A stretch of 64,000 bases of DNA from Shimia sp. Alg240-R146 (GTDB lineage: Bacteria; Pseudomonadota; Alphaproteobacteria; Rhodobacterales; Rhodobacteraceae): NCBI RefSeq assembly GCF_947331465.1, contig NZ_CAMZOK010000003.1, positions 558,001 to 622,000 on the forward strand, read 5' to 3'. Position 1 is the first letter of the stretch; each line of letters starts with the position of its first letter. The notes beneath the pieces were generated by a model. It did not search any database. It worked only from the letters and a program-made list of their open reading frames with translations, and was not told the DNA's origin. Of this stretch, positions 1-64,000 are shown one piece after another. A program made the translations under genes and the position numbers.

Positions 1-2107
1 TCACAGCACCACGCGAGGCCGACTTCTTCTTCGGCATCGGGATCTCTGCAAGATGAATGGCAAAGGCCACAACAGGCCCCTTCACGTTCATCTCGCTCAG
101 AACTTTGGGGTGCAACTCACCAAAGGCGCCCAGCACCTTTTTCGGGCCCAGACCCACCTTGGCGCTGCGGCCCGGATGCCACCAGCCATTGGTGCCACGG
201 TTGTAGGTCAGCTTCGTCGGCGCGCCCAGCGCGTCGAGAATGGCTTCCATATCCGCCTTGGCATCATACAGGTCCACGCCACGGCTCTCGCCATGAATGT
301 CCTTGCCCACAGTCCGGCCCACCAGAATGCCGGTCAGGATGTTTTCCTGCTCGCCGGGCTCACCGCCATGGAACACCGCGCCACATTCAAACAGCGCCAT
401 GTCGTTGAACCCACGCGCCTGATTGCGCGCTGCGGCCTGCAAAAGACCCGGCAACAGCGACGGGCGCATATGGCTCATCTCGCTGGAAATCGGGTTCTCC
501 AGCATCGTTGCATCATCCCCGCCGCCAAACAGCTCTGCTGCGGCTTTGTCGATGAAGCTGTAGGTCACACATTCGTTGTAGCCCAAAGACGCCGTCGTGC
601 GCCGCGCAACTTGTTCGCGCTTCTGCATTGGCGACAGGATCTGTTCGGGCAAACCCGCCGTCACTCGCGGCATTGGCTTGCCTTCGAGTTTGGTCAACGA
701 GGCCACGCGTGCAACCTCTTCCACCAGATCGGCCTCACCACGCACATCAGGGCGCCAGCTTGGCACGTGCGCCATGTCGCCTTCGATCACAAAACCCAAG
801 GCCGTCAGCGTCGCGCGCTGCGTCTCAGCCGGGATTTCCATACCCACCAGCGACTGCACGCGGTCAGTATCAAGCTTATAGGCGCGGCTTACGTCCGGCA
901 CGTCGCCCGCAACCACCAAATTGGACGGCTCACCACCGCACAAATCGATGATCATCTGTGTCGCGTCGTCCATCGCCTGCATGTTGTAGGCCGGATCAAT
1001 GCCGCGCTCGTTGCGATAACGGGCGTCGGAATTCACCTTCAGGCCACGGCCCGTATAGGCGATTTGGATCAGATCCCAGACAGCGGCTTCAAGGAACACG
1101 TTGGTGGTTGCCTCGGTACAGCCGGTCGCCAGACCGCCCATAATGCCACCAATGGACTCAACGCCGTCGTCATCGCTGATGACAACCATGCCGTCGGCAA
1201 AGGTGTATTCTTTTTCGTCCAGCCCCACGAGCGTCTCGCCGCCCTTAGTGCGATGCACACGCAGATCGCCCTTGACCTTGTCGGCGTCAAACACGTGCAG
1301 CGGGCGGTTGCGATCATAGGTGAAGAAGTTGGTGATATCGACCAGCGCAGAAATCGGACGCAGGCCAATCGCGGTCAGGCGGTCCTGCAACCACTGCGGC
1401 GAGGGGCCGTTCTTCACGCCTTTGATCAGACGGCCGGCAAAGACTTCGCAGCCGTCCGTTGCCGCATCGGCGTCGATGCTCACAGACAGCGGGCTGTCGA
1501 ACAGGCCTTCGACAGACGCGGTTTTTGCAGGCTTCATTTTTCCCAGACCGCGCGCTGCAAGATCCAGGGCGATGCCACGTACGCCAAGCGCGTCAGGACG
1601 GTTCGGGGTGATCGCGATTTCAATCATCGTGTCGACCTTGGCCGGATCATTTTCCGCCAGCCAGTCCACGAACTTGTCGCCGACTTCGCCAGACGCAAGC
1701 TCGATAATGCCATCGTGCTCGTCGCTCAGTTCAAGCTCTTTTTCGGATGCCATCATGCCGTGGCTTTCGACGCCGCGGATGTTGCCAACCTTGATGGTCA
1801 GATCGAGACCCGGAATGTACATGCCCGGCTTACAGACCACGACGGTGATGCCTTCACGTGCATTGGGCGCGCCACAGATGATCTGTTTCTCACCTTCATC
1901 GGTCGCAACCTGACACACCCGCAGCTTGTCCGCATCGGGGTGTTTCTCGGCTTTCACCACTTTGCCAAGTGTAAACTCTGTCAACCGGTCCGCCGGATTG
2001 GCAACTTCCTCGACCTCAAGGCCAAGGTCGGTCAGCGCTTCGACGATCTCGTCAACGCTTGCAGTGGTGTCCAAGTGGTCTTTCAGCCAGGAAAGAGTGA
2101 ATTTCAT
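1..2107 (-). CDS. pheT: Phenylalanyl-tRNA synthetase beta subunit (3' end outside window)
   Basis: Beta subunit of the alpha2-beta2 enzyme that charges tRNA-Phe. The reading frame runs leftward from the ATG at 2107 off the edge of the window, giving about 702 residues of an expected roughly 800, so the C-terminal anticodon-binding (FDX-ACB) domain is missing here. The N-terminus (MKFTLSWLKDHLDT) is typical. A tRNA-binding OB-fold follows at about residues 40-150 (KVVKAEKHPDADKL), then the B3/B4 editing region and the B5 domain with the catalytic-like core. The partner gene pheS lies upstream, separated by two unrelated genes, so the pair is not a simple operon in this organism. The apparent long plus-strand reading frame over the same bases is a shadow. 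Confidence 0.96.
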   Translation of the reverse strand, partial: MKFTLSWLKDHLDTTASVDEIVEALTDLGLEVEEVANPADRLTEFTLGKVVKAEKHPDADKLRVCQVATDEGEKQIICGAPNAREGITVVVCKPGMYIPGLDLTIKVGNIRGVESHGMMASEKELELSDEHDGIIELASGEVGDKFVDWLAENDPAKVDTMIEIAITPNRPDALGVRGIALDLAARGLGKMKPAKTASVEGLFDSPLSVSIDADAATDGCEVFAGRLIKGVKNGPSPQWLQDRLTAIGLRPISALVDITNFFTYDRNRPLHVFDADKVKGDLRVHRTKGGETLVGLDEKEYTFADGMVVISDDDGVESIGGIMGGLATGCTEATTNVFLEAAVWDLIQIAYTGRGLKVNSDARYRNERGIDPAYNMQAMDDATQMIIDLCGGEPSNLVVAGDVPDVSRAYKLDTDRVQSLVGMEIPAETQRATLTALGFVIEGDMAHVPSWRPDVRGEADLVEEVARVASLTKLEGKPMPRVTAGLPEQILSPMQKREQVARRTTASLGYNECVTYSFIDKAAAELFGGGDDATMLENPISSEMSHMRPSLLPGLLQAAARNQARGFNDMALFECGAVFHGGEPGEQENILTGILVGRTVGKDIHGESRGVDLYDAKADMEAILDALGAPTKLTYNRGTNGWWHPGRSAKVGLGPKKVLGAFGELHPKVLSEMNVKGPVVAFAIHLAEIPMPKKKSASRGAV

Positions 2108-2277
2108 CGCGCCGTTCCGCCAGTCAAATAAGGGTCAGAAAGGGCAATAGCGGATATGGGCAAAAGGGGAAAGGGCGCATTGCCCCTGAGGCTCGCAAAC
2201 TGCGAGACTCACTTGGTGTTTTGATAATGGCCAGACTTGACGCATAGTAACCCTCAGGGATGACAGGGAGCTTGGCC

Positions 2278-3408
2278 ATGGCCGCTAAGGACAACGGCGT
2301 AAAAACCGCCTATTTCGTGATTGCAGACATATCCGGATACACAAAGTTCATGGCCGAAACGCCAATAGAACACGCCAAGGGTATTCTGGAATCTCTGTTT
2401 GGCGATCTGGTGCCGGCGATCCGCGCGCCGCTTGAGGTCTCGGGCCTGCAAGGCGACGCGGTCTTTGCCTACGCTTTTGAAAGCGACGTCATGACCAAAC
2501 AGTTCATTCTGGACTTCGCCGAGCAGCTTTACTGCGTGTTCGCGCGGTCGAAAGAAAAGATGATTCTGAACACCAGTTGCCCCTGTGACGCCTGCGCCAA
2601 TGTCGAAGATCTGGAGCTCAAGATCGTCGTTCATCACGGCGATTGCGTTATTCAGGAAACCGGCGGGCGACAGGAACTGGCAGGGCAGGACGTGATCACC
2701 GCATTCCGCCTGCTGAAAAACTCGGTCAAAGAGCGCACCGGCCTGAACGCCTACACGTTGGTGTCTTGTGATGCGCTGCGCTCAATGGACATGAAAGATC
2801 TCTTTGACGAAAGTGACTTCTACACGGAAGACATCGAACACATCGGCGAGGTCGAATACGTCGTGCGCGACATGCGCAAAGCATGGGAGCGCCGCCGCAC
2901 CGTTGATCGGACCTTTGTTGAGGCCGGCAGCGACCTCCTGATTGAGGAATGGATGATACCGCTGCCTGTCAGCCCCGAAGTCGCCTTTACCATCTGCACA
3001 CGACCCGACCTGCGCGCGGAATGGATTGGCGCAGACAAGGTGGATCTGTTGAATACCAACAAAGGCAAAATCGAGCCCGGCACTATGTATCATTGCTACC
3101 ATGGTGATGACTTGTTTCCCTTCGAAATCGTAGACTGGAGCCCGGGCGACTATGTGACGGGACGCTACAATCTGCCGATGGGGCTATCGATGCTGGAAAC
3201 GATGGAACTAATGGAGATGGGCGACGGAACCATGGTCAAGCTGCGCTTTGCCAAGCCAAAGTCGGCGAAACTCATGGGCAAATTGATGAGCGCTATGGTT
3301 CAGAAGAAGCTCAAATCCATCATCATCCCGGACAAGGAAAATCGGGTGACCAAAATGACTGCCTTAGGCAAGAAACTCGCGTCGGAAACCGCGCCCGTGC
3401 CAGCCTAG
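2278..3408 (+). CDS. DUF2652 / SRPBCC two-domain protein
   Basis: Cytoplasmic protein of about 376 residues. The first half (about 10-200) resembles the DUF2652 group, a divergent relative of nucleotidyl cyclase domains; it opens with FVIADISGYTKFM, the position where class III cyclases carry a metal-binding Asp, and later has LQGDAVFAY in place of the GDG turn. The second half (about 220-360) looks like an SRPBCC lipid/ligand-binding fold. An upstream in-frame ATG at 2260 is possible, but the ATG at 2278 is better placed behind AGGGAG. Whether it makes a cyclic nucleotide is unknown. It sits between pheT (divergent) and an amidotransferase gene (convergent). Confidence 0.75.
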   Translation: MAAKDNGVKTAYFVIADISGYTKFMAETPIEHAKGILESLFGDLVPAIRAPLEVSGLQGDAVFAYAFESDVMTKQFILDFAEQLYCVFARSKEKMILNTSCPCDACANVEDLELKIVVHHGDCVIQETGGRQELAGQDVITAFRLLKNSVKERTGLNAYTLVSCDALRSMDMKDLFDESDFYTEDIEHIGEVEYVVRDMRKAWERRRTVDRTFVEAGSDLLIEEWMIPLPVSPEVAFTICTRPDLRAEWIGADKVDLLNTNKGKIEPGTMYHCYHGDDLFPFEIVDWSPGDYVTGRYNLPMGLSMLETMELMEMGDGTMVKLRFAKPKSAKLMGKLMSAMVQKKLKSIIIPDKENRVTKMTALGKKLASETAPVPA

Positions 3409-3427
3409 GCCTGCCCGCGTCCCGCCG

Positions 3428-3484
3428 CTTCCTCTTGCCAGAAATATCCCGGGGTGAGCGCGCCAGCGCGAGGGGCAGCGCCCC
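3428..3484. repeat. Roseobacter-type intergenic hairpin element
   Basis: The 3' ends of two convergent genes are separated by a short conserved-looking element: a cttgccagaaatatcccgg block, then a GC hairpin (GGGGC-AGC-GCCCC). A similarly built stretch lies at 18025-18090. Such blocks are common at gene ends in this group and may act as terminators or processing signals; that role is inferred. Confidence 0.5.
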
Positions 3485-4264
3485 TTAGTGCGCCCGCGCC
3501 CGCACATGCGCCAGCCAATTGGCGAGTTCGCGCGTGCGCACACCGGGAACCAAGCTGTCAGCCTGCCCGCCCAATCGAACCGTGGCGTCGGGATCAGTGT
3601 CAGCCACCTTCAAAAACGGTGTCAGGTCTTCGCCGTCGCCAAACACGCCGCGCCCGCCACTGGCACCTGCCACATCAAGCGCCGTCATTTCTGGGTGGTA
3701 TTGAACGCCCCAAAAATCGACACCACCCGCCTCATAGGCCATCGCCTGAACCGGTGAATGGGCATTGCCTGCCAGCAAAACGGCACCATCCGGCAGGGCC
3801 TGAACCTCGTCGCGGTGTACGCACGGCACGCAATAGCCGTCGTGCCTGCCCACCATCATCGGATGCAACTTGCCCGCCTCTGTCGGGGCGATCTCTTTGG
3901 CAAGGCCGATCTCCATCCCGTTTGGTGACGCCCCCACCGCGCCGCCCAGTACCACGGCTGCCAGTTGCAATCCGTTGCATGAGCCCCACACCGGACGTCC
4001 GGTGTCAAACACCTGCGTCATTGACGCCCGCAAAGGCGCAGCTTCCTCTGCATCCGTCGCCCAAGCCACGCCGGAACCGGAGAAAACAACCCCGTCGATG
4101 CCGTCCAGTGCATCGTCTGCCAGCGGCGCGGCATAAGGGCATTCCACAGAGATGCGCAACTCCGGCGCGAGACCCTGAAACGCCCGCAAAAACGGCACAG
4201 CGCCTGATTTACCCTTGGCCAGCAAATCAGGCGTATTGCTTTCAATGATGAGAATCGAAGTCAT
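3485..4264 (-). CDS. Class I glutamine amidotransferase domain protein
   Basis: Stand-alone class I glutamine amidotransferase-like protein of about 259 residues. The nucleophile elbow is visible as WGSCNGLQ and the catalytic His-Glu as VQYHPE, so the Cys-His-Glu triad is intact. The family (GuaA-related, including gamma-glutamyl hydrolases) transfers or hydrolyses a glutamine or gamma-glutamyl amide; the acceptor here cannot be told. I place the start at the ATG at 4264 (MTSILIIESNTP), six codons inside the longest frame. It is downstream of the pheS terminator and converges on the DUF2652 gene. Confidence 0.8.
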   Translation of the reverse strand: MTSILIIESNTPDLLAKGKSGAVPFLRAFQGLAPELRISVECPYAAPLADDALDGIDGVVFSGSGVAWATDAEEAAPLRASMTQVFDTGRPVWGSCNGLQLAAVVLGGAVGASPNGMEIGLAKEIAPTEAGKLHPMMVGRHDGYCVPCVHRDEVQALPDGAVLLAGNAHSPVQAMAYEAGGVDFWGVQYHPEMTALDVAGASGGRGVFGDGEDLTPFLKVADTDPDATVRLGGQADSLVPGVRTRELANWLAHVRARAH

Positions 4265-4349
4265 GGCGGCGCTCCTTTTCACGAAAGCCTAGCACCATGC
4301 CCAAGCCCCAGTCGCCTGTTCGCGACATGGGTTTCAAAAAACGCGCCAC

Positions 4350-4373
4350 GAAAAAGGGCGTCCAAGACGCCCT
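4350..4373 (-). terminator. Rho-independent terminator of pheS
   Basis: On the minus strand the 8-bp perfect stem AGGGCGTC/GACGCCCT with a 3-base loop is followed by a run of five T, starting six bases past the pheS stop codon. Confidence 0.9.
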
Positions 4374-4379
4374 GATCTC

Positions 4380-5450
4380 TTAGCGGTTCAAACCGCCGTG
4401 CAGCGTCGGCTGATCGAGGCTCGCAAACCCATAGTGGCGCAGCCAGCGCAGGTCGCTGTCAAAGAAGGCGCGCAGGTCGGGAATGCCGTATTTCAGCATC
4501 GCCAGACGGTCGATACCGATGCCAAAGGCAAAGCCCTGATACTCCTGCGGATCAATGCCGCCGGCCTCAAGCACCTTGGGGTGCACCATGCCCGATCCCA
4601 GAACTTCAAGCCAATCGTCGCCTTCACCAACTTTCACAGTGCCGCCTTCCCAGCTGCACTGAATGTCGACTTCGGCAGATGGTTCGGTGAACGGGAAGTG
4701 CGACGCGCGGAAGCGGGTTTTCACTTCGGTGCCGAAGAAGGCGGTGAAGAACTCTTCCAGCACCCACTTCAAGTTTGCCATCGAGATGTCTTTGCCCAAA
4801 GCCAGACCTTCTACCTGGTGGAACATCGGCGTGTGGGTCTGGTCATAATCGGCACGATACACGCGACCCGGACAGATGATGCGGATTGGCGCGCCGGTCT
4901 TTTCCATCGTGCGGATTTGGACAGGCGAGGTGTGCGTGCGCAATACATGCGGCGGGCGCGCATCGCCCTCGGCACGGTGCGTGTAAAACGTGTCCATTTC
5001 GGCCCGCGCAGGGTGGTGACCGGGGATGTTCAGCGCATCAAAATTGTACCAATCAGTCTCGATCTGCGGGCCCTCGGCCACAGCAAATCCCATATCTGCA
5101 AAGATTGCGGTGACCTCTTCGGTGACCTGGCTGATCGGGTGGATTGACCCAACACGGCGGGTGCGCGCTGGCAAAGTCACGTCCAACCATTCGGTTGCCA
5201 AACGCGCGTCCAGCGCGGCATCGGCCAGCGCCGCTTTCTTGGCCGCCAGTGCCGAGGTGATCTCGTTTTTCAGCGCGTTCAGTGCCGGACCGGCAACCTG
5301 ACGTTCCTCAGGAGTCATCTTGCCCAGCTCGCGCATTTTCAGGCTCACTTCGCCCTTTTTACCCACGGCTGCCAAACGGATTGCTTCCAGCGTGGCTTCG
5401 TCGCCAGCTTCACCAATCTGGCCCAGATATTTTACCTTCAGATCGTCCAT
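4380..5450 (-). CDS. pheS: Phenylalanyl-tRNA synthetase alpha subunit
   Basis: Catalytic alpha subunit of PheRS, 356 residues, normal for the family. An N-terminal coiled-coil (about 1-90) precedes the class II synthetase core. Motif 2 is seen in [20 protein letters not shown] and motif 3 in [17 protein letters not shown] near the C-terminus. It ends in a strong terminator and is separated from pheT by about 2.3 kb containing an amidotransferase gene and an oppositely oriented gene, so alpha and beta subunits must be made from separate transcripts. The start has GAGGGG just upstream. Confidence 0.98.
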
Positions 5451-5606
5451 GACGGCCCCTCAAATTCTGCTTGCGACCTGCTACCACATGGGGCCACGAA
5501 AGCAAGGGCGGCCATGGCGCAACAGAACCGCCTTTTGCGCAAACTTGCGGTTGCATCGCGTCGCCAAAGCCCCATGTTTGGGACAACTTCGTGAGGGAGA
5601 GGGTGC

Positions 5607-6569
5607 ATGTCACAGAAGATCACACGCAAACTAACCACGATTCTGGCCGCCGACGCAGAAGGCTTCAGCGCTGCCATGACCCGCGACGAGCTTGGCACGT
5701 TCAGCGCTCTGCACGCCGCGCGCGACGTGTTTTATAAACTGATAGAACGCCACGACGGGCGCATCGCCAATACGGCCGGCGACGGATTGATTGCGGAATT
5801 CCCTTCGGTGGTCGAAGCCGTACAATGCGCCATCGAAACCCAGCGCGAACTGGCCACACAACAAGACGGGCTGCGTTTTCGCGTCGGCATCCATCTTGGC
5901 GACGTGATCGTGGACGGTCAGGACCTGATCGGCGAAGGCGTGAATCTTGCCGCGCGGCTGCAAACTATGGCCCAACCTGGTGGCATCCTGATCTCGCAAC
6001 AGGTCTATGATCAGGTGCACGCGAAACTCTCGACCCGTTTTGAATACCTCGGGGAAAAACGTCCGCGCAACCTACCCGACGACGTGGCCGTCTACCGTGT
6101 TGAAACCGGCGCGGCCATCGATGATGACACGCCGATCTGGCAAGATCCGGTGCAAGTGGCACCGCGCGCCGACCGGCCTAAAACCAAACCCAAGCCGCAG
6201 CCAAATCCGGCATCTGAACCTGCGGCGGAAACACCCGCGACCGACGCCACCACCGATTTGTCCAAGGCGCTCCGCCTCGGCGCACTGATTGCCGGCGGAC
6301 TCGTGCTGATCAACATCTTCTCCGGTGGTGCGATTTGGGCGCATTGGGCTTTGCTACCGTTGGCCATGGCGGCCGGCGTAAAATTGGCGCCGGTCTGGTT
6401 GGGCCGCGACACCATCGGCGGCATCAATGTCCGCGCTCTGGTCCTGATTGCCGGTCTGATCTTGATAAACCTCTTCAGCTGGTCAGGCCATTTCTGGGCC
6501 ATCTGGCCCGCTGGCGCATTGATCGCCGCAGCACTCGGTCACAAGATTTTATCGTCGGACGCAGATTAA
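5607..6569 (+). CDS. Membrane-anchored class III adenylate/guanylate cyclase
   Basis: About 320 residues. The N-terminal domain (1-170) is a class III nucleotidyl cyclase homology domain with the metal-binding Asp pair at D16 (LAADAEGFS) and D59 (TAGDGLIAEF) and the transition-state Asn/Arg pair in GVNLAARLQ, so it could be active. A Pro/Lys/Ala-rich linker (about 185-220) leads to a C-terminal region with four predicted membrane segments that form an internal repeat: GLVLINIFSGGAIWAHWALL is echoed by GLILINLFSWSGHFWAIWP. Cyclases usually carry membrane or sensor regions N-terminally; here the order is reversed. The product nucleotide is not predictable from what I can see. Confidence 0.85.
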   Translation: MSQKITRKLTTILAADAEGFSAAMTRDELGTFSALHAARDVFYKLIERHDGRIANTAGDGLIAEFPSVVEAVQCAIETQRELATQQDGLRFRVGIHLGDVIVDGQDLIGEGVNLAARLQTMAQPGGILISQQVYDQVHAKLSTRFEYLGEKRPRNLPDDVAVYRVETGAAIDDDTPIWQDPVQVAPRADRPKTKPKPQPNPASEPAAETPATDATTDLSKALRLGALIAGGLVLINIFSGGAIWAHWALLPLAMAAGVKLAPVWLGRDTIGGINVRALVLIAGLILINLFSWSGHFWAIWPAGALIAAALGHKILSSDAD

Positions 6570-6590
6570 GTTTGCGTCCGACGGTTTGGC

Positions 6591-8009
6591 TTATTTCCAG
6601 ATGTCGGCCTCGACCCCATCCGCCATATCCGGGTGATCAGCAATGTGGAATGTCGGGGTTTCGCCCGCCGCACGTTGCGCGCGGTAATCGCGTCCAAGCT
6701 TGATCACCACGCCAGACATCATCGCCAGCGCAAACAGGTTCAGCGTCGCAAGAATGCCCATCGTGGTGTCGGCCATCAGGAAGACCACCAAAACGGCTTC
6801 CACCGCGCCCCAGATCACAAAGCCCATCACCGCGAGGCGCAGGATCGCCATCCAGATCCAGCTGGTCAGTTTCATGTAAATCAGCGCAGCTTCGGCATAC
6901 GTGTAGCACGCGATGATTGTCGTGAAGGCGAACAGCAGAATCGACAGCGCAATGAAGTATTCGCCAAACGGCCCCATAAAGTGGGTCGCGGCGGCCTGTG
7001 TCATGGCAATGCCTTCCACCCCTTCGATCAGATGCGCATCGGCCAGCAGGATCATCACCGCCGTGGCGGTACAAACCAGCATGGTGTCTACGAACACGCC
7101 CAGCATCTGAACATACCCCTGGCTCGCCGGGTGGTGCGGCACAGGCGTGGCCGACGCGGCAATATTGGGCGCGGAGCCCATGCCAGCCTCGCTGGAGAAC
7201 AGGCCGCGGATCACACCGTTGATCAATGCCGCCATCATACCACCGGCGACGCCGCCAACCGCCTCTTGCAGACCAAAGGCGCCCAGTACGATCTCTTTCA
7301 GGATATGCGGCACCTCGGTGATATTGACCGCCATGATCCAAAGCGTCACGGCGATGAAACCCACCGCCATAAACGGCACCAAAATGCTGGCCACACGGGT
7401 GATCTGGCGGAAACCGCCAAAGATCACCAAACCCGTAGCGATCGCCAAGACCACACCGGTGTTAAGCTTGGGGAACGCAAACGCCCGCTCCATGGATTCC
7501 GCGATGGCATTGCCCTGTACCGCGTTGAAAATCAGGCCAAACGCAAAGATCATCACAATCGCAAAGACATAGCCCAGCTTGGGCATTTTCATGCCGCGCG
7601 CCATGTAAAACGCAGGCCCGCCGCGATAGGTGCCATTCGGCCCGTGGGTTTTGTAAAGCTGCGCCAGCACCGCTTCGGCAAAGGCCGTGCCCATGCCCAA
7701 CAGCGCCACAACCCACATCCAGAATATCGCACCCGGACCGCCGAGGCTGATGGCCACGGCAACACCAGCCAGATTGCCGGTGCCGATGCGCGACGCCAGA
7801 CTGACCGCCAGCGCCTGAAACGGTGAAATGCCTTCTTTGTCGCTGTCATCCGAGCTCAGCGCCAGCCGGATCATCTCACCAAAATTGCGGAATTGCACAA
7901 AGCCCAAACGGGCGGTGAAATAGAGCCCGAGACCCAACAGTGCATAAATCAGCACATTGTCCCAAAGCAGCGAATTGATCTCGGTAATAATAGTGGTGAT
8001 CGTCGACAT
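6591..8009 (-). CDS. Sodium:alanine/glycine symporter (AGCS family)
   Basis: Inner-membrane amino acid:cation symporter of 472 residues, typical length for the alanine or glycine:cation symporter family. The family signature region SRIGTGNLAGVAVAISLGGP is present near residue 70, followed by about eleven hydrophobic segments and a cytoplasmic tail. It would import alanine or glycine with sodium, fitting a marine cell. It converges on the cyclase gene with only 21 bases between stops. Substrate choice is a family-level inference. Confidence 0.93.
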   Translation of the reverse strand: MSTITTIITEINSLLWDNVLIYALLGLGLYFTARLGFVQFRNFGEMIRLALSSDDSDKEGISPFQALAVSLASRIGTGNLAGVAVAISLGGPGAIFWMWVVALLGMGTAFAEAVLAQLYKTHGPNGTYRGGPAFYMARGMKMPKLGYVFAIVMIFAFGLIFNAVQGNAIAESMERAFAFPKLNTGVVLAIATGLVIFGGFRQITRVASILVPFMAVGFIAVTLWIMAVNITEVPHILKEIVLGAFGLQEAVGGVAGGMMAALINGVIRGLFSSEAGMGSAPNIAASATPVPHHPASQGYVQMLGVFVDTMLVCTATAVMILLADAHLIEGVEGIAMTQAAATHFMGPFGEYFIALSILLFAFTTIIACYTYAEAALIYMKLTSWIWMAILRLAVMGFVIWGAVEAVLVVFLMADTTMGILATLNLFALAMMSGVVIKLGRDYRAQRAAGETPTFHIADHPDMADGVEADIWK

Positions 8010-8207
8010 AGCGCGGCCTCTAATAATCAGCGCCAGTCAAAATGATTTTCCAGCATGACAACATGCCTTAACCAGCGTCCCTTGCCGCTCCACCTAGCCG
8101 TTTTGCGCTCAGACGCAAGCCCACCAGCCCGCCGGAACCGTCCTTAGGTCACTTCTCCAAAGGAATCGGCGTAAATTAGCGCAAATTGGCGGAAATTCTC
8201 CCCAAGG

Positions 8208-9269
8208 TCACTGTAACAGCCCACCAACACGTACCGAGGCCACCGGCCGCGCCATCTTTCCATAGGCGGACACCGACTCGCCCAGTTCCGGAAACAGCGA
8301 TAACAATTCGGCTCGCGCAGCCAGGTCCACATCCCGTATCGCCTGCGCGCCTGCATAAAAACTTTCGCTCGCCACCCCGTCAGCTTCGACGATTTGGTGG
8401 CTGTCAAACATGATGTGGAAATACGTCACTTCCGGCATCTGACGCAGCACAACCCGATCGCCATCCACCAACGCCTTTGCAGGCACAAGCACCTCATGCT
8501 CGCCGAAAAACAGTTCAGCCTGCCAGCCTTCCACCAAGATGCGGTGGTTCTGCGACACGTAATGCGCGCGCTTCGCCCCAAACACACCTCGCGCCAACCG
8601 CACCGGCGCAAAGGCACCGCGCCCCGCAACGGTACGCTGTCCAATCCACCGCACCGGCATCGGCCCATGGTCCCGCGTATGCACCAAATCCCCAACTGAC
8701 AGGGTCTCAACCGCACGGCAGCCCAGCGATGTCCTTATTCGCGTGCCCGCCACGAAACAGGCCAGGCCCGTGTCACCGGCGCTCACCGTGTCATACACCA
8801 GCGTGTCAGGGTCAGGCTGGTTGAATTGCAACGTTGTGGTCGTGGAATTTGGTCCCACCAGCACCGGCAGGTTTTCCGAGGTCGCGCCAGCAGCAGCCCC
8901 ATCCAGCGCCAGAATGTTCTGCGTGCCACCACCAATATCGTAGAAATCCTCCACCGTGCCCGTGTCGGTGTTGGTCAGAGCATAAGCCTCATAGTTGCTG
9001 CTGCCGCCGCCATTGGGGTCGGTCAGCAGAATCGGGAAATCATCCGCAGAAATCACATAGATGGTCTCGCCATTGTCCGGATCAACGGAGACCTGAACAT
9101 CCGGATGCGTCAGCGGTATTTCGATCCCGACCGATCCGTCACTTTGGTAGAAACTGACGACAAAATCATCGGGGTCGTCGCTGCCGTTTAGAGCAACCTC
9201 CAGAAACTCGTTAACACCAGACGATGCAGCATAGGCATTCGAATAGTGCAGCTCGCTGATACGCGCCAT
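8208..9269 (-). CDS. Hint-domain protein with N-terminal beta-rich domain
   Basis: About 353 residues. The N-terminal 150 residues are acidic and beta-rich and resemble lamin-tail/LTD-like secreted domains (ISELHYSNAYAASSGVNEFLEV). From about residue 172 a Hint (hedgehog/intein) domain starts at the candidate nucleophile in CFVAGTRIRT and continues through LSVGDLVHTRDHG and QNHRILVEG, whose His is a usual catalytic residue. Such proteins are abundant in Roseobacters and are thought to be exported and perhaps autoprocessed at the Cys; there is no C-terminal extein, so cleavage would release the N-terminal half. No classical signal peptide is visible. It stands alone. Confidence 0.85.
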   Translation of the reverse strand: MARISELHYSNAYAASSGVNEFLEVALNGSDDPDDFVVSFYQSDGSVGIEIPLTHPDVQVSVDPDNGETIYVISADDFPILLTDPNGGGSSNYEAYALTNTDTGTVEDFYDIGGGTQNILALDGAAAGATSENLPVLVGPNSTTTTLQFNQPDPDTLVYDTVSAGDTGLACFVAGTRIRTSLGCRAVETLSVGDLVHTRDHGPMPVRWIGQRTVAGRGAFAPVRLARGVFGAKRAHYVSQNHRILVEGWQAELFFGEHEVLVPAKALVDGDRVVLRQMPEVTYFHIMFDSHQIVEADGVASESFYAGAQAIRDVDLAARAELLSLFPELGESVSAYGKMARPVASVRVGGLLQ

Positions 9270-9530
9270 TTAAAACCCTCACTCAGAACCAAATCACCTC
9301 GGCAACCGACCCGGTCACAGCGCTCGTTTTTGCCCGAGAATGGTGAATCTTCAGGAAAGGATTGTGGCGAAAGGGTGGATATCAGGTTTATTTGGCCGCA
9401 AAAACAACCCCGCATATGTGTGATGCATCTGGTCACTTTTCTTTGAGTTGAAATCAGGGTTTGGCTCAGTTGGTGAACTTCACCGCCGTCCCTGTCAGCT
9501 TTCGACACGGGCGCCCAATACCGGCGCACG
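9270..9530. other. Intergenic stretch without recognised gene
   Basis: The roughly 260 bases between the Hint gene and the rplT terminator hold no reading frame I would accept. They probably include the promoter of the Hint gene, but I could not pick a convincing -35/-10 pair. Confidence 0.5.
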
Positions 9531-9563
9531 AAAAAGGCCGCCCCGATTACCGGAGCGGCCTTT
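9531..9563 (-). terminator. Terminator of rpmI-rplT
   Basis: Minus-strand hairpin with stem AAAGGCCGC/GCGGCCTTT, extended by further pairs, ending in a T run; it lies 24 bases after the rplT stop. Confidence 0.85.
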
Positions 9564-9586
9564 CAAATCTTGAACTGCTGTGTCGC

Positions 9587-9952
9587 TTACGCGGCCAGAG
9601 CTGCTTGCGCCTGCTCAACGATCGCGGTGAACGCGTCGGGCTCATGCACGGCCAGATCGGCCAGAACCTTACGGTCCACTTCGATGCCGGCCAGGTTCAG
9701 ACCATTGATGAAGCGGCTGTATGTCAGTGCTTCGTCATGCGCACGTACCGCAGCGTTGATACGCTGGATCCACAGTGCGCGGAAATTACGCTTACGATTC
9801 TTACGGTCGCGTGTTGCGTACTGGTTCGCCTTATCGACGGCCTGCGACGCTACCTTGAACGTATTTTTGCGACGACCATAATAACCTTTGGCGGCTTTGA
9901 TGATCTTCTTGTGACGGGCGTGGGTTACGGTTCCACCTTTAACGCGGGACAT
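9587..9952 (-). CDS. rplT: 50S ribosomal protein L20
   Basis: Large-subunit ribosomal protein of 121 residues, basic, with the characteristic opening [19 protein letters not shown] and [10 protein letters not shown]. It is needed early in 50S assembly. It follows rpmI by 14 bases in the conserved L35-L20 pair; infC is not adjacent here, so the usual IF3-L35-L20 operon is split. Confidence 0.99.
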
Positions 9953-9966
9953 ATCTCAATCTCCTC

Positions 9967-10167
9967 TTAGCGATCGTAGGGCATGAAGCCCTTGACGATT
10001 TTTGCGTCGGGGGCGGACAGAGTAGTCGTGCCACGAGCGTTACGAATAAATTTGCGAGTGCGTTTGATCATGCCGTGGCGTTTACCCGCCTGGCCTGCCA
10101 AAACTTTGCCGGTCGCAGTGACCTTAAAGCGCTTTTTGGCGCTCGACTTCGTCTTCATCTTAGGCAT
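9967..10167 (-). CDS. rpmI: 50S ribosomal protein L35
   Basis: Small basic ribosomal protein of 66 residues ([20 protein letters not shown]), full length. First gene of a two-gene transcript with rplT, served by a clear promoter about 80 bases upstream. Confidence 0.99.
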
Positions 10168-10245
10168 TTCCGTCTCCTTTAGTATTCGGTCGGTGACAAA
10201 CGCGACTCGGCATGCCTTTCAGGCCGGTCGCGCGAATAGAGGCGC

Positions 10246-10274
10246 CGTATAGTCCGCCTTTTCTGACTCTGCAA
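10246..10274 (-). promoter_or_regulatory. Sigma-70-like promoter for rpmI-rplT
   Basis: On the minus strand TTGCAG (10269-10274) and TATACG (10246-10251) are separated by exactly 17 bases. It faces rpmI with a leader of about 70 bases, long enough for L20-type autoregulation, though no specific structure was identified. Confidence 0.7.
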
Positions 10275-10307
10275 GCGATTAATGCGGCTTTTTCCAGTGC
10301 CCGTTCG

Positions 10308-10535
10308 TCAGGAATGCATCATATAGGCAATCACGCGCACAATCACATTGGGCAACTCGGCAATCGAGTATCTGGACGGATCGAGAATCCACCCGGTCGC
10401 CAGAATCGATGCCGCCAGAATGAACGCCGCCATCGCCTTGGTCGGGCGCCGTTCATCGGCATAGCCAGACAACATTGCCGGTATGGAAAACAGCCCGATC
10501 AAGGCGCCGATCGCGATCAGATAGTCAGTGGTCAT
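10308..10535 (-). CDS. Small two-helix membrane protein of unknown function
   Basis: 75 residues with three hydrophobic stretches: 5-25 (LIAIGALIGLFSIPAMLSGY), about 33-50 and about 62-73. The segment YADERRPTKAMAAF between the first two would be a cytoplasmic positively charged loop. I recognise it as a type of small conserved protein frequent in Rhodobacterales, with no known role. It lies 38 bases downstream of pyk on the same strand and could be its last gene. Confidence 0.65.
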   Translation of the reverse strand: MTTDYLIAIGALIGLFSIPAMLSGYADERRPTKAMAAFILAASILATGWILDPSRYSIAELPNVIVRVIAYMMHS

Positions 10536-10572
10536 AGTATCGTATGGTTACCCCGGCTGGTCCGGGCACACG

Positions 10573-12018
10573 CTACTCTTCTTCCATGTTGAAAATCAAA
10601 CGCTCTTCACAAGGGGCCACACGCAGAATGTTTGTTGTGCCCGGCACGTTGAACGGAAGACCCGCTGTAACCACAATCTGATCATCGTTGGTGGCGTAGC
10701 CAAGATCCCGCGCGGCACGCGCCGAGGCCACAACCGCCATTTTGAACCGCGACACATCGGAGACGATCACACAGTTCGTGCCCCAGCTCAGCGCCAGCCG
10801 CCGCGACGTGCCCCGCAGGGACGTCATCGCGATGATCGGCACCCGTGGGCGCTCACGCGCAATCAACAATGCTGTGGTGCCGGACTGGCTAAAGCAACAG
10901 ATCGCGGCCACTTCGGTGGTTTCCGCGATTTCCCGCGCGGCTGACACGATGGCATCCGCCACGGTCGAGCGTGGTGCGCTACGGCTGGCTTCGATGATCT
11001 CGCGATAGGTCGGGTCGCTTTCCACCTCGACCGCCACGTCGTTCATCGTGGTCACTGCTTCGACCGGATACTGGCCGGCAGCTGATTCCGCTGACAACAT
11101 AATGGCGTCCGCGCCTTCGTAGATCGCGGTGGCCACGTCGCTCACCTCGGCTCGGGTCGGCATTGGGCTTTCGATCATGCTTTCCAACATCTGTGTGGCC
11201 ACGATCACCGGCTTGGCCGCCTGACGGCATTTGCGCACCAGACGTTTCTGGATCGGCGGCACCGCACTGACCGGCAGTTCCACACCCAGATCACCGCGCG
11301 CCACCATGATGCCGTCGCTGGCCTTCAGGATTTCGCCAAAGCTTTCGACTGCGGCAGGTTTTTCAATCTTGGACAGGATCGCCGCCCGCCCCTGCGCCAG
11401 CCCGCGCGCTTCTTCGACATCTTCTGGGCGCTGCACAAACGACAACGCCAGCCAATCAACGCCAAGACCGCACACAAACTCCAGGTCGTCACGGTCCTTT
11501 TCCGACAACGCCGCCAGCGGCAATACCACGTCGGGAACGTTCACGCCTTTGCGGTTGGAAATCGTCCCGCCAATTGTCACGCTGCAGTCCGCATAATCGT
11601 CCCCGCAAGCGTCCACTTTCAAACGGATCTTCCCGTCGTTGACCAGAAGGTTCGATCCCGCCTCCAGCGCGGCAAAAATTTCGGGGTGGGGCAAGCACAC
11701 GCGCGTGATGTCGCCCTCGGCTTCGTCCAGATCAAGCCGGAACTTCGCGCCTTCAACCAGCTCTTCCTCACCGTTGGCAAACACGCCAACACGCAACTTC
11801 GGCCCCTGAAGGTCCGCCAGAATGGCAATCGGGCTTTGCAGGTCTTTTTCGACCTGCCGGATAATACGGTGCTTTTCGCGGATTTCGTCATGACTGCCGT
11901 GACTCATGTTCAGACGGAAAACGTCCGCCCCGGCCTCGTGCAATCCACGGATCATGTCATAGGTTTCCGACGCTGGGCCCAGCGTCGCCACGATCTTTAC
12001 GTTTCTCAGTCGTCTCAT
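10573..12018 (-). CDS. pyk: Pyruvate kinase
   Basis: Converts phosphoenolpyruvate and ADP to pyruvate and ATP. 481 residues, full length. The family active-site signature is present (ILSKIEKPAAVESFGEI, then DGIMVARGDLGVELP), with the catalytic Lys in SKIEKP and the Mg-binding Glu/Asp. The C-terminal allosteric domain carries TALLIARERPRVPIIAMTS. The promoter contains a LacI-type palindrome (12091-12106), so control by a central-carbon regulator such as CceR/PckR is likely. The gene diverges from the N-formylglutamate amidohydrolase gene. Confidence 0.98.
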   Translation of the reverse strand: MRRLRNVKIVATLGPASETYDMIRGLHEAGADVFRLNMSHGSHDEIREKHRIIRQVEKDLQSPIAILADLQGPKLRVGVFANGEEELVEGAKFRLDLDEAEGDITRVCLPHPEIFAALEAGSNLLVNDGKIRLKVDACGDDYADCSVTIGGTISNRKGVNVPDVVLPLAALSEKDRDDLEFVCGLGVDWLALSFVQRPEDVEEARGLAQGRAAILSKIEKPAAVESFGEILKASDGIMVARGDLGVELPVSAVPPIQKRLVRKCRQAAKPVIVATQMLESMIESPMPTRAEVSDVATAIYEGADAIMLSAESAAGQYPVEAVTTMNDVAVEVESDPTYREIIEASRSAPRSTVADAIVSAAREIAETTEVAAICCFSQSGTTALLIARERPRVPIIAMTSLRGTSRRLALSWGTNCVIVSDVSRFKMAVVASARAARDLGYATNDDQIVVTAGLPFNVPGTTNILRVAPCEERLIFNMEEE

Positions 12019-12083
12019 AATGTCATCATCCCCGAACTGGCGTCTTACCCTTAGGTGACCCTGCTACATCGCTCTTGCCGACC

Positions 12084-12112
12084 CCGATACTTGTTAACGC
12101 TAACAAAAGCAA
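12084..12112 (-). promoter_or_regulatory. pyk promoter with embedded LacI-type operator
   Basis: On the minus strand TTGCTT (12107-12112) and TATCGG (12084-12089) are 17 bases apart. The spacer is almost entirely filled by the inverted repeat TTGTTA-N4-TAACAA (12091-12106) with a central CG, the hallmark of LacI/GalR-family sites. A repressor bound here would block RNA polymerase directly. Confidence 0.65.
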
Positions 12113-12179
12113 CATTCAGCGGCCGGATTTCCTTTCGAATTGAACTGGATTAGATGTGTATCAAACCAATGACAGGCCC

Positions 12180-12923
12180 ATGACAAACACATCTTTCTCC
12201 ATCTACGGCGCAGACCGTCCCGCCCGCTGGCTGATCACCTGTGATCATGCCTCCAATTCCGTGCCCGCCGATATCAATGGCGGCGATCTCGGCATTGGTG
12301 CGGACAACATGTCCCGCCACATCGCGTTTGACGTTGGCATCAAAGGCACCTCGCAACGCCTCGGAGAGCTGCTGGACGCGCCGGTGATCTGCTCCAACTT
12401 TTCCCGTCTGGTGATTGACCCCAACCGCGGCATGGATGATCCGACCTTGGTCATGCGCCTGTATGACGGCACCATCATTCCCGCCAATCGTCATGTGGAC
12501 GACCCCGAAATCGCCCGCCGCGTCGACACTCTTTATCGCCCCTATCATGAGGCGCTGGAAAGCCTTGCAGCCGCGCGGGACAACGTAATCGTTGTCGCCA
12601 TGCACAGCTTTTCCCCCAAACTCAACGGCCGCGCCCCGCGCCCGTGGGAAATCGGCATCCTCTATTCGCGCACCTTTCAAGACTTCAGCCACGCCCTGCT
12701 GGCCCGCCTGCGCCGCGAGACCGACCTGACCGTTGGCGAAAACGTGCCTTATGACGGCCATCTGCCAGGTGACAGCATCGACCAACACGCCCTGCGCCAA
12801 GGCCGCCTGAACACGCTTGTCGAGCTGCGCAACGACGAAATCGAAACGCCCGAAGGGCAAGCAGCATGGGCGGAACGCCTTGCGCCAATTCTGACCGAAG
12901 CGCTGGCGGAAAGCGGCTTATAA
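12180..12923 (+). CDS. N-formylglutamate amidohydrolase family protein
   Basis: 247 residues. Family members hydrolyse N-formyl-L-glutamate in the last step of one histidine degradation route; relatives act on other N-acyl amino acids. The N-terminal LITCDHASNSVP and the central VIVVAMHSFSP, with their conserved His and Asp residues, fit a zinc-dependent carboxypeptidase-like fold. I use the ATG at 12180 rather than the GTG eight codons earlier, which lacks a ribosome-binding site. No hut genes are nearby, so the substrate is open. It is divergent from pyk. Confidence 0.88.
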   Translation: MTNTSFSIYGADRPARWLITCDHASNSVPADINGGDLGIGADNMSRHIAFDVGIKGTSQRLGELLDAPVICSNFSRLVIDPNRGMDDPTLVMRLYDGTIIPANRHVDDPEIARRVDTLYRPYHEALESLAAARDNVIVVAMHSFSPKLNGRAPRPWEIGILYSRTFQDFSHALLARLRRETDLTVGENVPYDGHLPGDSIDQHALRQGRLNTLVELRNDEIETPEGQAAWAERLAPILTEALAESGL

Positions 12924-13007
12924 TCCTGCAAAATCAATGTCGTCTTTCTTGCCAACACAAGGTCAAATACCCATATATTTGGTGACCCTTTGGAAAGGAG
13001 ATCACTC

Positions 13008-13247
13008 ATGACAATCGCCACTCTTACTGCTTTCTTCGGCTGGATGACCGTAATCCATTTCGCGGTTCTGATCTTCGCCGCCGTGGTAATCTACGCGCTC
13101 GGCGACTGGGCCACAGGGCTTCACGCCCGCATGTTCGGCCTCAAACAAGAGGCCGCACGCCAGACCTTCTATAACTGGCTCGCCTTCTACAAACTTCTGA
13201 TCTTTGTTTTCGCCCTCGTACCGTGGCTCGCGCTCAAGATCATGTGA
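13008..13247 (+). CDS. Small membrane protein (DUF6868-like)
   Basis: 79 residues with a strong AAGGAG ribosome-binding site before the ATG. Two hydrophobic segments (about 12-32 and 58-77) flank an amphipathic middle (GDWATGLHARMFGLKQEAARQ) that is well conserved in this family of small inner-membrane proteins. Function unknown. It precedes the DUF1244 gene by 63 bases and may share a transcript with it. Confidence 0.75.
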   Translation: MTIATLTAFFGWMTVIHFAVLIFAAVVIYALGDWATGLHARMFGLKQEAARQTFYNWLAFYKLLIFVFALVPWLALKIM

Positions 13248-13310
13248 CGCCGCTTGCCCCCGCGCCGACGGATTGCTAGGCCTAAGCCAAGCCAGTCGCA
13301 GGAGGACCCC

Positions 13311-13625
13311 ATGGACAAGCAAACCCAGATCGAACTCGAAGCCGCCGCCTTCCGCACTCTGCGCGAGCATCTGATGGACAAGCGCACCGATGTGCAAAAC
13401 ATCGACATGATGAACCTCGCCGGGTTTTGCCGCAATTGCCTGTCGCGTTGGTATCAAGAGGCCGCAAACGCGCGCGGTATCGAGATGGACAAAAACCAAG
13501 CCCGTGAGATTTTCTACGGCATGACAATGGACGAATGGAAATCCACCTATCAAACCGACGCCAGCCCACAAAAGCAGGTCGAATTTGAGGTCGCTTTCAA
13601 AGAAAACGTCGGCGGAAAAGACTAA
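13311..13625 (+). CDS. DUF1244 family protein
   Basis: 104-residue soluble protein with the family core LAGFCRNCLSRWYQEAANAR and QAREIFYGMTMDEWK. The close Cys pair (FCRNC) could bind a metal or be redox active. The ATG at 13311 has a consensus AGGAGG six bases before it. The family is widespread in Alphaproteobacteria and has no assigned function. Confidence 0.9.
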   Translation: MDKQTQIELEAAAFRTLREHLMDKRTDVQNIDMMNLAGFCRNCLSRWYQEAANARGIEMDKNQAREIFYGMTMDEWKSTYQTDASPQKQVEFEVAFKENVGGKD

Positions 13626-13704
13626 TCAGCCAACACATTGCAGCCACATTTGCCGCAATTGTTTCCAATTTAGCTCCAATTTTCGGTAAATTTGGCCGGT
13701 AGGT

Positions 13705-13733
13705 CTGCCCCTAATTTCAGGCTTTAGGGGCAG
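13705..13733 (+). promoter_or_regulatory. Hairpin enclosing the RTX gene ribosome-binding site
   Basis: A perfect 10-bp stem, CTGCCCCTAA (13705-13714) pairing with TTAGGGGCAG (13724-13733), ends three bases before the ATG at 13737. The Shine-Dalgarno AGGGG is wholly inside the 3' arm. This would hide the start until the stem opens, as in an RNA thermometer or a translational switch. Confidence 0.65.
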
Positions 13734-13736
13734 AAA

Positions 13737-15398
13737 ATGATTGGCTTATTGGCACTTGCAACAGTGGTCGGCGGAAGCGTCTTGATTTCGACGCTCGAAG
13801 CTGAAGATGAGATTTCGTCCGCAACCGATACAGACGCCCCGGATCCCGATCCGGAAGATCTTCCTATTGCCGATGTGTCCGTACTGATTGACGGCACCAC
13901 CGCCGACGACACGCTTTCGGGCGGTGATGCAAACGACACCATCAACGGCGGCGGTGGCAACGATTGGATCCTCTCGGGCGGCGGCAACGACTCTGTCTCC
14001 GGCGGCGCTGATGATGACCGCATCGCCCTGGGTGGCGGCAGCGACATATACGGCGGTGACGGCGTGGACGAGTCCGGCAACGACACCGTGCGTGGCGGCA
14101 GCGGCAATGACTGGCTCTTTGACGTCACAGGCGCCGACACGCTTTTGGGTGGCCTGAACGAAGACACGTTGATCGGCGCGCAATCCGGCGTGCTGGATGA
14201 CGAGGCCGACCTGCTGGGCGGCGGCTATGGCGACGACGTAATTCTTGGTGACAATGGCGACACCATCAACGGCGGCGAAGGCGTGGACACCTTTGGCATC
14301 GGCTTTGAATTTGGCCAGGGCTTTGATGCGGTGACCATCACCGATTTTGAATCCACCACCGAGGCCCTGACCCTCGCGGTCACCGGTGACATCGTTCCCG
14401 GTTCGCTGGAATGGTCCGTCAGCCTTGACGAGGCCACCGGCATCGCCACCATCGACATTTGGGGCAACGAAGACACCGGCAGCGGCCCTGTCGCCCTGCC
14501 TCCCGAAACCGTTCTGATTTTGGAGAACATGGACGCGGCCAGCGTGGCTGCCCTCAACCTCCTGTTTGCCGACGATCTTTCCGAGGTGGAATCCGGCACT
14601 GCGCCCGAAACCACTGAAGTGGCTCTCACAGATGGCGCCGATACACACACCGGCACAGATGCCGATGAAACTGTGCATGGCGGTGCTGGTGACGACACAC
14701 TCTCTGGCGGCGCTGGTGACGACGTGATCACCGCAGGCGACGGCAACGACAGCGTTGACGGCGGCGAAGACGATGACCGCTTGGTTGCCGGCGATGGCAA
14801 CGACACCATTTCCGGCGGCGAAGGCGACGACACTGTGGTCGGCGGCGACGGCAACGACTTCTACGGCTATGACGGCGCAACCACCACTAACGAAGGCGGC
14901 GATGATCTTGTGCGCGGCGGTCAGGGCGATGACTGGCTGCAGGACGCCGAGGGCGCTGACACGCTCTATGGCGGCTTGGGCGACGACACGGTATCCGGTG
15001 CTGACGTTGATGTCTTTGATGCCGAGGCAGACTGGGTCAGCGGCGGCTACGGCAACGACGTTGTGGTGGGTGACAACGGCGACACGCTTGTCGGCGGAGA
15101 AGGTCATGATGAATTTGGTGTCGGCTTTGATTTCGGCGCAGGATATGACGCGGTGACCATCACCGATCTGGACGCTGAAAACGAAGCCATCACCATCGCA
15201 ATTTCCAGCGATGCGGCAGTGGACAACATGGATTGGTCCGTCAGCTTTGATGCGGCCACTGGCATTGCCACCATCGATATCTGGGGCACCGAAGACAGCG
15301 GCTCAGGCCCCGTAGCGGTTCCTGCTGAGACGGTGCTTGTTCTTGAAGGCATGACCGCTGAGGACGTTGCCGCCCTGTCAATCGCCTTCAGCTACTGA
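13737..15398 (+). CDS. RTX-type calcium-binding repeat protein, internally duplicated
   Basis: 553 residues, very acidic. After a short N-terminal hydrophobic segment (MIGLLALATVVGGSVLIS) that could be a membrane anchor, there are many GGxGxD-type nonapeptide repeats that form calcium-bound beta-rolls. The protein consists of two homologous halves (about 45-285 and 300-553): each has repeats, then a block such as GYGDDVILGDNGDTINGGEG, then a beta domain ending VLILENMDAASVAALNL or VLVLEGMTAEDVAALSI. RTX proteins are usually exported by type I secretion; no secretion genes are adjacent. Probably a surface or secreted structural protein. Translation may be gated by the hairpin just upstream. 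Confidence 0.9.
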   Translation: MIGLLALATVVGGSVLISTLEAEDEISSATDTDAPDPDPEDLPIADVSVLIDGTTADDTLSGGDANDTINGGGGNDWILSGGGNDSVSGGADDDRIALGGGSDIYGGDGVDESGNDTVRGGSGNDWLFDVTGADTLLGGLNEDTLIGAQSGVLDDEADLLGGGYGDDVILGDNGDTINGGEGVDTFGIGFEFGQGFDAVTITDFESTTEALTLAVTGDIVPGSLEWSVSLDEATGIATIDIWGNEDTGSGPVALPPETVLILENMDAASVAALNLLFADDLSEVESGTAPETTEVALTDGADTHTGTDADETVHGGAGDDTLSGGAGDDVITAGDGNDSVDGGEDDDRLVAGDGNDTISGGEGDDTVVGGDGNDFYGYDGATTTNEGGDDLVRGGQGDDWLQDAEGADTLYGGLGDDTVSGADVDVFDAEADWVSGGYGNDVVVGDNGDTLVGGEGHDEFGVGFDFGAGYDAVTITDLDAENEAITIAISSDAAVDNMDWSVSFDAATGIATIDIWGTEDSGSGPVAVPAETVLVLEGMTAEDVAALSIAFSY

Positions 15399-15447
15399 CA
15401 GACCCGCGACCCTGCGCAGCACGCGGCAGCGTTTGGCAAACTCAAAC

Positions 15448-15478
15448 AAAAAAGGCGGGGAACACCTCGCCTTTTTTG
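15448..15478. terminator. Bidirectional terminator between RTX gene and dat
   Basis: Stem GGCGGGG/CCTCGCC with loop AACA, flanked by an A run on the left and a T run on the right, so it can stop both converging transcripts. Confidence 0.88.
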
Positions 15479-15493
15479 CGTTTTCACAAAGCT

Positions 15494-16354
15494 TTAGATC
15501 GCCGCTTTCAGGCTCTCATCCAGATAGATCTCGCGCAGACGCGTCGCAATCGGCCCCGGAGTGCCTTCGCCCAGCGCCACACCGTCGATCTCCACCACCG
15601 GCATAACAAACGCACTGGCCGAGGTGGTAAACGCCTCATCCGCACCCTGCGCTTCTTCAATGGTGAACAGCCGCTCCTCGATCTTGAGCTGCGCCTCAGC
15701 CGCCATGCGCAACACAGCCTTGCGGGTGATCCCGTGCAGGATGTCGTTGGACAAAGGCCGCGTCACGATCACACCGTCTTTGACGAAATAGGCGTTGTTG
15801 GACGTGCCCTCGGTCACATGGCCATCCTCAACCAGCCACGCATCATCGCAGCCCGCTTTCTTGGCCATCATCTTGCCCATCGACGGATAGAGCAGCTGCA
15901 CCGTCTTGATGTCACGTCGACCCCAACGGATGTCCTCAATCGAAATGATCTTTGCACCCTTCTTGGCCGCAGGGCTGTCCGCCAGACCCGGCTTGTTCTG
16001 CGTGAACAACACAATCGACGGCGGTGTGTCCTCAGACGGGAACACAAAGTCCCGGTCGCCATCGCTGCCGCGTGTGACCTGCAGATACACCAGCCCCTCA
16101 ACGATGCCGTTGTCCGCGACCAGCTTGCGATGGATCGCCAACAACTCGTCTTTGGTGCATGGCTCTGCCATCTCCAATTCATCAAGCGAGCGTTTCAGGC
16201 GCACTGCGTGACCTTCGAAATCAATCAGCTTACCGTCCAGCACAGACGTCACCTCATAGACCGCGTCCGCCATCAGGAAGCCCCTGTCGAAAATCGAAAT
16301 CTTGGCGTCTTCTTCCGGCAGGTACTCGCCATTGACATAAACGGTGCGGCTCAT
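15494..16354 (-). CDS. dat: D-amino acid aminotransferase
   Basis: PLP enzyme of fold type IV, 286 residues, normal length for D-amino acid transaminases. It moves the amino group from D-amino acids to 2-oxoglutarate, producing D-glutamate. The PLP-binding lysine is K150 in GRRDIKTVQLL and the cofactor-binding Glu is in VTEGTSNNAYF (E182). The N-terminal DRGFLMADAVYEVTSV is typical of this group. It is the last gene of a leftward run with a cysteine hydrolase, dgcA and dgcN. Its expected product D-glutamate is the substrate of DgcN, so the gene order makes biochemical sense. Branched-chain aminotransferase relatives share the fold, but the context favours the D-specific enzyme. Confidence 0.9.
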   Translation of the reverse strand: MSRTVYVNGEYLPEEDAKISIFDRGFLMADAVYEVTSVLDGKLIDFEGHAVRLKRSLDELEMAEPCTKDELLAIHRKLVADNGIVEGLVYLQVTRGSDGDRDFVFPSEDTPPSIVLFTQNKPGLADSPAAKKGAKIISIEDIRWGRRDIKTVQLLYPSMGKMMAKKAGCDDAWLVEDGHVTEGTSNNAYFVKDGVIVTRPLSNDILHGITRKAVLRMAAEAQLKIEERLFTIEEAQGADEAFTTSASAFVMPVVEIDGVALGEGTPGPIATRLREIYLDESLKAAI

Positions 16355-16396
16355 CTGATCATCCTTCCTGTCTCAATTGCCCTTGATGTGCGGTAT

Positions 16397-17029
16397 TCAC
16401 ACGGATTTCGCAACGGCTTTCATTGCCGCAACAGTTTCATCCAACCCGCGCCGCGCGCCGGTCTGTAGATATTCCATCGCCACCAGCGACGCCTCATGGG
16501 CGGTCTCACTTGACCCACCAACACAGTCCTCGATCACACGGCAAAAATAATCGTGCTGATGCCCGTCGACGAATGTGTAGTGCACGCAAACATCTGTCAG
16601 CCCGCCAACCATCAGCAACGTGTCGACCTTGAGCCCCTTCAACAGAATCTCAAAATCAGTCCCAAAGAACGCTGAATACCGCCGTTTCGGCACCACATAG
16701 TCCGTTGGCAAAACCCCCATCTGCTCCACTGCCAACGCGGTGTTGGGGTTGTCCTCAAGACAATGCACGTCTTCTTGCCCGTCCAGTTCGCGGCCAAAAT
16801 CCACCAGATCGGGACGGTGTACCTCTTGGATAAAAATCACCGGAATATCGCTGGCGCGCGCCGCATCAATCGCGGTGCGTGCTGCCAACATCCGATCGGC
16901 ATAGCCCGGCATATTGTCAATCGATCGCACTTCGCTGAAGTCGCGAAACGTGCTGGCCTGAATGTCGATCACAATCAGCGCTGCGCGCCCCTCAATCAGC
17001 TCGCGTTTGTTTGCTGCTGCGTTGGCCAT
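16397..17029 (-). CDS. Cysteine hydrolase of the isochorismatase superfamily
   Basis: 210 residues. The catalytic Asp-Lys-Cys triad of the family is intact: D22 (VIDIQ), K115 (VVPKRRYSAF) and C148 (LTDVCVHYT). The superfamily includes nicotinamidase, N-carbamoylsarcosine amidase and related amide hydrolases. The gene sits between dgcA and dat (18 and 42 bases to each), so it is almost certainly co-transcribed with them. N-acetyl-L-glutamate, the expected product of DgcA, must be deacetylated to give glutamate, and this enzyme could do that; that assignment is inference. A role on another small amide is possible. Confidence 0.88.
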   Translation of the reverse strand: MANAAANKRELIEGRAALIVIDIQASTFRDFSEVRSIDNMPGYADRMLAARTAIDAARASDIPVIFIQEVHRPDLVDFGRELDGQEDVHCLEDNPNTALAVEQMGVLPTDYVVPKRRYSAFFGTDFEILLKGLKVDTLLMVGGLTDVCVHYTFVDGHQHDYFCRVIEDCVGGSSETAHEASLVAMEYLQTGARRGLDETVAAMKAVAKSV

Positions 17030-17047
17030 ATCCGTCTCCCCAAAAAT

Positions 17048-18010
17048 TTAACCCCAAAGGGCTGCACTCGGAGGATGTACTCCCATGTCGTCAAACACCA
17101 AAGGCGTGTCGCGATCTTCCGCCAACAAAAGCGGCCCATCCAGATCTGTGACCATTGCCCCCTGCGCCACCAGCGTCGCGGGCGCCATCGCCAACGAACT
17201 GCCAACCATACAGCCGACCATGACCTTGTAGCCCTCGGCTAAAGCCGCTTCACGCAGTTTGAGCGCCTCAGTCAGCCCGCCTGTTTTGTCGAGCTTGATA
17301 TTCACCACATCGTACTTGCCCTTCAGCTTGGACAACGTCGAACAATCATGCGCGCTCTCATCAGCACAAACTGGCACCGGCCGCTCCATCCCGATCAAGG
17401 CATCGTCATCTCCCGCAGGCAACGGCTGCTCCACAAGCGCCACGCCAAGCCGCACCAGATGCGGTGCAAGATCGGCATAAACCTCGGCAGACCACCCCTC
17501 ATTGGCATCCACAATGATCGTCGACTTTGGCGCACCGGCGCGCACCGCCTCAAGCCGTGCCATGTCATCCGGCGTGCCCAACTTGATCTTCAACAAAGGG
17601 CGAAACGCGTTTTTGGCCGCTTGCGCCTGCATCTCGGCAGGCTCCGCCAACGACAGTGTATATGCGGTAACTTCGGGCTTTGGTGCAGGCAACCCAGCAA
17701 GCTCCCACGCCCGCTTTCCGGCTTTCTTGCACTCCAGATCCCAAAGCGCACAATCCAGCGCATTGCGCGCAGCGCCTGCAGGCAGGGTATACAGCCCGGC
17801 CCTTGTGACTGGGCCTTTGACACTTTCGATCAAGTCCGTAACGTTTTCTAACGTCTCGCCATAGCGCGCATAGGGCACGCATTCACCCCAACCGACATGC
17901 CCCTCATCCTCAACTTTCACGGTCAAAACCTTCGCCTCGGTCCGCGAACCGCGCGAAATGGTGAACACCTGCGCCAGCTTGAACACATCTCTCTCAACGG
18001 TGATCTGCAT
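17048..18010 (-). CDS. dgcA: N-acetyl-D-glutamate racemase (dipeptide-epimerase-like)
   Basis: 320-residue member of the enolase superfamily, muconate lactonising/dipeptide epimerase branch. The two catalytic lysines are visible as the KxK at K141-K143 (LLKIKLG) and K239 (VVNIKLDKTGG); metal ligands are D168 (IVDANEGW), E194 (LVEQPLP) and D217 (CADES). Proteins like this next to DgcN have been described as N-acetyl-glutamate racemases in the marine DgcN-DgcA D-glutamate pathway (established knowledge). An L-Ala-D/L-Glu dipeptide epimerase is the alternative, but the neighbouring dgcN argues for the first. Start ATG 18010. Confidence 0.86.
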   Translation of the reverse strand: MQITVERDVFKLAQVFTISRGSRTEAKVLTVKVEDEGHVGWGECVPYARYGETLENVTDLIESVKGPVTRAGLYTLPAGAARNALDCALWDLECKKAGKRAWELAGLPAPKPEVTAYTLSLAEPAEMQAQAAKNAFRPLLKIKLGTPDDMARLEAVRAGAPKSTIIVDANEGWSAEVYADLAPHLVRLGVALVEQPLPAGDDDALIGMERPVPVCADESAHDCSTLSKLKGKYDVVNIKLDKTGGLTEALKLREAALAEGYKVMVGCMVGSSLAMAPATLVAQGAMVTDLDGPLLLAEDRDTPLVFDDMGVHPPSAALWG

Positions 18011-18024
18011 GCGCCCGCTCCTTC

Positions 18025-18090
18025 TTTCTGGCCCTAAATACCCTGAGGGTAAGGTCCGGCACGGCCGGACCGAGGGGGCAAAGCCCCCTT
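18025..18090. repeat. Double hairpin between dgcN and dgcA
   Basis: A perfect hairpin GGTCCGGC-ACG-GCCGGACC (18053-18071) is followed directly by GGGGGC-AAA-GCCCCC (18074-18088). Together with the tttctggccctaaatac block it resembles the element at 3428-3484. In a transcript crossing from dgcN to dgcA it could attenuate or stabilise the message. Confidence 0.6.
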
Positions 18091-18097
18091 GATTGCT

Positions 18098-19099
18098 TTA
18101 CACCGCCGCAAGCGCATCCACCAGCTTGGCTGCCCCAAACCGGAACGGATCGGTTGCGGGCAAGCCCATGTCTGCTTCGACCTGCGCCAAATAAGCTTTG
18201 GCCTCATCCTCACCCATGTTCTGGGTGTTCACTGACACGCCAATCACCTGACACCCAGGATTGGCCACCTTCGCCAAGGGCAAAGCCATATCGCGCAGCG
18301 CTTGCAACGACGGCAAATCGTATTCTGGCAAGCCGCGCATGTGCGTGCGTGTCGGCTCATGCGCCAGAACAAGCGCGTCCGGTTGCCCGCCATGAATAAG
18401 CGCCATCGTCACACCGGAATACGACACATGGAACAAGCTGCCCTGCCCCTCGATGTGGTCCCAGTGATCCGCGTCATTGTCAGGCGTCAGGTATTCCACC
18501 GAACCCGCCATGAAATCCGCAATCACTGCATCCAGCGGCACGCCATCTCCGGTGATCAGAATGCCGGTTTGACCTGTGGCGCGGAACGACGACTTCATGC
18601 CGCGCTTGCGCATCTCCGCATCCATGCAAAGCGCCGTGTACATCTTGCCAACCGAGCAATCCGTCCCCACGGCCAGCACCCGCTTGCCTGTGCGCGTCTT
18701 GCCGTTGGCAATCGGATACTCAACCTCGGGAATGCGCACATCGTGCAACTCACGCCCTGTCGCCTCGGCCACAGCCACCAAGTCCGGCTCCTCGCGCAGC
18801 AGGTTGTGCAGGCCAGAGGCCAGATCAAAGCCCTCTTCCAGTGCCATAACCAGCACCTTTTTCCATTCTTTGGAAATCACGCCACCGCGGTTGGCCACGC
18901 CAATCACCAGCGTCTTGGCGCCCGCTTCACGCGCTTCAACAAGGCTCATGTCGGTCAGCCCGAGATCGGCCTTACAGCCGTCCATCCGGAACTGCCCCAC
19001 AGCGTTTTCCGGACGCCAGTCCTTGATGCCAATCGCCACCTTGGCGGCCAGCTGATCCGGCGCATCGCCCAGAAACAAAAGATACGGTGTTTTGATCAT
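18098..19099 (-). CDS. dgcN: D-glutamate N-acetyltransferase DgcN (DUF1611 family)
   Basis: 333 residues. DUF1611-type protein with a P-loop-like motif at about 145-152 (AVGTDCSVGKMYTAL) and a C-terminal domain containing QPDALVLAHEP. In marine bacteria DgcN acetylates D-glutamate to N-acetyl-D-glutamate as the first step of a D-glutamate catabolic route. The adjacent dgcA, cysteine hydrolase and D-amino acid aminotransferase genes support that reading. It is the first gene of the run and diverges from mcl1 across about 300 bases. Older annotations call this family an NAD-dependent epimerase or EBNA-1-like protein. Confidence 0.87.
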   Translation of the reverse strand: MIKTPYLLFLGDAPDQLAAKVAIGIKDWRPENAVGQFRMDGCKADLGLTDMSLVEAREAGAKTLVIGVANRGGVISKEWKKVLVMALEEGFDLASGLHNLLREEPDLVAVAEATGRELHDVRIPEVEYPIANGKTRTGKRVLAVGTDCSVGKMYTALCMDAEMRKRGMKSSFRATGQTGILITGDGVPLDAVIADFMAGSVEYLTPDNDADHWDHIEGQGSLFHVSYSGVTMALIHGGQPDALVLAHEPTRTHMRGLPEYDLPSLQALRDMALPLAKVANPGCQVIGVSVNTQNMGEDEAKAYLAQVEADMGLPATDPFRFGAAKLVDALAAV

Positions 19100-19201
19100 C
19101 GCGCGATCCTTTCAGTCATCCCCAAGTCAATCTTGTTGACCTATATTTGCCCACGCATCGCGCAAATTCCTTGTGAACCTCCTGCCAAATCCACACTGGG
19201 T

Positions 19202-19214
19202 CGAAGATTCTTCG
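19202..19214. promoter_or_regulatory. Palindrome in the dgcN-mcl1 divergent region
   Basis: CGAAGA-T-TCTTCG is a 13-base inverted repeat about 100 bases upstream of dgcN. A second one, CGGGA-TTTTC-TCCCG, lies at 19232-19246. Either may be an operator; no local regulator gene is obvious. Confidence 0.35.
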
Positions 19215-19395
19215 ATTATTTCATCCCCAATCGGGATTTTCTCCCGCAATCTTTATGAAACCCTCCGAATCTCCCGAAACCCCGCCGCAACGCAGCGTAT
19301 TATGCCGCAGGCGCGAAAATTGCCTTGCGATCACCAGCGCAACTTCCTAACACTTCACGCAAGCCAGACGTAATTTCCTTACCGAGAGACCTGAC

Positions 19396-20355
19396 ATGAG
19401 CTTCCGCATCCAACCCGCCGCTCCGGCCCGCCCCAACCGCTGCCAACTGTTTGGCCCCGCGTCCAACACCAAGCTCTTTGCCAAGATGGCCGTCTCTGCG
19501 GCTGATGTGATCAACATCGACCTCGAAGATTCCGTTGCGCCTTCGGACAAAGACATTGCCCGCGCCAACGCCATTGAAGCCATCAACACCATCGATTGGG
19601 GCAAGAAAACCCTGTCCGTGCGCATCAACGGTCTGGACACGCCTTACTGGTACCGCGACGTGGTCGATCTGCTGGAACAGGCCGGCGAGCGTCTTGACCA
19701 GATCATGATCCCCAAGGTGGGCTGTGCCGAAGACATCTACGCCGTCGACGCCCTCGTGACCGCCATTGAGGCCGCCAAGGGCCGCAGCAAACGCATCGCC
19801 TTTGAGGTCATCATCGAATCCGCCGCCGGCATCGCCCACGTCGAAGCCATCGCCGCCGCCTCCCCCCGCCTTGAGGCCATGAGCCTGGGTGCTGCCGACT
19901 TCGCGGCCTCTATGGGCATGCAAACCACCGGCATCGGTGGCACGCAGGAAAACTACTACATGGTCCGCGAAGGTGAGAAACACTGGTCCGATCCGTGGCA
20001 CTGGGCGCAAGCCGCCATCGTCGCCGCCTGTCGTACCCACGGTGTGCTGCCGGTTGACGGCCCGTTTGGCGACTTCTCAGACGACGAAGGCTACATCGCA
20101 CAGGCCAAACGCTCGGCCACTTTGGGCATGGTCGGCAAATGGGCCATCCACCCCAAACAGATCGCGCTGGCCAATGAGGTCTTCACCCCGTCCGAGGAAG
20201 CGGTCAACGAAGCCCGCGAAATTCTCGCGGCGATGGAGCAGGCCAAAGCCAACGGTGAAGGCGCCACGGTTTACAAAGGCCGCCTTGTCGATATCGCGTC
20301 TATTAAGCAGGCCGAGGTGATTGTGGCGCAGGCTGAACTGATCGCGGCGAGCTGA
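19396..20355 (+). CDS. mcl1: L-malyl-CoA/beta-methylmalyl-CoA lyase
   Basis: 319 residues, CitE-like fold. Mcl1 cleaves beta-methylmalyl-CoA and L-malyl-CoA to glyoxylate plus propionyl-CoA or acetyl-CoA in the ethylmalonyl-CoA pathway, the usual route of C2 assimilation in Rhodobacterales lacking isocitrate lyase. Motifs include INIDLEDSVAPSDK (about 40-52) and IAFEVIIESAAGIAHVEA, with the Mg-binding Glu and Asp. The gene is intact and ends at a terminator. The last 46 codons exist again, diverged, at 21436-21576, beyond an inserted AT-rich gene. Confidence 0.95.
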   Translation: MSFRIQPAAPARPNRCQLFGPASNTKLFAKMAVSAADVINIDLEDSVAPSDKDIARANAIEAINTIDWGKKTLSVRINGLDTPYWYRDVVDLLEQAGERLDQIMIPKVGCAEDIYAVDALVTAIEAAKGRSKRIAFEVIIESAAGIAHVEAIAAASPRLEAMSLGAADFAASMGMQTTGIGGTQENYYMVREGEKHWSDPWHWAQAAIVAACRTHGVLPVDGPFGDFSDDEGYIAQAKRSATLGMVGKWAIHPKQIALANEVFTPSEEAVNEAREILAAMEQAKANGEGATVYKGRLVDIASIKQAEVIVAQAELIAAS

Positions 20356-20376
20356 GTGCTCACAAATGATGACGAC

Positions 20377-20404
20377 AAAAGGGGCCTCCATGGCCCCTTT
20401 CTTT
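20377..20404 (+). terminator. Terminator of mcl1
   Basis: Perfect stem AAAGGGGCC/GGCCCCTTT with loop TCCAT, followed by CTTT. A degenerate copy of the same structure follows the duplicated mcl1 end (21598-21625). Confidence 0.88.
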
Positions 20405-20724
20405 ATGCCAAAGCAAAGCTTTGGCAGCGCCCCGTTGACCGGCAGGGGCTTGCGCTGCAAGCTACCGAGAGGTGAAACGCCTCCACGGGGCGGGCGCTAC
20501 GCTTCCAGCCCCTCGGTTCGGACGCCGTGGCTCCTCAGACTTTGCCCGCTGTGAGCAGGAAGTGGCTTAAACCATACCGGAAACTGGCCATACTTTGGGT
20601 CGAAGCTCCAACCGATCCTGTTCGAGGCCGATGATTAAGAAACATTTTGATAATTTCAGGTTGCGATATATCCAGTGAACGCAATTACTGGGCGAAAAGA
20701 GACATTGGGCGTGGAGGAAATCGA
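20405..20724. other. Intergenic stretch left of the inserted gene
   Basis: About 320 bases between the mcl1 terminator and the orphan gene. The left part is GC-rich and host-like; from about 20590 the DNA becomes AT-rich. The change of composition probably marks one junction of the foreign segment. No gene seen. Confidence 0.5.
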
Positions 20725-21435
20725 GTGGGTGCATTGCAGATACTAGTATTGGCTTTTTCGGCTTGGGGAATGTCTTTGCAAGGCGTTGATTTGCATCGAG
20801 CTGCGTGGGAGTTGGAAATTGGTGTGGATATCGTTTCGCGCGCTGTTGAGGAACGCCTGCTGCACGATGTGAGCGACGATGAAAATGGGCCTTCTTCTAA
20901 TTGCGTTTCTGCAAAGGATTTCATTAATGCGTCCGGTGAAATCCAGAACTGGGACAGTTTCGTTCCTTGTACTGACGCAGATGATTTTTTCTTTTACGGC
21001 ATCGGCAGGGATTTAAATCTGATAGTTCTGCATCCTGGCGAAGTCGTCGTCGAAGATTATTTTGTAATCTACAAACGCTATTTAAGCTTGAAAGAAGAAT
21101 ACAATATTGGACCTATGGAGGCGGGAGATCCCGGTTTTCTTGTTTTGGGGCTTGCAGCCGCTGCGTCTATTGACGATGCGGAAAAGAAGAATTTGTACGA
21201 GGCGTATTCGCTTCACCAATTAATTGTTTTGCACGCGCAAGAAATTGATCAGTCATGGCTTAGGGGAGAGACAGCTGCAAATCTGTTTTATGGGTACTTC
21301 GGCGATGCGCTTTCACCATCCGGGATCGATACTTTCGGACAACTTGTTTGCGTCGTGAAGTACGACGTACTAGGATTGTCGGTGAGCGAAATCATGGCGT
21401 CGAAAGCTTTCACCAATTGCGTCAATAACCTCTAA
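20725..21435 (+). CDS. AT-rich orphan protein, possibly secreted
   Basis: 236 residues, not recognised. I choose the GTG at 20725 because GGAGG lies seven bases before it; the frame is open further upstream to a TTG but without a ribosome-binding site. The N-terminus (GALQILVLAFSAWGMSLQG) is hydrophobic and could be a signal peptide. The rest is acidic with scattered Cys residues (SSNCVSA, FVPCTDAD, QLVCVVK, TNCVNNL). Its codon use and base composition are much more AT-rich than its neighbours, and it is flanked by two copies of the mcl1 3' end, so it was probably acquired by horizontal transfer. Confidence 0.6.
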   Translation: MGALQILVLAFSAWGMSLQGVDLHRAAWELEIGVDIVSRAVEERLLHDVSDDENGPSSNCVSAKDFINASGEIQNWDSFVPCTDADDFFFYGIGRDLNLIVLHPGEVVVEDYFVIYKRYLSLKEEYNIGPMEAGDPGFLVLGLAAAASIDDAEKKNLYEAYSLHQLIVLHAQEIDQSWLRGETAANLFYGYFGDALSPSGIDTFGQLVCVVKYDVLGLSVSEIMASKAFTNCVNNL

Positions 21436-21576
21436 AGCGAAATCCTCGCCGCCATGAAACAGACCAAGGCCAACGGCGAAGGCGCCACGGTCTACAAAAG
21501 CCGCCTTGTCGATATCGCGTCTATTAAGCAGGCCGAAGTGGTCGTCGCCCAAGCCGAGCTGATCGCCGCGGGCTAA
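21436..21576 (+). pseudogene. Duplicated 3' end of mcl1
   Basis: These 141 bases encode the last 46 residues of Mcl1 again (LAAMKQTKANGEGATVYKSR onward, to the stop) with only a few substitutions: Glu-Gln-Ala to Lys-Gln-Thr, KGR to KSR, VIVAQ to VVVAQ. A degenerate copy of the mcl1 terminator follows. It has no start and is fused directly behind the stop codon of the orphan gene. It is probably the original chromosomal end, displaced when incoming DNA carrying its own mcl1 end recombined. Confidence 0.85.
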
Positions 21577-21728
21577 ACACCCAAAGACACCGATGACAAA
21601 AAGGTGTCTCCACGGTCCCCTTTTTTGCACAAGGGCCAGCGCCGGACCGGGGACGGCGCAACACCCCACCGGCTTGGCACTTTATCTCTGCCACTTGTCG
21701 CCAGACGTTCCCGTTTCGCACATCTTAA

Positions 21729-21764
21729 GAAAAAGCGCCGGCCCATGGGACCAGTCCGGCGCTG
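21729..21764 (-). terminator. Terminator of the lrp-type regulator gene
   Basis: Perfect 8-bp stem AGCGCCGG/CCGGCGCT (21734-21741 and 21756-21763); on the minus strand it is followed by TTTTTC. Confidence 0.8.
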
Positions 21765-21803
21765 GCCCGGCGACCTACGGCCTTGACTCCGGGCTCAATC
21801 TCC

Positions 21804-22256
21804 TTAGGCCCGCTCATCCTTGGGCGAGCCCATCACCACATAACTGGTGATCGCATGTACCTGCTCCACTGTGCCCAAAACCTCGGTGTGAAAGCGTTTG
21901 TAGGATGGCAGATCCGCCGCTTCCACGCGCAGCAGGTATTCTACCTGACCGGTGATATTGTGGCACTCCCGCACCTCAGGTGCCTGCGCCATGGCCCGCT
22001 CAAAAGCCTCCTGCGCGTGTTTGGTGTGTTGATTGAGCCCCACCGTGACGTAAGCCACGAATCCCGTGCCCAAAGCGGCACGGTTCAGCACCGCGCGATA
22101 GCCTGAGATCACGCCGGTCTTCTCCAACGCAGCCACCCTGCGCAAACAGGCTGACGGCGACAGCCCAACCTTGTCTGCCAGCGCCAGATTGCTGATCCGC
22201 CCATCGCGGCTCAACTCGCGCAATATATGTTCGTCAATGTGATCAAGATCCGCCAT
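21804..22256 (-). CDS. Lrp/AsnC family transcriptional regulator
   Basis: 150 residues. An N-terminal winged helix-turn-helix (LDHIDEHILRELSRDGRISNLALADKVGLSPSACLRR) is followed by a RAM ligand-binding domain. The start MADLDHIDEH at 22256 matches the family. It is divergent from a LysE-type exporter with about 55-70 bases between, the standard layout of an amino-acid-sensing regulator controlling an exporter. Confidence 0.93.
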   Translation of the reverse strand: MADLDHIDEHILRELSRDGRISNLALADKVGLSPSACLRRVAALEKTGVISGYRAVLNRAALGTGFVAYVTVGLNQHTKHAQEAFERAMAQAPEVRECHNITGQVEYLLRVEAADLPSYKRFHTEVLGTVEQVHAITSYVVMGSPKDERA

Positions 22257-22328
22257 TAATTGCAAAAATAGATGACATGCGCACAAATACGCAACCCGCA
22301 AGCGCCCATAATGCCTCAAACTGCGCCC

Positions 22329-22925
22329 ATGACTTACGACATCCTCGCCGCCCTCACCTTATTTGCCTTTGTGTCCTCGATCACGCCGGGGCCAAACAAT
22401 CTGATGCTTATGGCCTCAGGTGCCAATTTTGGCTTTGCCCGCTCTATTCCCCACATGCTGGGCATCGGCGTTGGCTTTGTGGTGATGGTTGTGCTGGTGG
22501 GCGTCGGCCTGATGCAACTGTTTGACTATGTCCCTGTGCTGCACACCATCCTGAAGATCGCCTCGGTGGCCTACCTGCTATGGCTGGCGTGGAAAATCGC
22601 CCACGCAGGCGCACCGCAAAACGGCAGCAAAAGCGGCACGCCGATGACGTTTCTTCAGGCCGCGCTGTTCCAATGGGTCAATCCCAAAGCATGGACCATG
22701 GCGCTCACGGCGGTAACGCTTTATGCGCCCGATCGCAGCTTGTGGGCCGTTCTGTCTGTCGCCGCGGTGTTTGGCGCCATCAACCTGCCCTGCGTCAGCA
22801 GCTGGACCGTCTTGGGACAGCAAATGCGCCGTCTGCTGACATCGCCAACCCGCCTGACCACCTTCAACTGGACCATGGCAGCCCTGCTGGTGGTCTCGCT
22901 TTATCCAGTGCTTGTCACCGGCTGA
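22329..22925 (+). CDS. LysE/RhtB family amino acid exporter
   Basis: 198 residues with about six membrane segments and the family motif SSITPGPNNLMLMASGANFG near the N-terminus. Such proteins export amino acids or related compounds using the proton gradient. The start MTYDILAALT matches the family; an alternative ATG at 22311 would add six residues. Probably controlled by the divergent Lrp-type regulator. Its 3' end overlaps the convergent GyrI-like gene by 25 bases. Confidence 0.9.
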   Translation: MTYDILAALTLFAFVSSITPGPNNLMLMASGANFGFARSIPHMLGIGVGFVVMVVLVGVGLMQLFDYVPVLHTILKIASVAYLLWLAWKIAHAGAPQNGSKSGTPMTFLQAALFQWVNPKAWTMALTAVTLYAPDRSLWAVLSVAAVFGAINLPCVSSWTVLGQQMRRLLTSPTRLTTFNWTMAALLVVSLYPVLVTG

Positions 22926-23533
22926 CGCAAAATCGTGCGCAGCTTTTCTGGCGCCACACGGCGGGGATCGCCAAGGTAAATCTCGTGGTGGTGACCGTTA
23001 AACGTCATCCCTGCCTCAGGCATCACAACATCATGCAGATGCGCCAGCACCGGCGCCTCGTCTGAATATGGCCCGACATGCAGCGTCTGAAAACAATCGC
23101 CTTCCTCCAGCGTCTTTAGGGACACCTCCGCCAGCGCCGAGGTTTCCGCGCCCTTCTTGGCCAGCTTCACCTGCGCCGCCTCACGCGCAGTGTCCAAATC
23201 GGTCTTCGTCACAGCCTCCGGTATCCGGATCATCGCGCTCCAGCGCCATGCATCGCGCTCGGCCCGCACAAAACTGCCGGGATCATCCGCCCACCACAGC
23301 GCCTCCAGCGGCGGCACCACAAAATCCGCGTCCTGCGCCTTCTGAGCAAACTTGATACCATAGGCCAACGGATAAAGCGCCCCAAGAGCGCGGGCATAGA
23401 CCGGTCCGCCAGGATCGCCCTGTCCGGTGATGCTCAAAAACTGAAGCTTGGGAAACACAACGCGATCCCAGCGACCGACCTTGCCGCTGTAATACGGCTT
23501 GTCCGCCTTCTTGAAATCCAGCTTCCCGCTCAT
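22901..23533 (-). CDS. GyrI-like small-molecule-binding protein
   Basis: 210 residues of the stand-alone GyrI-like (SHS2/SOUL-like) family, with VVFPKLQFLSITGQGDPGG near the start and the C-terminal MTFNGHHHEIYLGDPRR. Family members bind amphipathic or drug-like small molecules, and some have hydrolase activity. The start ATG overlaps the stop of the upstream AraC-type regulator (ATGA), so the two are translationally coupled. Confidence 0.85.
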   Translation of the reverse strand: MSGKLDFKKADKPYYSGKVGRWDRVVFPKLQFLSITGQGDPGGPVYARALGALYPLAYGIKFAQKAQDADFVVPPLEALWWADDPGSFVRAERDAWRWSAMIRIPEAVTKTDLDTAREAAQVKLAKKGAETSALAEVSLKTLEEGDCFQTLHVGPYSDEAPVLAHLHDVVMPEAGMTFNGHHHEIYLGDPRRVAPEKLRTILRQPVTSTG

Positions 23534-24381
23534 GCCGTTGCCTCTGCTCTGTCTGCAAGCGGCAGGCAAATCTCTGTCAGCAGATCTTCGCGCGGCGTTT
23601 CCATCGGGTTGTTAAGGTACATCTCAAAACACGGCGCATCACCGGGCATCTCACCGGACTCCGGCAGCCATTTGCCAAACAACGCCTCATAAGCCTGCGG
23701 AATCAACTCGTAAGGCCCCCGCAGTGTCAAAACCGCATACCGACCACCGGCAACTGCATAGCCCTCAAGCCCCTCCGGCACATCGTCCAGCCGCAGCTCC
23801 GCGCCAGCCATTGACCGCAAATCCGCCTCTGGCGCGGCCTCGGGGTTGTCGAAATAGATCCCCACCGGATTGCCAATCCGCGGCCACAGGTTGTTTTTCT
23901 GGCAGGTGGCAAAGAACGCCTCAAACGCGGCGCCAATCTGGCTATAGGCCCCCTTGTGCACCACGCCCGCAATCACCCGCGGCGCCTCGTCTCTGATCGT
24001 GACTGGAAACATTGGACCTTCTCCCTGTTTGCGTGTCATCAGCGGCGCAACGTGTACGCCCTGTTTTCTGAACTGCGCGGGACTTGCGCCGTATTGGCTG
24101 GCAAATGCCCGTCCGAAGCTGCGCGGATTGTCGTATCCCACAGCCCGCGAAATTTCTTCCGGCCGCGTGTCTTCCAACAAAAGCAGGCATGCCGCTTTGT
24201 GCAGCCGCACCCGCCGCACGGCTTGCGCACAGGTTTCGCCGGTCATGGCATGAAACACCCGATGCCAGTGAAACCGGCTCATTGCGGCCTCATCGGCCAG
24301 CCGATCCAGCGACATGTCGCTCGCCGGATTATCATGGATATAGCGCAGCACCCGTATCAACCGCTTTTCATAATTGGCCAC
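23530..24381 (-). CDS. AraC family regulator with GyrI-like effector domain
   Basis: 283 residues. An N-terminal AraC helix-turn-helix pair (LDRLADEAAMSRFHWHRVFH, then EISRAVGYDNPRSFGRAFAS) is followed by a GyrI-like effector-binding domain (about 115-280), the arrangement of Rob/SbmC-type drug-responsive regulators. The start is a GTG at 24381 (MANYEKRLIRVL); upstream codons in the longer frame do not look like the family. It probably senses an amphipathic compound and controls its own transcript with the downstream GyrI-like protein. Confidence 0.88.
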   Translation of the reverse strand: MANYEKRLIRVLRYIHDNPASDMSLDRLADEAAMSRFHWHRVFHAMTGETCAQAVRRVRLHKAACLLLLEDTRPEEISRAVGYDNPRSFGRAFASQYGASPAQFRKQGVHVAPLMTRKQGEGPMFPVTIRDEAPRVIAGVVHKGAYSQIGAAFEAFFATCQKNNLWPRIGNPVGIYFDNPEAAPEADLRSMAGAELRLDDVPEGLEGYAVAGGRYAVLTLRGPYELIPQAYEALFGKWLPESGEMPGDAPCFEMYLNNPMETPREDLLTEICLPLADRAEATA

Positions 24382-24539
24382 AGACCGCTCCGTTTTCGCT
24401 CTCGCCACCACTCTGCCACAGCCCCAACGCACAAATCTTGCTGAATTTGCCAGCGGCGGGCACACTGCCACAGACGTTGCAATTCCGTCAGGTCAGCGTC
24501 ATATAGCGGGCACAGGGCAAGACCGCCAAAGAGGATGCG

Positions 24540-25502
24540 ATGACCAATTATCTCGACTTCGAAAAACCCCTCGCGGAGATTGAAGGCAAAGCCGAAGAGT
24601 TGCGCGCACTGGCGCGGACAAACGAAGAAATGGACGTGGCTGACGAAGCCGCGGCACTTGATCGCAAAGCAGCCGACCTGCTTGACGAGCTTTACAAAGA
24701 CCTCACGCCTTGGCGCAAATGCCAAGTCGCCCGCCACCCCGAACGGCCGCACACCCGCGACTATGTCAAGGCGCTCTTCACCGAATTCACACCGCTCGCA
24801 GGGGATCGCAACTTTGCCGACGACCTCGCGGTTACGGGTGGCCTTGCGCGTTTTAATGACCAACCGGTGATGGTGATCGGCCATGAAAAAGGCCACGACA
24901 CCAAATCCCGCATTGCCCATAACTTTGGCATGGCGCGCCCCGAGGGCTATCGCAAAGCCGTGCGCCTTTTGGACATGGCCGACCGTTTCAATCTGCCGGT
25001 GATCTCGCTGGTGGACACCACCGGCGCCTACCCCGGAAAAGGGGCGGAAGAACGCGGCCAGTCCGAGGCCATCGCGCGTTCGACCGAGGCCTGCCTGAAC
25101 ATCGGCGTGCCGCTGGTGTCGGTGATCATCGGCGAAGGCGGCTCCGGCGGCGCCGTGGCATTCGCCACCGCCAACCGCGTCGCGATGCTGGAACATTCCG
25201 TCTATTCGGTGATCTCACCCGAAGGCTGTGCGTCTATCTTGTGGAAAGACGCCGAGAAAATGCGCGAAGCTGCCGAAGCCCTGCGCCTGACCGCGCAGGA
25301 TCTCAAGAAACTGGGCGTGGCGGACCGCATCATCGAAGAACCCAAAGGTGGCGCACATCGCGACGCCGAAGCTGCGATCGACAGCGTGAAGGCGGCAATC
25401 ACCGCAATGCTCAAGGAGCTGAGCAAGAAAGACCGCAAACAGCTGATTGCGGATCGCCGCAAAAAGTTCCTCGATGTGGGCAAAAAAGGCCTCGCAGCCT
25501 AA
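24540..25502 (+). CDS. accA: Acetyl-CoA carboxylase carboxyltransferase subunit alpha
   Basis: 320 residues, full length. Transfers the carboxyl group from biotin-BCCP to acetyl-CoA, forming malonyl-CoA for fatty acid synthesis, in complex with AccD. Typical segments are [14 protein letters not shown] at the N-terminus, [13 protein letters not shown] and [16 protein letters not shown], the oxyanion-forming Gly-Gly region. It is followed by a strong terminator and stands as a single gene. Confidence 0.98.
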
Positions 25503-25529
25503 GCGACGCTCAACGCAACGCAAAACAGG

Positions 25530-25556
25530 CCGTCCCTTTCGGGGCGGCTTTTTTGG
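25530..25556 (+). terminator. Terminator of accA
   Basis: Stem GCCGTCCC/GGGGCGGC with a TTTC loop followed by six T, 28 bases after the stop. Confidence 0.9.
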
Positions 25557-25619
25557 TTTCCGAGAGCAGGAGATGCCTGTTCTGAGCCCCCAGCGTACGC
25601 AGCCCCGAGCGGTTCATTC

Positions 25620-27542
25620 TCAGTTGTTGGGAGAGTACCAGATGGGCGACGAATACGCGCGTTCCTGAGTTGTCATCGGTACATCTGAACCCATCTCGAC
25701 ACCAAATTTGACGGCGTCATAGGCAGTCCATCGTGGCGTCGGTATTTCGATCACCCGCGCATAGTAGAAAGCCGGTTCAGCGGGATCGAAATCCGGGTCT
25801 GTCCAAACCGCCCCCAGCTCCGATGCCCCAATTGTGTTGGTCCAAGTTGGTATGGTTAAATCCACCGTGCTTCCGACAGCTGGGAGTTTTCCGTTGTCGT
25901 CCGGGCTGCGGTCTCCGCCCCAAGCCACATCGTAGACTTTCTCCATCACATCCCCAGTTTCTGCGTCTACCCAACCCTTGATTATCTGCACTCGGTCGAG
26001 GTTTGCGCCAACAGGGTCACGCAAAGAGTAGACCAAAAAATCCGGCGCTTCACCTTGGGCAACGGACAGGTCTGCGCCCATTGGCACGCCGCCGCTATAG
26101 CCCACGCGTGCAAGATCCCGCCGCGCAATCGCATCTTCTGCGTAGTCTCCACCGAAGAAACGAACAGTCATTCGCGGACCTGTTGTGGCATAGGCTTCGC
26201 GACGTTCCATGGCGTCAAATATTGATGTTCGGGTGTTTTCTTGCGCCCACACGGCGGTCAAACCGGCTGCGTTGTATCCCCACCCGTAATACGCGACATC
26301 ACCATCCGAAAGTGTTTTGCCAATATGGCTGGCACGCTCTGAGCTAGGTTCATAAGCCGTATGTTTGCCAAAGAAATTGTCCTCAGCCACGGCAGACAGG
26401 CCCGTGTGTGAATCCGTCGCAGCGCTTGCCCCGAACTTGAACGGGTTGACGCCGAGTTCAGATTGCAGGGCGAGACCACGCAGAAGACCTGACCGCGCAT
26501 ATTCACCGGCAAGCATCTCGGGGTCTTTTCGCACGCTGGCATCAAGGTTTCCAAAGTCCCAAGTCTCGTAGTCGGCAAATTCATCTTCCGTCGACAAAAA
26601 CGGGTGTGCTTCACCATCTCCTTTGATCTGTGACCATTCATAGAGCGGCTCCCACTTCGCACGGGCTTCAGCATATTCGCGATCCAGAGGTGGCCCGCCT
26701 TCGGCAAAGTCATCAACCAGCGAAAACACCCATCCATTAGAGAGGTTGCCATTGTGGGCAATCGCAAATGCGTCCCCGCCCGTTGTGTCTTCAAAATTCT
26801 GCAACCAAGCATAAAGATCGCGCGGATTTGGTGAGCCCACCGGTGGGGTGGTCGTATAAGGCAGTATCTGGCGTGCGGTCTCCGCACCGTCGCGCAAAAT
26901 CACATTGCGATGCAGGTTGTTGCCTTCAACGAGCGAGGTCCACTCAAATGCGATGAAGGTGGTAAAGACACCAGGGTCGTTGAACTCTTCCGCTGCATCA
27001 ATGATCTTCTCCCAAGCCGTTCCGAATGCCGAATTGCCAGGCTGGTAATTGAGCGCAGGCGAGATTGTGCCTTGGGCAAAACCTGCAATGAGTTGCTGCA
27101 TTGCACGAAGGGCTTCTTCCCCACCTGCATTGAAGGCGTTGTGAAACTCACGCCCTTGCGGGTCAGCCAGAATGTTAGGGGCCCCGGAAATAATGTCCGT
27201 GATTGCTCCCATCGCGTCGGAATGGTCAGTGATCATGTAAAAATCAAAGGGACGAAACAGCTTTACTGGCTGCCCGGTATTCGAGGTGACTTGCTCCCCA
27301 CGCGCAAACCGATAAGCATCGCGAGGCATTAGGCGTGTTCCGCCGCCACCTGCATCTGCTGATAGGCCGGTGTGTACGTGCGTATCCCCAAAAAACACGC
27401 GCTCGGGATAGGCACGATCCGCATAAGGTGAATACGGTCGCCCCTTCAAAAACGCATCGCTGGCGTCAGGGGGAGAAACTTGCGCTAGGGATGCACCACC
27501 CGAAAGCATGGTCATGCACGCAAAAAGGTAAGTAATCCGCAC
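25620..27542 (-). CDS. Secreted DUF3604 protein (PHP-like metallohydrolase)
   Basis: About 640 residues. I choose the GTG at 27542 because AAGGAA lies before it and the product starts with a signal peptide (VRITYLFACMTMLSGGASLAQ). The mature protein begins with the DUF3604 hallmark FFGDTHVHTGLSADA and later DFYMITDHSDAMG and AIAHNGNL, His/Asp motifs like those of PHP-domain metal-dependent hydrolases. The substrate is unknown; periplasmic location is inferred from the signal peptide. The base composition is somewhat more AT-rich than the flanking genes. Confidence 0.85.
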   Translation of the reverse strand: MRITYLFACMTMLSGGASLAQVSPPDASDAFLKGRPYSPYADRAYPERVFFGDTHVHTGLSADAGGGGTRLMPRDAYRFARGEQVTSNTGQPVKLFRPFDFYMITDHSDAMGAITDIISGAPNILADPQGREFHNAFNAGGEEALRAMQQLIAGFAQGTISPALNYQPGNSAFGTAWEKIIDAAEEFNDPGVFTTFIAFEWTSLVEGNNLHRNVILRDGAETARQILPYTTTPPVGSPNPRDLYAWLQNFEDTTGGDAFAIAHNGNLSNGWVFSLVDDFAEGGPPLDREYAEARAKWEPLYEWSQIKGDGEAHPFLSTEDEFADYETWDFGNLDASVRKDPEMLAGEYARSGLLRGLALQSELGVNPFKFGASAATDSHTGLSAVAEDNFFGKHTAYEPSSERASHIGKTLSDGDVAYYGWGYNAAGLTAVWAQENTRTSIFDAMERREAYATTGPRMTVRFFGGDYAEDAIARRDLARVGYSGGVPMGADLSVAQGEAPDFLVYSLRDPVGANLDRVQIIKGWVDAETGDVMEKVYDVAWGGDRSPDDNGKLPAVGSTVDLTIPTWTNTIGASELGAVWTDPDFDPAEPAFYYARVIEIPTPRWTAYDAVKFGVEMGSDVPMTTQERAYSSPIWYSPNN

Positions 27543-27708
27543 GAGCAGTATTCCTTTTTGGTTCAACTTGTTTTCCGAATATGGCGATCCTAACCAGCCG
27601 AACTGCACGACGCTATCAATTTTTGCATCACCGCTCCGCCCCCAAAGCTGCCCCAACGCCTTCCCAATCCCCGCTTGAAGCCCACCCTGTGTCCGCTACT
27701 CTGTCCCC

Positions 27709-29034
27709 ATGCTGACGATCCTCAAACATCCGACCTTTTCCCGCCTCTTTGCGGCTCAGATCGTTGCCCTTATCGGCACCGGCCTCCTGACCATCGCGCT
27801 TGGGCTTTTGGCGTACGACCTCGCAGGACCACAGGCGGGTGCGGTGCTTGGCGTGGCCTACACCATCAAGATGGTGGCCTACGTGGGCCTCTCCCCCGTC
27901 ATGGGCGCGCTGGTCGCCCGCCTGCCGCGTCGCTCCGTGCTGATCGCCGCCGATCTGGTGCGCCTTGCTGTCGCGCTGTGCCTGCCGTTTGTCGACAGTG
28001 TCGCACAGATTTACGCGCTGATCTTTGTGCTGCAAGCCGCCTCCGCCACCTTCACCCCCACATTTCAGGCCACCATCCCCGACGTTCTGCCCGACGAGGC
28101 GCAATATACCCGCGCGCTGTCGCTCTCCCGCCTCGCCTATGATTTGGAAAACCTGCTCTCCCCCGCGCTCGCTGGCGTCCTGCTCCTGCTGATCAGCTAC
28201 AGCGGCCTCTTTGTCGGCACCGCGCTTGGCTTTCTGCTTTCGACCCTGCTGATCTGGCAAACGCACTTGCCTCCTCGCACCGACAACACACAGCGCCCTT
28301 TTCTCAAACGCATAACCCGTGGGAGTTGGATCTACCTCGCCACGCCCCGTCTGCGCGGACTACTGTCATTCAACCTCTCGGCCGCCGCCGCTGTGGCCTT
28401 TGTGTTGGTGAACTCCGTGGTTGTGGTCCGTGACACCTACGGGCTGGGGGAAACCGGCCTCGCCATCGCGATGGGGTGCTTCGGCGCAGGTAGCATGACC
28501 GCAGCGCTTCTTTTGCCTCGCCTGCTCGACACCATTTCTGACCGTCGCGTTATGGGACCAGCCGCCCTTGCACTTGCCTGCCTCACCTTGCTGCACGGCG
28601 CGATCTATGCGCTGTCCGGCCCGCTTCCGTGGCCGATGTTCCTTGGCCTCTGGGCGCTCACTGGCGGTCTCTATTCGGCGGTACTGACACCCTCAGGCCG
28701 GCTCTTGAAACGCTCTGCAAATGCCGACGATCGCCCCGCAGTGTTCACCGCCCATTTCGCCCTCAGCCACGCGTGCTGGCTCATTGCCTATCCCCTCGCA
28801 GGCTGGAGCGGCGCTCAGATCGGCATGGACGGCGCTTTGCTGATACTCGGAGCCCTCGCGACCGGTGCCGCCCTTTGCGGCCGCCTCCTGTGGCGTGCCA
28901 CACCCGACGAGGTGGAACACGACCACCCCGACCTGCCGGACGACCACCCCCATGTGCTGAAATACGGACGCGAAAGTCACAGCCATGCCTTTGTGATCGA
29001 CGACAATCACCATACATGGCCGACTCGCCCTTAA
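27709..29034 (+). CDS. MFS transporter with His-rich C-terminal tail
   Basis: 441 residues, about twelve membrane segments of the major facilitator superfamily, drug/metabolite exporter type (LFAAQIVALIGTGLLTIALG at the start, the motif-A-like GALVARLPRRSVLI between helices 2 and 3). The cytoplasmic tail (about 398-441) is unusual: it holds many His and Asp residues (VEHDHPDLPDDHPHVLK, SHSHAF, DNHHTW), suggesting metal binding, so the substrate or regulation may involve a divalent cation such as nickel or zinc. That is inference. A GntR regulator lies convergently downstream. Confidence 0.87.
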   Translation: MLTILKHPTFSRLFAAQIVALIGTGLLTIALGLLAYDLAGPQAGAVLGVAYTIKMVAYVGLSPVMGALVARLPRRSVLIAADLVRLAVALCLPFVDSVAQIYALIFVLQAASATFTPTFQATIPDVLPDEAQYTRALSLSRLAYDLENLLSPALAGVLLLLISYSGLFVGTALGFLLSTLLIWQTHLPPRTDNTQRPFLKRITRGSWIYLATPRLRGLLSFNLSAAAAVAFVLVNSVVVVRDTYGLGETGLAIAMGCFGAGSMTAALLLPRLLDTISDRRVMGPAALALACLTLLHGAIYALSGPLPWPMFLGLWALTGGLYSAVLTPSGRLLKRSANADDRPAVFTAHFALSHACWLIAYPLAGWSGAQIGMDGALLILGALATGAALCGRLLWRATPDEVEHDHPDLPDDHPHVLKYGRESHSHAFVIDDNHHTWPTRP

Positions 29035-29115
29035 CGCCAGTCGCTCGGCGCGCAACCGTTGCACCGCCGCGCGTTGCGTTCACAAACACGGCGCTCAAAA
29101 TCCGCACCGTCGCGA

Positions 29116-29142
29116 TACCGACGTGATACCGCCGCGATGCCG
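29116..29142. repeat. Dispersed taccgacg repeat, copy 1
   Basis: A stretch of imperfect 9-11 base units (gataccgacgtgataccgcc and on) just after the MFS gene. A close relative lies at 33199-33225 at the end of the GntR gene. Confidence 0.5.
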
Positions 29143-29182
29143 AACCCCGATTTTGGCATTTTTTGAAAAAGTAAACGCGGCC

Positions 29183-29836
29183 TCAGCTGGCCAGCAAACG
29201 CAGGCCCTGCGTCACATCAGAACGCACCGCAAGCCGCAATCCCGGCTCATCTCCGGCCTTCAACGCGGCAATGATTAACCTATGCTGAGTCGGTGGATCC
29301 GTCCGGCGCAAACGCCCGTAAAGTGCCCGCATCGTCGGCCCCAGTTGCAGCCAGACCGTTTCCGTCATCGCCAACATCGCCGGCGCCTGCGCCCGCAGAT
29401 AAAGCGTGCGATGAAACTCCAGATTAGCACGGATATACCCAACTGCGTCACGCTGCGCGACCGCCTCAGAGACCGTGTTGTTGATGCTCACCAGCCGCTC
29501 AATCAAGGCCATATGCGCACGCGGCAGAGCGCGGCTCGCAAGCTCCACTTCGATCAATGCGCGCAGTGCCGCCAACTCTTCCAATCGTTCATTGCTCAAT
29601 TCAGGCGTGGACACCCGTCCGGAGGTCGACAAAAACAGCGCGCCCTCGGCCACCAGCCGCCGCACCGACTCTCGTGCCGGGGTCATCGACACGTCAAATT
29701 CCTTGCCAATCCCGCGCAACGTCAGTGCCTCCCCCGGCGCCAACTCGCCATACATAATACGTGCCCGCAACGCGCGATAAACACGGTCATGTGCAGAGGT
29801 GGAAACGTCTTGCTGGGCACGGCTTGAGGGGATCAT
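29183..29836 (-). CDS. GntR family transcriptional regulator (FCD type)
   Basis: 217 residues: winged helix-turn-helix (ALRARIMYGELAPGEALTLRGIGKEFDVS) and an all-helical FCD effector domain whose metal-binding residues are expected in the HRTLY region. FCD regulators usually sense small organic acids. A perfect palindrome TTGTGATCACAA sits eight bases upstream of the start codon, indicating autoregulation. The target besides itself is not evident; the convergent MFS gene is the nearest candidate. Confidence 0.9.
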   Translation of the reverse strand: MIPSSRAQQDVSTSAHDRVYRALRARIMYGELAPGEALTLRGIGKEFDVSMTPARESVRRLVAEGALFLSTSGRVSTPELSNERLEELAALRALIEVELASRALPRAHMALIERLVSINNTVSEAVAQRDAVGYIRANLEFHRTLYLRAQAPAMLAMTETVWLQLGPTMRALYGRLRRTDPPTQHRLIIAALKAGDEPGLRLAVRSDVTQGLRLLAS

Positions 29837-29843
29837 TGGTCAA

Positions 29844-29855
29844 TTGTGATCACAA
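29844..29855. promoter_or_regulatory. Candidate GntR operator TTGTGATCACAA
   Basis: Perfect 12-base palindrome in the divergent region between the GntR regulator and the YgjP-like gene, overlapping the likely 5' leader of the regulator. Confidence 0.6.
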
Positions 29856-29878
29856 ATGGCGCGAAGGTCAATGCACCG

Positions 29879-30568
29879 TCATGCAAAGCGATACCGGTGC
29901 AGTTCCTGCCCCTGATCCCGCAGCCAATTGCGCTGATCCCGATAGGTTCCGTGAATACGTGTCACTTGATCCCAGAACACTTTGGAATGGTTCATTTCCG
30001 CCAGATGCGCCACCTCATGGGCAGCGACATAGTCCAGCACCTCCTCAGGGGCCATCACCAACCGCCATGAAAACATCAACGCCCCGGCGGAACTACATGA
30101 CCCCCAGCGCGACCGCGTGTCCCGAAGCGTCATTCGGGTCGGATGACGTCCCAATCGGGCGCCATAATGATCCACAGCCTCCGCCAGTCGATTGCGCGCC
30201 AACTCCCGCAGAAAGCCCTGCACCCGCGCGCCCGCACGCGCCGCATCGCCGGGCACTGCGATCTCATCGACCCCAAGCACCACCGATCGCCCTGAACCGG
30301 CCACCACACGCCGCATACGCCCGCCCACCGGCAGTTCAGAGCCCAGGGCGATCTGAACCTGTGTTGGCTGCTTGTCCAATTGCGCCCGCACCCATGATTC
30401 CTTTTCGCGCGCAAAAGTCAGCGCCTCGCGCTCCCGCACGCCCTTGGGCACGGTCAGCGTCACCCGCCCGTCCAGGCGCGACACCCGCAGGCTGATCCGC
30501 CGCGCACGGGTCGAATGGCGCAAAACCACAGTCAAAGGCGGGTTTCCGGGGAAGATATGTTGCGACAT
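29879..30568 (-). CDS. M48-like metallopeptidase (YgjP/DUF45)
   Basis: 229 residues. The zinc-protease motif is visible as AAHEVAHLAEMNHS, with the third ligand region following in FWDQV, and the family-typical RDTRSRWGSCSSAGALMFSWRL precedes it. YgjP-like proteins are cytoplasmic metal-dependent proteins of uncertain substrate. It diverges from the TIGR02300 gene with about 110 bases between. Confidence 0.9.
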   Translation of the reverse strand: MSQHIFPGNPPLTVVLRHSTRARRISLRVSRLDGRVTLTVPKGVREREALTFAREKESWVRAQLDKQPTQVQIALGSELPVGGRMRRVVAGSGRSVVLGVDEIAVPGDAARAGARVQGFLRELARNRLAEAVDHYGARLGRHPTRMTLRDTRSRWGSCSSAGALMFSWRLVMAPEEVLDYVAAHEVAHLAEMNHSKVFWDQVTRIHGTYRDQRNWLRDQGQELHRYRFA

Positions 30569-30677
30569 TGGCCCTCCTTGGGCGGGTTCGGGCGAAACCC
30601 CTTTGACACGGCCTCTTTCATATGGCAGTTGCCGCAGACCGTCGAGAGAGACTCAACCGATTCAAAGGGGATTTCCC

Positions 30678-31001
30678 ATGCCCAAAGAAGAATGGGGCGT
30701 CAAGCGTGTGTGCCCAACCACAGGCAAGCGCTTTTATGACCTGAACAAAAACCCGATCGTCAGCCCCTACACGGGCGACGTGGTGGAAGTAGAAGCTGGC
30801 AAAAGCCGCATGATCGCGGCAGATGCCGAAGATGCGGCGACGCTCAAAGCCAAAAACCTTGAGACCACCGATGAGGTGCTTGAGGATGATGAAAACGTGG
30901 ATCTGGAACTCGATGACGATGTTCTGGATGACGACGAAGAAGACGACAACGTTCCGTTGGAAGAGATCGCAGACGTGGCCTCCGAAGACGACGACAGCTG
31001 A
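30678..31001 (+). CDS. TIGR02300 family acidic protein
   Basis: 107 residues. The conserved N-terminus (MPKEEWGVKRVCPTTGKRFY, then DLNKNPIVSPYTGDVV) resembles a small zinc-ribbon remnant, and the C-terminal half is almost entirely Asp, Glu and Val. This layout defines TIGR02300, found in Alphaproteobacteria, function unknown. The ATG at 30678 follows AAAGGGGA. It precedes tRNA-Ala, as in many relatives. Confidence 0.92.
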   Translation: MPKEEWGVKRVCPTTGKRFYDLNKNPIVSPYTGDVVEVEAGKSRMIAADAEDAATLKAKNLETTDEVLEDDENVDLELDDDVLDDDEEDDNVPLEEIADVASEDDDS

Positions 31002-31019
31002 TCGTCGCACAAAGTTATC

Positions 31020-31050
31020 GGAGGCGGGATTTTTCACTTGAACCCGCCTC
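31020..31050 (+). terminator. Hairpin after the TIGR02300 gene
   Basis: Stem GAGGCGGG/CCCGCCTC with a 14-base loop, 20 bases after the stop; no T run follows, so it is either a weak terminator or a processing signal. Confidence 0.5.
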
Positions 31051-31096
31051 TGAATACGCCTAATCAGGCGCGCACAGGCTGAGAGGCCTGATTGAT

Positions 31097-31172
31097 GGGG
31101 CCTTAGCTCAGCTGGGAGAGCGCTTCGCTGGCAGCGAAGAGGTCAGGAGTTCGATCCTCCTAGGCTCCACCA
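31097..31172 (+). tRNA. tRNA-Ala (GGC)
   Basis: 76 bases that fold as a complete cloverleaf: acceptor GGGGCCT/AGGCTCC, D arm GCTC...GAGC, anticodon stem CTTCG/CGAAG with loop CTGGCAG (anticodon GGC), T arm AGGAG-TTCGATC-CTCCT, and an encoded CCA. It marks the left edge of the accessory region. Confidence 0.97.
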
Positions 31173-31414
31173 AATTACCCATCAAAACAATCTTCCGCTC
31201 GCCAGATATTAGACGTGGCTTTGCGTTTTACTTCAACGCCTTGCACCAAAGGCGCGGGGTAATTCTTCTTTGCTTGATGGCTTGGATATTCACCGTGCGC
31301 GGCGATCCCGAACCTCACACGATGCCGCTTATGAAAAACTGCCCTTGTCTGAGAATGCGCCAAAGTGATCTCATATGCAGCGCATCCCGAATCCACGATC
31401 AAAGGATAGTCCAA

Positions 31415-32455
31415 TCAGCCGCCAGACGAACTTTTGCGCAACAATCGCGCGACAATCGGCGCGCCCAAAATGACAACAACAATGCGTGTCAAATGGTGGG
31501 CTATCACAAATCCCAAATCGGCCCCGACAATAATCGACAAGACCGTCATCTCTGCTTGCCCACCGGGTGCAAACGCCAAAAAAGCCTCCATCGGTGGGGC
31601 CAATCCCAAGAGCGTCACAGCTTCTGCAAACGCCGCCGCCAAAGCCGCCAGCACCACCATGAACGCCAATCCCGCGGCAACGATCTGGCGCAACTCTCGC
31701 AGCGTGACACCTACATAATGCACGCCAATACCGACCCCGATGAAAAACTGCGCGGTTAGGATCGCTTCGGCGGGCGGGCGCGAATGCAACAGACCCGCCA
31801 TCGTCAGCGCAGCAGACACAATCATCGGCCCCAGAATCGATGCGCCAAACAAGCCGATTTTTTCACCGCCCTTCCAGCCAACCAAGGCCGCGACCACCAT
31901 CAGAGCCATCTCGCCTATCGGTATCTCTGATGCGGGCTGACCGATCGGATTGCTCAGACTTGCGCCGTAAAGCCCCGTCAGAATAGCCGGTGCCAACGTC
32001 ACGATCACCAGAACCCGCGTTGCATGGATCAAGGACAAGACACGCGCGCTGCCGCCGGCCTCTTGTCCGAACAAAATCATGTCCTGCAATCCGCCTGGCA
32101 TCGCCGCATAATAAGACGTCACAGGGTCAAATTTTCCGACATGGCGGAAAAATGGCACTCCGATTGCAGCAATCAAGACCACATAGAGCGGAACCAACGC
32201 AATGGATCCCGCCATCTGCGGCAATGTCGCCACCACCTCCGGCGTCAACGACGTACCGACGGCCACGCCAAGGATAGTCCGCGCCGCCACTGACACCTGC
32301 CCAAATCCCGACAGCTTGCCGCCTGACAATGCCAACACAAGACAGGCGCTCATCGGCCCGAACAGAAACGGCAGGGGCAGTCCAAGCGCCCAAAAAAGGC
32401 CAGCGCCCGACGCGGCAGCGGCAAAGGTTTTCGCTCTCAGAAGTGTGGTGGTCAT
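31415..32455 (-). CDS. AbrB-family integral membrane protein
   Basis: 346 residues with about ten membrane segments forming two similar halves, the AbrB/ammonia-monooxygenase-like membrane family (PFLFGPMSACLVLALSGG in the first half, SILGPMIVSAALTMAG in the second, plus GGLQDMILFGQEAGG). The family name is historical; members are probable transporters, possibly for organic acids. I start at the ATG at 32455 (MTTTLLRAKTF). It diverges from a GntR regulator, with a TGTATACA palindrome between, so it is the likely target. Confidence 0.85.
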   Translation of the reverse strand: MTTTLLRAKTFAAAASGAGLFWALGLPLPFLFGPMSACLVLALSGGKLSGFGQVSVAARTILGVAVGTSLTPEVVATLPQMAGSIALVPLYVVLIAAIGVPFFRHVGKFDPVTSYYAAMPGGLQDMILFGQEAGGSARVLSLIHATRVLVIVTLAPAILTGLYGASLSNPIGQPASEIPIGEMALMVVAALVGWKGGEKIGLFGASILGPMIVSAALTMAGLLHSRPPAEAILTAQFFIGVGIGVHYVGVTLRELRQIVAAGLAFMVVLAALAAAFAEAVTLLGLAPPMEAFLAFAPGGQAEMTVLSIIVGADLGFVIAHHLTRIVVVILGAPIVARLLRKSSSGG

Positions 32456-32480
32456 GGAAAGCGACTCATCTTTGCGCGGC

Positions 32481-32510
32481 TTGACGGTATTGCATCCACT
32501 TGTATACATT
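32481..32510 (+). promoter_or_regulatory. GntR promoter overlapped by TGTATACA operator
   Basis: TTGACG (32481-32486) and TATACA (32503-32508) are 16 bases apart. The palindrome TGTATACA (32501-32508) covers the -10 element, giving an autorepression site in the divergent region between the AbrB-type gene and the regulator. Confidence 0.55.
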
Positions 32511-32540
32511 CGGACACAAAGAGGCAAGGCGACACGAAAC

Positions 32541-33209
32541 ATGCAAGACGACACACACTCATCCGACGGCCTACACGGAAACGCCACTTACTCCGCGCTC
32601 CTGTCCGAGATCCGCGATGGAAAGCTGTTGCCAGGTGATCGCCTGCGGGAGACCGAGCTTGCTGATCGCCTAGGCATCAGCCGCACGCCTGTACGTGAAG
32701 CCATCAGGCAATTGGAGGCCGACGGCCTTGTTAGCCATGTGCCACGTCAGGGCGCATCGGTGCGCAGCCTCAGCTATGCCGAAGTCATGGAACTTTACGA
32801 GATGCGTGCAGTGCTCGAAGGCGCCGCCGTGCGTTTTGCGGTGCGCTCCGCCTCGGATGTCGAAATCGCCGAATTGCGCGCACTCAACGAGGAACTTCTA
32901 GAGGCCGGACAAGGCACCCGCGCCTTTCACCTCAACCGTCATTTTCACGCCCAACTTCTGAACGCGGCCAAGAACCGGTTTCTGACAAAATCTGTGCAGG
33001 CCATGCAAAGGGCGATGATGATTTTGGGACCCACAACGCTTGCGGACTCCAGCCGATTTGAAAGCGCTGTGAAGGAACACACAGCAGTGCTAGATGCACT
33101 GCAAGCGCGCGACGCGGACGCTGCCGAAGCTGCCATGCGCCACCACATAGAGACCTCGCAACGCGCCCGGATCAAGGCGTTCCGCGCCACCGACGCCTTA
33201 CCGACGTAA
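32541..33209 (+). CDS. GntR family transcriptional regulator (FCD type)
   Basis: 222 residues: helix-turn-helix (ELADRLGISRTPVREAIRQLEADGL) and an FCD effector domain (LNRHFHAQLLNAAKN, MRHHIETSQ contain the His ligands expected for the metal site). Start ATG 32541. It probably senses the substrate of the divergent AbrB-type transporter and binds the TGTATACA palindrome between the two genes. The last codons overlap a dispersed repeat. Confidence 0.92.
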   Translation: MQDDTHSSDGLHGNATYSALLSEIRDGKLLPGDRLRETELADRLGISRTPVREAIRQLEADGLVSHVPRQGASVRSLSYAEVMELYEMRAVLEGAAVRFAVRSASDVEIAELRALNEELLEAGQGTRAFHLNRHFHAQLLNAAKNRFLTKSVQAMQRAMMILGPTTLADSSRFESAVKEHTAVLDALQARDADAAEAAMRHHIETSQRARIKAFRATDALPT

Positions 33210-33225
33210 TACCGACGCGATACAG
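33199..33225. repeat. Dispersed taccgacg repeat, copy 2
   Basis: taccgacgtaataccgacgc and following bases match the copy at 29116-29142 in about 23 of 27 positions. It includes the stop codon of the GntR gene. Confidence 0.5.
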
Positions 33226-33537
33226 CTTAGTCATTTGGCGCCGTGTTCTTCGGGCTTGATCAAGTCAACGCTCAGACCCCACCAAACCTGCAACCCGACA
33301 TGCACTGAACACGGGGCGTCCACTTCCGTTCATGCGAACGCCCCGACTGAGTCCACGCAACCCCAACGCGAAGGACACCCTTCATCTCCTCCCCCTCGCA
33401 TACGAAACCGTATGGCTCGCCTAATTCGTTTGGGTTGCAAGAAAAATTTCTCAACACTTCAACCTTTGAGAGTTTTTCAGTCCGTGATAACTTAACGGCA
33501 CTCAATACCAATACATCTAAAAAAACAGGGATTAGTC
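33226..33537. other. Intergenic region before the tail-collar genes
   Basis: About 310 bases. It contains a GC hairpin GGGGCGT/ACGCCCC (33313-33319 with 33338-33344), a possible end of the GntR transcript, then an AT-rich stretch that should hold the promoter of the tail-collar genes. I could not choose a convincing -35/-10 pair. No gene seen. Confidence 0.5.
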
Positions 33538-34182
33538 ATGAGAAAATATTTGCCAGCTGCGTTCGCGGCTGCCCTTTCAATTAGTGCGCCCGCCGCGCCA
33601 GTTCACGCCGGGAGCAACCCATCCCTTGGCGATGTGATGCTAATCGGCTTCAATTTTTGTCCACGCGGATGGGCCAATGCTGACGGGCAGCTTTTGCCAA
33701 TCAACCAAAACCAATCACTGTATTCTCTCTTGGGAACACAATTCGGCGGTGACGGTCGCACAACATTTGGTTTGCCAGACCTTCGTGGACGGGCTCCGAT
33801 TGCGGCCGGTCAGGGCACGGCCTTGCCTTATTATCAAGTCGGCGCAATGGGCGGGCAGGAATATACATCCATGACCGTCGCCAACATGCCAACGCACAAC
33901 CACCAGATTGTCGGTGAGCCAACAACTCAGCTGATGGCGACAACAAGCCCAACAGCTTCAAACGCTCCGGGCGGCAATATGCTTGGTACATTTGGTGCCA
34001 ACGAAAAGGCCTATGCCACGTCGCTTGGAACACCTCAGTTGATGCACAACCGCACGGTTGACCTGAACTCAAATGTGACTTTCGCAAACACCGGAAGCGG
34101 CAGAGCTCAGAACAACATGCAGCCGTTTGGCGTGCTGAAATACTGTATTGCAACCACTGGCGATTTCCCCTCGCGCAACTGA
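33538..34182 (+). CDS. Secreted tail-collar domain protein, copy 1
   Basis: 214 residues with a Sec signal peptide (MRKYLPAAFAAALSISAPA ending PVHAG) followed by a phage-tail collar domain: GFNFCPRGWANADGQLLPI, GDGRTTFGLPDLRGRAPIAA and a C-terminal YCIATTGDFPSRN. The collar domain comes from tail-fibre tips, where trimers bind surfaces; bacterial members of the MdpB-like group have no known role. Two conserved Cys (in FCPR and YCIA) may form a disulfide outside the cytoplasm. First of three tandem paralogues, 91 bases before the next. Confidence 0.88.
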   Translation: MRKYLPAAFAAALSISAPAAPVHAGSNPSLGDVMLIGFNFCPRGWANADGQLLPINQNQSLYSLLGTQFGGDGRTTFGLPDLRGRAPIAAGQGTALPYYQVGAMGGQEYTSMTVANMPTHNHQIVGEPTTQLMATTSPTASNAPGGNMLGTFGANEKAYATSLGTPQLMHNRTVDLNSNVTFANTGSGRAQNNMQPFGVLKYCIATTGDFPSRN

Positions 34183-34273
34183 TGCCCGTGGCGAATGATT
34201 TTTATTTCCAAACGCGCGCGACACAGGTCAGGCCTGTTCAGCCGCCGCGTGTTTTCGACCCAAGGATAAATCG

Positions 34274-34912
34274 ATGAAGAAAATTATCACCCTTCTGTTT
34301 GCAGCAACCACAGCGGTCGCCGCAACAGCCCCCATAGCCCAAGCGGATGAGCCGTTCATTGGCGAAATTCGCTCGTTCGGCTTTAACTTTTGCCCCCGAG
34401 ATTGGGCGCCGCTAAACGGCCAACTGCTCGCCATCAGCGGTAATGACGCGCTGTTTTCGCTGCTCGGTACGATCTATGGCGGTGACGGCCGCACAACTTT
34501 TGCCCTGCCGGAATTGCGCGGGCGTATTCCGGTTGGCAATGGCAGTGGACCGGGATTGACACCTCGCACCGAAGGCCTGCGTGCCGGGACTGAAACCGAG
34601 CTTGTTCAAGTGTCCAACATGCCATCGCACACCCACCAGCCCGCAGGCACCGTCAGTGCGCAATTGGTTGCCAGCAGCGAAGCGCCCACAACCAACGATC
34701 CCAATGGAAACTACCTGCCGACCAGTGCCGGAAACTTCTACGCTTCGACGCCCGGCACCATTCAGGACATGGCAACCGGCAGTGTGAGCGTGGACATTTC
34801 GGCGGAGCACGTCGCCAACACAGGTGGCAGCCAACCCGTTATCAACATCGCACCGACGCTGGTGACAAACTACTGTATCGCCCTTTTTGGCATTTATCCG
34901 TCGCGGTCTTGA
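34274..34912 (+). CDS. Secreted tail-collar domain protein, copy 2
   Basis: 212 residues. Signal peptide MKKIITLLFAATTAVAATAP ending near IAQADEPF, then the same collar fold (FNFCPRDWAPLNGQLLAI, GDGRTTFALPELRGRIPVG) and the closing YCIALFGIYPSRS. It has the same two Cys positions as copy 1 and the histidines of SNMPSHTHQ, the position where T4 gp12-like collars bind metal. It lies 34 bases before copy 3. Confidence 0.88.
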   Translation: MKKIITLLFAATTAVAATAPIAQADEPFIGEIRSFGFNFCPRDWAPLNGQLLAISGNDALFSLLGTIYGGDGRTTFALPELRGRIPVGNGSGPGLTPRTEGLRAGTETELVQVSNMPSHTHQPAGTVSAQLVASSEAPTTNDPNGNYLPTSAGNFYASTPGTIQDMATGSVSVDISAEHVANTGGSQPVINIAPTLVTNYCIALFGIYPSRS

Positions 34913-34946
34913 GACAAACGGCCTTTCAGAAATTCAGGATGATAAC

Positions 34947-35591
34947 ATGAAAAAAATTACAAAAACTCTGGCCGTGGCGCTGTGCACGTTTGGTGCGGGC
35001 ACAACGCAATCGGTTGCGGACACCGACCCCTTTATCGGAACCATCATGCAAGTTGGCGAAAACTTCTGCCCGCGGGGCTGGGCGTCAGCCAACGGTGCGA
35101 TCCTCGCGATCTCGCAGCATACCGCGTTGTTTTCGCTGCTCGGCACGACTTACGGTGGCGACGGACGGACAACCTTTGCTCTGCCGGACCTTCGCGGGCG
35201 CTATAACATGCATGTCGGCACCGGCCCGGGCCTGTCGCCGAACCGCCAGGGCGAAGTCATTGGCCTGACTGACACCACGTATACGATCACCAATCTTCCT
35301 TCGCACTCCCATGCTGTAGGTGGAACGATGACAGCGTCAGTGGCGGCCAGCTCCAATGCGCCGAATACGGCGAGCCCGGCCAATAGCTACAAACCAACCT
35401 TCCCGGCTGGCGCCGCAATCTATGCGACCACAACCACGCCAAACGTCACGATGGGGGCCGGATCGGTCAACTTCACGCACAACGTGACGCTGGGCAACAA
35501 TGGCAACCAGCAACCGCTGACCAATATGCAGCCTTACACCGCGATCAACACTTGCATCGCGCTTGAAGGCACCTACCCCTCGCGCCCATAG
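34947..35591 (+). CDS. Secreted tail-collar domain protein, copy 3
   Basis: 214 residues from the ATG at 34947, which follows AGGATGATAAC. Signal peptide MKKITKTLAVALCTFGAGTT ending near SVADTDPF; collar domain with ENFCPRGWASANGAILAI, GDGRTTFALPDLRGRYNMH and the closing CIALEGTYPSRP. It is the third tandem member. The next gene (WbqC-like) starts 56 bases later on the same strand, suggesting that exported collars and sugar-modification enzymes share a transcript. Confidence 0.88.
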   Translation: MKKITKTLAVALCTFGAGTTQSVADTDPFIGTIMQVGENFCPRGWASANGAILAISQHTALFSLLGTTYGGDGRTTFALPDLRGRYNMHVGTGPGLSPNRQGEVIGLTDTTYTITNLPSHSHAVGGTMTASVAASSNAPNTASPANSYKPTFPAGAAIYATTTTPNVTMGAGSVNFTHNVTLGNNGNQQPLTNMQPYTAINTCIALEGTYPSRP

Positions 35592-35647
35592 ACAATCTGG
35601 GCCGCCGGACGCTGTCTGGCGGCCCAACCACCAATCGGACCATCAGA

Positions 35648-36340
35648 ATGCGCCCCAAATCCATCGCGATCATTCAGCCTTATTTCTTTCCCTACATGGG
35701 CTACTTCTCCTTGTTTGACAGGGCAGACGAGGTTGTATTTCTTGACTGCGTGCAATTCCCGCGCCGCGGACGGGTCCACCGTTGCGAAACGCCATCAGTT
35801 GAAGGAGCCGGCTGGCTGACGCTACCCGTCGCCAAGGCCGAAAGATCCATTAAAATCAGATCACTGCAGTTTGCTGACAACGCGAACCAAGAATGGTCAA
35901 AACGCCTTGCGCGTCAGCCATGGCATGACACCATAGCCCACAGCACAGCGATGAACTTGGTCGACCTTCTCTGTATTTCAACCACCTCTGTCACTGATTA
36001 CCTGTGTCGCCAAATCGACCGGATCTGCGACTATCTCGGTGTGCAACGCGCTCACGTGCGCAGCTCGCAACTCGACATCGATCCAACGCTGCGCGCGCAG
36101 GACCGCATTATCGCAATCGCCAAAAGCCGTGGGGCATCACACTATATCAACCCACCTGGTGGGCACGCGCTCTATTACCAGGACCGGTTTTCTCAGAACG
36201 GAATGAACCTGAGTTTCCTTCCGCCTTATGATGGCCCGTTTCGGTTTTTGTTGCCCGCGCTGGCCACATCCGACCGGACCGCCTTGCGAAATGACCTGGC
36301 ACGACAACGCACGCGGCCTTTGGTGTCGCCAAAACGATGA
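35648..36340 (+). CDS. WbqC family protein
   Basis: 230 residues. The N-terminal IAIIQPYFFPYMGYFSLFDR and VVFLDCVQFPRRGRVHR define the WbqC-like family, found in O-antigen and glycan clusters and thought to help modify amino sugars; the biochemical step is not established. It overlaps the start of the next gene (ATGA), so it is coupled to the DegT-type aminotransferase. Confidence 0.88.
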   Translation: MRPKSIAIIQPYFFPYMGYFSLFDRADEVVFLDCVQFPRRGRVHRCETPSVEGAGWLTLPVAKAERSIKIRSLQFADNANQEWSKRLARQPWHDTIAHSTAMNLVDLLCISTTSVTDYLCRQIDRICDYLGVQRAHVRSSQLDIDPTLRAQDRIIAIAKSRGASHYINPPGGHALYYQDRFSQNGMNLSFLPPYDGPFRFLLPALATSDRTALRNDLARQRTRPLVSPKR

Positions 36341-37527
36341 CACGCTCCGCAGACACCATCCACACCACCCTTTCTGATCCGAAAGTGCCAGTCTCCAAGC
36401 CCCGTTTGCCCACGGCGCAGGCGATCATGCCTTATCTGGAGTGTCTGGATCAAAGCCGGATTTACTCAAACCTGGGTCCGGTCAGCCAACAACTTCAAAA
36501 GCGGCTCGGAATGCTGCTTGGTGTGACTGAGGGCGGACTGTCGCTCACGTCGTCCGGCTCTACCGCACTGATCGGGGCCATTTTGGCCCGGGCGGGTCGC
36601 GCCGGCACCCGAAAACCTTTGGCGATATGTCCATCTTACACCTTTGTCGCCACGGTTTCCGCGATCCAATGTTGCGGCTACACGCCCTATCTTGTGGACG
36701 TCGCCCGCGACAGCTGGACGCCCGATCCAGAGGCACTGCACACCCATCCCCGTCTCGATGAAGTCGGTCTGGTGGTTATCACCGCGCCCTTTGGCCGTGT
36801 GCCCGACCTGGGGGCTTGGGCCAACTTCAGTCGCGACACCGGCGTGCCCGTGGTGATGGACGCCGCCGCAAGCTTTGACGTCTTGCTGCGCAGCGCCCAA
36901 GACTACCCGCCCGACATCCCAATCGCACTGAGTTTTCATGCAACCAAGGCATTTGGCTGCGGCGAAGGCGGTGGCGTTTTGACTTCAGACCCAGAGCTTC
37001 TGGAACGCGCTGTTCGCGCAACAAACAACGGTTTTTATGGCACACGGCAAGTCACCGGCGACAATATCAACGGCAAGATGAGCGAATACCACGCCTGTGT
37101 TGCTATGGCCGCGTTGGACGATTGGGCCGCCAAACTCTGGCAATTTCAGCAGGTGGCCAGCGCCTATCACCGCGCGGCCAAAACAAACGCAGTGACGCCG
37201 TTCCTCTGGATCGGCGGGGATGTTTCTTATGCCTATTCTCTGTTTGAGTCGGCGACGCCTGCGCAAGCCTTCGACCTTCGCCACCGCCTTGCAAACAAAG
37301 GGATAGACAGCCGGTTCTGGTACGGGTTTGGTCTGCATGCCGAGCCAGGTTTCGGCCCCTTTGAGGCTGACCCTTTACCGGTCACCCACGACCTGTCGCG
37401 GCGCTTGCTGGGCATTCCGTATTATTGCGACATGCCCAAAGGCGCGACGCAGGACATCTGCGCGACGATAGCAAAGGCCACGGCTGTTAGCTCAACAACA
37501 ATTTCCCGAAACGTTGCGCAGCTTTAG
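36337..37527 (+). CDS. DegT/DnrJ/EryC1/StrS family aminotransferase
   Basis: 396 residues, PLP fold type I sugar aminotransferase family. The PLP lysine lies in SFHATKAFGCGEGGGVL and the preceding Asp in VVMDAAASFDV. The N-terminal half carries LTSSGSTALIGAILAR for phosphate binding. Such enzymes install an amino group on a nucleotide-linked keto sugar. It is coupled to wbqC upstream. Its 3' end overlaps the convergent acetyltransferase gene by 41 bases. Confidence 0.88.
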   Translation: MTRSADTIHTTLSDPKVPVSKPRLPTAQAIMPYLECLDQSRIYSNLGPVSQQLQKRLGMLLGVTEGGLSLTSSGSTALIGAILARAGRAGTRKPLAICPSYTFVATVSAIQCCGYTPYLVDVARDSWTPDPEALHTHPRLDEVGLVVITAPFGRVPDLGAWANFSRDTGVPVVMDAAASFDVLLRSAQDYPPDIPIALSFHATKAFGCGEGGGVLTSDPELLERAVRATNNGFYGTRQVTGDNINGKMSEYHACVAMAALDDWAAKLWQFQQVASAYHRAAKTNAVTPFLWIGGDVSYAYSLFESATPAQAFDLRHRLANKGIDSRFWYGFGLHAEPGFGPFEADPLPVTHDLSRRLLGIPYYCDMPKGATQDICATIAKATAVSSTTISRNVAQL

Positions 37528-38158
37528 GCACCACATGAGTGGCACTCTCGCGGGCAAATGAACCCGCCTCCAGATCACTCAATACCGATGCACCAGCTCC
37601 AATCAGACACCCTTCGCCAACCGTGACGTTGTCGGCCACGCCACTTTTGCCGGCAAAGAAGCAGGACGGGCCAATCCGACAACTGCCGGCAATCGCCACA
37701 TGGGTGCTCACGAAACAATGGTCCCCGACATGCGTGTGATGCCCGATGTGGTTTCCGCTCCAGATCATCACGTTGTTGCCGATCTTGGCAAAAGGCTGAA
37801 TTGTATTGGCTTCGAGGATCAAACAGTTCTCACCTATCTGATCGGTATAAACGTGACTGGCAGGGTGAATGAACGTCAGAAAATCATACCCGCGCGCCTT
37901 GCCTTCCTCATACCGCTCCCGCCGCAACTGGTTCATGCCGCGATAACTCAGCGGTCCAAAAACCACCCCCTGATCCGGCGCAAAATGGGTCTCCAGCGTT
38001 TCCCAGTCGAAAACCGGTTTCCCCATGAATTGGGTCTTTCCGTCCCGGAATGCGGCGTCCACGGTGTAGCCGACGATCTCATGATCTGACTCCCGTTCAA
38101 GATATACCGTCAGGGTCTCTGAAACCTGACCGATGCCAAACAAAACCACCCGAGCCAT
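37487..38158 (-). CDS. NeuD/PglD-like acetyltransferase
   Basis: 223 residues. An N-terminal Rossmann-like part (VVLFGIGQVSETLTVYL) binds the nucleotide sugar, and a C-terminal left-handed beta-helix has hexapeptide repeats (IGENCLILEANTIQPFAKIG, IGHHTHVGDHCFVSTHVAIA, VTVGEGCLIGAGASVL). It probably acetylates an amino or hydroxy sugar. Its ATG overlaps the stop codon of the radical SAM gene (TAATG), so it is translated together with that enzyme. Confidence 0.85.
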   Translation of the reverse strand: MARVVLFGIGQVSETLTVYLERESDHEIVGYTVDAAFRDGKTQFMGKPVFDWETLETHFAPDQGVVFGPLSYRGMNQLRRERYEEGKARGYDFLTFIHPASHVYTDQIGENCLILEANTIQPFAKIGNNVMIWSGNHIGHHTHVGDHCFVSTHVAIAGSCRIGPSCFFAGKSGVADNVTVGEGCLIGAGASVLSDLEAGSFARESATHVVPKAAQRFGKLLLS

Positions 38159-39777
38159 TACACGTCCGCCATGTGATTTTTCGCGACACCTTCCTTGGCC
38201 TCAACACGCGCGGGTCCGATTATGTTCATCCCACGTTCAGTATTGTCGCGGGCATACAAATGCGTCTGGCGATAGTGGTGCCAATGCAACGCACACAGAT
38301 ACAGAAACACAGGAAAAGACATAGCCTTTACGGCCCGTTGCTTGCGATACTCCCGCATGTACATCTGAATTCCGCGCCACAACATGCCTTCACGCGCCAT
38401 CGCGCGCGCCAACCGAAAACCGATGATCCCCGAAGACACCAGCGCGCCGATGACACTGCCCCCCGTATCTGCGCGGGCAGCCATCGCCGCGCGTTTCTCT
38501 CGGAAGCCTTCCGAGCTTGTCACGTTGCGAACAACCCGCCCAAGGAACGCCTCAGCAGAATAGAGTTCCCGAAGCGCATCAGCGCAGCCATCAACCAACT
38601 CTTCGCGGGACATCTGTTTGGGGACAAAATTGCAGGCGTCATTGTCATCCGTCAGACGTCCCTCGGCACCAAGCCGATCATACAACGGAGTTTTGGGCAG
38701 GGCGACCAAAAGCCCGACAGACACCTGCGCGATGCTGGCGGCTTCGATGAACTGGACCTGCTCCTGAAAAATGCGCGTGTCATCATTATCGAACCCGACG
38801 ATGAAACCTGCTGAGGTCACAAGACCCGCGTCGCGAATGTGATCGAGCTTGGACAACATCGACTCACCGCGAATGTTTTGCAGCTTTTTGGTTTCCTTGA
38901 GCGACTCCGCACGCGGGCTTTCGATGCCAATGAAAACCTCGCGAAAATTGGCCTGAACCATAAGATCCATCAACTCCGGATCATCCGCCAGATTCAACGT
39001 CGCCTCTGTCGCTAAAGACAGCGGGTAGCCGTTCTCCTCCTGCCATTTAATGACCGCTGGAAGCATCTTTTTGACCGCGACCTTGTTGCCGATGAAATTG
39101 TCGTCCACCACCACACACACGCTGAACCCAGCCTGCCGCACGCCTTCAAGTTCGGCAACGACCTGCTCCGGTGTCTTCACCCTGGGACGCCTGCCAAAGA
39201 TCACAATGATGTCGCAAAACTCGCAGGTAAACGGGCAGCCGCGGGAATACTGAATGGACGCTGACACATAATGCTTGGTTTTCAGCAACTCAAAACGGGA
39301 TGGCGGAAGTGTCGACATATCCGTCGGCTCTTTTTGCTCGTAGCGGGCCTCAACGGGAGCCCCCTGCGCCAATGCTTCGATAAAATCCGGCCAGGTCTGA
39401 TCAGCTTCCCCGACAAAAACTACGTCGCACAAGCCGGCGAAAAACTTCTCGTTGATGGCGGCATATGGCCCGCCGACAACCACAGTTGCGGGCAGGTCCC
39501 GCACGTGTTCCAAAATCTCAACCATGCGCGCGCGTTGCACGATCTGGCCGGTCACACCAATCACGTCAAACCGGCGCAAAGCCTCAAAGTCGATTGCCTC
39601 CACCGACTCGTCAATCAACACAACTTCGTGGGTCGCAGGCAAAAGGCCTGCCAAAAGGGTCAGCACGCCCGGCATTGTCCAAGCCCGCTTGTCACCGGGC
39701 AACAGGGGCAAAGCGTATTCCCGCCCCCAATAAGAAGGCTCAAATTTCGGTGCAATCAGACAGATAGACAGTCTTTT
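38158..39777 (-). CDS. B12-binding domain radical SAM protein (DUF4070 type)
   Basis: About 539 residues from the TTG at 39777, which is preceded by AGGTGG; ATG 39801 and GTG 39837 would add N-terminal residues. The N-terminal cobalamin-binding domain starts LKRLSICLIAPKFEPSYWG; the radical SAM iron-sulfur motif CxxxCxxC is in SRGCPFTCEFCDIIVIFG; the C-terminus matches DUF4070 as in HpnP-like methylases. It lacks the usual B12 DxHxxG histidine in the part I could check, as do HpnP-like members. Likely a C-methyltransferase or rearranging enzyme for a lipid or sugar. A TGTATACA palindrome sits just upstream. Confidence 0.85.
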   Translation of the reverse strand, partial: KRLSICLIAPKFEPSYWGREYALPLLPGDKRAWTMPGVLTLLAGLLPATHEVVLIDESVEAIDFEALRRFDVIGVTGQIVQRARMVEILEHVRDLPATVVVGGPYAAINEKFFAGLCDVVFVGEADQTWPDFIEALAQGAPVEARYEQKEPTDMSTLPPSRFELLKTKHYVSASIQYSRGCPFTCEFCDIIVIFGRRPRVKTPEQVVAELEGVRQAGFSVCVVVDDNFIGNKVAVKKMLPAVIKWQEENGYPLSLATEATLNLADDPELMDLMVQANFREVFIGIESPRAESLKETKKLQNIRGESMLSKLDHIRDAGLVTSAGFIVGFDNDDTRIFQEQVQFIEAASIAQVSVGLLVALPKTPLYDRLGAEGRLTDDNDACNFVPKQMSREELVDGCADALRELYSAEAFLGRVVRNVTSSEGFREKRAAMAARADTGGSVIGALVSSGIIGFRLARAMAREGMLWRGIQMYMREYRKQRAVKAMSFPVFLYLCALHWHHYRQTHLYARDNTERGMNIIGPARVEAKEGVAKNHMADV

Positions 39778-39792
39778 CAATGGGATACCACC

Positions 39793-39800
39793 TGTATACA
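39793..39800. promoter_or_regulatory. TGTATACA site upstream of the radical SAM gene
   Basis: Same palindrome, in the shared context CCACnTGTATACATT, as at 32496-32510. It lies 16-23 bases before the chosen TTG start, in a region that also drives the divergent beta-propeller gene. Confidence 0.45.
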
Positions 39801-39957
39801 TTTCACGATAAACGGGTAATTGCACTTGTAAACACACTGTAACGTAGTCAATGTCTTATCAGAGGATTAGAAATCGGCATAGCTTTCTCAGCGCTTTGAT
39901 TGGCGCGTTTCCGGTCCAGAGCTTTCGGCACGCATTGCCAATTGGGGAGATATTTGC

Positions 39958-40917
39958 ATGCAGTCGTGCTGGCTTAGAAAGGGACAGTTTTTGTCTGTGC
40001 CGGACACCCACCCCTGGTGGCGATCACATGCGCAAATTCCAACGGTTTTACCAATCCACGACCGGTTATGGCGGCTGTATGTGGCCGGTCGAGACGCCAA
40101 CAACCGTGGCGCCAGCGTCCGCATCGACCTTGACCCGTCAAACGATATGAAAGTTCTATCAATTGCGCCGCAACCGTGCCTGCGGGTCGGGCCGGCAGGT
40201 GCATTTGATCAGGATGCGTCCGGCGTCACGTGCGCCGCGCCAGATGGCGACAAGGTGGTTTTTGGAACCTCCGGCCTGAGGCAGCTCACGGCGACGCCAT
40301 ACGAGCTTGGCATTGGCCTCGCTCACAGTTTGGACGATGGGGAAACGATCGAAAAGTCCGGTCAGGCCCCCGTGCTTGCAGCCGGGTCAACCAACCCTGC
40401 GGGCTGTGGTATTCCGCAAGTTATTCGTATGGGATCGCAATGGCACATGTGGTTTTCCAGCCTGCGAGAATGGACGTTTCCGTCCGACACCGACCCTGAG
40501 TTGCGATATGATATCCGGCACGCGGTTTCCGACGATCTCGCACGCTGGCGCGAGGACACTACACCCGCCATAGCCCTCGCCGGACCACACGAAGGCGGGC
40601 ACATGCGCCCTTGGGTTCAACAGACGTCTGACGGGTTTGAAATGTGGTACTGCACGCGCGGCCGGTATGACGCATCCGACCCAAGCCTGCGCGCCTACAA
40701 AATAGGCTATGCCACCTCGACGGATGGACGGGCTTGGACACGGCGCGATACCGCACATGCATACGCCAATCCACCGCAGCAGGGGGATTGGGACCACGAC
40801 ATGCAATGTTACCCTTCCATCATCCGCCACAACGGAACCAGCTATATGTTTTACTGCGGGAATGAATACGGACGACACGGCGTCGGCTATGCTGTGCGCC
40901 AAGAGGGGGACTGCTGA
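39958..40917 (+). CDS. Five-bladed beta-propeller glycosidase-like protein
   Basis: 319 residues, similar in pattern to GH43/GH32-like propellers found in polysaccharide loci: repeated blades with IPTVLPIHDRLWRLYVAGRD, IPQVIRMGSQWHMWFSSLRE, HMRPWVQQTSDGFEMWYCTR and YPSIIRHNGTSYMFYCGNE. No signal peptide, so cytoplasmic. The family often sits beside glycosyltransferases and may trim or transfer sugars. GGGGAG precedes the ATG. It overlaps or abuts the next gene (TGATTG). Confidence 0.75.
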   Translation: MQSCWLRKGQFLSVPDTHPWWRSHAQIPTVLPIHDRLWRLYVAGRDANNRGASVRIDLDPSNDMKVLSIAPQPCLRVGPAGAFDQDASGVTCAAPDGDKVVFGTSGLRQLTATPYELGIGLAHSLDDGETIEKSGQAPVLAAGSTNPAGCGIPQVIRMGSQWHMWFSSLREWTFPSDTDPELRYDIRHAVSDDLARWREDTTPAIALAGPHEGGHMRPWVQQTSDGFEMWYCTRGRYDASDPSLRAYKIGYATSTDGRAWTRRDTAHAYANPPQQGDWDHDMQCYPSIIRHNGTSYMFYCGNEYGRHGVGYAVRQEGDC

Positions 40918-41703
40918 TTGGCCCAAGTCGACCCGATCACCGTCATCATCCAATGCCGCAACCGCCCCCTGTACCTGTGGGCGTGCCTGGACAGCTTGTA
41001 TCGCCACACTCACCACCCGGCACGCTTCATTTTGACCGACAATGCCTCCGATGATCCGATGGTGCGCGAGGTTGTGCGCGGCTTTGAACGCCGATCGATG
41101 TTTCACAAAGTTGAGTGGCATTCTGAGAACGACCCAACCCGTTTGTTGCAGGCTGTACGAACCTATTCTGATGGTCTCGGTGACAAAATCGTGGTTTTTG
41201 ACAGCGACGTCGTGGTCTTTGACAGCGACCCCTGCTGGCTGACCCGGATGAGCACTTTGATGGACGAAAATCCTAAGCTAGGTCTGCTTGGGTCATATGT
41301 CGACAAGCGCGATTTCATTCCATACGACGACATAGCGCCGTTGCTGCACGACAAAACTCGCGCCGAGGCCAACGCGCTGACCAAGGCCACAAGTCCTGAG
41401 CGTGACTTGCCAGCCATTCAGCCTGATGAGCCGCTTATTGATCCGTTCAACCCGGCGGGACGCCTTGTGATGGCGCGCAAAAGCATCCTGCACAAATTGG
41501 TGTTCTCGCGGGACGGCCAAGTATATCGCCACGCCCGCAAAGCCGGTGTCCAATGCGCTATCGCGACCACAGTACTGCATCGGCATCTGTCGTTGCTAAA
41601 TGCCTATGACTATAGCGACTACAGCATGGAAGCCCGCAACGCGCATTTCGAAAAAGTCAGTGAGCCAACGCCCGTGGTCGAACCGCCGGATGACCAGGAT
41701 TAA
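40918..41703 (+). CDS. Family 2 glycosyltransferase
   Basis: 261 residues starting at a TTG that directly follows the stop of the propeller gene, with GAGGGGG upstream. The GT-A fold is shown by TVIIQCRNRPLYLWACLDSL, ILTDNASDDP and the DxD motif in VVFDSDVVVFDSDPCW, where the segment VVFDSD is repeated in tandem. The acceptor is unknown. It ends the surface-modification locus. Confidence 0.85.
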   Translation: MAQVDPITVIIQCRNRPLYLWACLDSLYRHTHHPARFILTDNASDDPMVREVVRGFERRSMFHKVEWHSENDPTRLLQAVRTYSDGLGDKIVVFDSDVVVFDSDPCWLTRMSTLMDENPKLGLLGSYVDKRDFIPYDDIAPLLHDKTRAEANALTKATSPERDLPAIQPDEPLIDPFNPAGRLVMARKSILHKLVFSRDGQVYRHARKAGVQCAIATTVLHRHLSLLNAYDYSDYSMEARNAHFEKVSEPTPVVEPPDDQD

Positions 41704-42153
41704 TGAAATGCAGTAAGACGCCAGCGGGTTTGTCGTGCACTATAGCGCGGGCGCAGTTGTGGCCGTGCAACGACCGATTGGTCCTCCCCGAACTGAAGCG
41801 GTCCGCCCCTATTAGTTAGGAAACGGAGGATCAGGTATGATCGAGAGCTGGGCGGTTCTGCCACCTGAGGGCATCTATGCCAGTGTGGCACTCGCAGAAC
41901 GCGAAGTTGAGGCATTGATGGGTGTAGTAAAATAACCGCTCGGGATCCGGTTGAACCCTCAACCATGTGCAGAGTTCACCTCAGCATCAAACCTATGACA
42001 TCCCAATGACGTTTGAGGGCATCATTCTGGCCAAACGCACCGCAAGCCAGCGGATTTTGCCGTTTCGGTATTTTGTTGCTGGCCCACAGAATGGTCGGAT
42101 GAAGGTGCTATAACCTGACGACGGTCACTGTTTCACGACGATGAAAACAGATT
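41704..42153. other. Gene-poor stretch, possible mobile-element remnant
   Basis: About 450 bases with no convincing gene. A sequence tggtcctccccgaactgaag near 41777, followed by a ribosome-binding site and a 32-codon frame (41837-41935), has the look of the left end and first reading frame of an insertion sequence, but no matching right end or transposase is visible. A second 35-codon frame lies at 42006-42113. Confidence 0.35.
41837..41935 (+). CDS. Very short ORF, possibly a remnant
   Basis: 32 residues (MIESWAVLPPEGIYASVALA and 12 more) preceded by a good ACGGAGGA seven bases upstream. The good initiation site suggests it once was, or still is, translated. It could be the truncated start of a longer gene in a decayed mobile element. 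Not recognised. Confidence 0.3.
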   Translation: MIESWAVLPPEGIYASVALAEREVEALMGVVK

Positions 42154-42684
42154 TTATGTACCCCATGGGCAGAGTTCTTCGACCTGTCGACGCCCAATTT
42201 TATTCAGTGTTTCTATGTTATCCAAATAAATCTTCTCGGGATCGGAAACGTGCGCAAGGACTTTGGTCATCTGATCTTGCCGCAGAAGATGTATGGTTGG
42301 GTAGGGTGAGCGATTGGTAAAGTGGCTAAGATCGTCTGCGGCCACTCCCTCAAATTGATATTGAGGGTGAAAAGATGCCAATTGCACATGCTCTGTCAGG
42401 TCTGCTTGCTCCAATAACTGCTGAAACCAGTCGAGTAGGGCGAGGTATTCATCGAACTCTTCCAGACCTTTAGTAAACATGAGCAAGCTGGTGGCAATGT
42501 CATGTTCGTTGGCTCCAAGCAGGCGCTGCAATTCACCCAAAAAGAACTGCTTTAGTAATGCATCGGTGGTGGCATCACATACAGCATAGTAGACTTGATC
42601 TCGGGTTATGACGCTGGAGGAAAATGGGCATAAGTTTAATCCTACGACCATTTGTTCAAGCCACAGACGGGTGTTTTTAACCAC
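42154..42684 (-). CDS. DUF1415 family protein
   Basis: 176 residues with the family signature TRLWLEQMVVGLNLCPFSSS and DWFQQLLEQADLTEHVQLAS. DUF1415 is found mainly in Gamma- and Betaproteobacteria, so its presence here is unexpected. The gene is clearly more AT-rich than the window as a whole. The only usable start is a GTG at 42684 without a ribosome-binding site, and the frame stays open upstream for about 130 bases without any start codon, suggesting the original 5' end was lost. It may not be expressed well. Confidence 0.8.
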   Translation of the reverse strand: MVKNTRLWLEQMVVGLNLCPFSSSVITRDQVYYAVCDATTDALLKQFFLGELQRLLGANEHDIATSLLMFTKGLEEFDEYLALLDWFQQLLEQADLTEHVQLASFHPQYQFEGVAADDLSHFTNRSPYPTIHLLRQDQMTKVLAHVSDPEKIYLDNIETLNKIGRRQVEELCPWGT

Positions 42685-42994
42685 ATCTTGATGAGCTATT
42701 GATAGCGTCTTGGGGTCAAACTTGGTGATACGATCAATCCTTCCTTGTTTGACGAGCTTAAAGCATATTTTTGCCCATACTCTGGTTTGTTTGCAAAAAC
42801 CAAAACCATCGACTTAGCGCTGTTGCAACCGTCTGTTTACCGCCAATGGCCTGAAGCACACAGGCTACACAACACACCTTCGATTATTGTGCTTAGACGG
42901 ACGTCGTGAGCAGTATTTCCCGAAGTAATAACCTTCGACCACTCAAATACTATCGCAATCGGCGTCGATATTAAGCTCTTGCTGCAAACACCAT
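42685..42994. other. AT-rich decayed DNA upstream of the DUF1415 gene
   Basis: No intact gene. On the minus strand, peptide-like fragments are split over frames (for instance IGGKQTVATALSRWF in one frame and VKQGRIDRITKFDPK in another), as expected for a degenerated gene. I could not identify it. Confidence 0.4.
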
Positions 42995-44008
42995 TCACAC
43001 ACTATCGGCGGTGCCTTGTTCTGGGAGAAACTCGTCAACAACGACGTAAGCTGTGATGACGATTAACGCTGCCAGACCAACTTGCATTACGCGCACAATG
43101 CTTTTGACGTCGGCTTCGTCTGAAAATGGCGCAATTGTTCCACCGTAGACAATTATCGCCGTGGTCAGCGCGGACCCTGCGGCGGGCGCGAGTTTGTGGT
43201 CGGACTTCATCAAGGTGCCCAGAAGCAAACAGGTTAGGACACTCAACAAAATGGGCGTCATTACTGAGGGTGCGATGACCGTGATTTCATACAAAACGAT
43301 CGAAAATCCCGCCCCTAAGAGGTTCGCAGTTAACATGGCTTTAGCGACCGTTGTTCCGGCGGCTGGCATGGCGGCAAGCTGCTGAGCAAGGATCGCGACA
43401 AAGAATAGTACGAGCAATGCGGACGAGCCCGAGACAAAGAAGGCCAAAGCAAAGGGGATGGTCACAAGACACATACGCAGCAAGCGACGACGCTTGTCGA
43501 ACGCCTTGGGCGCAGTTTGGGGTGTGGCCTGTGCAGGGTCTGGCGGGGCTGCTGGAAAGATTGCAAAGCACAAGGAGGTCACAAGGCCGGCAATCAATAG
43601 ATTTGCCGGAATCCAAACTACGAGCAGCATTGCCAAATCGCCGGATTGCAAAACCATGTTAGGGACCATCATAGCCGCCATCAACGCGATGATACCCTGC
43701 AGGACCCCAGCCCCCAACACTGAGTAGGCAAAAGCGACCATGATGGCCAAAGCCACTCCGCAGAGAAACACAAACGGGTATGGCGCAAGCATAGAAAACA
43801 ACAGCCATGACCCCAGCAGGGCCAGGATCGCGAACTTGAACAGATTTATGCTGGCCCTGATCGGCATCGCCGCAGGTGCCTGCAGGAAAAGCGCTGAGAA
43901 CACAGCACCAATCGACCACATTGGCCACCCTAGAAGCAGCCCAAGCGAAAACACCCCTGCGGTTCCGCACGTCAGACGTAGAATTGCTGGCCTGGCTTCA
44001 ATAGGCAT
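42995..44008 (-). CDS. DUF2955 (FUSC-like) membrane protein
   Basis: 337 residues with about ten membrane helices in two blocks separated by a cytoplasmic segment (PAQATPQTAPKAFDKRRR). Proteins of this family resemble the membrane part of aromatic-acid exporters (AaeB/FUSC). Its start overlaps the HlyD gene end by 11 bases, and together they probably form an inner-membrane efflux unit; no outer-membrane channel gene is nearby. Confidence 0.82.
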   Translation of the reverse strand: MPIEARPAILRLTCGTAGVFSLGLLLGWPMWSIGAVFSALFLQAPAAMPIRASINLFKFAILALLGSWLLFSMLAPYPFVFLCGVALAIMVAFAYSVLGAGVLQGIIALMAAMMVPNMVLQSGDLAMLLVVWIPANLLIAGLVTSLCFAIFPAAPPDPAQATPQTAPKAFDKRRRLLRMCLVTIPFALAFFVSGSSALLVLFFVAILAQQLAAMPAAGTTVAKAMLTANLLGAGFSIVLYEITVIAPSVMTPILLSVLTCLLLGTLMKSDHKLAPAAGSALTTAIIVYGGTIAPFSDEADVKSIVRVMQVGLAALIVITAYVVVDEFLPEQGTADSV

Positions 44009-45062
44009 AAGAAATATAGGCCACAGACCGGATGTATACGCGGCCGAGAAAGTTCAATATCGGACGTTCTGTAAGGTAAAAAATGACATCGGCCTGCCCG
44101 TTTAGTTGAAACTTCAGGTCGTCCTCATCATCGCCTTCTTCATAGCCTGGTAGAACAATTCGAACCGGAAATCGTTCCGCCTCTCGCATGAAGCCTTTGG
44201 TTGTTGGCGCGCTGGCCAAATCGCCTACGGTGTCCGCACCACTGACCGAAACTGCGCCACTAAAGCTTTCGATACGCCCTTTGACGACGCGGCCAGGGTG
44301 CATGTTGAGCACAACATCGACCGTATCGCCGACCTTGGCCAGCCCAAGGTTGTTTTCAGTCATGTAAGCCTCAACCCAGACATTTCGCGCATCCAGGAAT
44401 GTCAGCAGGTCGCTACCCGACCTTGCATAGGTGCCGGGTGCGACCAGAAGATTTGAAACCACACCATCTGATGGCGCCTTAAGCTCGGTTCGTTCCAGAT
44501 TTAGGTTAGCTTCAGCCAATGCGGCTAGAGCTTTCTGAATCTTGGGGTTTTCCTGCCCTTTCTGTCCGAGTTGCTGTTTGGCGCGCTCCAGGTCGGCTTG
44601 CGAGCTTTCCAACTCGGCTTCCGCCTCCATGATCTGTCCCCGCGCATCATCTGCTTTGGAGAGGGCGATCAATCCTCTTTTTTCAAGTGCGAAAACTCTC
44701 TGGGCCTGCAAGCCCAGGGTATCAAGATCTGCACGCGCCCGCGCCACTCTGGCTTGGGCGCCGCTGACTTCGGCGGATGACGCGCCGACATCCTGTGTAG
44801 CGGAAGCCAACTCTGCCTCGGCCTTGGCCTTATCGATCTCATAAGGTCTACGGTCGATCCGTACCAAGACCTCACCCGCATAGACAATTTGCCCGTTTTC
44901 GACCAAAACCTCGGTAACGGTGCCGCTCACTTCCGGCACGACCTGCGTCGCGATCACTTTGACACGCGCATTGCCTGTGAAAGGCGTCATTCTGTCGGCA
45001 GCGATGTACCAAATCAGGAAAATCGCCAGAAAACCTACGCTCGACCAAATTGTCTTTCTCAT
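43998..45062 (-). CDS. HlyD-family membrane fusion protein
   Basis: 354 residues. One N-terminal membrane anchor (SVGFLAIFLIWYIAADRM), a biotinyl-lipoyl half (VVPEVSGTVTEVLVENGQIV), a long coiled-coil hairpin (about 75-185, rich in Ala, Glu, Gln) and the second lipoyl half (TELKAPSDGVVSNLLVAPG). It is an AaeA/EmrA-type periplasmic adaptor that links an inner-membrane exporter to the envelope. It overlaps both neighbours, so the three genes are translated together. Confidence 0.93.
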   Translation of the reverse strand: MRKTIWSSVGFLAIFLIWYIAADRMTPFTGNARVKVIATQVVPEVSGTVTEVLVENGQIVYAGEVLVRIDRRPYEIDKAKAEAELASATQDVGASSAEVSGAQARVARARADLDTLGLQAQRVFALEKRGLIALSKADDARGQIMEAEAELESSQADLERAKQQLGQKGQENPKIQKALAALAEANLNLERTELKAPSDGVVSNLLVAPGTYARSGSDLLTFLDARNVWVEAYMTENNLGLAKVGDTVDVVLNMHPGRVVKGRIESFSGAVSVSGADTVGDLASAPTTKGFMREAERFPVRIVLPGYEEGDDEDDLKFQLNGQADVIFYLTERPILNFLGRVYIRSVAYISYAY

Positions 45063-46144
45063 GACGTCTGTTCCGTTGTTTCGTCTACATCTTCTTGTTC
45101 TTGGTCGCCATCAATCCAGGCTTTGAACAACTCATAGAAAACCGCGAACAGCACTGGCCCCATGAATATCCCGATCATGCCATAAGCCATCATACCGCCG
45201 ATCACGCCAATCAAGATAACAAGCATGGGCGTTTCCAATCCCTTGGAAATAAAGACTGGGCGTAGAAAACTATCCATAATTGCAGTAGGAACTGCAAGCA
45301 CAGTCAAAACGAGTGCCGCCCCTCCGGACATCGAACTCCACGCATAGATCACAACAGGTAAAAGCACCAATCCGGGTCCAACCTGAATGATGCTCAGGAT
45401 CAACGAGATCAGCGCCAGTGTTGCCGCCGAGCTAAACCCGAACGATGCCAAAAGAAGCCAGACGACGAAGGCCTGAATGGCGGCCACGCCAACAACACCT
45501 TTAGTAACATTGCGGATTGTGGCGCCTGCCATAAGGATAAACTCGCCGCCACGTGGTGCAAAAACGCGGTTCGCAAATCGCTGAACACCCGCCACAAGGG
45601 TTGGGCCGGGTTTCAGAAGGGCCCCCATAATGATCGCTGAAAGCGCCAATCCCAAAAGCCCAAGACCAAGTCCAACGGCCTTGCCCAGAACGGCCTGAAG
45701 GATTGCGATAATCTGCTCACTGTAGGTTTTCAAAGCCCCATCAAGGTTTCTTTCAAACATCGACCAGACTTCGCTCGCCTTTTGGCCAAGCAGAGGAATC
45801 TCACTCAGACCTTCTGGCGCTGGTGGCACCTTAAGCGTCCCTTCAGACAAACCCGTTGCAAGCTCTGAGCCCAGACTTGCCGAACTCGACACTGCCGAAG
45901 CTAACGGCCCAAGGGTTATGGCCAGACCGATCAGAACAAAGATCGCCGAAACAAGAGATTTGCGACCTCCCAGCCTTTTTTGAAGTCCGTCAAAAGTTGG
46001 ATAGAGGGCTACGGCAAGAATAACCGCCCAAATTAGGACGCTCGCCAATGGGGTGACCATGACAATTGCGCTGTAAATAAACAGCCCCAAAAAAACCATT
46101 CGAATGGCCATGTCGACAAATTTGGCTTCCTGATTGGTTGACAT
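45059..46144 (-). CDS. AI-2E family transporter
   Basis: 361 residues, about eight membrane segments, the family known for putative AI-2 exporters (TqsA) and sodium/proton antiporters. The C-terminal VGPGLVLLPVVIYAW and IGVIGGMMAYGMIGIFMGPV are typical. The ATG at 46144 has a perfect GGAGGT before it. It precedes the HlyD gene with an ATGA overlap. Confidence 0.9.
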   Translation of the reverse strand: MSTNQEAKFVDMAIRMVFLGLFIYSAIVMVTPLASVLIWAVILAVALYPTFDGLQKRLGGRKSLVSAIFVLIGLAITLGPLASAVSSSASLGSELATGLSEGTLKVPPAPEGLSEIPLLGQKASEVWSMFERNLDGALKTYSEQIIAILQAVLGKAVGLGLGLLGLALSAIIMGALLKPGPTLVAGVQRFANRVFAPRGGEFILMAGATIRNVTKGVVGVAAIQAFVVWLLLASFGFSSAATLALISLILSIIQVGPGLVLLPVVIYAWSSMSGGAALVLTVLAVPTAIMDSFLRPVFISKGLETPMLVILIGVIGGMMAYGMIGIFMGPVLFAVFYELFKAWIDGDQEQEDVDETTEQTS

Positions 46145-46241
46145 AATTACCTCCGTTTTTATTGCCCATGTGTTTGGGAAATGGACCATTGTGTCGTTTG
46201 GTGCTCAATGGTCTCTGTTAAATTGAGTACTGTAGTTTGAT

Positions 46242-46562
46242 TTAGGCCTTGCCGTCGTCGTCCCGATTTTGGGTTATGATAGCGTCGGCAAAAGTTGTTG
46301 CGGCAGCTAAAAAAACGCCCAGGCCGATGATCAGATAAAACATTGTAAAGATTTTTCCAGCAGCGGTTTCCGGCGAGAAATCCCCGTAACCAACTGTGGA
46401 AATGGTAATGACAGAAAAGTAGATTGCGTCGAGCCAACTCCACCCCTCAACAAATCGGTAAAACACACTCGCCCAAACCACCATTCCTAAAGTGACAGCA
46501 AGCAGCCATTTCACGCGACCATCACTCAGCGCAACCCCAACGCCGCGGAGCATTATTTTCAT
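46242..46562 (-). CDS. Small two-helix potassium channel
   Basis: 106 residues: two membrane helices (about 18-37 and 70-92) with a pore loop carrying the potassium selectivity filter TISTVGYGDFSP. There is no cytoplasmic RCK domain, so it resembles a minimal KcsA-like channel. It lies 97 bases upstream of the AI-2E gene on the same strand and is probably the first gene of that operon. Confidence 0.9.
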   Translation of the reverse strand: MKIMLRGVGVALSDGRVKWLLAVTLGMVVWASVFYRFVEGWSWLDAIYFSVITISTVGYGDFSPETAAGKIFTMFYLIIGLGVFLAAATTFADAIITQNRDDDGKA

Positions 46563-47377
46563 AGAATTCACACCCAGCCCTCCTGACTTGTTTTTGCAGT
46601 GCTTCGTTTTACGATAGCCCACGAGGCACTGGTATCGTTGGAACCCGACTTGCGCTCAAAGTTTGGGCCAGCTCGAACCCAAAGGCGCAGGTCAGATACA
46701 CTATATTGTGATCACTCTGCCACAGCATTCCGATTTGTCGAGTTTTTTGAACCACTGTTGATTAGATTGATGGGATGACGTGCCCAAGTTGAGAGGGCTT
46801 AGGCAACCGCAATATTCTTCGCTGAGACCTCCAATGGGCAAAACCTCAAAACGAGTCAGGGCTTTCTCGGAGGTCCCTGAGGCGCGGTTTCCTTCTAGTA
46901 ACTTCGCGCTGCTGAACAATTGGAAACCGGAAATCTGCTGTGGCGAGAAAGAGCAAACACTGCAGCTGCAAATGATCTCTGCGTTCGCAACCGCGCACGT
47001 ACAAATGGCTGCAAAGTCCCGCCCAGTCGACATCCAACCCATGAACTTCACGGCGCTCTACACCAATGGCAGCGTCTCACGCAGCACTGCAGGGTTGGCT
47101 TTACTGTTTTGTCGGCTGAAGGCCCAACTTTGCAAACGCCGCTAACTGCGCATAAACGTGATTGGTGCATTCCACAGTGAGTGTCTGCTATCCGCCCACT
47201 CACGTATCGCACCCTCAAACTCCATTTTCCATAATGCGGATGCGACACTTGTCGAAATTCTAAGTTTTCAGCGGGTGGTCAGAATCGAACGCCAGAAAAC
47301 TGCAAAAAATGCGGAGAAGGCAAACTGCATCGGAGGCTTATCGGGCACAAGCGTAACGCGCTGAAATTGGATAAAAT
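46563..47377. other. Long non-coding stretch before tRNA-Phe
   Basis: About 815 bases. Reading frames of 60-120 codons exist on both strands but have no initiation signals, domain-like patterns or codon bias, and they overlap each other. I see no gene. It could be a decayed segment at the right edge of the accessory region. Confidence 0.5.
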
Positions 47378-47452
47378 TGGTGCCCGGGGGCGGAATCGAA
47401 CCACCGACACGAGGATTTTCAATCCACTGCTCTACCCCTGAGCTACCCGGGC
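47378..47452 (-). tRNA. tRNA-Phe (GAA)
   Basis: 75 bases on the minus strand, full cloverleaf: acceptor GCCCGGG/CCCGGGC, anticodon loop TTGAAAA (anticodon GAA), T loop GTTCGATTC region, and encoded CCA. It lies 79 bases downstream of yacG and marks the right edge of the accessory region. Confidence 0.97.
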
Positions 47453-47531
47453 ACGGGTGAACGTTCAACGTTCGGGTTGCGGCGTTCTATGTCACGCTCG
47501 GCATGGTGTCCAGAGGGATTCGCGAAATAAT

Positions 47532-47714
47532 TCAGTGCAAACGTGACGCCTGCTTTTCCATCTCTTCCATGGCTTCCTCCGCCGCTTCTGGATCCTCGGA
47601 TGCCACCGCATATGTGCCGTCAAACCACTTGCCCAGATCGATATCTGCGCAACGCTTTGAACAAAACGGGCGATACCTCTCAACGGCATCTTTTTTGCAG
47701 ATCGGACAGCTCAT
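47532..47714 (-). CDS. yacG: DNA gyrase inhibitor YacG (zinc-binding)
   Basis: 60 residues with four Cys in the zinc-ribbon pattern CPICKK...FCSKRC and the family core CADIDLGKWFDGTYAV. YacG binds and inhibits GyrB in Escherichia coli. It overlaps the end of the RNase E/G gene (ATGA), an arrangement kept in related genomes. Confidence 0.95.
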   Translation of the reverse strand: MSCPICKKDAVERYRPFCSKRCADIDLGKWFDGTYAVASEDPEAAEEAMEEMEKQASRLH

Positions 47715-48733
47715 TTTAGAACCTCCCGCAATTCCTGACGGGCCTTTTTGCGTTGCAATTCAAAATGTCCAAGAGGCGTCCAACCCACAAGGGTCGTGTC
47801 GATCGGATCACGTTTGAACGCCGCGCGCAGCGCACTTTCAAATCCGCGCCGGTCCTTCTTTGGCATTGGCGCCAAGTCCAGCACCACCTGCCCGCCAAGA
47901 CCGCGCACACGCAAAGCCCTTGGAAGCGCGCGCGCGGCCGCAAAATTGGCCTTGGTGCCAGCCGCCGGCGAAGTATCTCTGCCGGTGTTCACATCCACCG
48001 CCACCAGGGCGCGGGTTGGCTCTACAAACAGGCTCACACCACCATCCAGCGAGACGCGACTGCCTTGCGCATCCTCCAGCGCGTCCAACACGCCGTGGGT
48101 ATCAAAACAGCCTGCATCCGTCACCACCTCTGCCGGTTCGGACCAGTCGCGCCAAGCCGCCACGTGCGGGCCGTCGCCATCAATCAGCTTTTCTGCTGCG
48201 CCTTCAGCGTCCGCCAGGACCTGCTCGGCGAGATCAAGCATATTGGCGATGTCTTCGGCGATCTCGTCTCGATCCGCCCCCTCGCACGCAGAGCGCAAGA
48301 TGAGCCCCACGCCATCTTCACGGGAGACCTCATGCGCCACCTCCAGAATGCGATCTCGCTCGTCATCCTCATGAATAGACCGACTCACATTGATCCCCGG
48401 CGCATCCGGCGTCACGATCACATACCGGCTCTTGAACAACACTTTCTGCGTCACCGGAATCGCCTTGCCCGGCTCCGCGTATCCTGTCACTTGCACCAGC
48501 ATCACGTCACCCGGCGCCAGCCCTTTGACCTGCCGCAAAAACACGTTGCCGTCCGGGGTTTTCAAAAACATTCCCCCCTGCCCTTTGACAGGCCGGTCCG
48601 CAACCGCGCGATAGATCGTCCCGGGTCGCGGCGCATCGCCTTCAACCAGCAGGTCGTCCAATTGTCCGTCCACCATCAGAGCCGCGGCCTCGCGCCCGTT
48701 GATCTGGTCGAGAATAATCTGACGTCCCTTCAT
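47711..48733 (-). CDS. Ribonuclease E/G family protein, short form
   Basis: 340 residues from the ATG at 48733 (MKGRQIILDQINGREAAAL). It has an N-terminal S1-like region and the DNase I-like catalytic domain with the Asp residues in VAVDVNTGRDTS and QVVLDLAPMPKKDRR. It ends shortly after, without the zinc-link and C-terminal scaffold of RNase E, so it is shorter than E. coli RNase G (489). Likely an endoribonuclease of narrow substrate range. It lies between maf and yacG. Confidence 0.9.
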   Translation of the reverse strand: MKGRQIILDQINGREAAALMVDGQLDDLLVEGDAPRPGTIYRAVADRPVKGQGGMFLKTPDGNVFLRQVKGLAPGDVMLVQVTGYAEPGKAIPVTQKVLFKSRYVIVTPDAPGINVSRSIHEDDERDRILEVAHEVSREDGVGLILRSACEGADRDEIAEDIANMLDLAEQVLADAEGAAEKLIDGDGPHVAAWRDWSEPAEVVTDAGCFDTHGVLDALEDAQGSRVSLDGGVSLFVEPTRALVAVDVNTGRDTSPAAGTKANFAAARALPRALRVRGLGGQVVLDLAPMPKKDRRGFESALRAAFKRDPIDTTLVGWTPLGHFELQRKKARQELREVLK

Positions 48734-48744
48734 TGGCGTCCCTT

Positions 48745-49320
48745 TCAGTCTGATGTGTAAAGCGGAAAGCCTGCCGCTTGCAGCAGGTTGGCGGTTTCCG
48801 CCACTGGCAGGCCCATAATGGCCGTAAATGATCCGGAAATCCACGGGATGAACGCGCCAGCCGGACCTTGAATGGCGTATCCACCGGCCTTGCCTTGCCA
48901 ATCATCTGTAGCGAGATAGGCAGTGAGCTCGTTTGAGGAAAGCCGCTTCATCTTGACGACGCTCTCCACATCCTTTTCCCAGATGTGATCACCCGTACGC
49001 ACGGCAACAGCGGTCACAACCCGATGTCGACGCCCCGACAGCGCGTTCAGGAATTCAGCAGCTTCAGCAGCATCGCGTGGTTTGCCCATGATCCGACGCC
49101 CCAGCGCGACAGTGGTGTCCGCACACAGAACAATCTCATCAGGCGCGGCGGCCACCGCCAGCGCCTTTTCATGTGCAATCCGCCGGCAATAGGGCCGCGG
49201 CAGTTCACCTTTGTGGGGGGTCTCATCAATATCGGGCGGGCGGATGTCATCCGCCACCACACCGATTTGTGCCAGCAATTCCCGACGGCGCGGGCTGCCG
49301 GAGCCAAGGATCAATTTCAT
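48745..49320 (-). CDS. Maf family nucleotide pyrophosphatase
   Basis: 191 residues, Maf/Ham1 fold: [18 protein letters not shown] at the start, [11 protein letters not shown] and [15 protein letters not shown]. Maf proteins hydrolyse non-canonical or canonical nucleoside triphosphates (dTTP/UTP or m7GTP), preventing misincorporation. It is followed by the RNase gene after 11 bases and preceded by infA after 31 bases. Confidence 0.95.
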
Positions 49321-49351
49321 CCCAAGCCTCGCTTTCGCCCGCGCAAGGCGG

Positions 49352-49570
49352 TTACTTAAAGCGGTAGTTGATCCGACCCTTGGTCAGATCATATGGCGTC
49401 ATTTCCACCTGAACTTTGTCGCCAGCCAGAACGCGGATACGGTTCTTGCGCATCTTGCCTGCCGTATGTGCGATGATCTCATGGCCGTTTTCCAGCTCGA
49501 CCCGAAATGTCGCATTTGGCAGGAGTTCCTTTACGACGCCGGGAAATTCGAGCAGTTCTTCCTTGGCCAT
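49352..49570 (-). CDS. infA: Translation initiation factor IF-1
   Basis: 72 residues, a single S1-like OB fold ([51 protein letters not shown]). It assists 30S initiation complex formation. Start ATG 49570 behind GGAGAG. Head of the infA-maf-rng-yacG block. Confidence 0.99.
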
Positions 49571-49784
49571 GGTCTCTCCTTCACATTGCACCCGCTTGGT
49601 GCGGGCTGCCCCTAAATGGGACCAATAACGGCGATATACAAGGGGATTCTCAGCGCGTTTGTTGGAATGTGACCTGACCGTCACGCAGGTTTCGGCGGTC
49701 GCTTGCCGGCTTTGATCTCGTCACACTCAAATTCTTCGACGAGGATTTGGTCACAACGAATTTCAACAACGTGGAATATTTGAC

Positions 49785-50255
49785 TTAGGCGGCTCCTGTG
49801 CCCCACCGTTCCTTGAGTTGTGCCACGATGGCATCACGCGATCCACGATAGGCCGCGAGCCGAGCGTCACGCCCGTCACCTGCCCCCGTCGGATCAGATA
49901 TCGGCCAAAACTCCAGCTCCGTGTGGTAATACTGCGTCAGCCGCTCCGCCTCCGCTTTACTTGCTGGCGTCAATGCCACAACTAGGTCGAAAGACGACAG
50001 TTGATCGCCGCCCTTTTCCATTTCGTCAAAGCTGCGCGATTGATGGCGGGCCAACTCAACACCGATTTCCTCACAGACCGAGATGGCAAACCCGTCGATC
50101 TCCAGATCCGAGTGAATGCCCGCCGACTGAACATAGACGTCCGTGCCATACAGCTTTTTCATGATGCCCTCCGCCATCGGCGAACGCACTGAATTCTGGT
50201 CACAGCAGAATAGAACGGACTGCGGCAAAGGTTTAAAAGGCGTCTCCTCCGACAT
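49785..50255 (-). CDS. Low molecular weight protein-tyrosine phosphatase-like protein
   Basis: 156 residues. The CX5R phosphatase loop is present as CDQNSVRSP, and the general-acid Asp lies in ISDPTGAG. It matches the LMW-PTP/arsenate reductase fold. The gene follows UPF0262 by four bases. Either tyrosine phosphatase or arsenate-reductase-like activity is possible; without ars genes nearby I favour the phosphatase. Confidence 0.88.
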   Translation of the reverse strand: MSEETPFKPLPQSVLFCCDQNSVRSPMAEGIMKKLYGTDVYVQSAGIHSDLEIDGFAISVCEEIGVELARHQSRSFDEMEKGGDQLSSFDLVVALTPASKAEAERLTQYYHTELEFWPISDPTGAGDGRDARLAAYRGSRDAIVAQLKERWGTGAA

Positions 50256-50259
50256 CGCC

Positions 50260-50739
50260 TCAGCCCCCGAAGTGCAGCACGCAAATCAGCGTGAACAACC
50301 GCCGCGCTGTGTCCGTGTCGACCTCGGCCTTGCCTTCAAGCCGTTCCTGCAAGACGCGCGCGCCCTCGTTGTGGATACCACGGCGCGCCATATCGATTGT
50401 TTCGATTTGGCTTGGCGGCAGGTTTTTCACAGCGTCGAAATAGCTTTCGCAGATCGCCCAGTAGTCTTTTACCACCTGGCGGAACGGCGAAAGGCTCAGG
50501 TGGAATTCTGCCGCCTTGTCGCCTTCGTCCACCTTCACATCAAACACCAGCCGCTTGTCGCGGATCGACAGTTCAACGGCGTATGGCCCCTCGGGGACGA
50601 CACGATCATCACGCACGGGCAGCTTGAAACTGTTCTCCTCCAACAGATCAAACACTGCGACCTTGCGTTCTTGATCGATCTCCGGCGTCGGAGGCGGCAG
50701 GTTTCGATCATCGATCTCGATGCGGGCGATATAGGACAT
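50260..50739 (-). CDS. UPF0262 family protein
   Basis: 159 residues with ARIEIDDRNLPPPTPEIDQE at the start and the conserved FHLSLSPFRQVVKDYWAICE. A conserved alphaproteobacterial protein of unknown function, usually between hisD and a phosphatase gene; hisD is not here. It is probably co-transcribed with the phosphatase. Confidence 0.94.
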   Translation of the reverse strand: MSYIARIEIDDRNLPPPTPEIDQERKVAVFDLLEENSFKLPVRDDRVVPEGPYAVELSIRDKRLVFDVKVDEGDKAAEFHLSLSPFRQVVKDYWAICESYFDAVKNLPPSQIETIDMARRGIHNEGARVLQERLEGKAEVDTDTARRLFTLICVLHFGG

Positions 50740-50865
50740 GGCTGTCTCGCTGGCAGATGTTGCAATGCAGCATGACTATCCCAGCCGGCGCTTAGGAGCA
50801 ATGCAGAGCTTGACTTCGCCTCTTTTGCCCGCAACCTCGCCGGACCACAATCAAGCGAGGCCAAC

Positions 50866-51633
50866 ATGTCTGACCTGCCTATTTTCGACCTCTCGGGCCA
50901 AAACGCCCTTGTCACAGGAAGCTCTGACGGGCTTGGTTTTGCGGCCGCCGAACTTCTGGCCAAGGCAGGCGCACATGTCTGGATCAATGGACGGGACAGC
51001 GCACGCTGCGACGCGGTCGCTGCCGAAATCTCTGCCAAAGGTGGTAAGGCCACTGCTCTGCCGTTCGATGTGGCAGACGAAGCCGCCGCCGACGCGGCCT
51101 TCGCAACGTTGGCCAAGGCGGGCGGGCTCTCAATTCTTGTGAACAATGTCGGCATGCGCGACCGCCGCACTTTGCAGGAATTCACACGCGATGATCTGCG
51201 CCGTTTGATGGACGTTGACCTGATTGCGCCTTTCCGGTTGTCCCAACGCGCAGCCGAGCAAATGGCGCCCAACGGGTATGGGCGCATCGTGAACATCTCC
51301 TCGATCGCCGGCCTGATCGCCCAATCCGGTGACGCCGCGTACACGTCTGCAAAGGCAGGCATCAACGGCATGACCAAAGCGCTCGCTGCCGAACTTGGCG
51401 CCCAAGGTATCAACGTCAACGCCGTCGCACCGGGCTACTTCAAGACCGCCCCGAACGAGGCCGCCGCCGCTGATCCAACCGTCACCGCCAAACTCAAAGC
51501 CGCCTCGGCGCTGGGGCGGTGGGGAGAGCCCGCCGAACTGGCCCCAGCGATCCTGTTTCTCGCCTCACCCGCCGCAAGTTACGTCACCGGCCACATCCTT
51601 GCCGTGGATGGCGGCTACACCAGTCACTACTAG
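50866..51633 (+). CDS. Short-chain dehydrogenase/reductase
   Basis: 255 residues, classical SDR. The cofactor motif is TGSSDGLGF, the NAG-like motif is NNVGMRD, the catalytic Ser is in IVNISSIAGL and the YxxxK in AAYTSAKAGIN. It resembles gluconate 5-dehydrogenase and 3-oxoacyl-ACP reductase types. Alone on its strand between UPF0262 and the ABC transporter; the substrate is uncertain. Confidence 0.93.
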   Translation: MSDLPIFDLSGQNALVTGSSDGLGFAAAELLAKAGAHVWINGRDSARCDAVAAEISAKGGKATALPFDVADEAAADAAFATLAKAGGLSILVNNVGMRDRRTLQEFTRDDLRRLMDVDLIAPFRLSQRAAEQMAPNGYGRIVNISSIAGLIAQSGDAAYTSAKAGINGMTKALAAELGAQGINVNAVAPGYFKTAPNEAAAADPTVTAKLKAASALGRWGEPAELAPAILFLASPAASYVTGHILAVDGGYTSHY

Positions 51634-51641
51634 CAAAAACA

Positions 51642-51668
51642 AACGCCCCGCAGAAACTGCGAGGCGTT
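51642..51668. terminator. Bidirectional terminator between SDR and ABC transporter genes
   Basis: Stem AACGCC-CGCAG with CTGCG-GGCGTT (one bulge) around the loop AAA, lying between two converging genes. Confidence 0.75.
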
Positions 51669-51694
51669 CAATATTCTTACTGTGGAATGCTGCC

Positions 51695-53335
51695 TTAGTT
51701 GCCGGCGCTTTCCATCTTGCGATTGGCGATAACATCTTCCAGCCAGCCCAACTTCATCTCCGGCACGGAGCTCAGCAGAAGGTCGGTATAGTCGTCAAAC
51801 GGCGGGCTTAGCACGTCGGTCTTACCGCCATAGCGCACCACTTCACCCTGATACATCACCGCAATACTGTCGGCGATGGCCTTCACCGTCGCCAGATCGT
51901 GGGTGATGAACAGATAGGCCACATCCTCAACCTTTTGCAAATCCAGCAACAGCTTGAGAATGCCGTCCGCCACCAGCGGATCAAGCGCGGATGTCACCTC
52001 GTCACAGATGATCAGCTTGGGCTTGGCTGCCAACGCACGCGCAATACATACACGCTGCTTTTGTCCGCCCGACAGCTCCGCCGGATAGCGGTCGATAAAC
52101 TCGACCCCCATCTCGATTTCATCCAGCAACTCGATGATGCGATTGCGCTTCTCTTCGCCCTTCAGGCCGAAATAAAGCTCCAGCGGACGACCAATGATCG
52201 TGCCTACGGTCTGGCGCGGGTTCATCGCCACATCGGCCATTTGATAGATCATCTGCAACTCGCGCAGATCTTCCATATCGCGGCCCGCCAAATCGATCGA
52301 CAGATCACGCCCCGCAAAATGCACGCGGCCTTGCTTTTGTGGCAACAGTCCGGTGATCACGCGCGCCAGCGTCGATTTGCCGGAGCCACTTTCGCCCACC
52401 ACAGCCAAGGTCTGACCGGGATGCAGCTCGACGTTGATGTTTTTGAGAACATCAAAGTTCGTGCCTTTGTAGCGCGCGGTGATGTTTTGCACCTTGAGAA
52501 CCGGTTCTGGCGTCGGCTCTTTTTCCTCGTGTGAAATCGAACGCACCGACACGAGGGCCTGTGTGTACTCTTCCTGAGGGTTGTTGATGATCTGATCCAC
52601 AGAGCCGTATTCAACCATGTCGCCCATCTTGAGCACCAAAATATCGTCACTCACCTGCGCCACAACGGCGAGGTCGTGGGTGATATAAAGCGCCGCAACA
52701 CCGGTGTCTCGGATGGCTTCCTTGATCGCCATCAGAACGTCGATCTGCGTGGTCACGTCCAGCGCCGTAGTTGGCTCGTCGAACACCACCAGATCCGGTT
52801 CCGGACACAGCGCCAACGCCGTCATACAGCGTTGCAACTGACCACCCGATACTTGGTGCGGATAGCGATTGCCGATATTTTCCGGATCCGGAAGGCCCAG
52901 TTTTGCGAACAACTCAATCGCTCGCGCCTCGGCCTCTTTCTTGGAAAACTTGCCCTGCAGGATCGCAGCCTCAGTCACCTGATCCATGATCTGTTTTGCG
53001 GGGTTAAACGACGCCGCTGCGGATTGGCTGACATAGGTCACCTCGCCGCCACGTAAGGCGCGAATATCGCCGAGACCGGTCTTCAGGATATCGCGCCCGT
53101 TTACCCAGACTTCGCCGCCCGTGATCTCGACACCGCCACGGCCATAGGCCATCGCCGAAAGGCCAATGGTCGACTTGCCCGCACCGGATTCCCCAATCAG
53201 ACCAAGCACTTTGCCCTTTTCCACCTCAAAGCTAACGCCATGCACGATTTCGATGTCATGCGGCTTTTCACCGGGTGGATAGACTGTCGCGCCAATTTTC
53301 AGGTCACGGACTTTTAGAAGCTTATCGTCGCTCAT
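51695..53335 (-). CDS. ABC transporter, fused double ATPase (dipeptide/opine type)
   Basis: 546 residues with two complete ATPase domains in one chain. Domain 1 has Walker A GESGAGKST, signature QVSGGQLQRC and Walker B LVVFDEPTTALD; domain 2 has GESGSGKST, LSGGQKQRV and LIICDEVTSALD. This DppDF-like fusion powers uptake through the two permeases just upstream. Its ATG at 53335 overlaps the stop of the permease gene (ATGA). Confidence 0.95.
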   Translation of the reverse strand: MSDDKLLKVRDLKIGATVYPPGEKPHDIEIVHGVSFEVEKGKVLGLIGESGAGKSTIGLSAMAYGRGGVEITGGEVWVNGRDILKTGLGDIRALRGGEVTYVSQSAAASFNPAKQIMDQVTEAAILQGKFSKKEAEARAIELFAKLGLPDPENIGNRYPHQVSGGQLQRCMTALALCPEPDLVVFDEPTTALDVTTQIDVLMAIKEAIRDTGVAALYITHDLAVVAQVSDDILVLKMGDMVEYGSVDQIINNPQEEYTQALVSVRSISHEEKEPTPEPVLKVQNITARYKGTNFDVLKNINVELHPGQTLAVVGESGSGKSTLARVITGLLPQKQGRVHFAGRDLSIDLAGRDMEDLRELQMIYQMADVAMNPRQTVGTIIGRPLELYFGLKGEEKRNRIIELLDEIEMGVEFIDRYPAELSGGQKQRVCIARALAAKPKLIICDEVTSALDPLVADGILKLLLDLQKVEDVAYLFITHDLATVKAIADSIAVMYQGEVVRYGGKTDVLSPPFDDYTDLLLSSVPEMKLGWLEDVIANRKMESAGN

Positions 53336-54147
53336 CCGCGGCCCCCTTTCAGCGATGTGGTGCGGTTGAGAATCCAATCCGCAACGAGGTTGACGCTGAT
53401 GGAAAGCGTCGCGATGGCCACCGCAGGATAGAGCGCTGCGCCGATGCCATAAACGATGCCGTCAGCGTTCTCTTTCACGATGCCACCCCAGTCGGCTTGT
53501 GGCGGTTGCACCCCAAGACCAAGGAACGACAGCGTCGACACAAACAGAACCATAAAGATAAACCGCAGGCCCATCTCGGCCACCAGCGGCGACAGGGCGT
53601 TTGGCAGGATTTCACGGAAGATGATCCACATCCGCCCCTCGCCGCGCAATTTGGCGGCTTCGACATAGTCCATCACGTTGATGTCCACAGCCACAGCGCG
53701 CGCCAATCGATAAACACGCGTGCTGTCCAAAAGCCCCATAACGACGATCAGAACCGGTACGGTCACCGGCATCACCGACAGAACCACAAGCGCAAAGATC
53801 AACGACGGGATCGACATCAGCAAGTCGACAAACCGGCTCATGGCCTGATCTGCCCACCCGCCAAGTACGGCAGCCAGGAAGCCCAGAATGGAGCCTGTTG
53901 AAAAACTCAGGATGGTGGCTGCGGTCGCGATAAAGATCGTTGTGCGCCCACCGTAGATCATCCGACTCAGCAGGTCGCGACCAAGGTTGTCGGTGCCCAA
54001 CAAAAACTCTGATGATGGTGGCAACCACACATCACGGCTGACCACTTCGGCCATGCCATAAGGCGCAATCCACGGTGCAAAAATCGCGACAAAGAAATAC
54101 GCGAAGGTGAAGATTAGCCCGATAAGGGCAGCAATGGGTATTCTCAT
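53332..54147 (-). CDS. ABC transporter permease (DppC-like)
   Basis: 271 residues with about six membrane helices and the EAA-type loop (VEAAKLRGEGRMWIIFREIL) that contacts the ATPase. The ATG at 54147 (MRIPIAALIG) follows GGGGAAA. Second permease of the peptide/opine importer. Confidence 0.94.
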   Translation of the reverse strand: MRIPIAALIGLIFTFAYFFVAIFAPWIAPYGMAEVVSRDVWLPPSSEFLLGTDNLGRDLLSRMIYGGRTTIFIATAATILSFSTGSILGFLAAVLGGWADQAMSRFVDLLMSIPSLIFALVVLSVMPVTVPVLIVVMGLLDSTRVYRLARAVAVDINVMDYVEAAKLRGEGRMWIIFREILPNALSPLVAEMGLRFIFMVLFVSTLSFLGLGVQPPQADWGGIVKENADGIVYGIGAALYPAVAIATLSISVNLVADWILNRTTSLKGGRG

Positions 54148-54157
54148 AGCTTTTCCC

Positions 54158-55114
54158 CTATTTCGGATGCCGCAAGCGCGGATTGGCGACGATGGACACA
54201 ATGTCGGCGATCATATTCAGGCCGATGTACACGGCCGCAAAGATCAGACCACAGGCCTGCACCACCGGAATGTCGCGCTTACTCACGTGATCCACGAGGT
54301 ATTGACCCATGCCCGGATAGGTAAAGACCACTTCGATCACCACCACGCCTACGACCAGATAAGCCATGTTCAGCATGACAACGTTTACGATGGGGGCGAC
54401 GGCGTTTGGAAAGGCGTGCTTCCAGATGATGTTGAACATCCGCAGGCCCTTCAGCTCTGCGGTTTCAACATAGGCCGACTGCATCACGTTCAAGATCGCA
54501 GCGCGTGTCATGCGCATCATGTGCGCCAACACAACAAGCGTAAGAACCGCCACAGGCAACGAAATTGTGTGCAGCTTTTCACCCAACGACATAGAGTCGT
54601 TGATCGTCGTGACCGACGGCGCCCAGCGCAAACGCACCGAGACGACAAAAATTGCCACATAAGCGATGAGGAATTCCGGCACCGAAATCGACGCCAGTGT
54701 GACGGCCGAGATCACTTTGTCCGGCCAGCGTTCGCGATAGCGCACGGCGATAAGGCCCAGCAAAATCGCGAGAGGCACGGAAATGATGGCGGCCCAGAAA
54801 GCGAGGAACATTGTGTTGCCAAGGCGTTTGCCAATGGCGGTTGCGATGTCTTGACCTGAGGCCAGAGACGTCCCGAGATCACCTTGCAGCACACCTCCCA
54901 GCCAATTGAAATAGCGTGCGACCGGCGGTTCGTTCAGCCCGAGATCCCGGCGCAGGTTGGCAAGCGCTTCAGGTGTCGCGGATTGACCCAGAATGGATTG
55001 TGCTACGTCTCCTGGCAGAATGATCGTGCCAGCAAAGATCAGAATCGAGACGAGAAAGAGCAGAAGAAGGCCCAGCGCGATGCGCTGGACCAGTAGTTTC
55101 ACAATGAGTGGCAT
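54158..55114 (-). CDS. ABC transporter permease (DppB-like)
   Basis: 318 residues, six membrane helices with a periplasmic N-terminal domain and the EAA loop YVETAELKGLRMFNIIWKHAF. It begins one base after the binding-protein gene ends, and pairs with the DppC-like subunit. Confidence 0.94.
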   Translation of the reverse strand: MPLIVKLLVQRIALGLLLLFLVSILIFAGTIILPGDVAQSILGQSATPEALANLRRDLGLNEPPVARYFNWLGGVLQGDLGTSLASGQDIATAIGKRLGNTMFLAFWAAIISVPLAILLGLIAVRYRERWPDKVISAVTLASISVPEFLIAYVAIFVVSVRLRWAPSVTTINDSMSLGEKLHTISLPVAVLTLVVLAHMMRMTRAAILNVMQSAYVETAELKGLRMFNIIWKHAFPNAVAPIVNVVMLNMAYLVVGVVVIEVVFTYPGMGQYLVDHVSKRDIPVVQACGLIFAAVYIGLNMIADIVSIVANPRLRHPK

Positions 55115-55115
55115 A

Positions 55116-56699
55116 TTAACCTGTCACCCACATGCGCACAGGCGCATAGCTGTTCATCAGGGCAAAGCCCTTGGCGTTTTCAACCCAACCCGCAACCTTG
55201 TCGTTGTGAGCGTCGATGAAATCGTTGAACATTGGGCAAATCAGACCACCTTCGTCACGCTGGATGGCACCCATGTCTGCATACATCTGAGTACGCTTCG
55301 CCAGGTCCAATTCGGCACGTGCCGCGATCAGCAACTGATCGAATTGCTCGTTCTTAAAGCGTGTGTCGTTCCAGTCAGCTGTCGACAGATACGCTGTGGT
55401 GTACATCTGATCTTGCGTTGGACGACCACCCCAATAGCTGGTGCAGAACGGCTTGTTGTTCCAAACTTCAGACCAGTACCCATCGTTAGGCTCACGCTTG
55501 ATTTCAAGCTCGATGCCAGCACCTGCCAGCGATTGCTGGAACAGAGCCGCCGCATCAGGAGCGCCCGGGAACGAGTTGTCCGACGTGCGCAGCAGAACCG
55601 AACCGGAATGGCCGGATTTTTTGAAGTGATGCGCCGCTTTCTCCGGATCATACTCACGCTGCTCAGTTTCAGTGAACATCGGATAAGATGAGTTGATCGG
55701 GCTGTCGTTGCCAACAGAGCCATAGCCAAACAGGATCTTGTCGACCATTTCCTGACGGTTGATGCCGTGCTTCAGCGCCAGCATCAGGTCCTGATTGTCA
55801 AACGGTGCCGTATCGGCATGTGCGATAAACACATAGTGGCCCGGACCGCTTGTGGAGGCGACAGTGATGCCCGGTGCGCGAGCAACCAGACCGGCGGTGC
55901 GCGGAGGCACGCGGTCGATCATGTCCACCTGACCGGACTGCAATGCAGCAACGCGGGCGGTGTTGTCGTTGATCACAATCAGTTCAATGGTCTGTGCGTG
56001 GCCGATGTCACCCCAGTAGTTCGGGTTTTTCTCAGCGACAAAACGCACGCCCATGTCGACTTCTTTTAGGACATATGGGCCTGTACCGATCGCTGCGTCC
56101 GGTGCGGACTTGCCGCCACCCGGCTGTACGATCAGGTGATAGTCCGCCATCAGGTAAGGCAGGTCGGCGTTGGCGTTGTTCAGCTCGATGATCACATTGC
56201 GACCGTCGGTGCGCACATCTTTGATGTCCCGCAGCAGGCCCAGCGCACCGGATTTGGTGTCTTCACCAGCGTGGCGATCCAGAGTTTCTGCAACATCCGC
56301 TGCAGTCACTTCCTGACCGTCGGAGAAGGTCAGGCCCTGACGCACAGTGAAAGTCCAGGTTTTCGCGTCCGCGCTTGCTTCAAAGCTTTCGGCCACTTTG
56401 CCGTCGATGCCACCATCGTCAGCAAGCTCAACCAGCGGCTCACCCCACAGGCGGATCAGCATCAGCGCAACCTGGTTGGTTGCCAGCGCTGGATCAAGAC
56501 TGTCAGTGGTCGATCCACCCTGCAGACCCATGCGCAATGTGCCGCCTTTTTGCGGACCTGCGGCCATAACAGCGCTGGACATCATGGTCGTCGCAGCAGC
56601 AGCTGTCAGACCCAATGCGCCGGCACGACCGACAAATTCACGGCGGGTCAACAGACCCGTCGCAGCACGGCGACTGAGATATTTCAGTTCATCATTCAT
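55116..56699 (-). CDS. ABC transporter substrate-binding protein (family 5)
   Basis: 527 residues. A twin-arginine signal is visible (TRREFVGRAGALGLTAAA) with a likely cleavage after AVMAAG, so export is probably by the Tat system. The mature protein matches family 5 solute-binding proteins for peptides, opines and similar (SFEASADAKTWTFTVRQGLTFSDGQEVTAADVA). The gene has its own upstream region of about 285 bases and AGGGAG before the ATG. The ligand is not predictable, but the hydrolase and amino acid dehydrogenase upstream suggest an N-substituted amino acid or peptide. Confidence 0.95.
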   Translation of the reverse strand: MNDELKYLSRRAATGLLTRREFVGRAGALGLTAAAATTMMSSAVMAAGPQKGGTLRMGLQGGSTTDSLDPALATNQVALMLIRLWGEPLVELADDGGIDGKVAESFEASADAKTWTFTVRQGLTFSDGQEVTAADVAETLDRHAGEDTKSGALGLLRDIKDVRTDGRNVIIELNNANADLPYLMADYHLIVQPGGGKSAPDAAIGTGPYVLKEVDMGVRFVAEKNPNYWGDIGHAQTIELIVINDNTARVAALQSGQVDMIDRVPPRTAGLVARAPGITVASTSGPGHYVFIAHADTAPFDNQDLMLALKHGINRQEMVDKILFGYGSVGNDSPINSSYPMFTETEQREYDPEKAAHHFKKSGHSGSVLLRTSDNSFPGAPDAAALFQQSLAGAGIELEIKREPNDGYWSEVWNNKPFCTSYWGGRPTQDQMYTTAYLSTADWNDTRFKNEQFDQLLIAARAELDLAKRTQMYADMGAIQRDEGGLICPMFNDFIDAHNDKVAGWVENAKGFALMNSYAPVRMWVTG

Positions 56700-56915
56700 A
56701 GTTATACTCCCTATTGAATTCTTGTTTTTCTACATGCTGCGGTTCGCCCGCGGTACAAAGCAAGGAAAAAGTTAAATGGTCGGCCAAGATTTTCGCCGCG
56801 TCGTTTCCGACGCTGAACTCACCCTTCGCCATCCCCCTAAAACCGGCGCATCATGTTCTGATTCCGACAGTAGTGTCGGTTTTCGGCTTTGGCGACCCTA
56901 ACACGACGTAATCAG

Positions 56916-56940
56916 GGATTTTCTCGCTAAACGAGAGAAT
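56916..56940. repeat. Inverted repeat between the hydrolase and importer genes
   Basis: GATTTTCTCG / CGAGAGAATC around the loop CTAAA, 9 of 10 pairs. It may end the hydrolase transcript or be an operator for the importer. Confidence 0.45.
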
Positions 56941-56985
56941 CTGAAAGGACATTCTTGAAAAACGGCGGTGCACGGTCGCCACCGC

Positions 56986-58971
56986 TCAGAGGCGCGGGAT
57001 CTGCGCATTCCATTCTTTGTAAAAGGCGTAATCCCCCTCCCCCGAGGTGCGCAGGCTGGCAGTCACTTCGAAACAGTCGTCCAGACCGGTCATGGTCACA
57101 TGGGCCTCAACGGTCACTGCCCAACCGCCGCGCGCCATGCGCCGCTCCCACCGGAAATCCGCCACCGCCGAAGACGCATCGTCCTCTTGAATGCTAAACC
57201 GTTCCTGATGTTTGATCCGATGCGACAACCCTGTCGAAAGATCCTCTTCGATGCCGGTGTCGCTTGCAATTTCAAGTGTCACGCTGCGATCAGAGGCATC
57301 CCGGATCACCCGTTTGGCTTCAGTACCCTCGCTTAGCATGCGCGTCTCTCGCTTGGGGGCCGCCTTTGGCGGCTCAAAAGCCCACCCTTCGCCCATGCCT
57401 TCAGGCAAAACAGGCAACGCCAACGTGCCACTATCCACCAGTAAGGTAACGGGCTTCGCCTCTGGCCACACGAACGGCCAATAGCTGGTCGAAATCGCCA
57501 CCCGCAACTTGTGTCCCGCAGGCAAACGATACCCGCACTGATCCAACACAACCGACACATCCACCATGCCACCCACCGGCATGTCGACCGCTGCCTCATG
57601 CCCGCCTCGATGACGTAGGTTTAAGAACCCATGCGAGATCAAAGCGCTGCTGCCATCCGGCGCCACATCACACAACCGCACCGCCACTTGCGCGCGTGGC
57701 TGATCGCTCGCCAGACGCAGTTTCACCGTTGGCGCACCAACGATATCGCAGGCCTGTTGCGCCACAGCTCCATCAAAACACAGGCTCAGGGCATCATCCA
57801 TGCGCTGATCATCGGGCAATTCTCCGGGGCCAAAGCCAAAGGGAAAGAATTCGCCGGCTGCCTGTCCACATGCCAGCGCCGGATAGGCTTTGCGCTGCAC
57901 CGGTCCAGCCTCCGCCGCCAAGGCCTCAGCGTTAAAATACAAGATCTCCGGCTTGGGTCGCGCCGACCAATCGTCCAACGCCACCCAGCGCCCGGGCCGG
58001 TGATCATAGCTCACCTTCGGCGGCACACTGTCCATCACCCAAAGCCGCATGTCGGGCAGGTCTTCGACACCGTTCTCGATCCCTTTGAGCCAGCGATCCC
58101 ACCACCGCAGCATCTCGCCCAGAAAATCAATCCGCGGCTCAGGCACGGCAAAATGCGGATACTTGTGGTTCCACGGCCCGATCAGCCCTTTGACCGGCGC
58201 ATCAAGATTTTCCACCAAATGGGCAATCGTGTTGCGATAGCCGTCGTGCCAACCGCCCACGCTCAACACGGCGGCAGTGATCGCGCTGTAGTCCTCGCAA
58301 ACCGAACCGTGTTTCCAATAATCATCCCGCAACTGATGCTCTGCCCAGCGCCCGACCAGAAACGGCGTGTCGTCCAACCGCTCTTGCCACATGTCCATGC
58401 CGCCCTCGCGCACGATTTCGGGGTCCGGTGGCAGCGCAAACCAGCTCAACACCGTCGCAGCCCACGCCGGATTTTCGCCCAGCATGATGCCGCCCTTGTA
58501 GTGAATATCGTCCGCATACCGGTCCACCGTCGAGCATATCGAGACAACGGCCTTTAGTGGTTCAGGACGCAGTGCTGCAATTTGCAAACCGTTAAAGCCG
58601 CCCCAGCTGATGCCCATCATCCCAACTGTGCCCGAACACCACGCCTGCGCCGCCAGCCAGTCAATGACCGCCACACCATCGGACAGTTCCTGTTCGGAGT
58701 ATTCGTCGTCAAACAACCCCTCGCTATCGCCGGTGCCGCGCATATCAACCCGCACACAGGCATAGCCGTGCCCCGCCATATAAGGATGGGTCAGCGCGTC
58801 ACGTTCAGCGGTGCTGTCGCGCTTGCGATAGGGCAAGTATTCCAGAATGGCGGGCACCGGTCCCGCGTCTTTGGGTCGCCAGATCCGCGCGGACAACCGC
58901 ACGCCGTCAGGCATCGTGATCCAGACATGGGGCTCTTCTGTGATTTCATACGGAAACTCTGTGACATGCTG
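56986..58971 (-). CDS. CocE/NonD family alpha/beta hydrolase
   Basis: 661 residues. The hydrolase domain (about 1-330) carries the nucleophile elbow GISWGGFNG and the surrounding VDMRGTGDSEG; a C-terminal jelly-roll domain follows (CDIVGAPTVKLRLASDQPRA), as in cocaine esterase and X-Pro dipeptidyl peptidases. It splits an ester or an acyl-amide/peptide bond. Start ATG 58971 (MQHVTEFPYEITEEPHVWIT). Given the importer and dehydrogenase around it, it may process an imported conjugate. Confidence 0.92.
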   Translation of the reverse strand, partial: QHVTEFPYEITEEPHVWITMPDGVRLSARIWRPKDAGPVPAILEYLPYRKRDSTAERDALTHPYMAGHGYACVRVDMRGTGDSEGLFDDEYSEQELSDGVAVIDWLAAQAWCSGTVGMMGISWGGFNGLQIAALRPEPLKAVVSICSTVDRYADDIHYKGGIMLGENPAWAATVLSWFALPPDPEIVREGGMDMWQERLDDTPFLVGRWAEHQLRDDYWKHGSVCEDYSAITAAVLSVGGWHDGYRNTIAHLVENLDAPVKGLIGPWNHKYPHFAVPEPRIDFLGEMLRWWDRWLKGIENGVEDLPDMRLWVMDSVPPKVSYDHRPGRWVALDDWSARPKPEILYFNAEALAAEAGPVQRKAYPALACGQAAGEFFPFGFGPGELPDDQRMDDALSLCFDGAVAQQACDIVGAPTVKLRLASDQPRAQVAVRLCDVAPDGSSALISHGFLNLRHRGGHEAAVDMPVGGMVDVSVVLDQCGYRLPAGHKLRVAISTSYWPFVWPEAKPVTLLVDSGTLALPVLPEGMGEGWAFEPPKAAPKRETRMLSEGTEAKRVIRDASDRSVTLEIASDTGIEEDLSTGLSHRIKHQERFSIQEDDASSAVADFRWERRMARGGWAVTVEAHVTMTGLDDCFEVTASLRTSGEGDYAFYKEWNAQIPRL

Positions 58972-59047
58972 CATGGCTGCGCTCTCCCAACGACCTCTGT
59001 CGCCAGCTTTGCCGCAACGCACAGAATTTTCTAGGGATTTCTACCGC

Positions 59048-59683
59048 TCACCCGTCCAATGTACTTTGAGCCTTCATATCCATACGCGCTATCACGATCA
59101 GCCGCACCAGCAGCATTCCGAGGAAACACACCCCTGACGCCACTTCCTCGCCAATCCAGTCATTCAGGACGAGATAGGTCACCCCACCGATCAACGAGAT
59201 TGTGGCGTATAGATCTTCTTTCAACACGGACGGCGTCACGTTGCACAGCACATCGCGGATCATTCCCCCAACGGTGCCGGTGATCACGCCAATCACCACG
59301 GCAATCGCGGCATGTGTCTCCATCTCCTGAGCCACGCGCACCCCAACCAGTGTGAACAACGCCAACCCCACGGCGTCAAACTGCATCAACAGCCGCAACC
59401 GCTTGCCATTGCCTGTCGGCAAGCGCGTCGACACGTAAAACATCACCACAGCCACGGGCACCGCAGTGTACAAATAGGTCAGGTCGGTGATCCAGAAAAC
59501 CGGCATGCGCCCCAACAGCATATCCCGCACCGTGCCTCCGCCTACCGCAGTGGTCACGGCGATCACGGTTGCGCCAAACAAGTCCAACTCAAGCCGCGCG
59601 CCCTGAATCGCAGCCGACGCAGCCATCACCGCGGTGGCAATCACCGTCAACACAAACATCAATGTCGGGAGCTGCTCAATCAT
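59048..59683 (-). CDS. TRIC/UPF0126 family membrane channel protein
   Basis: 211 residues with about seven membrane helices in two repeated UPF0126 halves, each with a GGGxxRD motif (TAVGGGTVRDMLLGRMP, GTVGGMIRDVLC). Prokaryotic TRIC proteins form cation channels; whether this one conducts potassium or something tied to the neighbouring catabolic genes is unknown. The start at 59683 overlaps the upstream dehydrogenase subunit by 8 bases. Confidence 0.9.
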   Translation of the reverse strand: MIEQLPTLMFVLTVIATAVMAASAAIQGARLELDLFGATVIAVTTAVGGGTVRDMLLGRMPVFWITDLTYLYTAVPVAVVMFYVSTRLPTGNGKRLRLLMQFDAVGLALFTLVGVRVAQEMETHAAIAVVIGVITGTVGGMIRDVLCNVTPSVLKEDLYATISLIGGVTYLVLNDWIGEEVASGVCFLGMLLVRLIVIARMDMKAQSTLDG

Positions 59684-61070
59684 CCTCTGATCCCTCAGCC
59701 TCTCGCCGCATACCGGCCAGCGCACCAAGCGTCACCGGCTTGATCGGCGGTCGCGCGTTAAGCGTGCCGATCTCATCAATCTTGGCATCGCTTTCCCGCA
59801 CAACAATTCGTGCCAATGCCGCTGCGCACATGCGCCCCTGACACCGACCCATTCCAGCCCGCGTGCTCACCTTGACGTGGTTGATCCCCGTCGCACCGTC
59901 CCGAACTGCTTGTCGCACCTCACCGGCGCTGATTTCTTCGCACCGGCACACCGTGACGTTGTCCGCCGGAGCCAGTGCGGCCGCGTAAGGCGGGAACGCC
60001 TTTTCAATCAACGGTCGCAAACTCAACTCGAAATCCCGCTCTTCAATCCACCCCGACGTTCGACGATCCCGTTCCGGGCTATGCACAAAGCCCAAATCGT
60101 GGGCAATGGCCAACCCTGCGATCCGCCCTGACAATTCTGCCGCCCGCGCGCCGCCGATCCAGGCGCCATCTCCGGCCACCCAGACGCGTGGCACCTCGGT
60201 GCGGCCCCAGCTATCGCAAACCGGCACATGCGCTTGGATTTTGTCACTCCAGATATGAGGCACCCCCGCCGCGCGGCTGGCCTGCACATGGGGCACAACC
60301 CCGTGATGCAACAGCGCCGCATCACAGCTCAATTCCTGCCGCCGCCCGCCGCTAGAAAAACTCACGGTATCCACGCGCCGCTCCCCCAACAGCGCAACAT
60401 CAGCGCAGGCCATATGGCGGGGAACACCCGCGTTGCGCAGCTCGTTGAGGTCAGCAAGGCTGCGTTGGATATACCGCCCTGCCCGCAACATCAGCCGCCA
60501 CATCAGCAACGCCCGCCGAGAATCCCGACGCTGTCGCGTCTCGACCAATGCCACAGGCGGCGCCCCCGCGCGCAACAACTGCACGGCGACCAAATGCAAC
60601 AACGGCCCGGAGCCGACGAGCACCGCGTTCTCAACCGCCAAACCAGATTGTTTGAGCATAATCTGTGCCGCCCCGGCGCCCATCACACCCGGCAACGTCC
60701 AGCCCGGCACCGGCATCGGTCTTTCAATCGCGCCCGTGGCCAAAAGCACGCAACGTGCCCCGATCTGACGCGCCCCGTCCGGCGAGTTCAACGCCAGTTG
60801 CCCTTTCTCGATCGCCCAAACCGAATGACCCGAGAAATGGGTGATCGCCTCGTGGTCAATGCCTTCTACCAGCGGTACCCCGCGGAGATACTCCTTGCCA
60901 AGCTGCGCGCCATAGGTTTGCGCCGCTTGGCCCACGTTGCGATAAATCTGCCCGCCAGCGCGCGGCTGCTCGTCCACGAGCGCCACCTTCAGCCCCGCTT
61001 CGGCCGCCTCGCGCGCCGCCGCCATACCGGCCGGACCGGCGCCGACAATTGCCAGATCAAAGCGATGCAT
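59676..61070 (-). CDS. FAD/NAD-binding subunit of a three-part amino acid dehydrogenase
   Basis: 464 residues. An FAD-binding Rossmann motif opens the protein (FDLAIVGAGPAGMAAAREAA), a second dinucleotide fold lies near 140-160, and the C-terminal part has four Cys for a BFD-like [2Fe-2S] cluster (VCRCEEIS...GRCQGRMC). It corresponds to the HcnB/OoxA/D-hydroxyproline dehydrogenase alpha type. Start ATG 61070. It overlaps both neighbours and forms a complex with the small ferredoxin-like subunit and the DAO-like subunit. Confidence 0.92.
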   Translation of the reverse strand: MHRFDLAIVGAGPAGMAAAREAAEAGLKVALVDEQPRAGGQIYRNVGQAAQTYGAQLGKEYLRGVPLVEGIDHEAITHFSGHSVWAIEKGQLALNSPDGARQIGARCVLLATGAIERPMPVPGWTLPGVMGAGAAQIMLKQSGLAVENAVLVGSGPLLHLVAVQLLRAGAPPVALVETRQRRDSRRALLMWRLMLRAGRYIQRSLADLNELRNAGVPRHMACADVALLGERRVDTVSFSSGGRRQELSCDAALLHHGVVPHVQASRAAGVPHIWSDKIQAHVPVCDSWGRTEVPRVWVAGDGAWIGGARAAELSGRIAGLAIAHDLGFVHSPERDRRTSGWIEERDFELSLRPLIEKAFPPYAAALAPADNVTVCRCEEISAGEVRQAVRDGATGINHVKVSTRAGMGRCQGRMCAAALARIVVRESDAKIDEIGTLNARPPIKPVTLGALAGMRREAEGSEDD

Positions 61071-61371
61071 ACGGGCCCTCCCGCCGCTGCCGCGCCGGAC
61101 GCAAATCCATGCCGGCCCGCACTTGCACCATACAGGACTGCTGTGACACGCCGTCCACCTCAAGCAGGCAGTCAAAACAGATGCCCATCATGCAATACGG
61201 CGCTCGCGCGACCCCTTGATACGGAGTTTGCCGGAAACCATCGATCCCCGCCGCCAGCAACGCCGCCGCAAGGTTGTCACCTTCAGGCAACATTAGGGCT
61301 TCCCCGCCGAACTGCACCTCCACCAAAGGCGCATCCGGTGTCAAAGATTTAAGCCGCAAACCGGGTTTCAC
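61057..61371 (-). CDS. (2Fe-2S)-binding small subunit of the dehydrogenase
   Basis: 104 residues starting at a GTG (VKPGLRLKSLT). A plant-type ferredoxin-like fold with four Cys (APYCMMGICFDCLLEV, QQSCMVQVR) binds one [2Fe-2S] cluster and passes electrons between the two flavoprotein subunits, as HcnA does. The start overlaps the DAO-like gene by 23 bases, the end overlaps the alpha subunit by 14. Confidence 0.9.
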   Translation of the reverse strand: MKPGLRLKSLTPDAPLVEVQFGGEALMLPEGDNLAAALLAAGIDGFRQTPYQGVARAPYCMMGICFDCLLEVDGVSQQSCMVQVRAGMDLRPARQRREGPYASL

Positions 61372-62458
61372 CAAATACCTCCAGATCGGGCGCAGAATCA
61401 CGCCGCAAAAGCCATGATGGCAATGACATCGCATGAACTGCAGCCAGCGTGACGCCGCTGTGACAGCTGATGAGAAACGCGCCCGGACACGTCGGGCTTT
61501 CCTGATAGATCGGCAATCCGTCCGGCGACATCACCCGCAAGGCACCCCAAGCCCGCAATACCTGCGCACGGGCCAAAACCGGATAGGCGTCCACCGCCTC
61601 GGCTGCCAGTTTCGCCATCCCGTCCAGCGTCACTCGCCGGTCCATTCCGACGTCTTCATTCGTGGCCCCGATCTGAATACCGCCCGCGCGGTCCTGACGG
61701 GCAATCAGCGAGGGCCGTCGGATCAACGGCGGCAACTTTTCAGTGATCAGGATCTGACCACGTTCGGGGCGCAAGGGCGCGGCAAAACCCAGACCTGGCC
61801 CCAACTGCGCCGATCCCAATCCTGCCGCCAAGACAACCTTGGCCGCCTGAATTTCCGCGCCATCCGCGCATGTCAAACGAAACCCCGCGTCCGCCGCGCC
61901 ACGCGCCGCAACGTCCGTGACAGCTGTGGCGCCGATGATCCTCCCGCCTCGTGCCACCACCGCAGCCGAAAGCGCTTTGATCAAAGCAAGCGGGTCCACA
62001 TGCCCGTCGCCATGGTGCAAAATCGCGGCTGCCACCTTGGGCCCGACCTCAGGCTCTTCAATGCTCAGCGTTTCAGGCGTCAATACCTCAAAAGGGTACT
62101 CTGCGCCCAACTCAGCCTGCAGCGCCTCATGTTCGGTCACCGCGTCTGCAAGGCTGTCGTCGTTGAAATGCAGGTCCAAGCCGCCGTCCTGCCGCAGCCC
62201 GACGTCTACGCCGCTTGTCTCTTTCAATCTGGCGGCAAAACCCGGCCACAAGTCGGCACTTTCTTTGCTCCACCGCGCGTATCTCGGCTGGTGAACACCT
62301 TTCCCCTGCAACCAGATCAGCCCGAAATTGCCGCGGCTCGCCTTGGGGTCTGCGTCACTGCCGTCCAGCACGACGACGCCCTGGCCCGCGTCAAGCAGAC
62401 CCAGCGCCACCGACAGGCCGACAATTCCCCCTCCGACTATGGCAAAATCCGCGTCCAT
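61349..62458 (-). CDS. DAO-like catalytic subunit of the dehydrogenase
   Basis: 369 residues, glycine/D-amino acid oxidase family. FAD-binding motif DFAIVGGGIVGLSVALGLLD at the N-terminus, then a DAO fold ending near MSPDGLPIYQESP and LISCHSGVTLAAVHA. It corresponds to HcnC/OoxB/D-hydroxyproline dehydrogenase beta and would oxidise a secondary or D-amino acid to the imine. Start ATG 62458. A short ORF precedes it on the same strand. Confidence 0.93.
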   Translation of the reverse strand: MDADFAIVGGGIVGLSVALGLLDAGQGVVVLDGSDADPKASRGNFGLIWLQGKGVHQPRYARWSKESADLWPGFAARLKETSGVDVGLRQDGGLDLHFNDDSLADAVTEHEALQAELGAEYPFEVLTPETLSIEEPEVGPKVAAAILHHGDGHVDPLALIKALSAAVVARGGRIIGATAVTDVAARGAADAGFRLTCADGAEIQAAKVVLAAGLGSAQLGPGLGFAAPLRPERGQILITEKLPPLIRRPSLIARQDRAGGIQIGATNEDVGMDRRVTLDGMAKLAAEAVDAYPVLARAQVLRAWGALRVMSPDGLPIYQESPTCPGAFLISCHSGVTLAAVHAMSLPSWLLRRDSAPDLEVFGETRFAA

Positions 62459-62497
62459 GCGGGACTCCTGCAATAAACTGTTCTCAATCTGATTACG

Positions 62498-62629
62498 TTA
62501 GTGGAGGTTGCCCCGTGGGCCAAGGTTGTCCAGCCACGCCGCGCGGATCTGGCCCCAAAAATTTTCGGGGGGCCTGATGCCCCCCGTTTTCTTGCCTGCC
62601 TGTCCCGATAAGTCCGAGGTCTTCCGCAT
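62498..62629 (-). CDS. Candidate 43-residue small protein or leader ORF
   Basis: Begins at an ATG about 30 bases after a predicted transcription start and ends 39 bases before the dehydrogenase gene. Residues are MRKTSDLSGQAGKKTGGIRP then a second half (PENFWGQIRAAWLDNLGPRG) with GC-rich third codon positions typical of real genes here. A strong GC hairpin (62566-62586) lies within it. It could be a translated small protein, a leader peptide that controls the operon, or a small RNA ended by the hairpin. Confidence 0.4.
   Translation of the reverse strand: MRKTSDLSGQAGKKTGGIRPPENFWGQIRAAWLDNLGPRGNLH
62566..62586 (-). terminator. GC hairpin within the small ORF
   Basis: Perfect 8-bp stem CGGGGGGC/GCCCCCCG with loop CTGAT. 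On the minus strand AAAATTTTT follows, so it could end a short RNA started at about 62659 or the folC transcript. Confidence 0.55.
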
Positions 62630-62665
62630 TTTGATTTTTTGCTTCGGAAAACCCGCGTTGGGAGG

Positions 62666-62695
62666 ACTATAGCGCCACCGATTCGAATCAGTCAA
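62666..62695 (-). promoter_or_regulatory. Strong sigma-70-like promoter facing the dehydrogenase operon
   Basis: Minus-strand TTGACT (62690-62695) and TATAGT (62666-62671), 18 bases apart. The 10 bases GATTCGAATC (62680-62689) lie in the spacer next to the -35 element, a position suited to repression or methylation control. Confidence 0.72.
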
Positions 62696-62743
62696 CTGGG
62701 TGATTCGCAAAAACGAATCGCACTAGATAAAAATGGACGAATC
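62680..62743. promoter_or_regulatory. Cluster of five GANTC (CcrM-type) sites
   Basis: GATTC/GAATC occur at 62680, 62685, 62702, 62715 and 62739. Four of them form two inverted repeats: GATTCGAATC, and GATTCG-N6-CGAATC at 62702-62719. GANTC is the methylation target of the cell-cycle methylase CcrM of Alphaproteobacteria. The cluster spans and precedes the promoter. Confidence 0.65.
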
Positions 62744-62765
62744 GCCTGCGCAATTTGTCAGCCGT

Positions 62766-64000
62766 TCAGCCGTTAGACCGCAGCACATGCCCTGCCAGAT
62801 ACAGCGACCCACAAATCAGCACCCGCGCGTTTGGGTTTTGCGCAACAATGGCAGCCAAAGCCGCCTCGACGCCGTCCGCTTCCTGCGCCGTCAATCCTGC
62901 CGCTTGTGCAGCCGCCGCCGTTTCCGCAGCGCTCAGCGTGGCCGCCTCTCCGGGAATGGGCACTGCGTGCAACGCCTCGGCCTGCGCCGCCAAAGGCGCC
63001 ATATACCCGCCAACGTCTTTTGTGTTCAGCATGCCGCAAATCAAAAAGGTCGGGCGTTTGGGCAAACTGGCCAGATGTGCGCCCAGCGCCTCACCCGCCG
63101 CGGCATTGTGCCCGCCGTCCAGCCACAACTCCGCATCCGGCGCGGCCTCAACCAATGGTCCTTCCCGCATCCGCATCATCCGCGCAGGCCAAAACACATC
63201 GCGCATTGCTGCCTCACAAGCGGCCTCATCGCAGCCAAGATGGCGCAACGCCGCAATTGCCGCGCCCGCGTTCTGGATTTGATGCGCGCCCGGCAGGGCT
63301 GGCAATGGCAGATCCAAAAGGCCGGTTTCATCCTGAAACACCAGACGCCCGCGCTCTTCCCACACGTGCCAGTGCTGACCATAAGCAATCAGTGGCGCGC
63401 CCAGCTTCGATGCTGTCGCCTCGATCACATCCATCGCCTCATCCGGCTGCGGTCCGACAATCACCGGCACACCGCGCTTGATAATACCCGCCTTCTCGGC
63501 AGCGATTTTGGCAACGGTGTCGCCCAGAAACTGTTCGTGGTCTTTGCTGACCGGCGTGATCACCGTAAGTTCGGGCGCATCAATCACATTGGTCGCATCC
63601 AACCGCCCGCCAAGGCCGACCTCTAGCAACGTGTAATCCGCCTTGCTGCGCGCAAAGGCCAACAAGGCTGCACAGGTGGTGATCTCAAAATAGGTGATGT
63701 TTTCGCGATTGTTGGCCTCCCAACATTCGTCCAGCACCTCGGTCAGATGCGCCTCGCCGATCAACGTGCCAGCCAGCCGGATGCGCTCATGAAACCGTGC
63801 CAAATGCGGACTGGTGTAGGCGTGCACCGACTTGCCTGCCCCTTCCAGCCCCGCCCGGATCATCGCCTGCGTGCTGCCTTTGCCATTGGTGCCCGCCAGA
63901 TGGATCACCGACGGCAGTTTGCGTTCGGGATGGTCCAGCGCGCCAAGCAGCCGCCACATGCGGTCCAGCGTCAGATCAATGATCTTCGGATGCAGCGCCA
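62766..64000 (-). CDS. folC: Folylpolyglutamate/dihydrofolate synthase (5' end outside window)
   Basis: Mur-ligase-family enzyme that adds glutamate to dihydropteroate and folates. The frame is open through the right edge, with LHPKIIDLTLDRMWRLLGAL at the boundary, so only about the first 10-20 residues are missing. The P-loop is visible as HLAGTNGKGSTQAM; further motifs are LLEVGLGGRLDATNV and, near the C-terminus, WLDGGHNAAAGEAL. The stop is at 62766. Confidence 0.95.
   Translation of the reverse strand, partial: ALHPKIIDLTLDRMWRLLGALDHPERKLPSVIHLAGTNGKGSTQAMIRAGLEGAGKSVHAYTSPHLARFHERIRLAGTLIGEAHLTEVLDECWEANNRENITYFEITTCAALLAFARSKADYTLLEVGLGGRLDATNVIDAPELTVITPVSKDHEQFLGDTVAKIAAEKAGIIKRGVPVIVGPQPDEAMDVIEATASKLGAPLIAYGQHWHVWEERGRLVFQDETGLLDLPLPALPGAHQIQNAGAAIAALRHLGCDEAACEAAMRDVFWPARMMRMREGPLVEAAPDAELWLDGGHNAAAGEALGAHLASLPKRPTFLICGMLNTKDVGGYMAPLAAQAEALHAVPIPGEAATLSAAETAAAAQAAGLTAQEADGVEAALAAIVAQNPNARVLICGSLYLAGHVLRSNG

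Follow-up and report, generated by a model that had tools for sequence, protein, structure and literature searches.

We report that the conserved unit across the Rhodobacterales is dgcN-dgcA-dat, without the isochorismatase-like cysteine hydrolase gene that lies between dgcA and dat in the window, i.e. the whole stretch of 64,000 nucleotides analysed here. On balance we favour the explanation that the run combines the known D-glutamate route with a sporadic passenger amidohydrolase from a guanidine-linked family; between dgcA and dat the gene is most likely a dispensable passenger, and its product most likely acts on a guanidine-related small molecule, an amide or carbamoyl compound rich in nitrogen. 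The analysis distinguishes a passenger gene from a D-amino-acid recycling unit of three genes that is conserved in a common marine order. It also weakens one candidate for the deacetylation step; a new lead is a hydrolase family without assigned function, the genes of which often lie behind guanidine riboswitches.

The four-gene run and its conserved core

The original prediction described a leftward run of four genes, and the run is real, with gaps of 87 (dgcN-dgcA), 18 and 42 bases:

18098..19099, minus strand: dgcN, D-glutamate N-acetyltransferase family, 333 aa (NF041892, 554.1 bits, cut-off 480)
17048..18010, minus strand: dgcA, N-acetyl-D-glutamate racemase family, 320 aa (NF042940, 488.3 bits, cut-off 400)
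16397..17029, minus strand: isochorismatase-like cysteine hydrolase, 210 aa, sporadic member (PF00857, 142 bits; AlphaFold2 model)
15494..16354, minus strand: dat, D-amino-acid transaminase family, 286 aa (NF005209, 378.8 bits, cut-off 320)

The names given to DgcN, DgcA and DAT hold, each protein scoring above its curated NCBIfam cut-off; for DgcN and DgcA these are equivalog cut-offs, and dgcA adjoins dgcN. The nearest PDB sequence of DgcN is 7xrj (E 2.3e-181) and that of DAT is 9pxs, a D-alanine aminotransferase; against TIGR01121, DAT reached 236.1 bits, below the cut-off of 277.45. From these assignments, DAT would transfer the amino groups of D-amino acids to 2-oxoglutarate, giving D-glutamate, which DgcN would acetylate, and DgcA would invert the acetylated product to N-acetyl-L-glutamate; a housekeeping ArgE/M20-class deacetylase, or the arginine pathway, may then take it onward, and the hydrolase would have no fixed part in the route.

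For the survey of the order, 100 stretches were taken by score, i.e. non-randomly, among the matches listed (166 genomes with a DgcN match), and second DgcN copies were left out. In this set dgcN-dgcA-dat was kept on the same strand at 99 of the 100 loci, with dgcA directly 3' of dgcN at 99 and dat the next same-strand gene of the set after dgcA at 99. Outside the order (32 loci from 31 of the 34 genomes with a DgcN match, three weak ones being left out) dgcA was directly 3' of dgcN at 29 loci, and a transaminase gene followed dgcA at only one. The DgcN-DgcA pathway for D-glutamate was reportedly described by Yu et al. in ISME J 17:537 (2023); the dgcN and dgcA orthologues studied here score above curated cut-offs, are adjacent and have the same order as in that pathway, whereas the Rhodobacterales form has a transaminase gene after dgcA. 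The suggested operon for conversion of D-amino acids to L-glutamate is thus upheld as a three-gene unit, and not with the hydrolase as its deacylase. Growth on D-glutamate and D-alanine is described in PMC11747546 for a member of the Rhodobacteraceae whose annotation lists DgcN, DgcA and a D-amino-acid transaminase.

Presence of the hydrolase between dgcA and dat

A conserved order had been proposed for all four genes, and it holds for the core and fails for the hydrolase, which was present in none of the 100 fetched Rhodobacterales operons among the matches listed. A search of 195 Rhodobacterales genomes at E 1e-20 gave no hydrolase in 170 of them, and the subfamily is rare in the phylum (3/299 genomes); at E 1e-40 none of 284 non-Rhodobacterales genomes of the phylum sample had it, while 34 of the 284 match DgcN. 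The four-gene form recurs in the loci of four other genomes (L159, L183, L202 and L239). In a congener (G108) dgcN, dgcA and dat are kept, and of the hydrolase gene just the two ends remain in the slot, a deletion stump, with no other copy in that genome at E 1e-20; when remnants were sought in ten dgcA-dat gaps, only one locus (L035) had one.

These data bear on whether the hydrolase has some other role and reached its position by accident, in a gap that tolerates insertions. The dgcA-dat gap exceeds 200 nt in 16 of 99 measured relatives among the matches listed, and by eye the long gaps hold varied ORFs, resembling IlvD, a metallophosphoesterase, an exonuclease, a DUF421 protein and others. 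Yet a subfamily this rare occupies one slot in five operons whose hydrolases do not form one clade on the hydrolase tree, and the riboswitch linkage of its orthologues (see below) argues against a wholly unknown role; we regard such an accident as unlikely. The recurrence in five non-monophyletic operons exceeds what is expected of a chance passenger and so also counts against the explanation that we favour. A single clade of operon-borne hydrolases was not rejected (p 0.664, the tree held to it scoring higher), and repeated capture is therefore not proved.

Within the order, 24 of the 25 hydrolase carriers among the matches listed have DgcN, an association that is not significant (p 0.13). 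Outside the order, full-length DgcN is present in 21 of 40 hydrolase carriers, in 17 of them above the cut-off, compared with 29 of 284 genomes above the cut-off in the phylum sample, as raw counts across lineages and habitats; this enrichment likewise counts against the favoured explanation.

Hydrolase fold and removal of the acetyl group

The hydrolase matches the Pfam family PF00857 (Isochorismatase; cut-off 27) and reached no NCBIfam cut-off, the best being biuret amidohydrolase (63.1 vs 370); against the RutB equivalog it scored 56.6 bits (cut-off 377.95). Asp22, Lys115 and Cys148, which we take from family knowledge to be the catalytic triad, are intact as predicted and are 99-100% conserved in 115 homologues. 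With the isochorismatase-like hydrolases (maleamate amidase, biuret and triuret hydrolase, nicotinamidase, RutB and guanylurea hydrolase) it shares the fold, PF00857 and the conserved Asp/Lys/Cys. The AlphaFold2 model has a pLDDT of 91.4 and its best PDB folds are maleamate amidases (Foldseek E 1.9e-13); the stretch bearing HRPDL aligns with biuret hydrolase 6xjm, whereas identity to the listed PDB fold matches is 20-28% and the hydrolase has a conserved stretch of its own, GRELDG..D(V)HC. Guanylurea hydrolase is placed in the same superfamily in a passage of PMC9800807, and its likeness to our hydrolase is at this superfamily level.

Judged by structure titles, the nearest solved relatives use primary amides or carbamoyl compounds as substrates. 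Since primary amides are substrates of the fold family (maleamate amidase, nicotinamidase) and the arrangement recurs in five operons, the hydrolase could be a feeder that de-amidates D-glutamine or D-isoglutamine, for example derived from peptidoglycan, and so supplies D-glutamate to DgcN. We consider this quite unlikely: nearly all dgc operons among the matches listed are without the hydrolase, the riboswitch and SMR linkage of its orthologues points to guanidine, and no residues of the conserved core, which is identical in operon-borne and other copies, set the former apart (residue frequencies differ at 13 positions, all of them outside the near-invariant core).

The same substrates argue against the role first proposed, that of an N-acetyl-L-glutamate deacylase completing the DAT-DgcN-DgcA route within one operon. 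The location inside the operon, its repetition in four other loci and the co-occurrence with DgcN given above speak for this role. The hydrolase is, however, missing from the 100 operons and deleted in the congener, the 34 DgcN-matching genomes outside the order are among those without it, and the genome has other deacetylases. Lack of a conserved gene order had been named beforehand as counting against the proposal, and as regards the hydrolase the order is unconserved. The role is also doubtful because relatives of the hydrolase often sit behind a guanidine-sensing RNA. We judge it highly improbable, and removal of the acetyl group is probably not the task of the hydrolase.

As to other deacylases, the window's genome has 13 M20 hits, eight of which were scanned, and two are ArgE-class deacetylases above the cut-off; ArgJ and three PF05013 hits are further candidates. 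The ArgE class is present in 182 of 195 Rhodobacterales genomes. ArgE as an obligate partner was rejected, as eight of the 13 ArgE-less genomes have DgcN among the matches listed (G024, G030, G051, G060, G063, G084, G137 and G156), which counts against the favoured explanation. Nor did any cluster stand out, by eye, as a conserved deacylase adjoining dgcN among the shared neighbours of the 32 loci outside the order. PF05013-like genes are found in 49 of the 100 stretches; pyk or DUF1244 is present in 49 of the 50 PF05013-bearing stretches, window included, and 22 stretches have DUF1244 and pyk without a PF05013 gene (all among the matches listed). Because of this co-occurrence the PF05013 gene at 12156-12923 is taken as neighbourhood, yet it is still a candidate.

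Guanidine-II riboswitches and SMR genes beside the orthologues

A guanidine-II riboswitch (RF01068) lies beside the hydrolase gene at the Rfam threshold at 18 of the 72 hydrolase loci scanned, part of which were chosen for their SMR gene. The riboswitch motif is present upstream of the hydrolase at 26 of 126 loci, compared with two hits on the opposite strand and two in 4.18 Mb of control sequence; 21 of the 26 are distinct, and 12 pairs of loci with identical hydrolases each represent one genome reached twice. Among 54 genomes, 12 of 17 riboswitch hits are separated from the hydrolase gene by 33-395 nt, and one of these 12 is in a congener. The subfamily is mostly marine, and several lineages have the riboswitch and an SMR (SugE/Gdx-like) gene ahead of the hydrolase.

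Hydrolase orthologues resemble a guanidine-II regulon in being preceded by RF01068, and in many cases an SMR gene stands between the two, whereas the window's own copy is without a riboswitch: no Rfam match was found at 9000-26000 of the window, and no riboswitch was found, with strict filters, in the window's genome (G000) and G486, nor in L159, L183 and L202. Two further results count against the favoured explanation: no motif was found at 100 of the 126 loci, and most riboswitch-linked copies are in a part of the hydrolase tree without operon-borne ones.

We tentatively suggest, as a possibility short of an even chance, that the hydrolase belongs to the guanidine regulon as an enzyme so far unrecognised there, with guanidine-II-controlled orthologues in at least one genome of the Rhizobiaceae group as well as in marine Rhodobacterales, partnered with SMR/Gdx-type exporters and acting on a guanylurea-like guanidinium amide or carbamoyl compound; the D-amino-acid operon would have acquired it on more than one occasion, or a few lineages would have retained it there. 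Our literature search gave nothing joining guanidine, the riboswitch and the hydrolase's names, and a passage of one review names carboxylase, deaminase, allophanate hydrolase, guanidinase and exporters, with no isochorismatase-type enzyme there (PMC12186494). The abstract of that review calls the biological role of guanidine elusive until recently; an amidohydrolase that is linked to a riboswitch and lies next to a probable guanidinium exporter could point to an enzyme by which such compounds are made or removed.

An SMR gene is within 700 nt of the hydrolase at 23 of 126 loci, and SMR is the commonest neighbour cluster (11 of 80 hydrolase loci, in 10 of which it immediately precedes the hydrolase gene in the same orientation); for the one protein compared, SugE was the best match, at 71.3 bits and below the equivalog cut-off of 126. 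The second commonest neighbour cluster, short-chain-dehydrogenase-like as named by eye, occurs at 10 of the 80 loci in scattered positions.

Conservation of the dgcN-dgcA-dat unit

The four predicted open reading frames were recovered on a single strand, with the gaps of 87, 18 and 42 bases confirmed:

18098-19099 (-) dgcN
17048-18010 (-) dgcA
16397-17029 (-) isochorismatase-like cysteine hydrolase
15494-16354 (-) dat, D-amino-acid transaminase (DAT)

DgcN, DgcA and DAT exceed their NCBIfam cut-offs, and the closest PDB sequences are 7xrj, 4gfi and 9pxs, respectively. DgcN was detected in 166 of the 195 Rhodobacterales genomes (160 above cut-off). From the score-ordered matches listed among these 166 genomes, i.e. 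not at random, we took 100 stretches (9-17 kb each) around dgcN and used the window's proteins as queries against them. The original prediction of a conserved gene order holds for dgcN-dgcA-dat, which is present on one strand in 99/100 of these stretches, but not for the hydrolase, which was found in 0/100, four congeners (other Shimia) among them; at one locus, L094, the search detected neither dgcA nor dat beside dgcN. dgcN and a CoA-lyase-like gene are divergently oriented in 77/100 stretches. Across 99 loci the dgcA-dat gap is 15 nt at the median and longer than 200 nt in 16. Unrelated same-strand ORFs (named by eye as IlvD, metallophosphoesterase, exonuclease, DUF421, methyltransferase-like and others) fill this gap at L033, L034, L036, L037, L058, L063, L073, L075, L088, L110 and L117.

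Among 32 dgcN loci outside the order (31 genomes), dgcA is directly downstream in 29, and since dat occupies the downstream position in only one, the transaminase linkage is mainly a Rhodobacterales trait. As judged from sequence, the dgcN-dgcA-dat unit represents the known D-glutamate route with an attached transaminase; a Rhodobacteraceae strain annotated with DgcN, DgcA and DAT is reported to grow on D-Glu, D-Ala and others (PMC11747546).

Distribution and history of the hydrolase

The hydrolase is present in 25/195 Rhodobacterales genomes (E 1e-20), in 35/394 genomes of the family sample (E 1e-40) and in 3/299 of the phylum sample, all three belonging to the window's family. A contig scan retained 80 named loci out of 120 (identity 66-83%), spanning Alpha- and Gammaproteobacteria, Acidimicrobiia and one Kiritimatiellota. 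The order dgcN-dgcA-hydrolase-dat occurs in three of the 80, Roseovarius aestuarii (L159), Tateyamaria sp. (L183) and Rhodobacteraceae EL129 (L202), and also at L239 (from genome G486). In the DgcA+DAT tree (104 rows) the five four-gene operons, the window's included, do not form one clade (AU p 2.5e-7); in the hydrolase tree (115 rows) a single clade of operon-borne copies was not rejected (p 0.664). The history may involve capture on several occasions, transfer of parts of the operon, or an ancient gene with many losses. In the congener G108 (L035), which retains dgcN, dgcA and dat, both ends of the hydrolase gene are contiguous in the dgcA-dat slot with matching blocks overlapping by 18 nt, and a genome search (E 1e-20) gave no second copy; the remnant is a deletion stump, a visible loss of the hydrolase.

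Guanidine-II riboswitches and SMR genes near the hydrolase

The window hydrolase scores above cut-off for Pfam PF00857 only; no NCBIfam equivalog was reached, the best, biuret amidohydrolase, being far below cut-off. Its AlphaFold2 model (pLDDT 91.4) matches the folds of maleamate amidases, biuret and triuret hydrolases, nicotinamidases and RutB. Near-invariant positions are common to operon-borne and other copies, and the conserved acidic residues 77, 81, 83 and 86 might suit a cationic substrate.

The informative evidence comes from the neighbourhood of its relatives. The most frequent fixed-position neighbour is a gene of the SMR (SugE/Gdx-like) family, located within 700 nt in 23/126 hydrolase loci; 20 of these genes lie upstream in the orientation of the hydrolase and three are divergent. 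For the one protein scanned the best model was SugE (71 bits, below the cut-off of 126). The Rfam guanidine-II riboswitch (RF01068) reached threshold beside the hydrolase in 18/72 loci (by batch 5/9, these being picked for SMR, 8/20, 1/14, 4/10, 0/10 and 0/9), often with the SMR gene between the two.

Rfam threshold riboswitches near hydrolase genes
Upstream: L185, L189, L195, L197, L206, L142, L242, L140, L145, L181 (labelled a Rhizobiaceae-group genome), L205, L209, L212, L213
Divergent: L240

A scan for paired ACGR-loop hairpins was positive in 26/126 upstream stretches, compared to two on the opposite strand of the same stretches and two in 4.18 Mb of control sequence; in seven loci the motif lies directly before the hydrolase (16-88 nt). 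Searching 54 genomes (51 carriers) gave 17 riboswitch matches in 15 genomes. Of these matches, 12 are separated from the hydrolase by 33-395 nt, 11 lying upstream in the same orientation and one being divergent; eight of the 12 exceed the gathering score. In the congener G001 the order is motif, SMR, hydrolase, the riboswitch scoring 30.1 vs a gathering score of 32. No guanidine-II riboswitch was found in the window (Rfam, 9000-26000) or in its genome (strict filters). Guanylurea hydrolase is a known superfamily member, and guanylurea is exported by a SugE-family Gdx protein (PMC9800807).

Against a link to guanidine, 100/126 hydrolase loci have no motif, and most riboswitch-linked copies and the operon-borne copies occupy different parts of the hydrolase tree. 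Moreover, full-length DgcN is present in 21/40 hydrolase carriers outside the order vs 29/284 phylum-sample genomes above cut-off, lineage being uncontrolled; within the order the hydrolase-DgcN association is not significant (p 0.13). We consider the hydrolase to be a sporadic operon member from a family repeatedly tied to guanidine control. The literature searched, with most subscription journals outside it, never joined guanidine and riboswitch with isochorismatase or with cysteine hydrolase.

Other deacylase candidates and adjoining genes

The hydrolase had been proposed as the missing deacylase of the DAT-DgcN-DgcA route. The window's genome also encodes ArgJ, 13 M20 family matches and three PF05013 matches. 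Two of eight M20 proteins scanned exceed the cut-off of TIGR01892 (acetylornithine deacetylase), a family present in 182/195 Rhodobacterales genomes, and ArgE-type enzymes would accept N-acetylglutamate. Eight DgcN-bearing genomes of the order lack a TIGR01892-family enzyme, and therefore no single enzyme is obligate. Two genes near pyk are often found downstream of dat in relatives, the first being a spare candidate deacylase:

12156-12923 (+) N-formylglutamate amidohydrolase-like gene (Pfam PF05013)
13305-13625 (+) DUF1244 gene (DUF1244 match)

An RTX-type calcium-binding repeat protein (PF00353; 13737-15398, +) adjoins dat. A 59-codon fragment (~21394-21570, +) is a partial duplication of the CoA-lyase gene at 19396-20355, with 73% identity over the portion it matches, and an ORF at 20647-21435 overlaps the space between the two.
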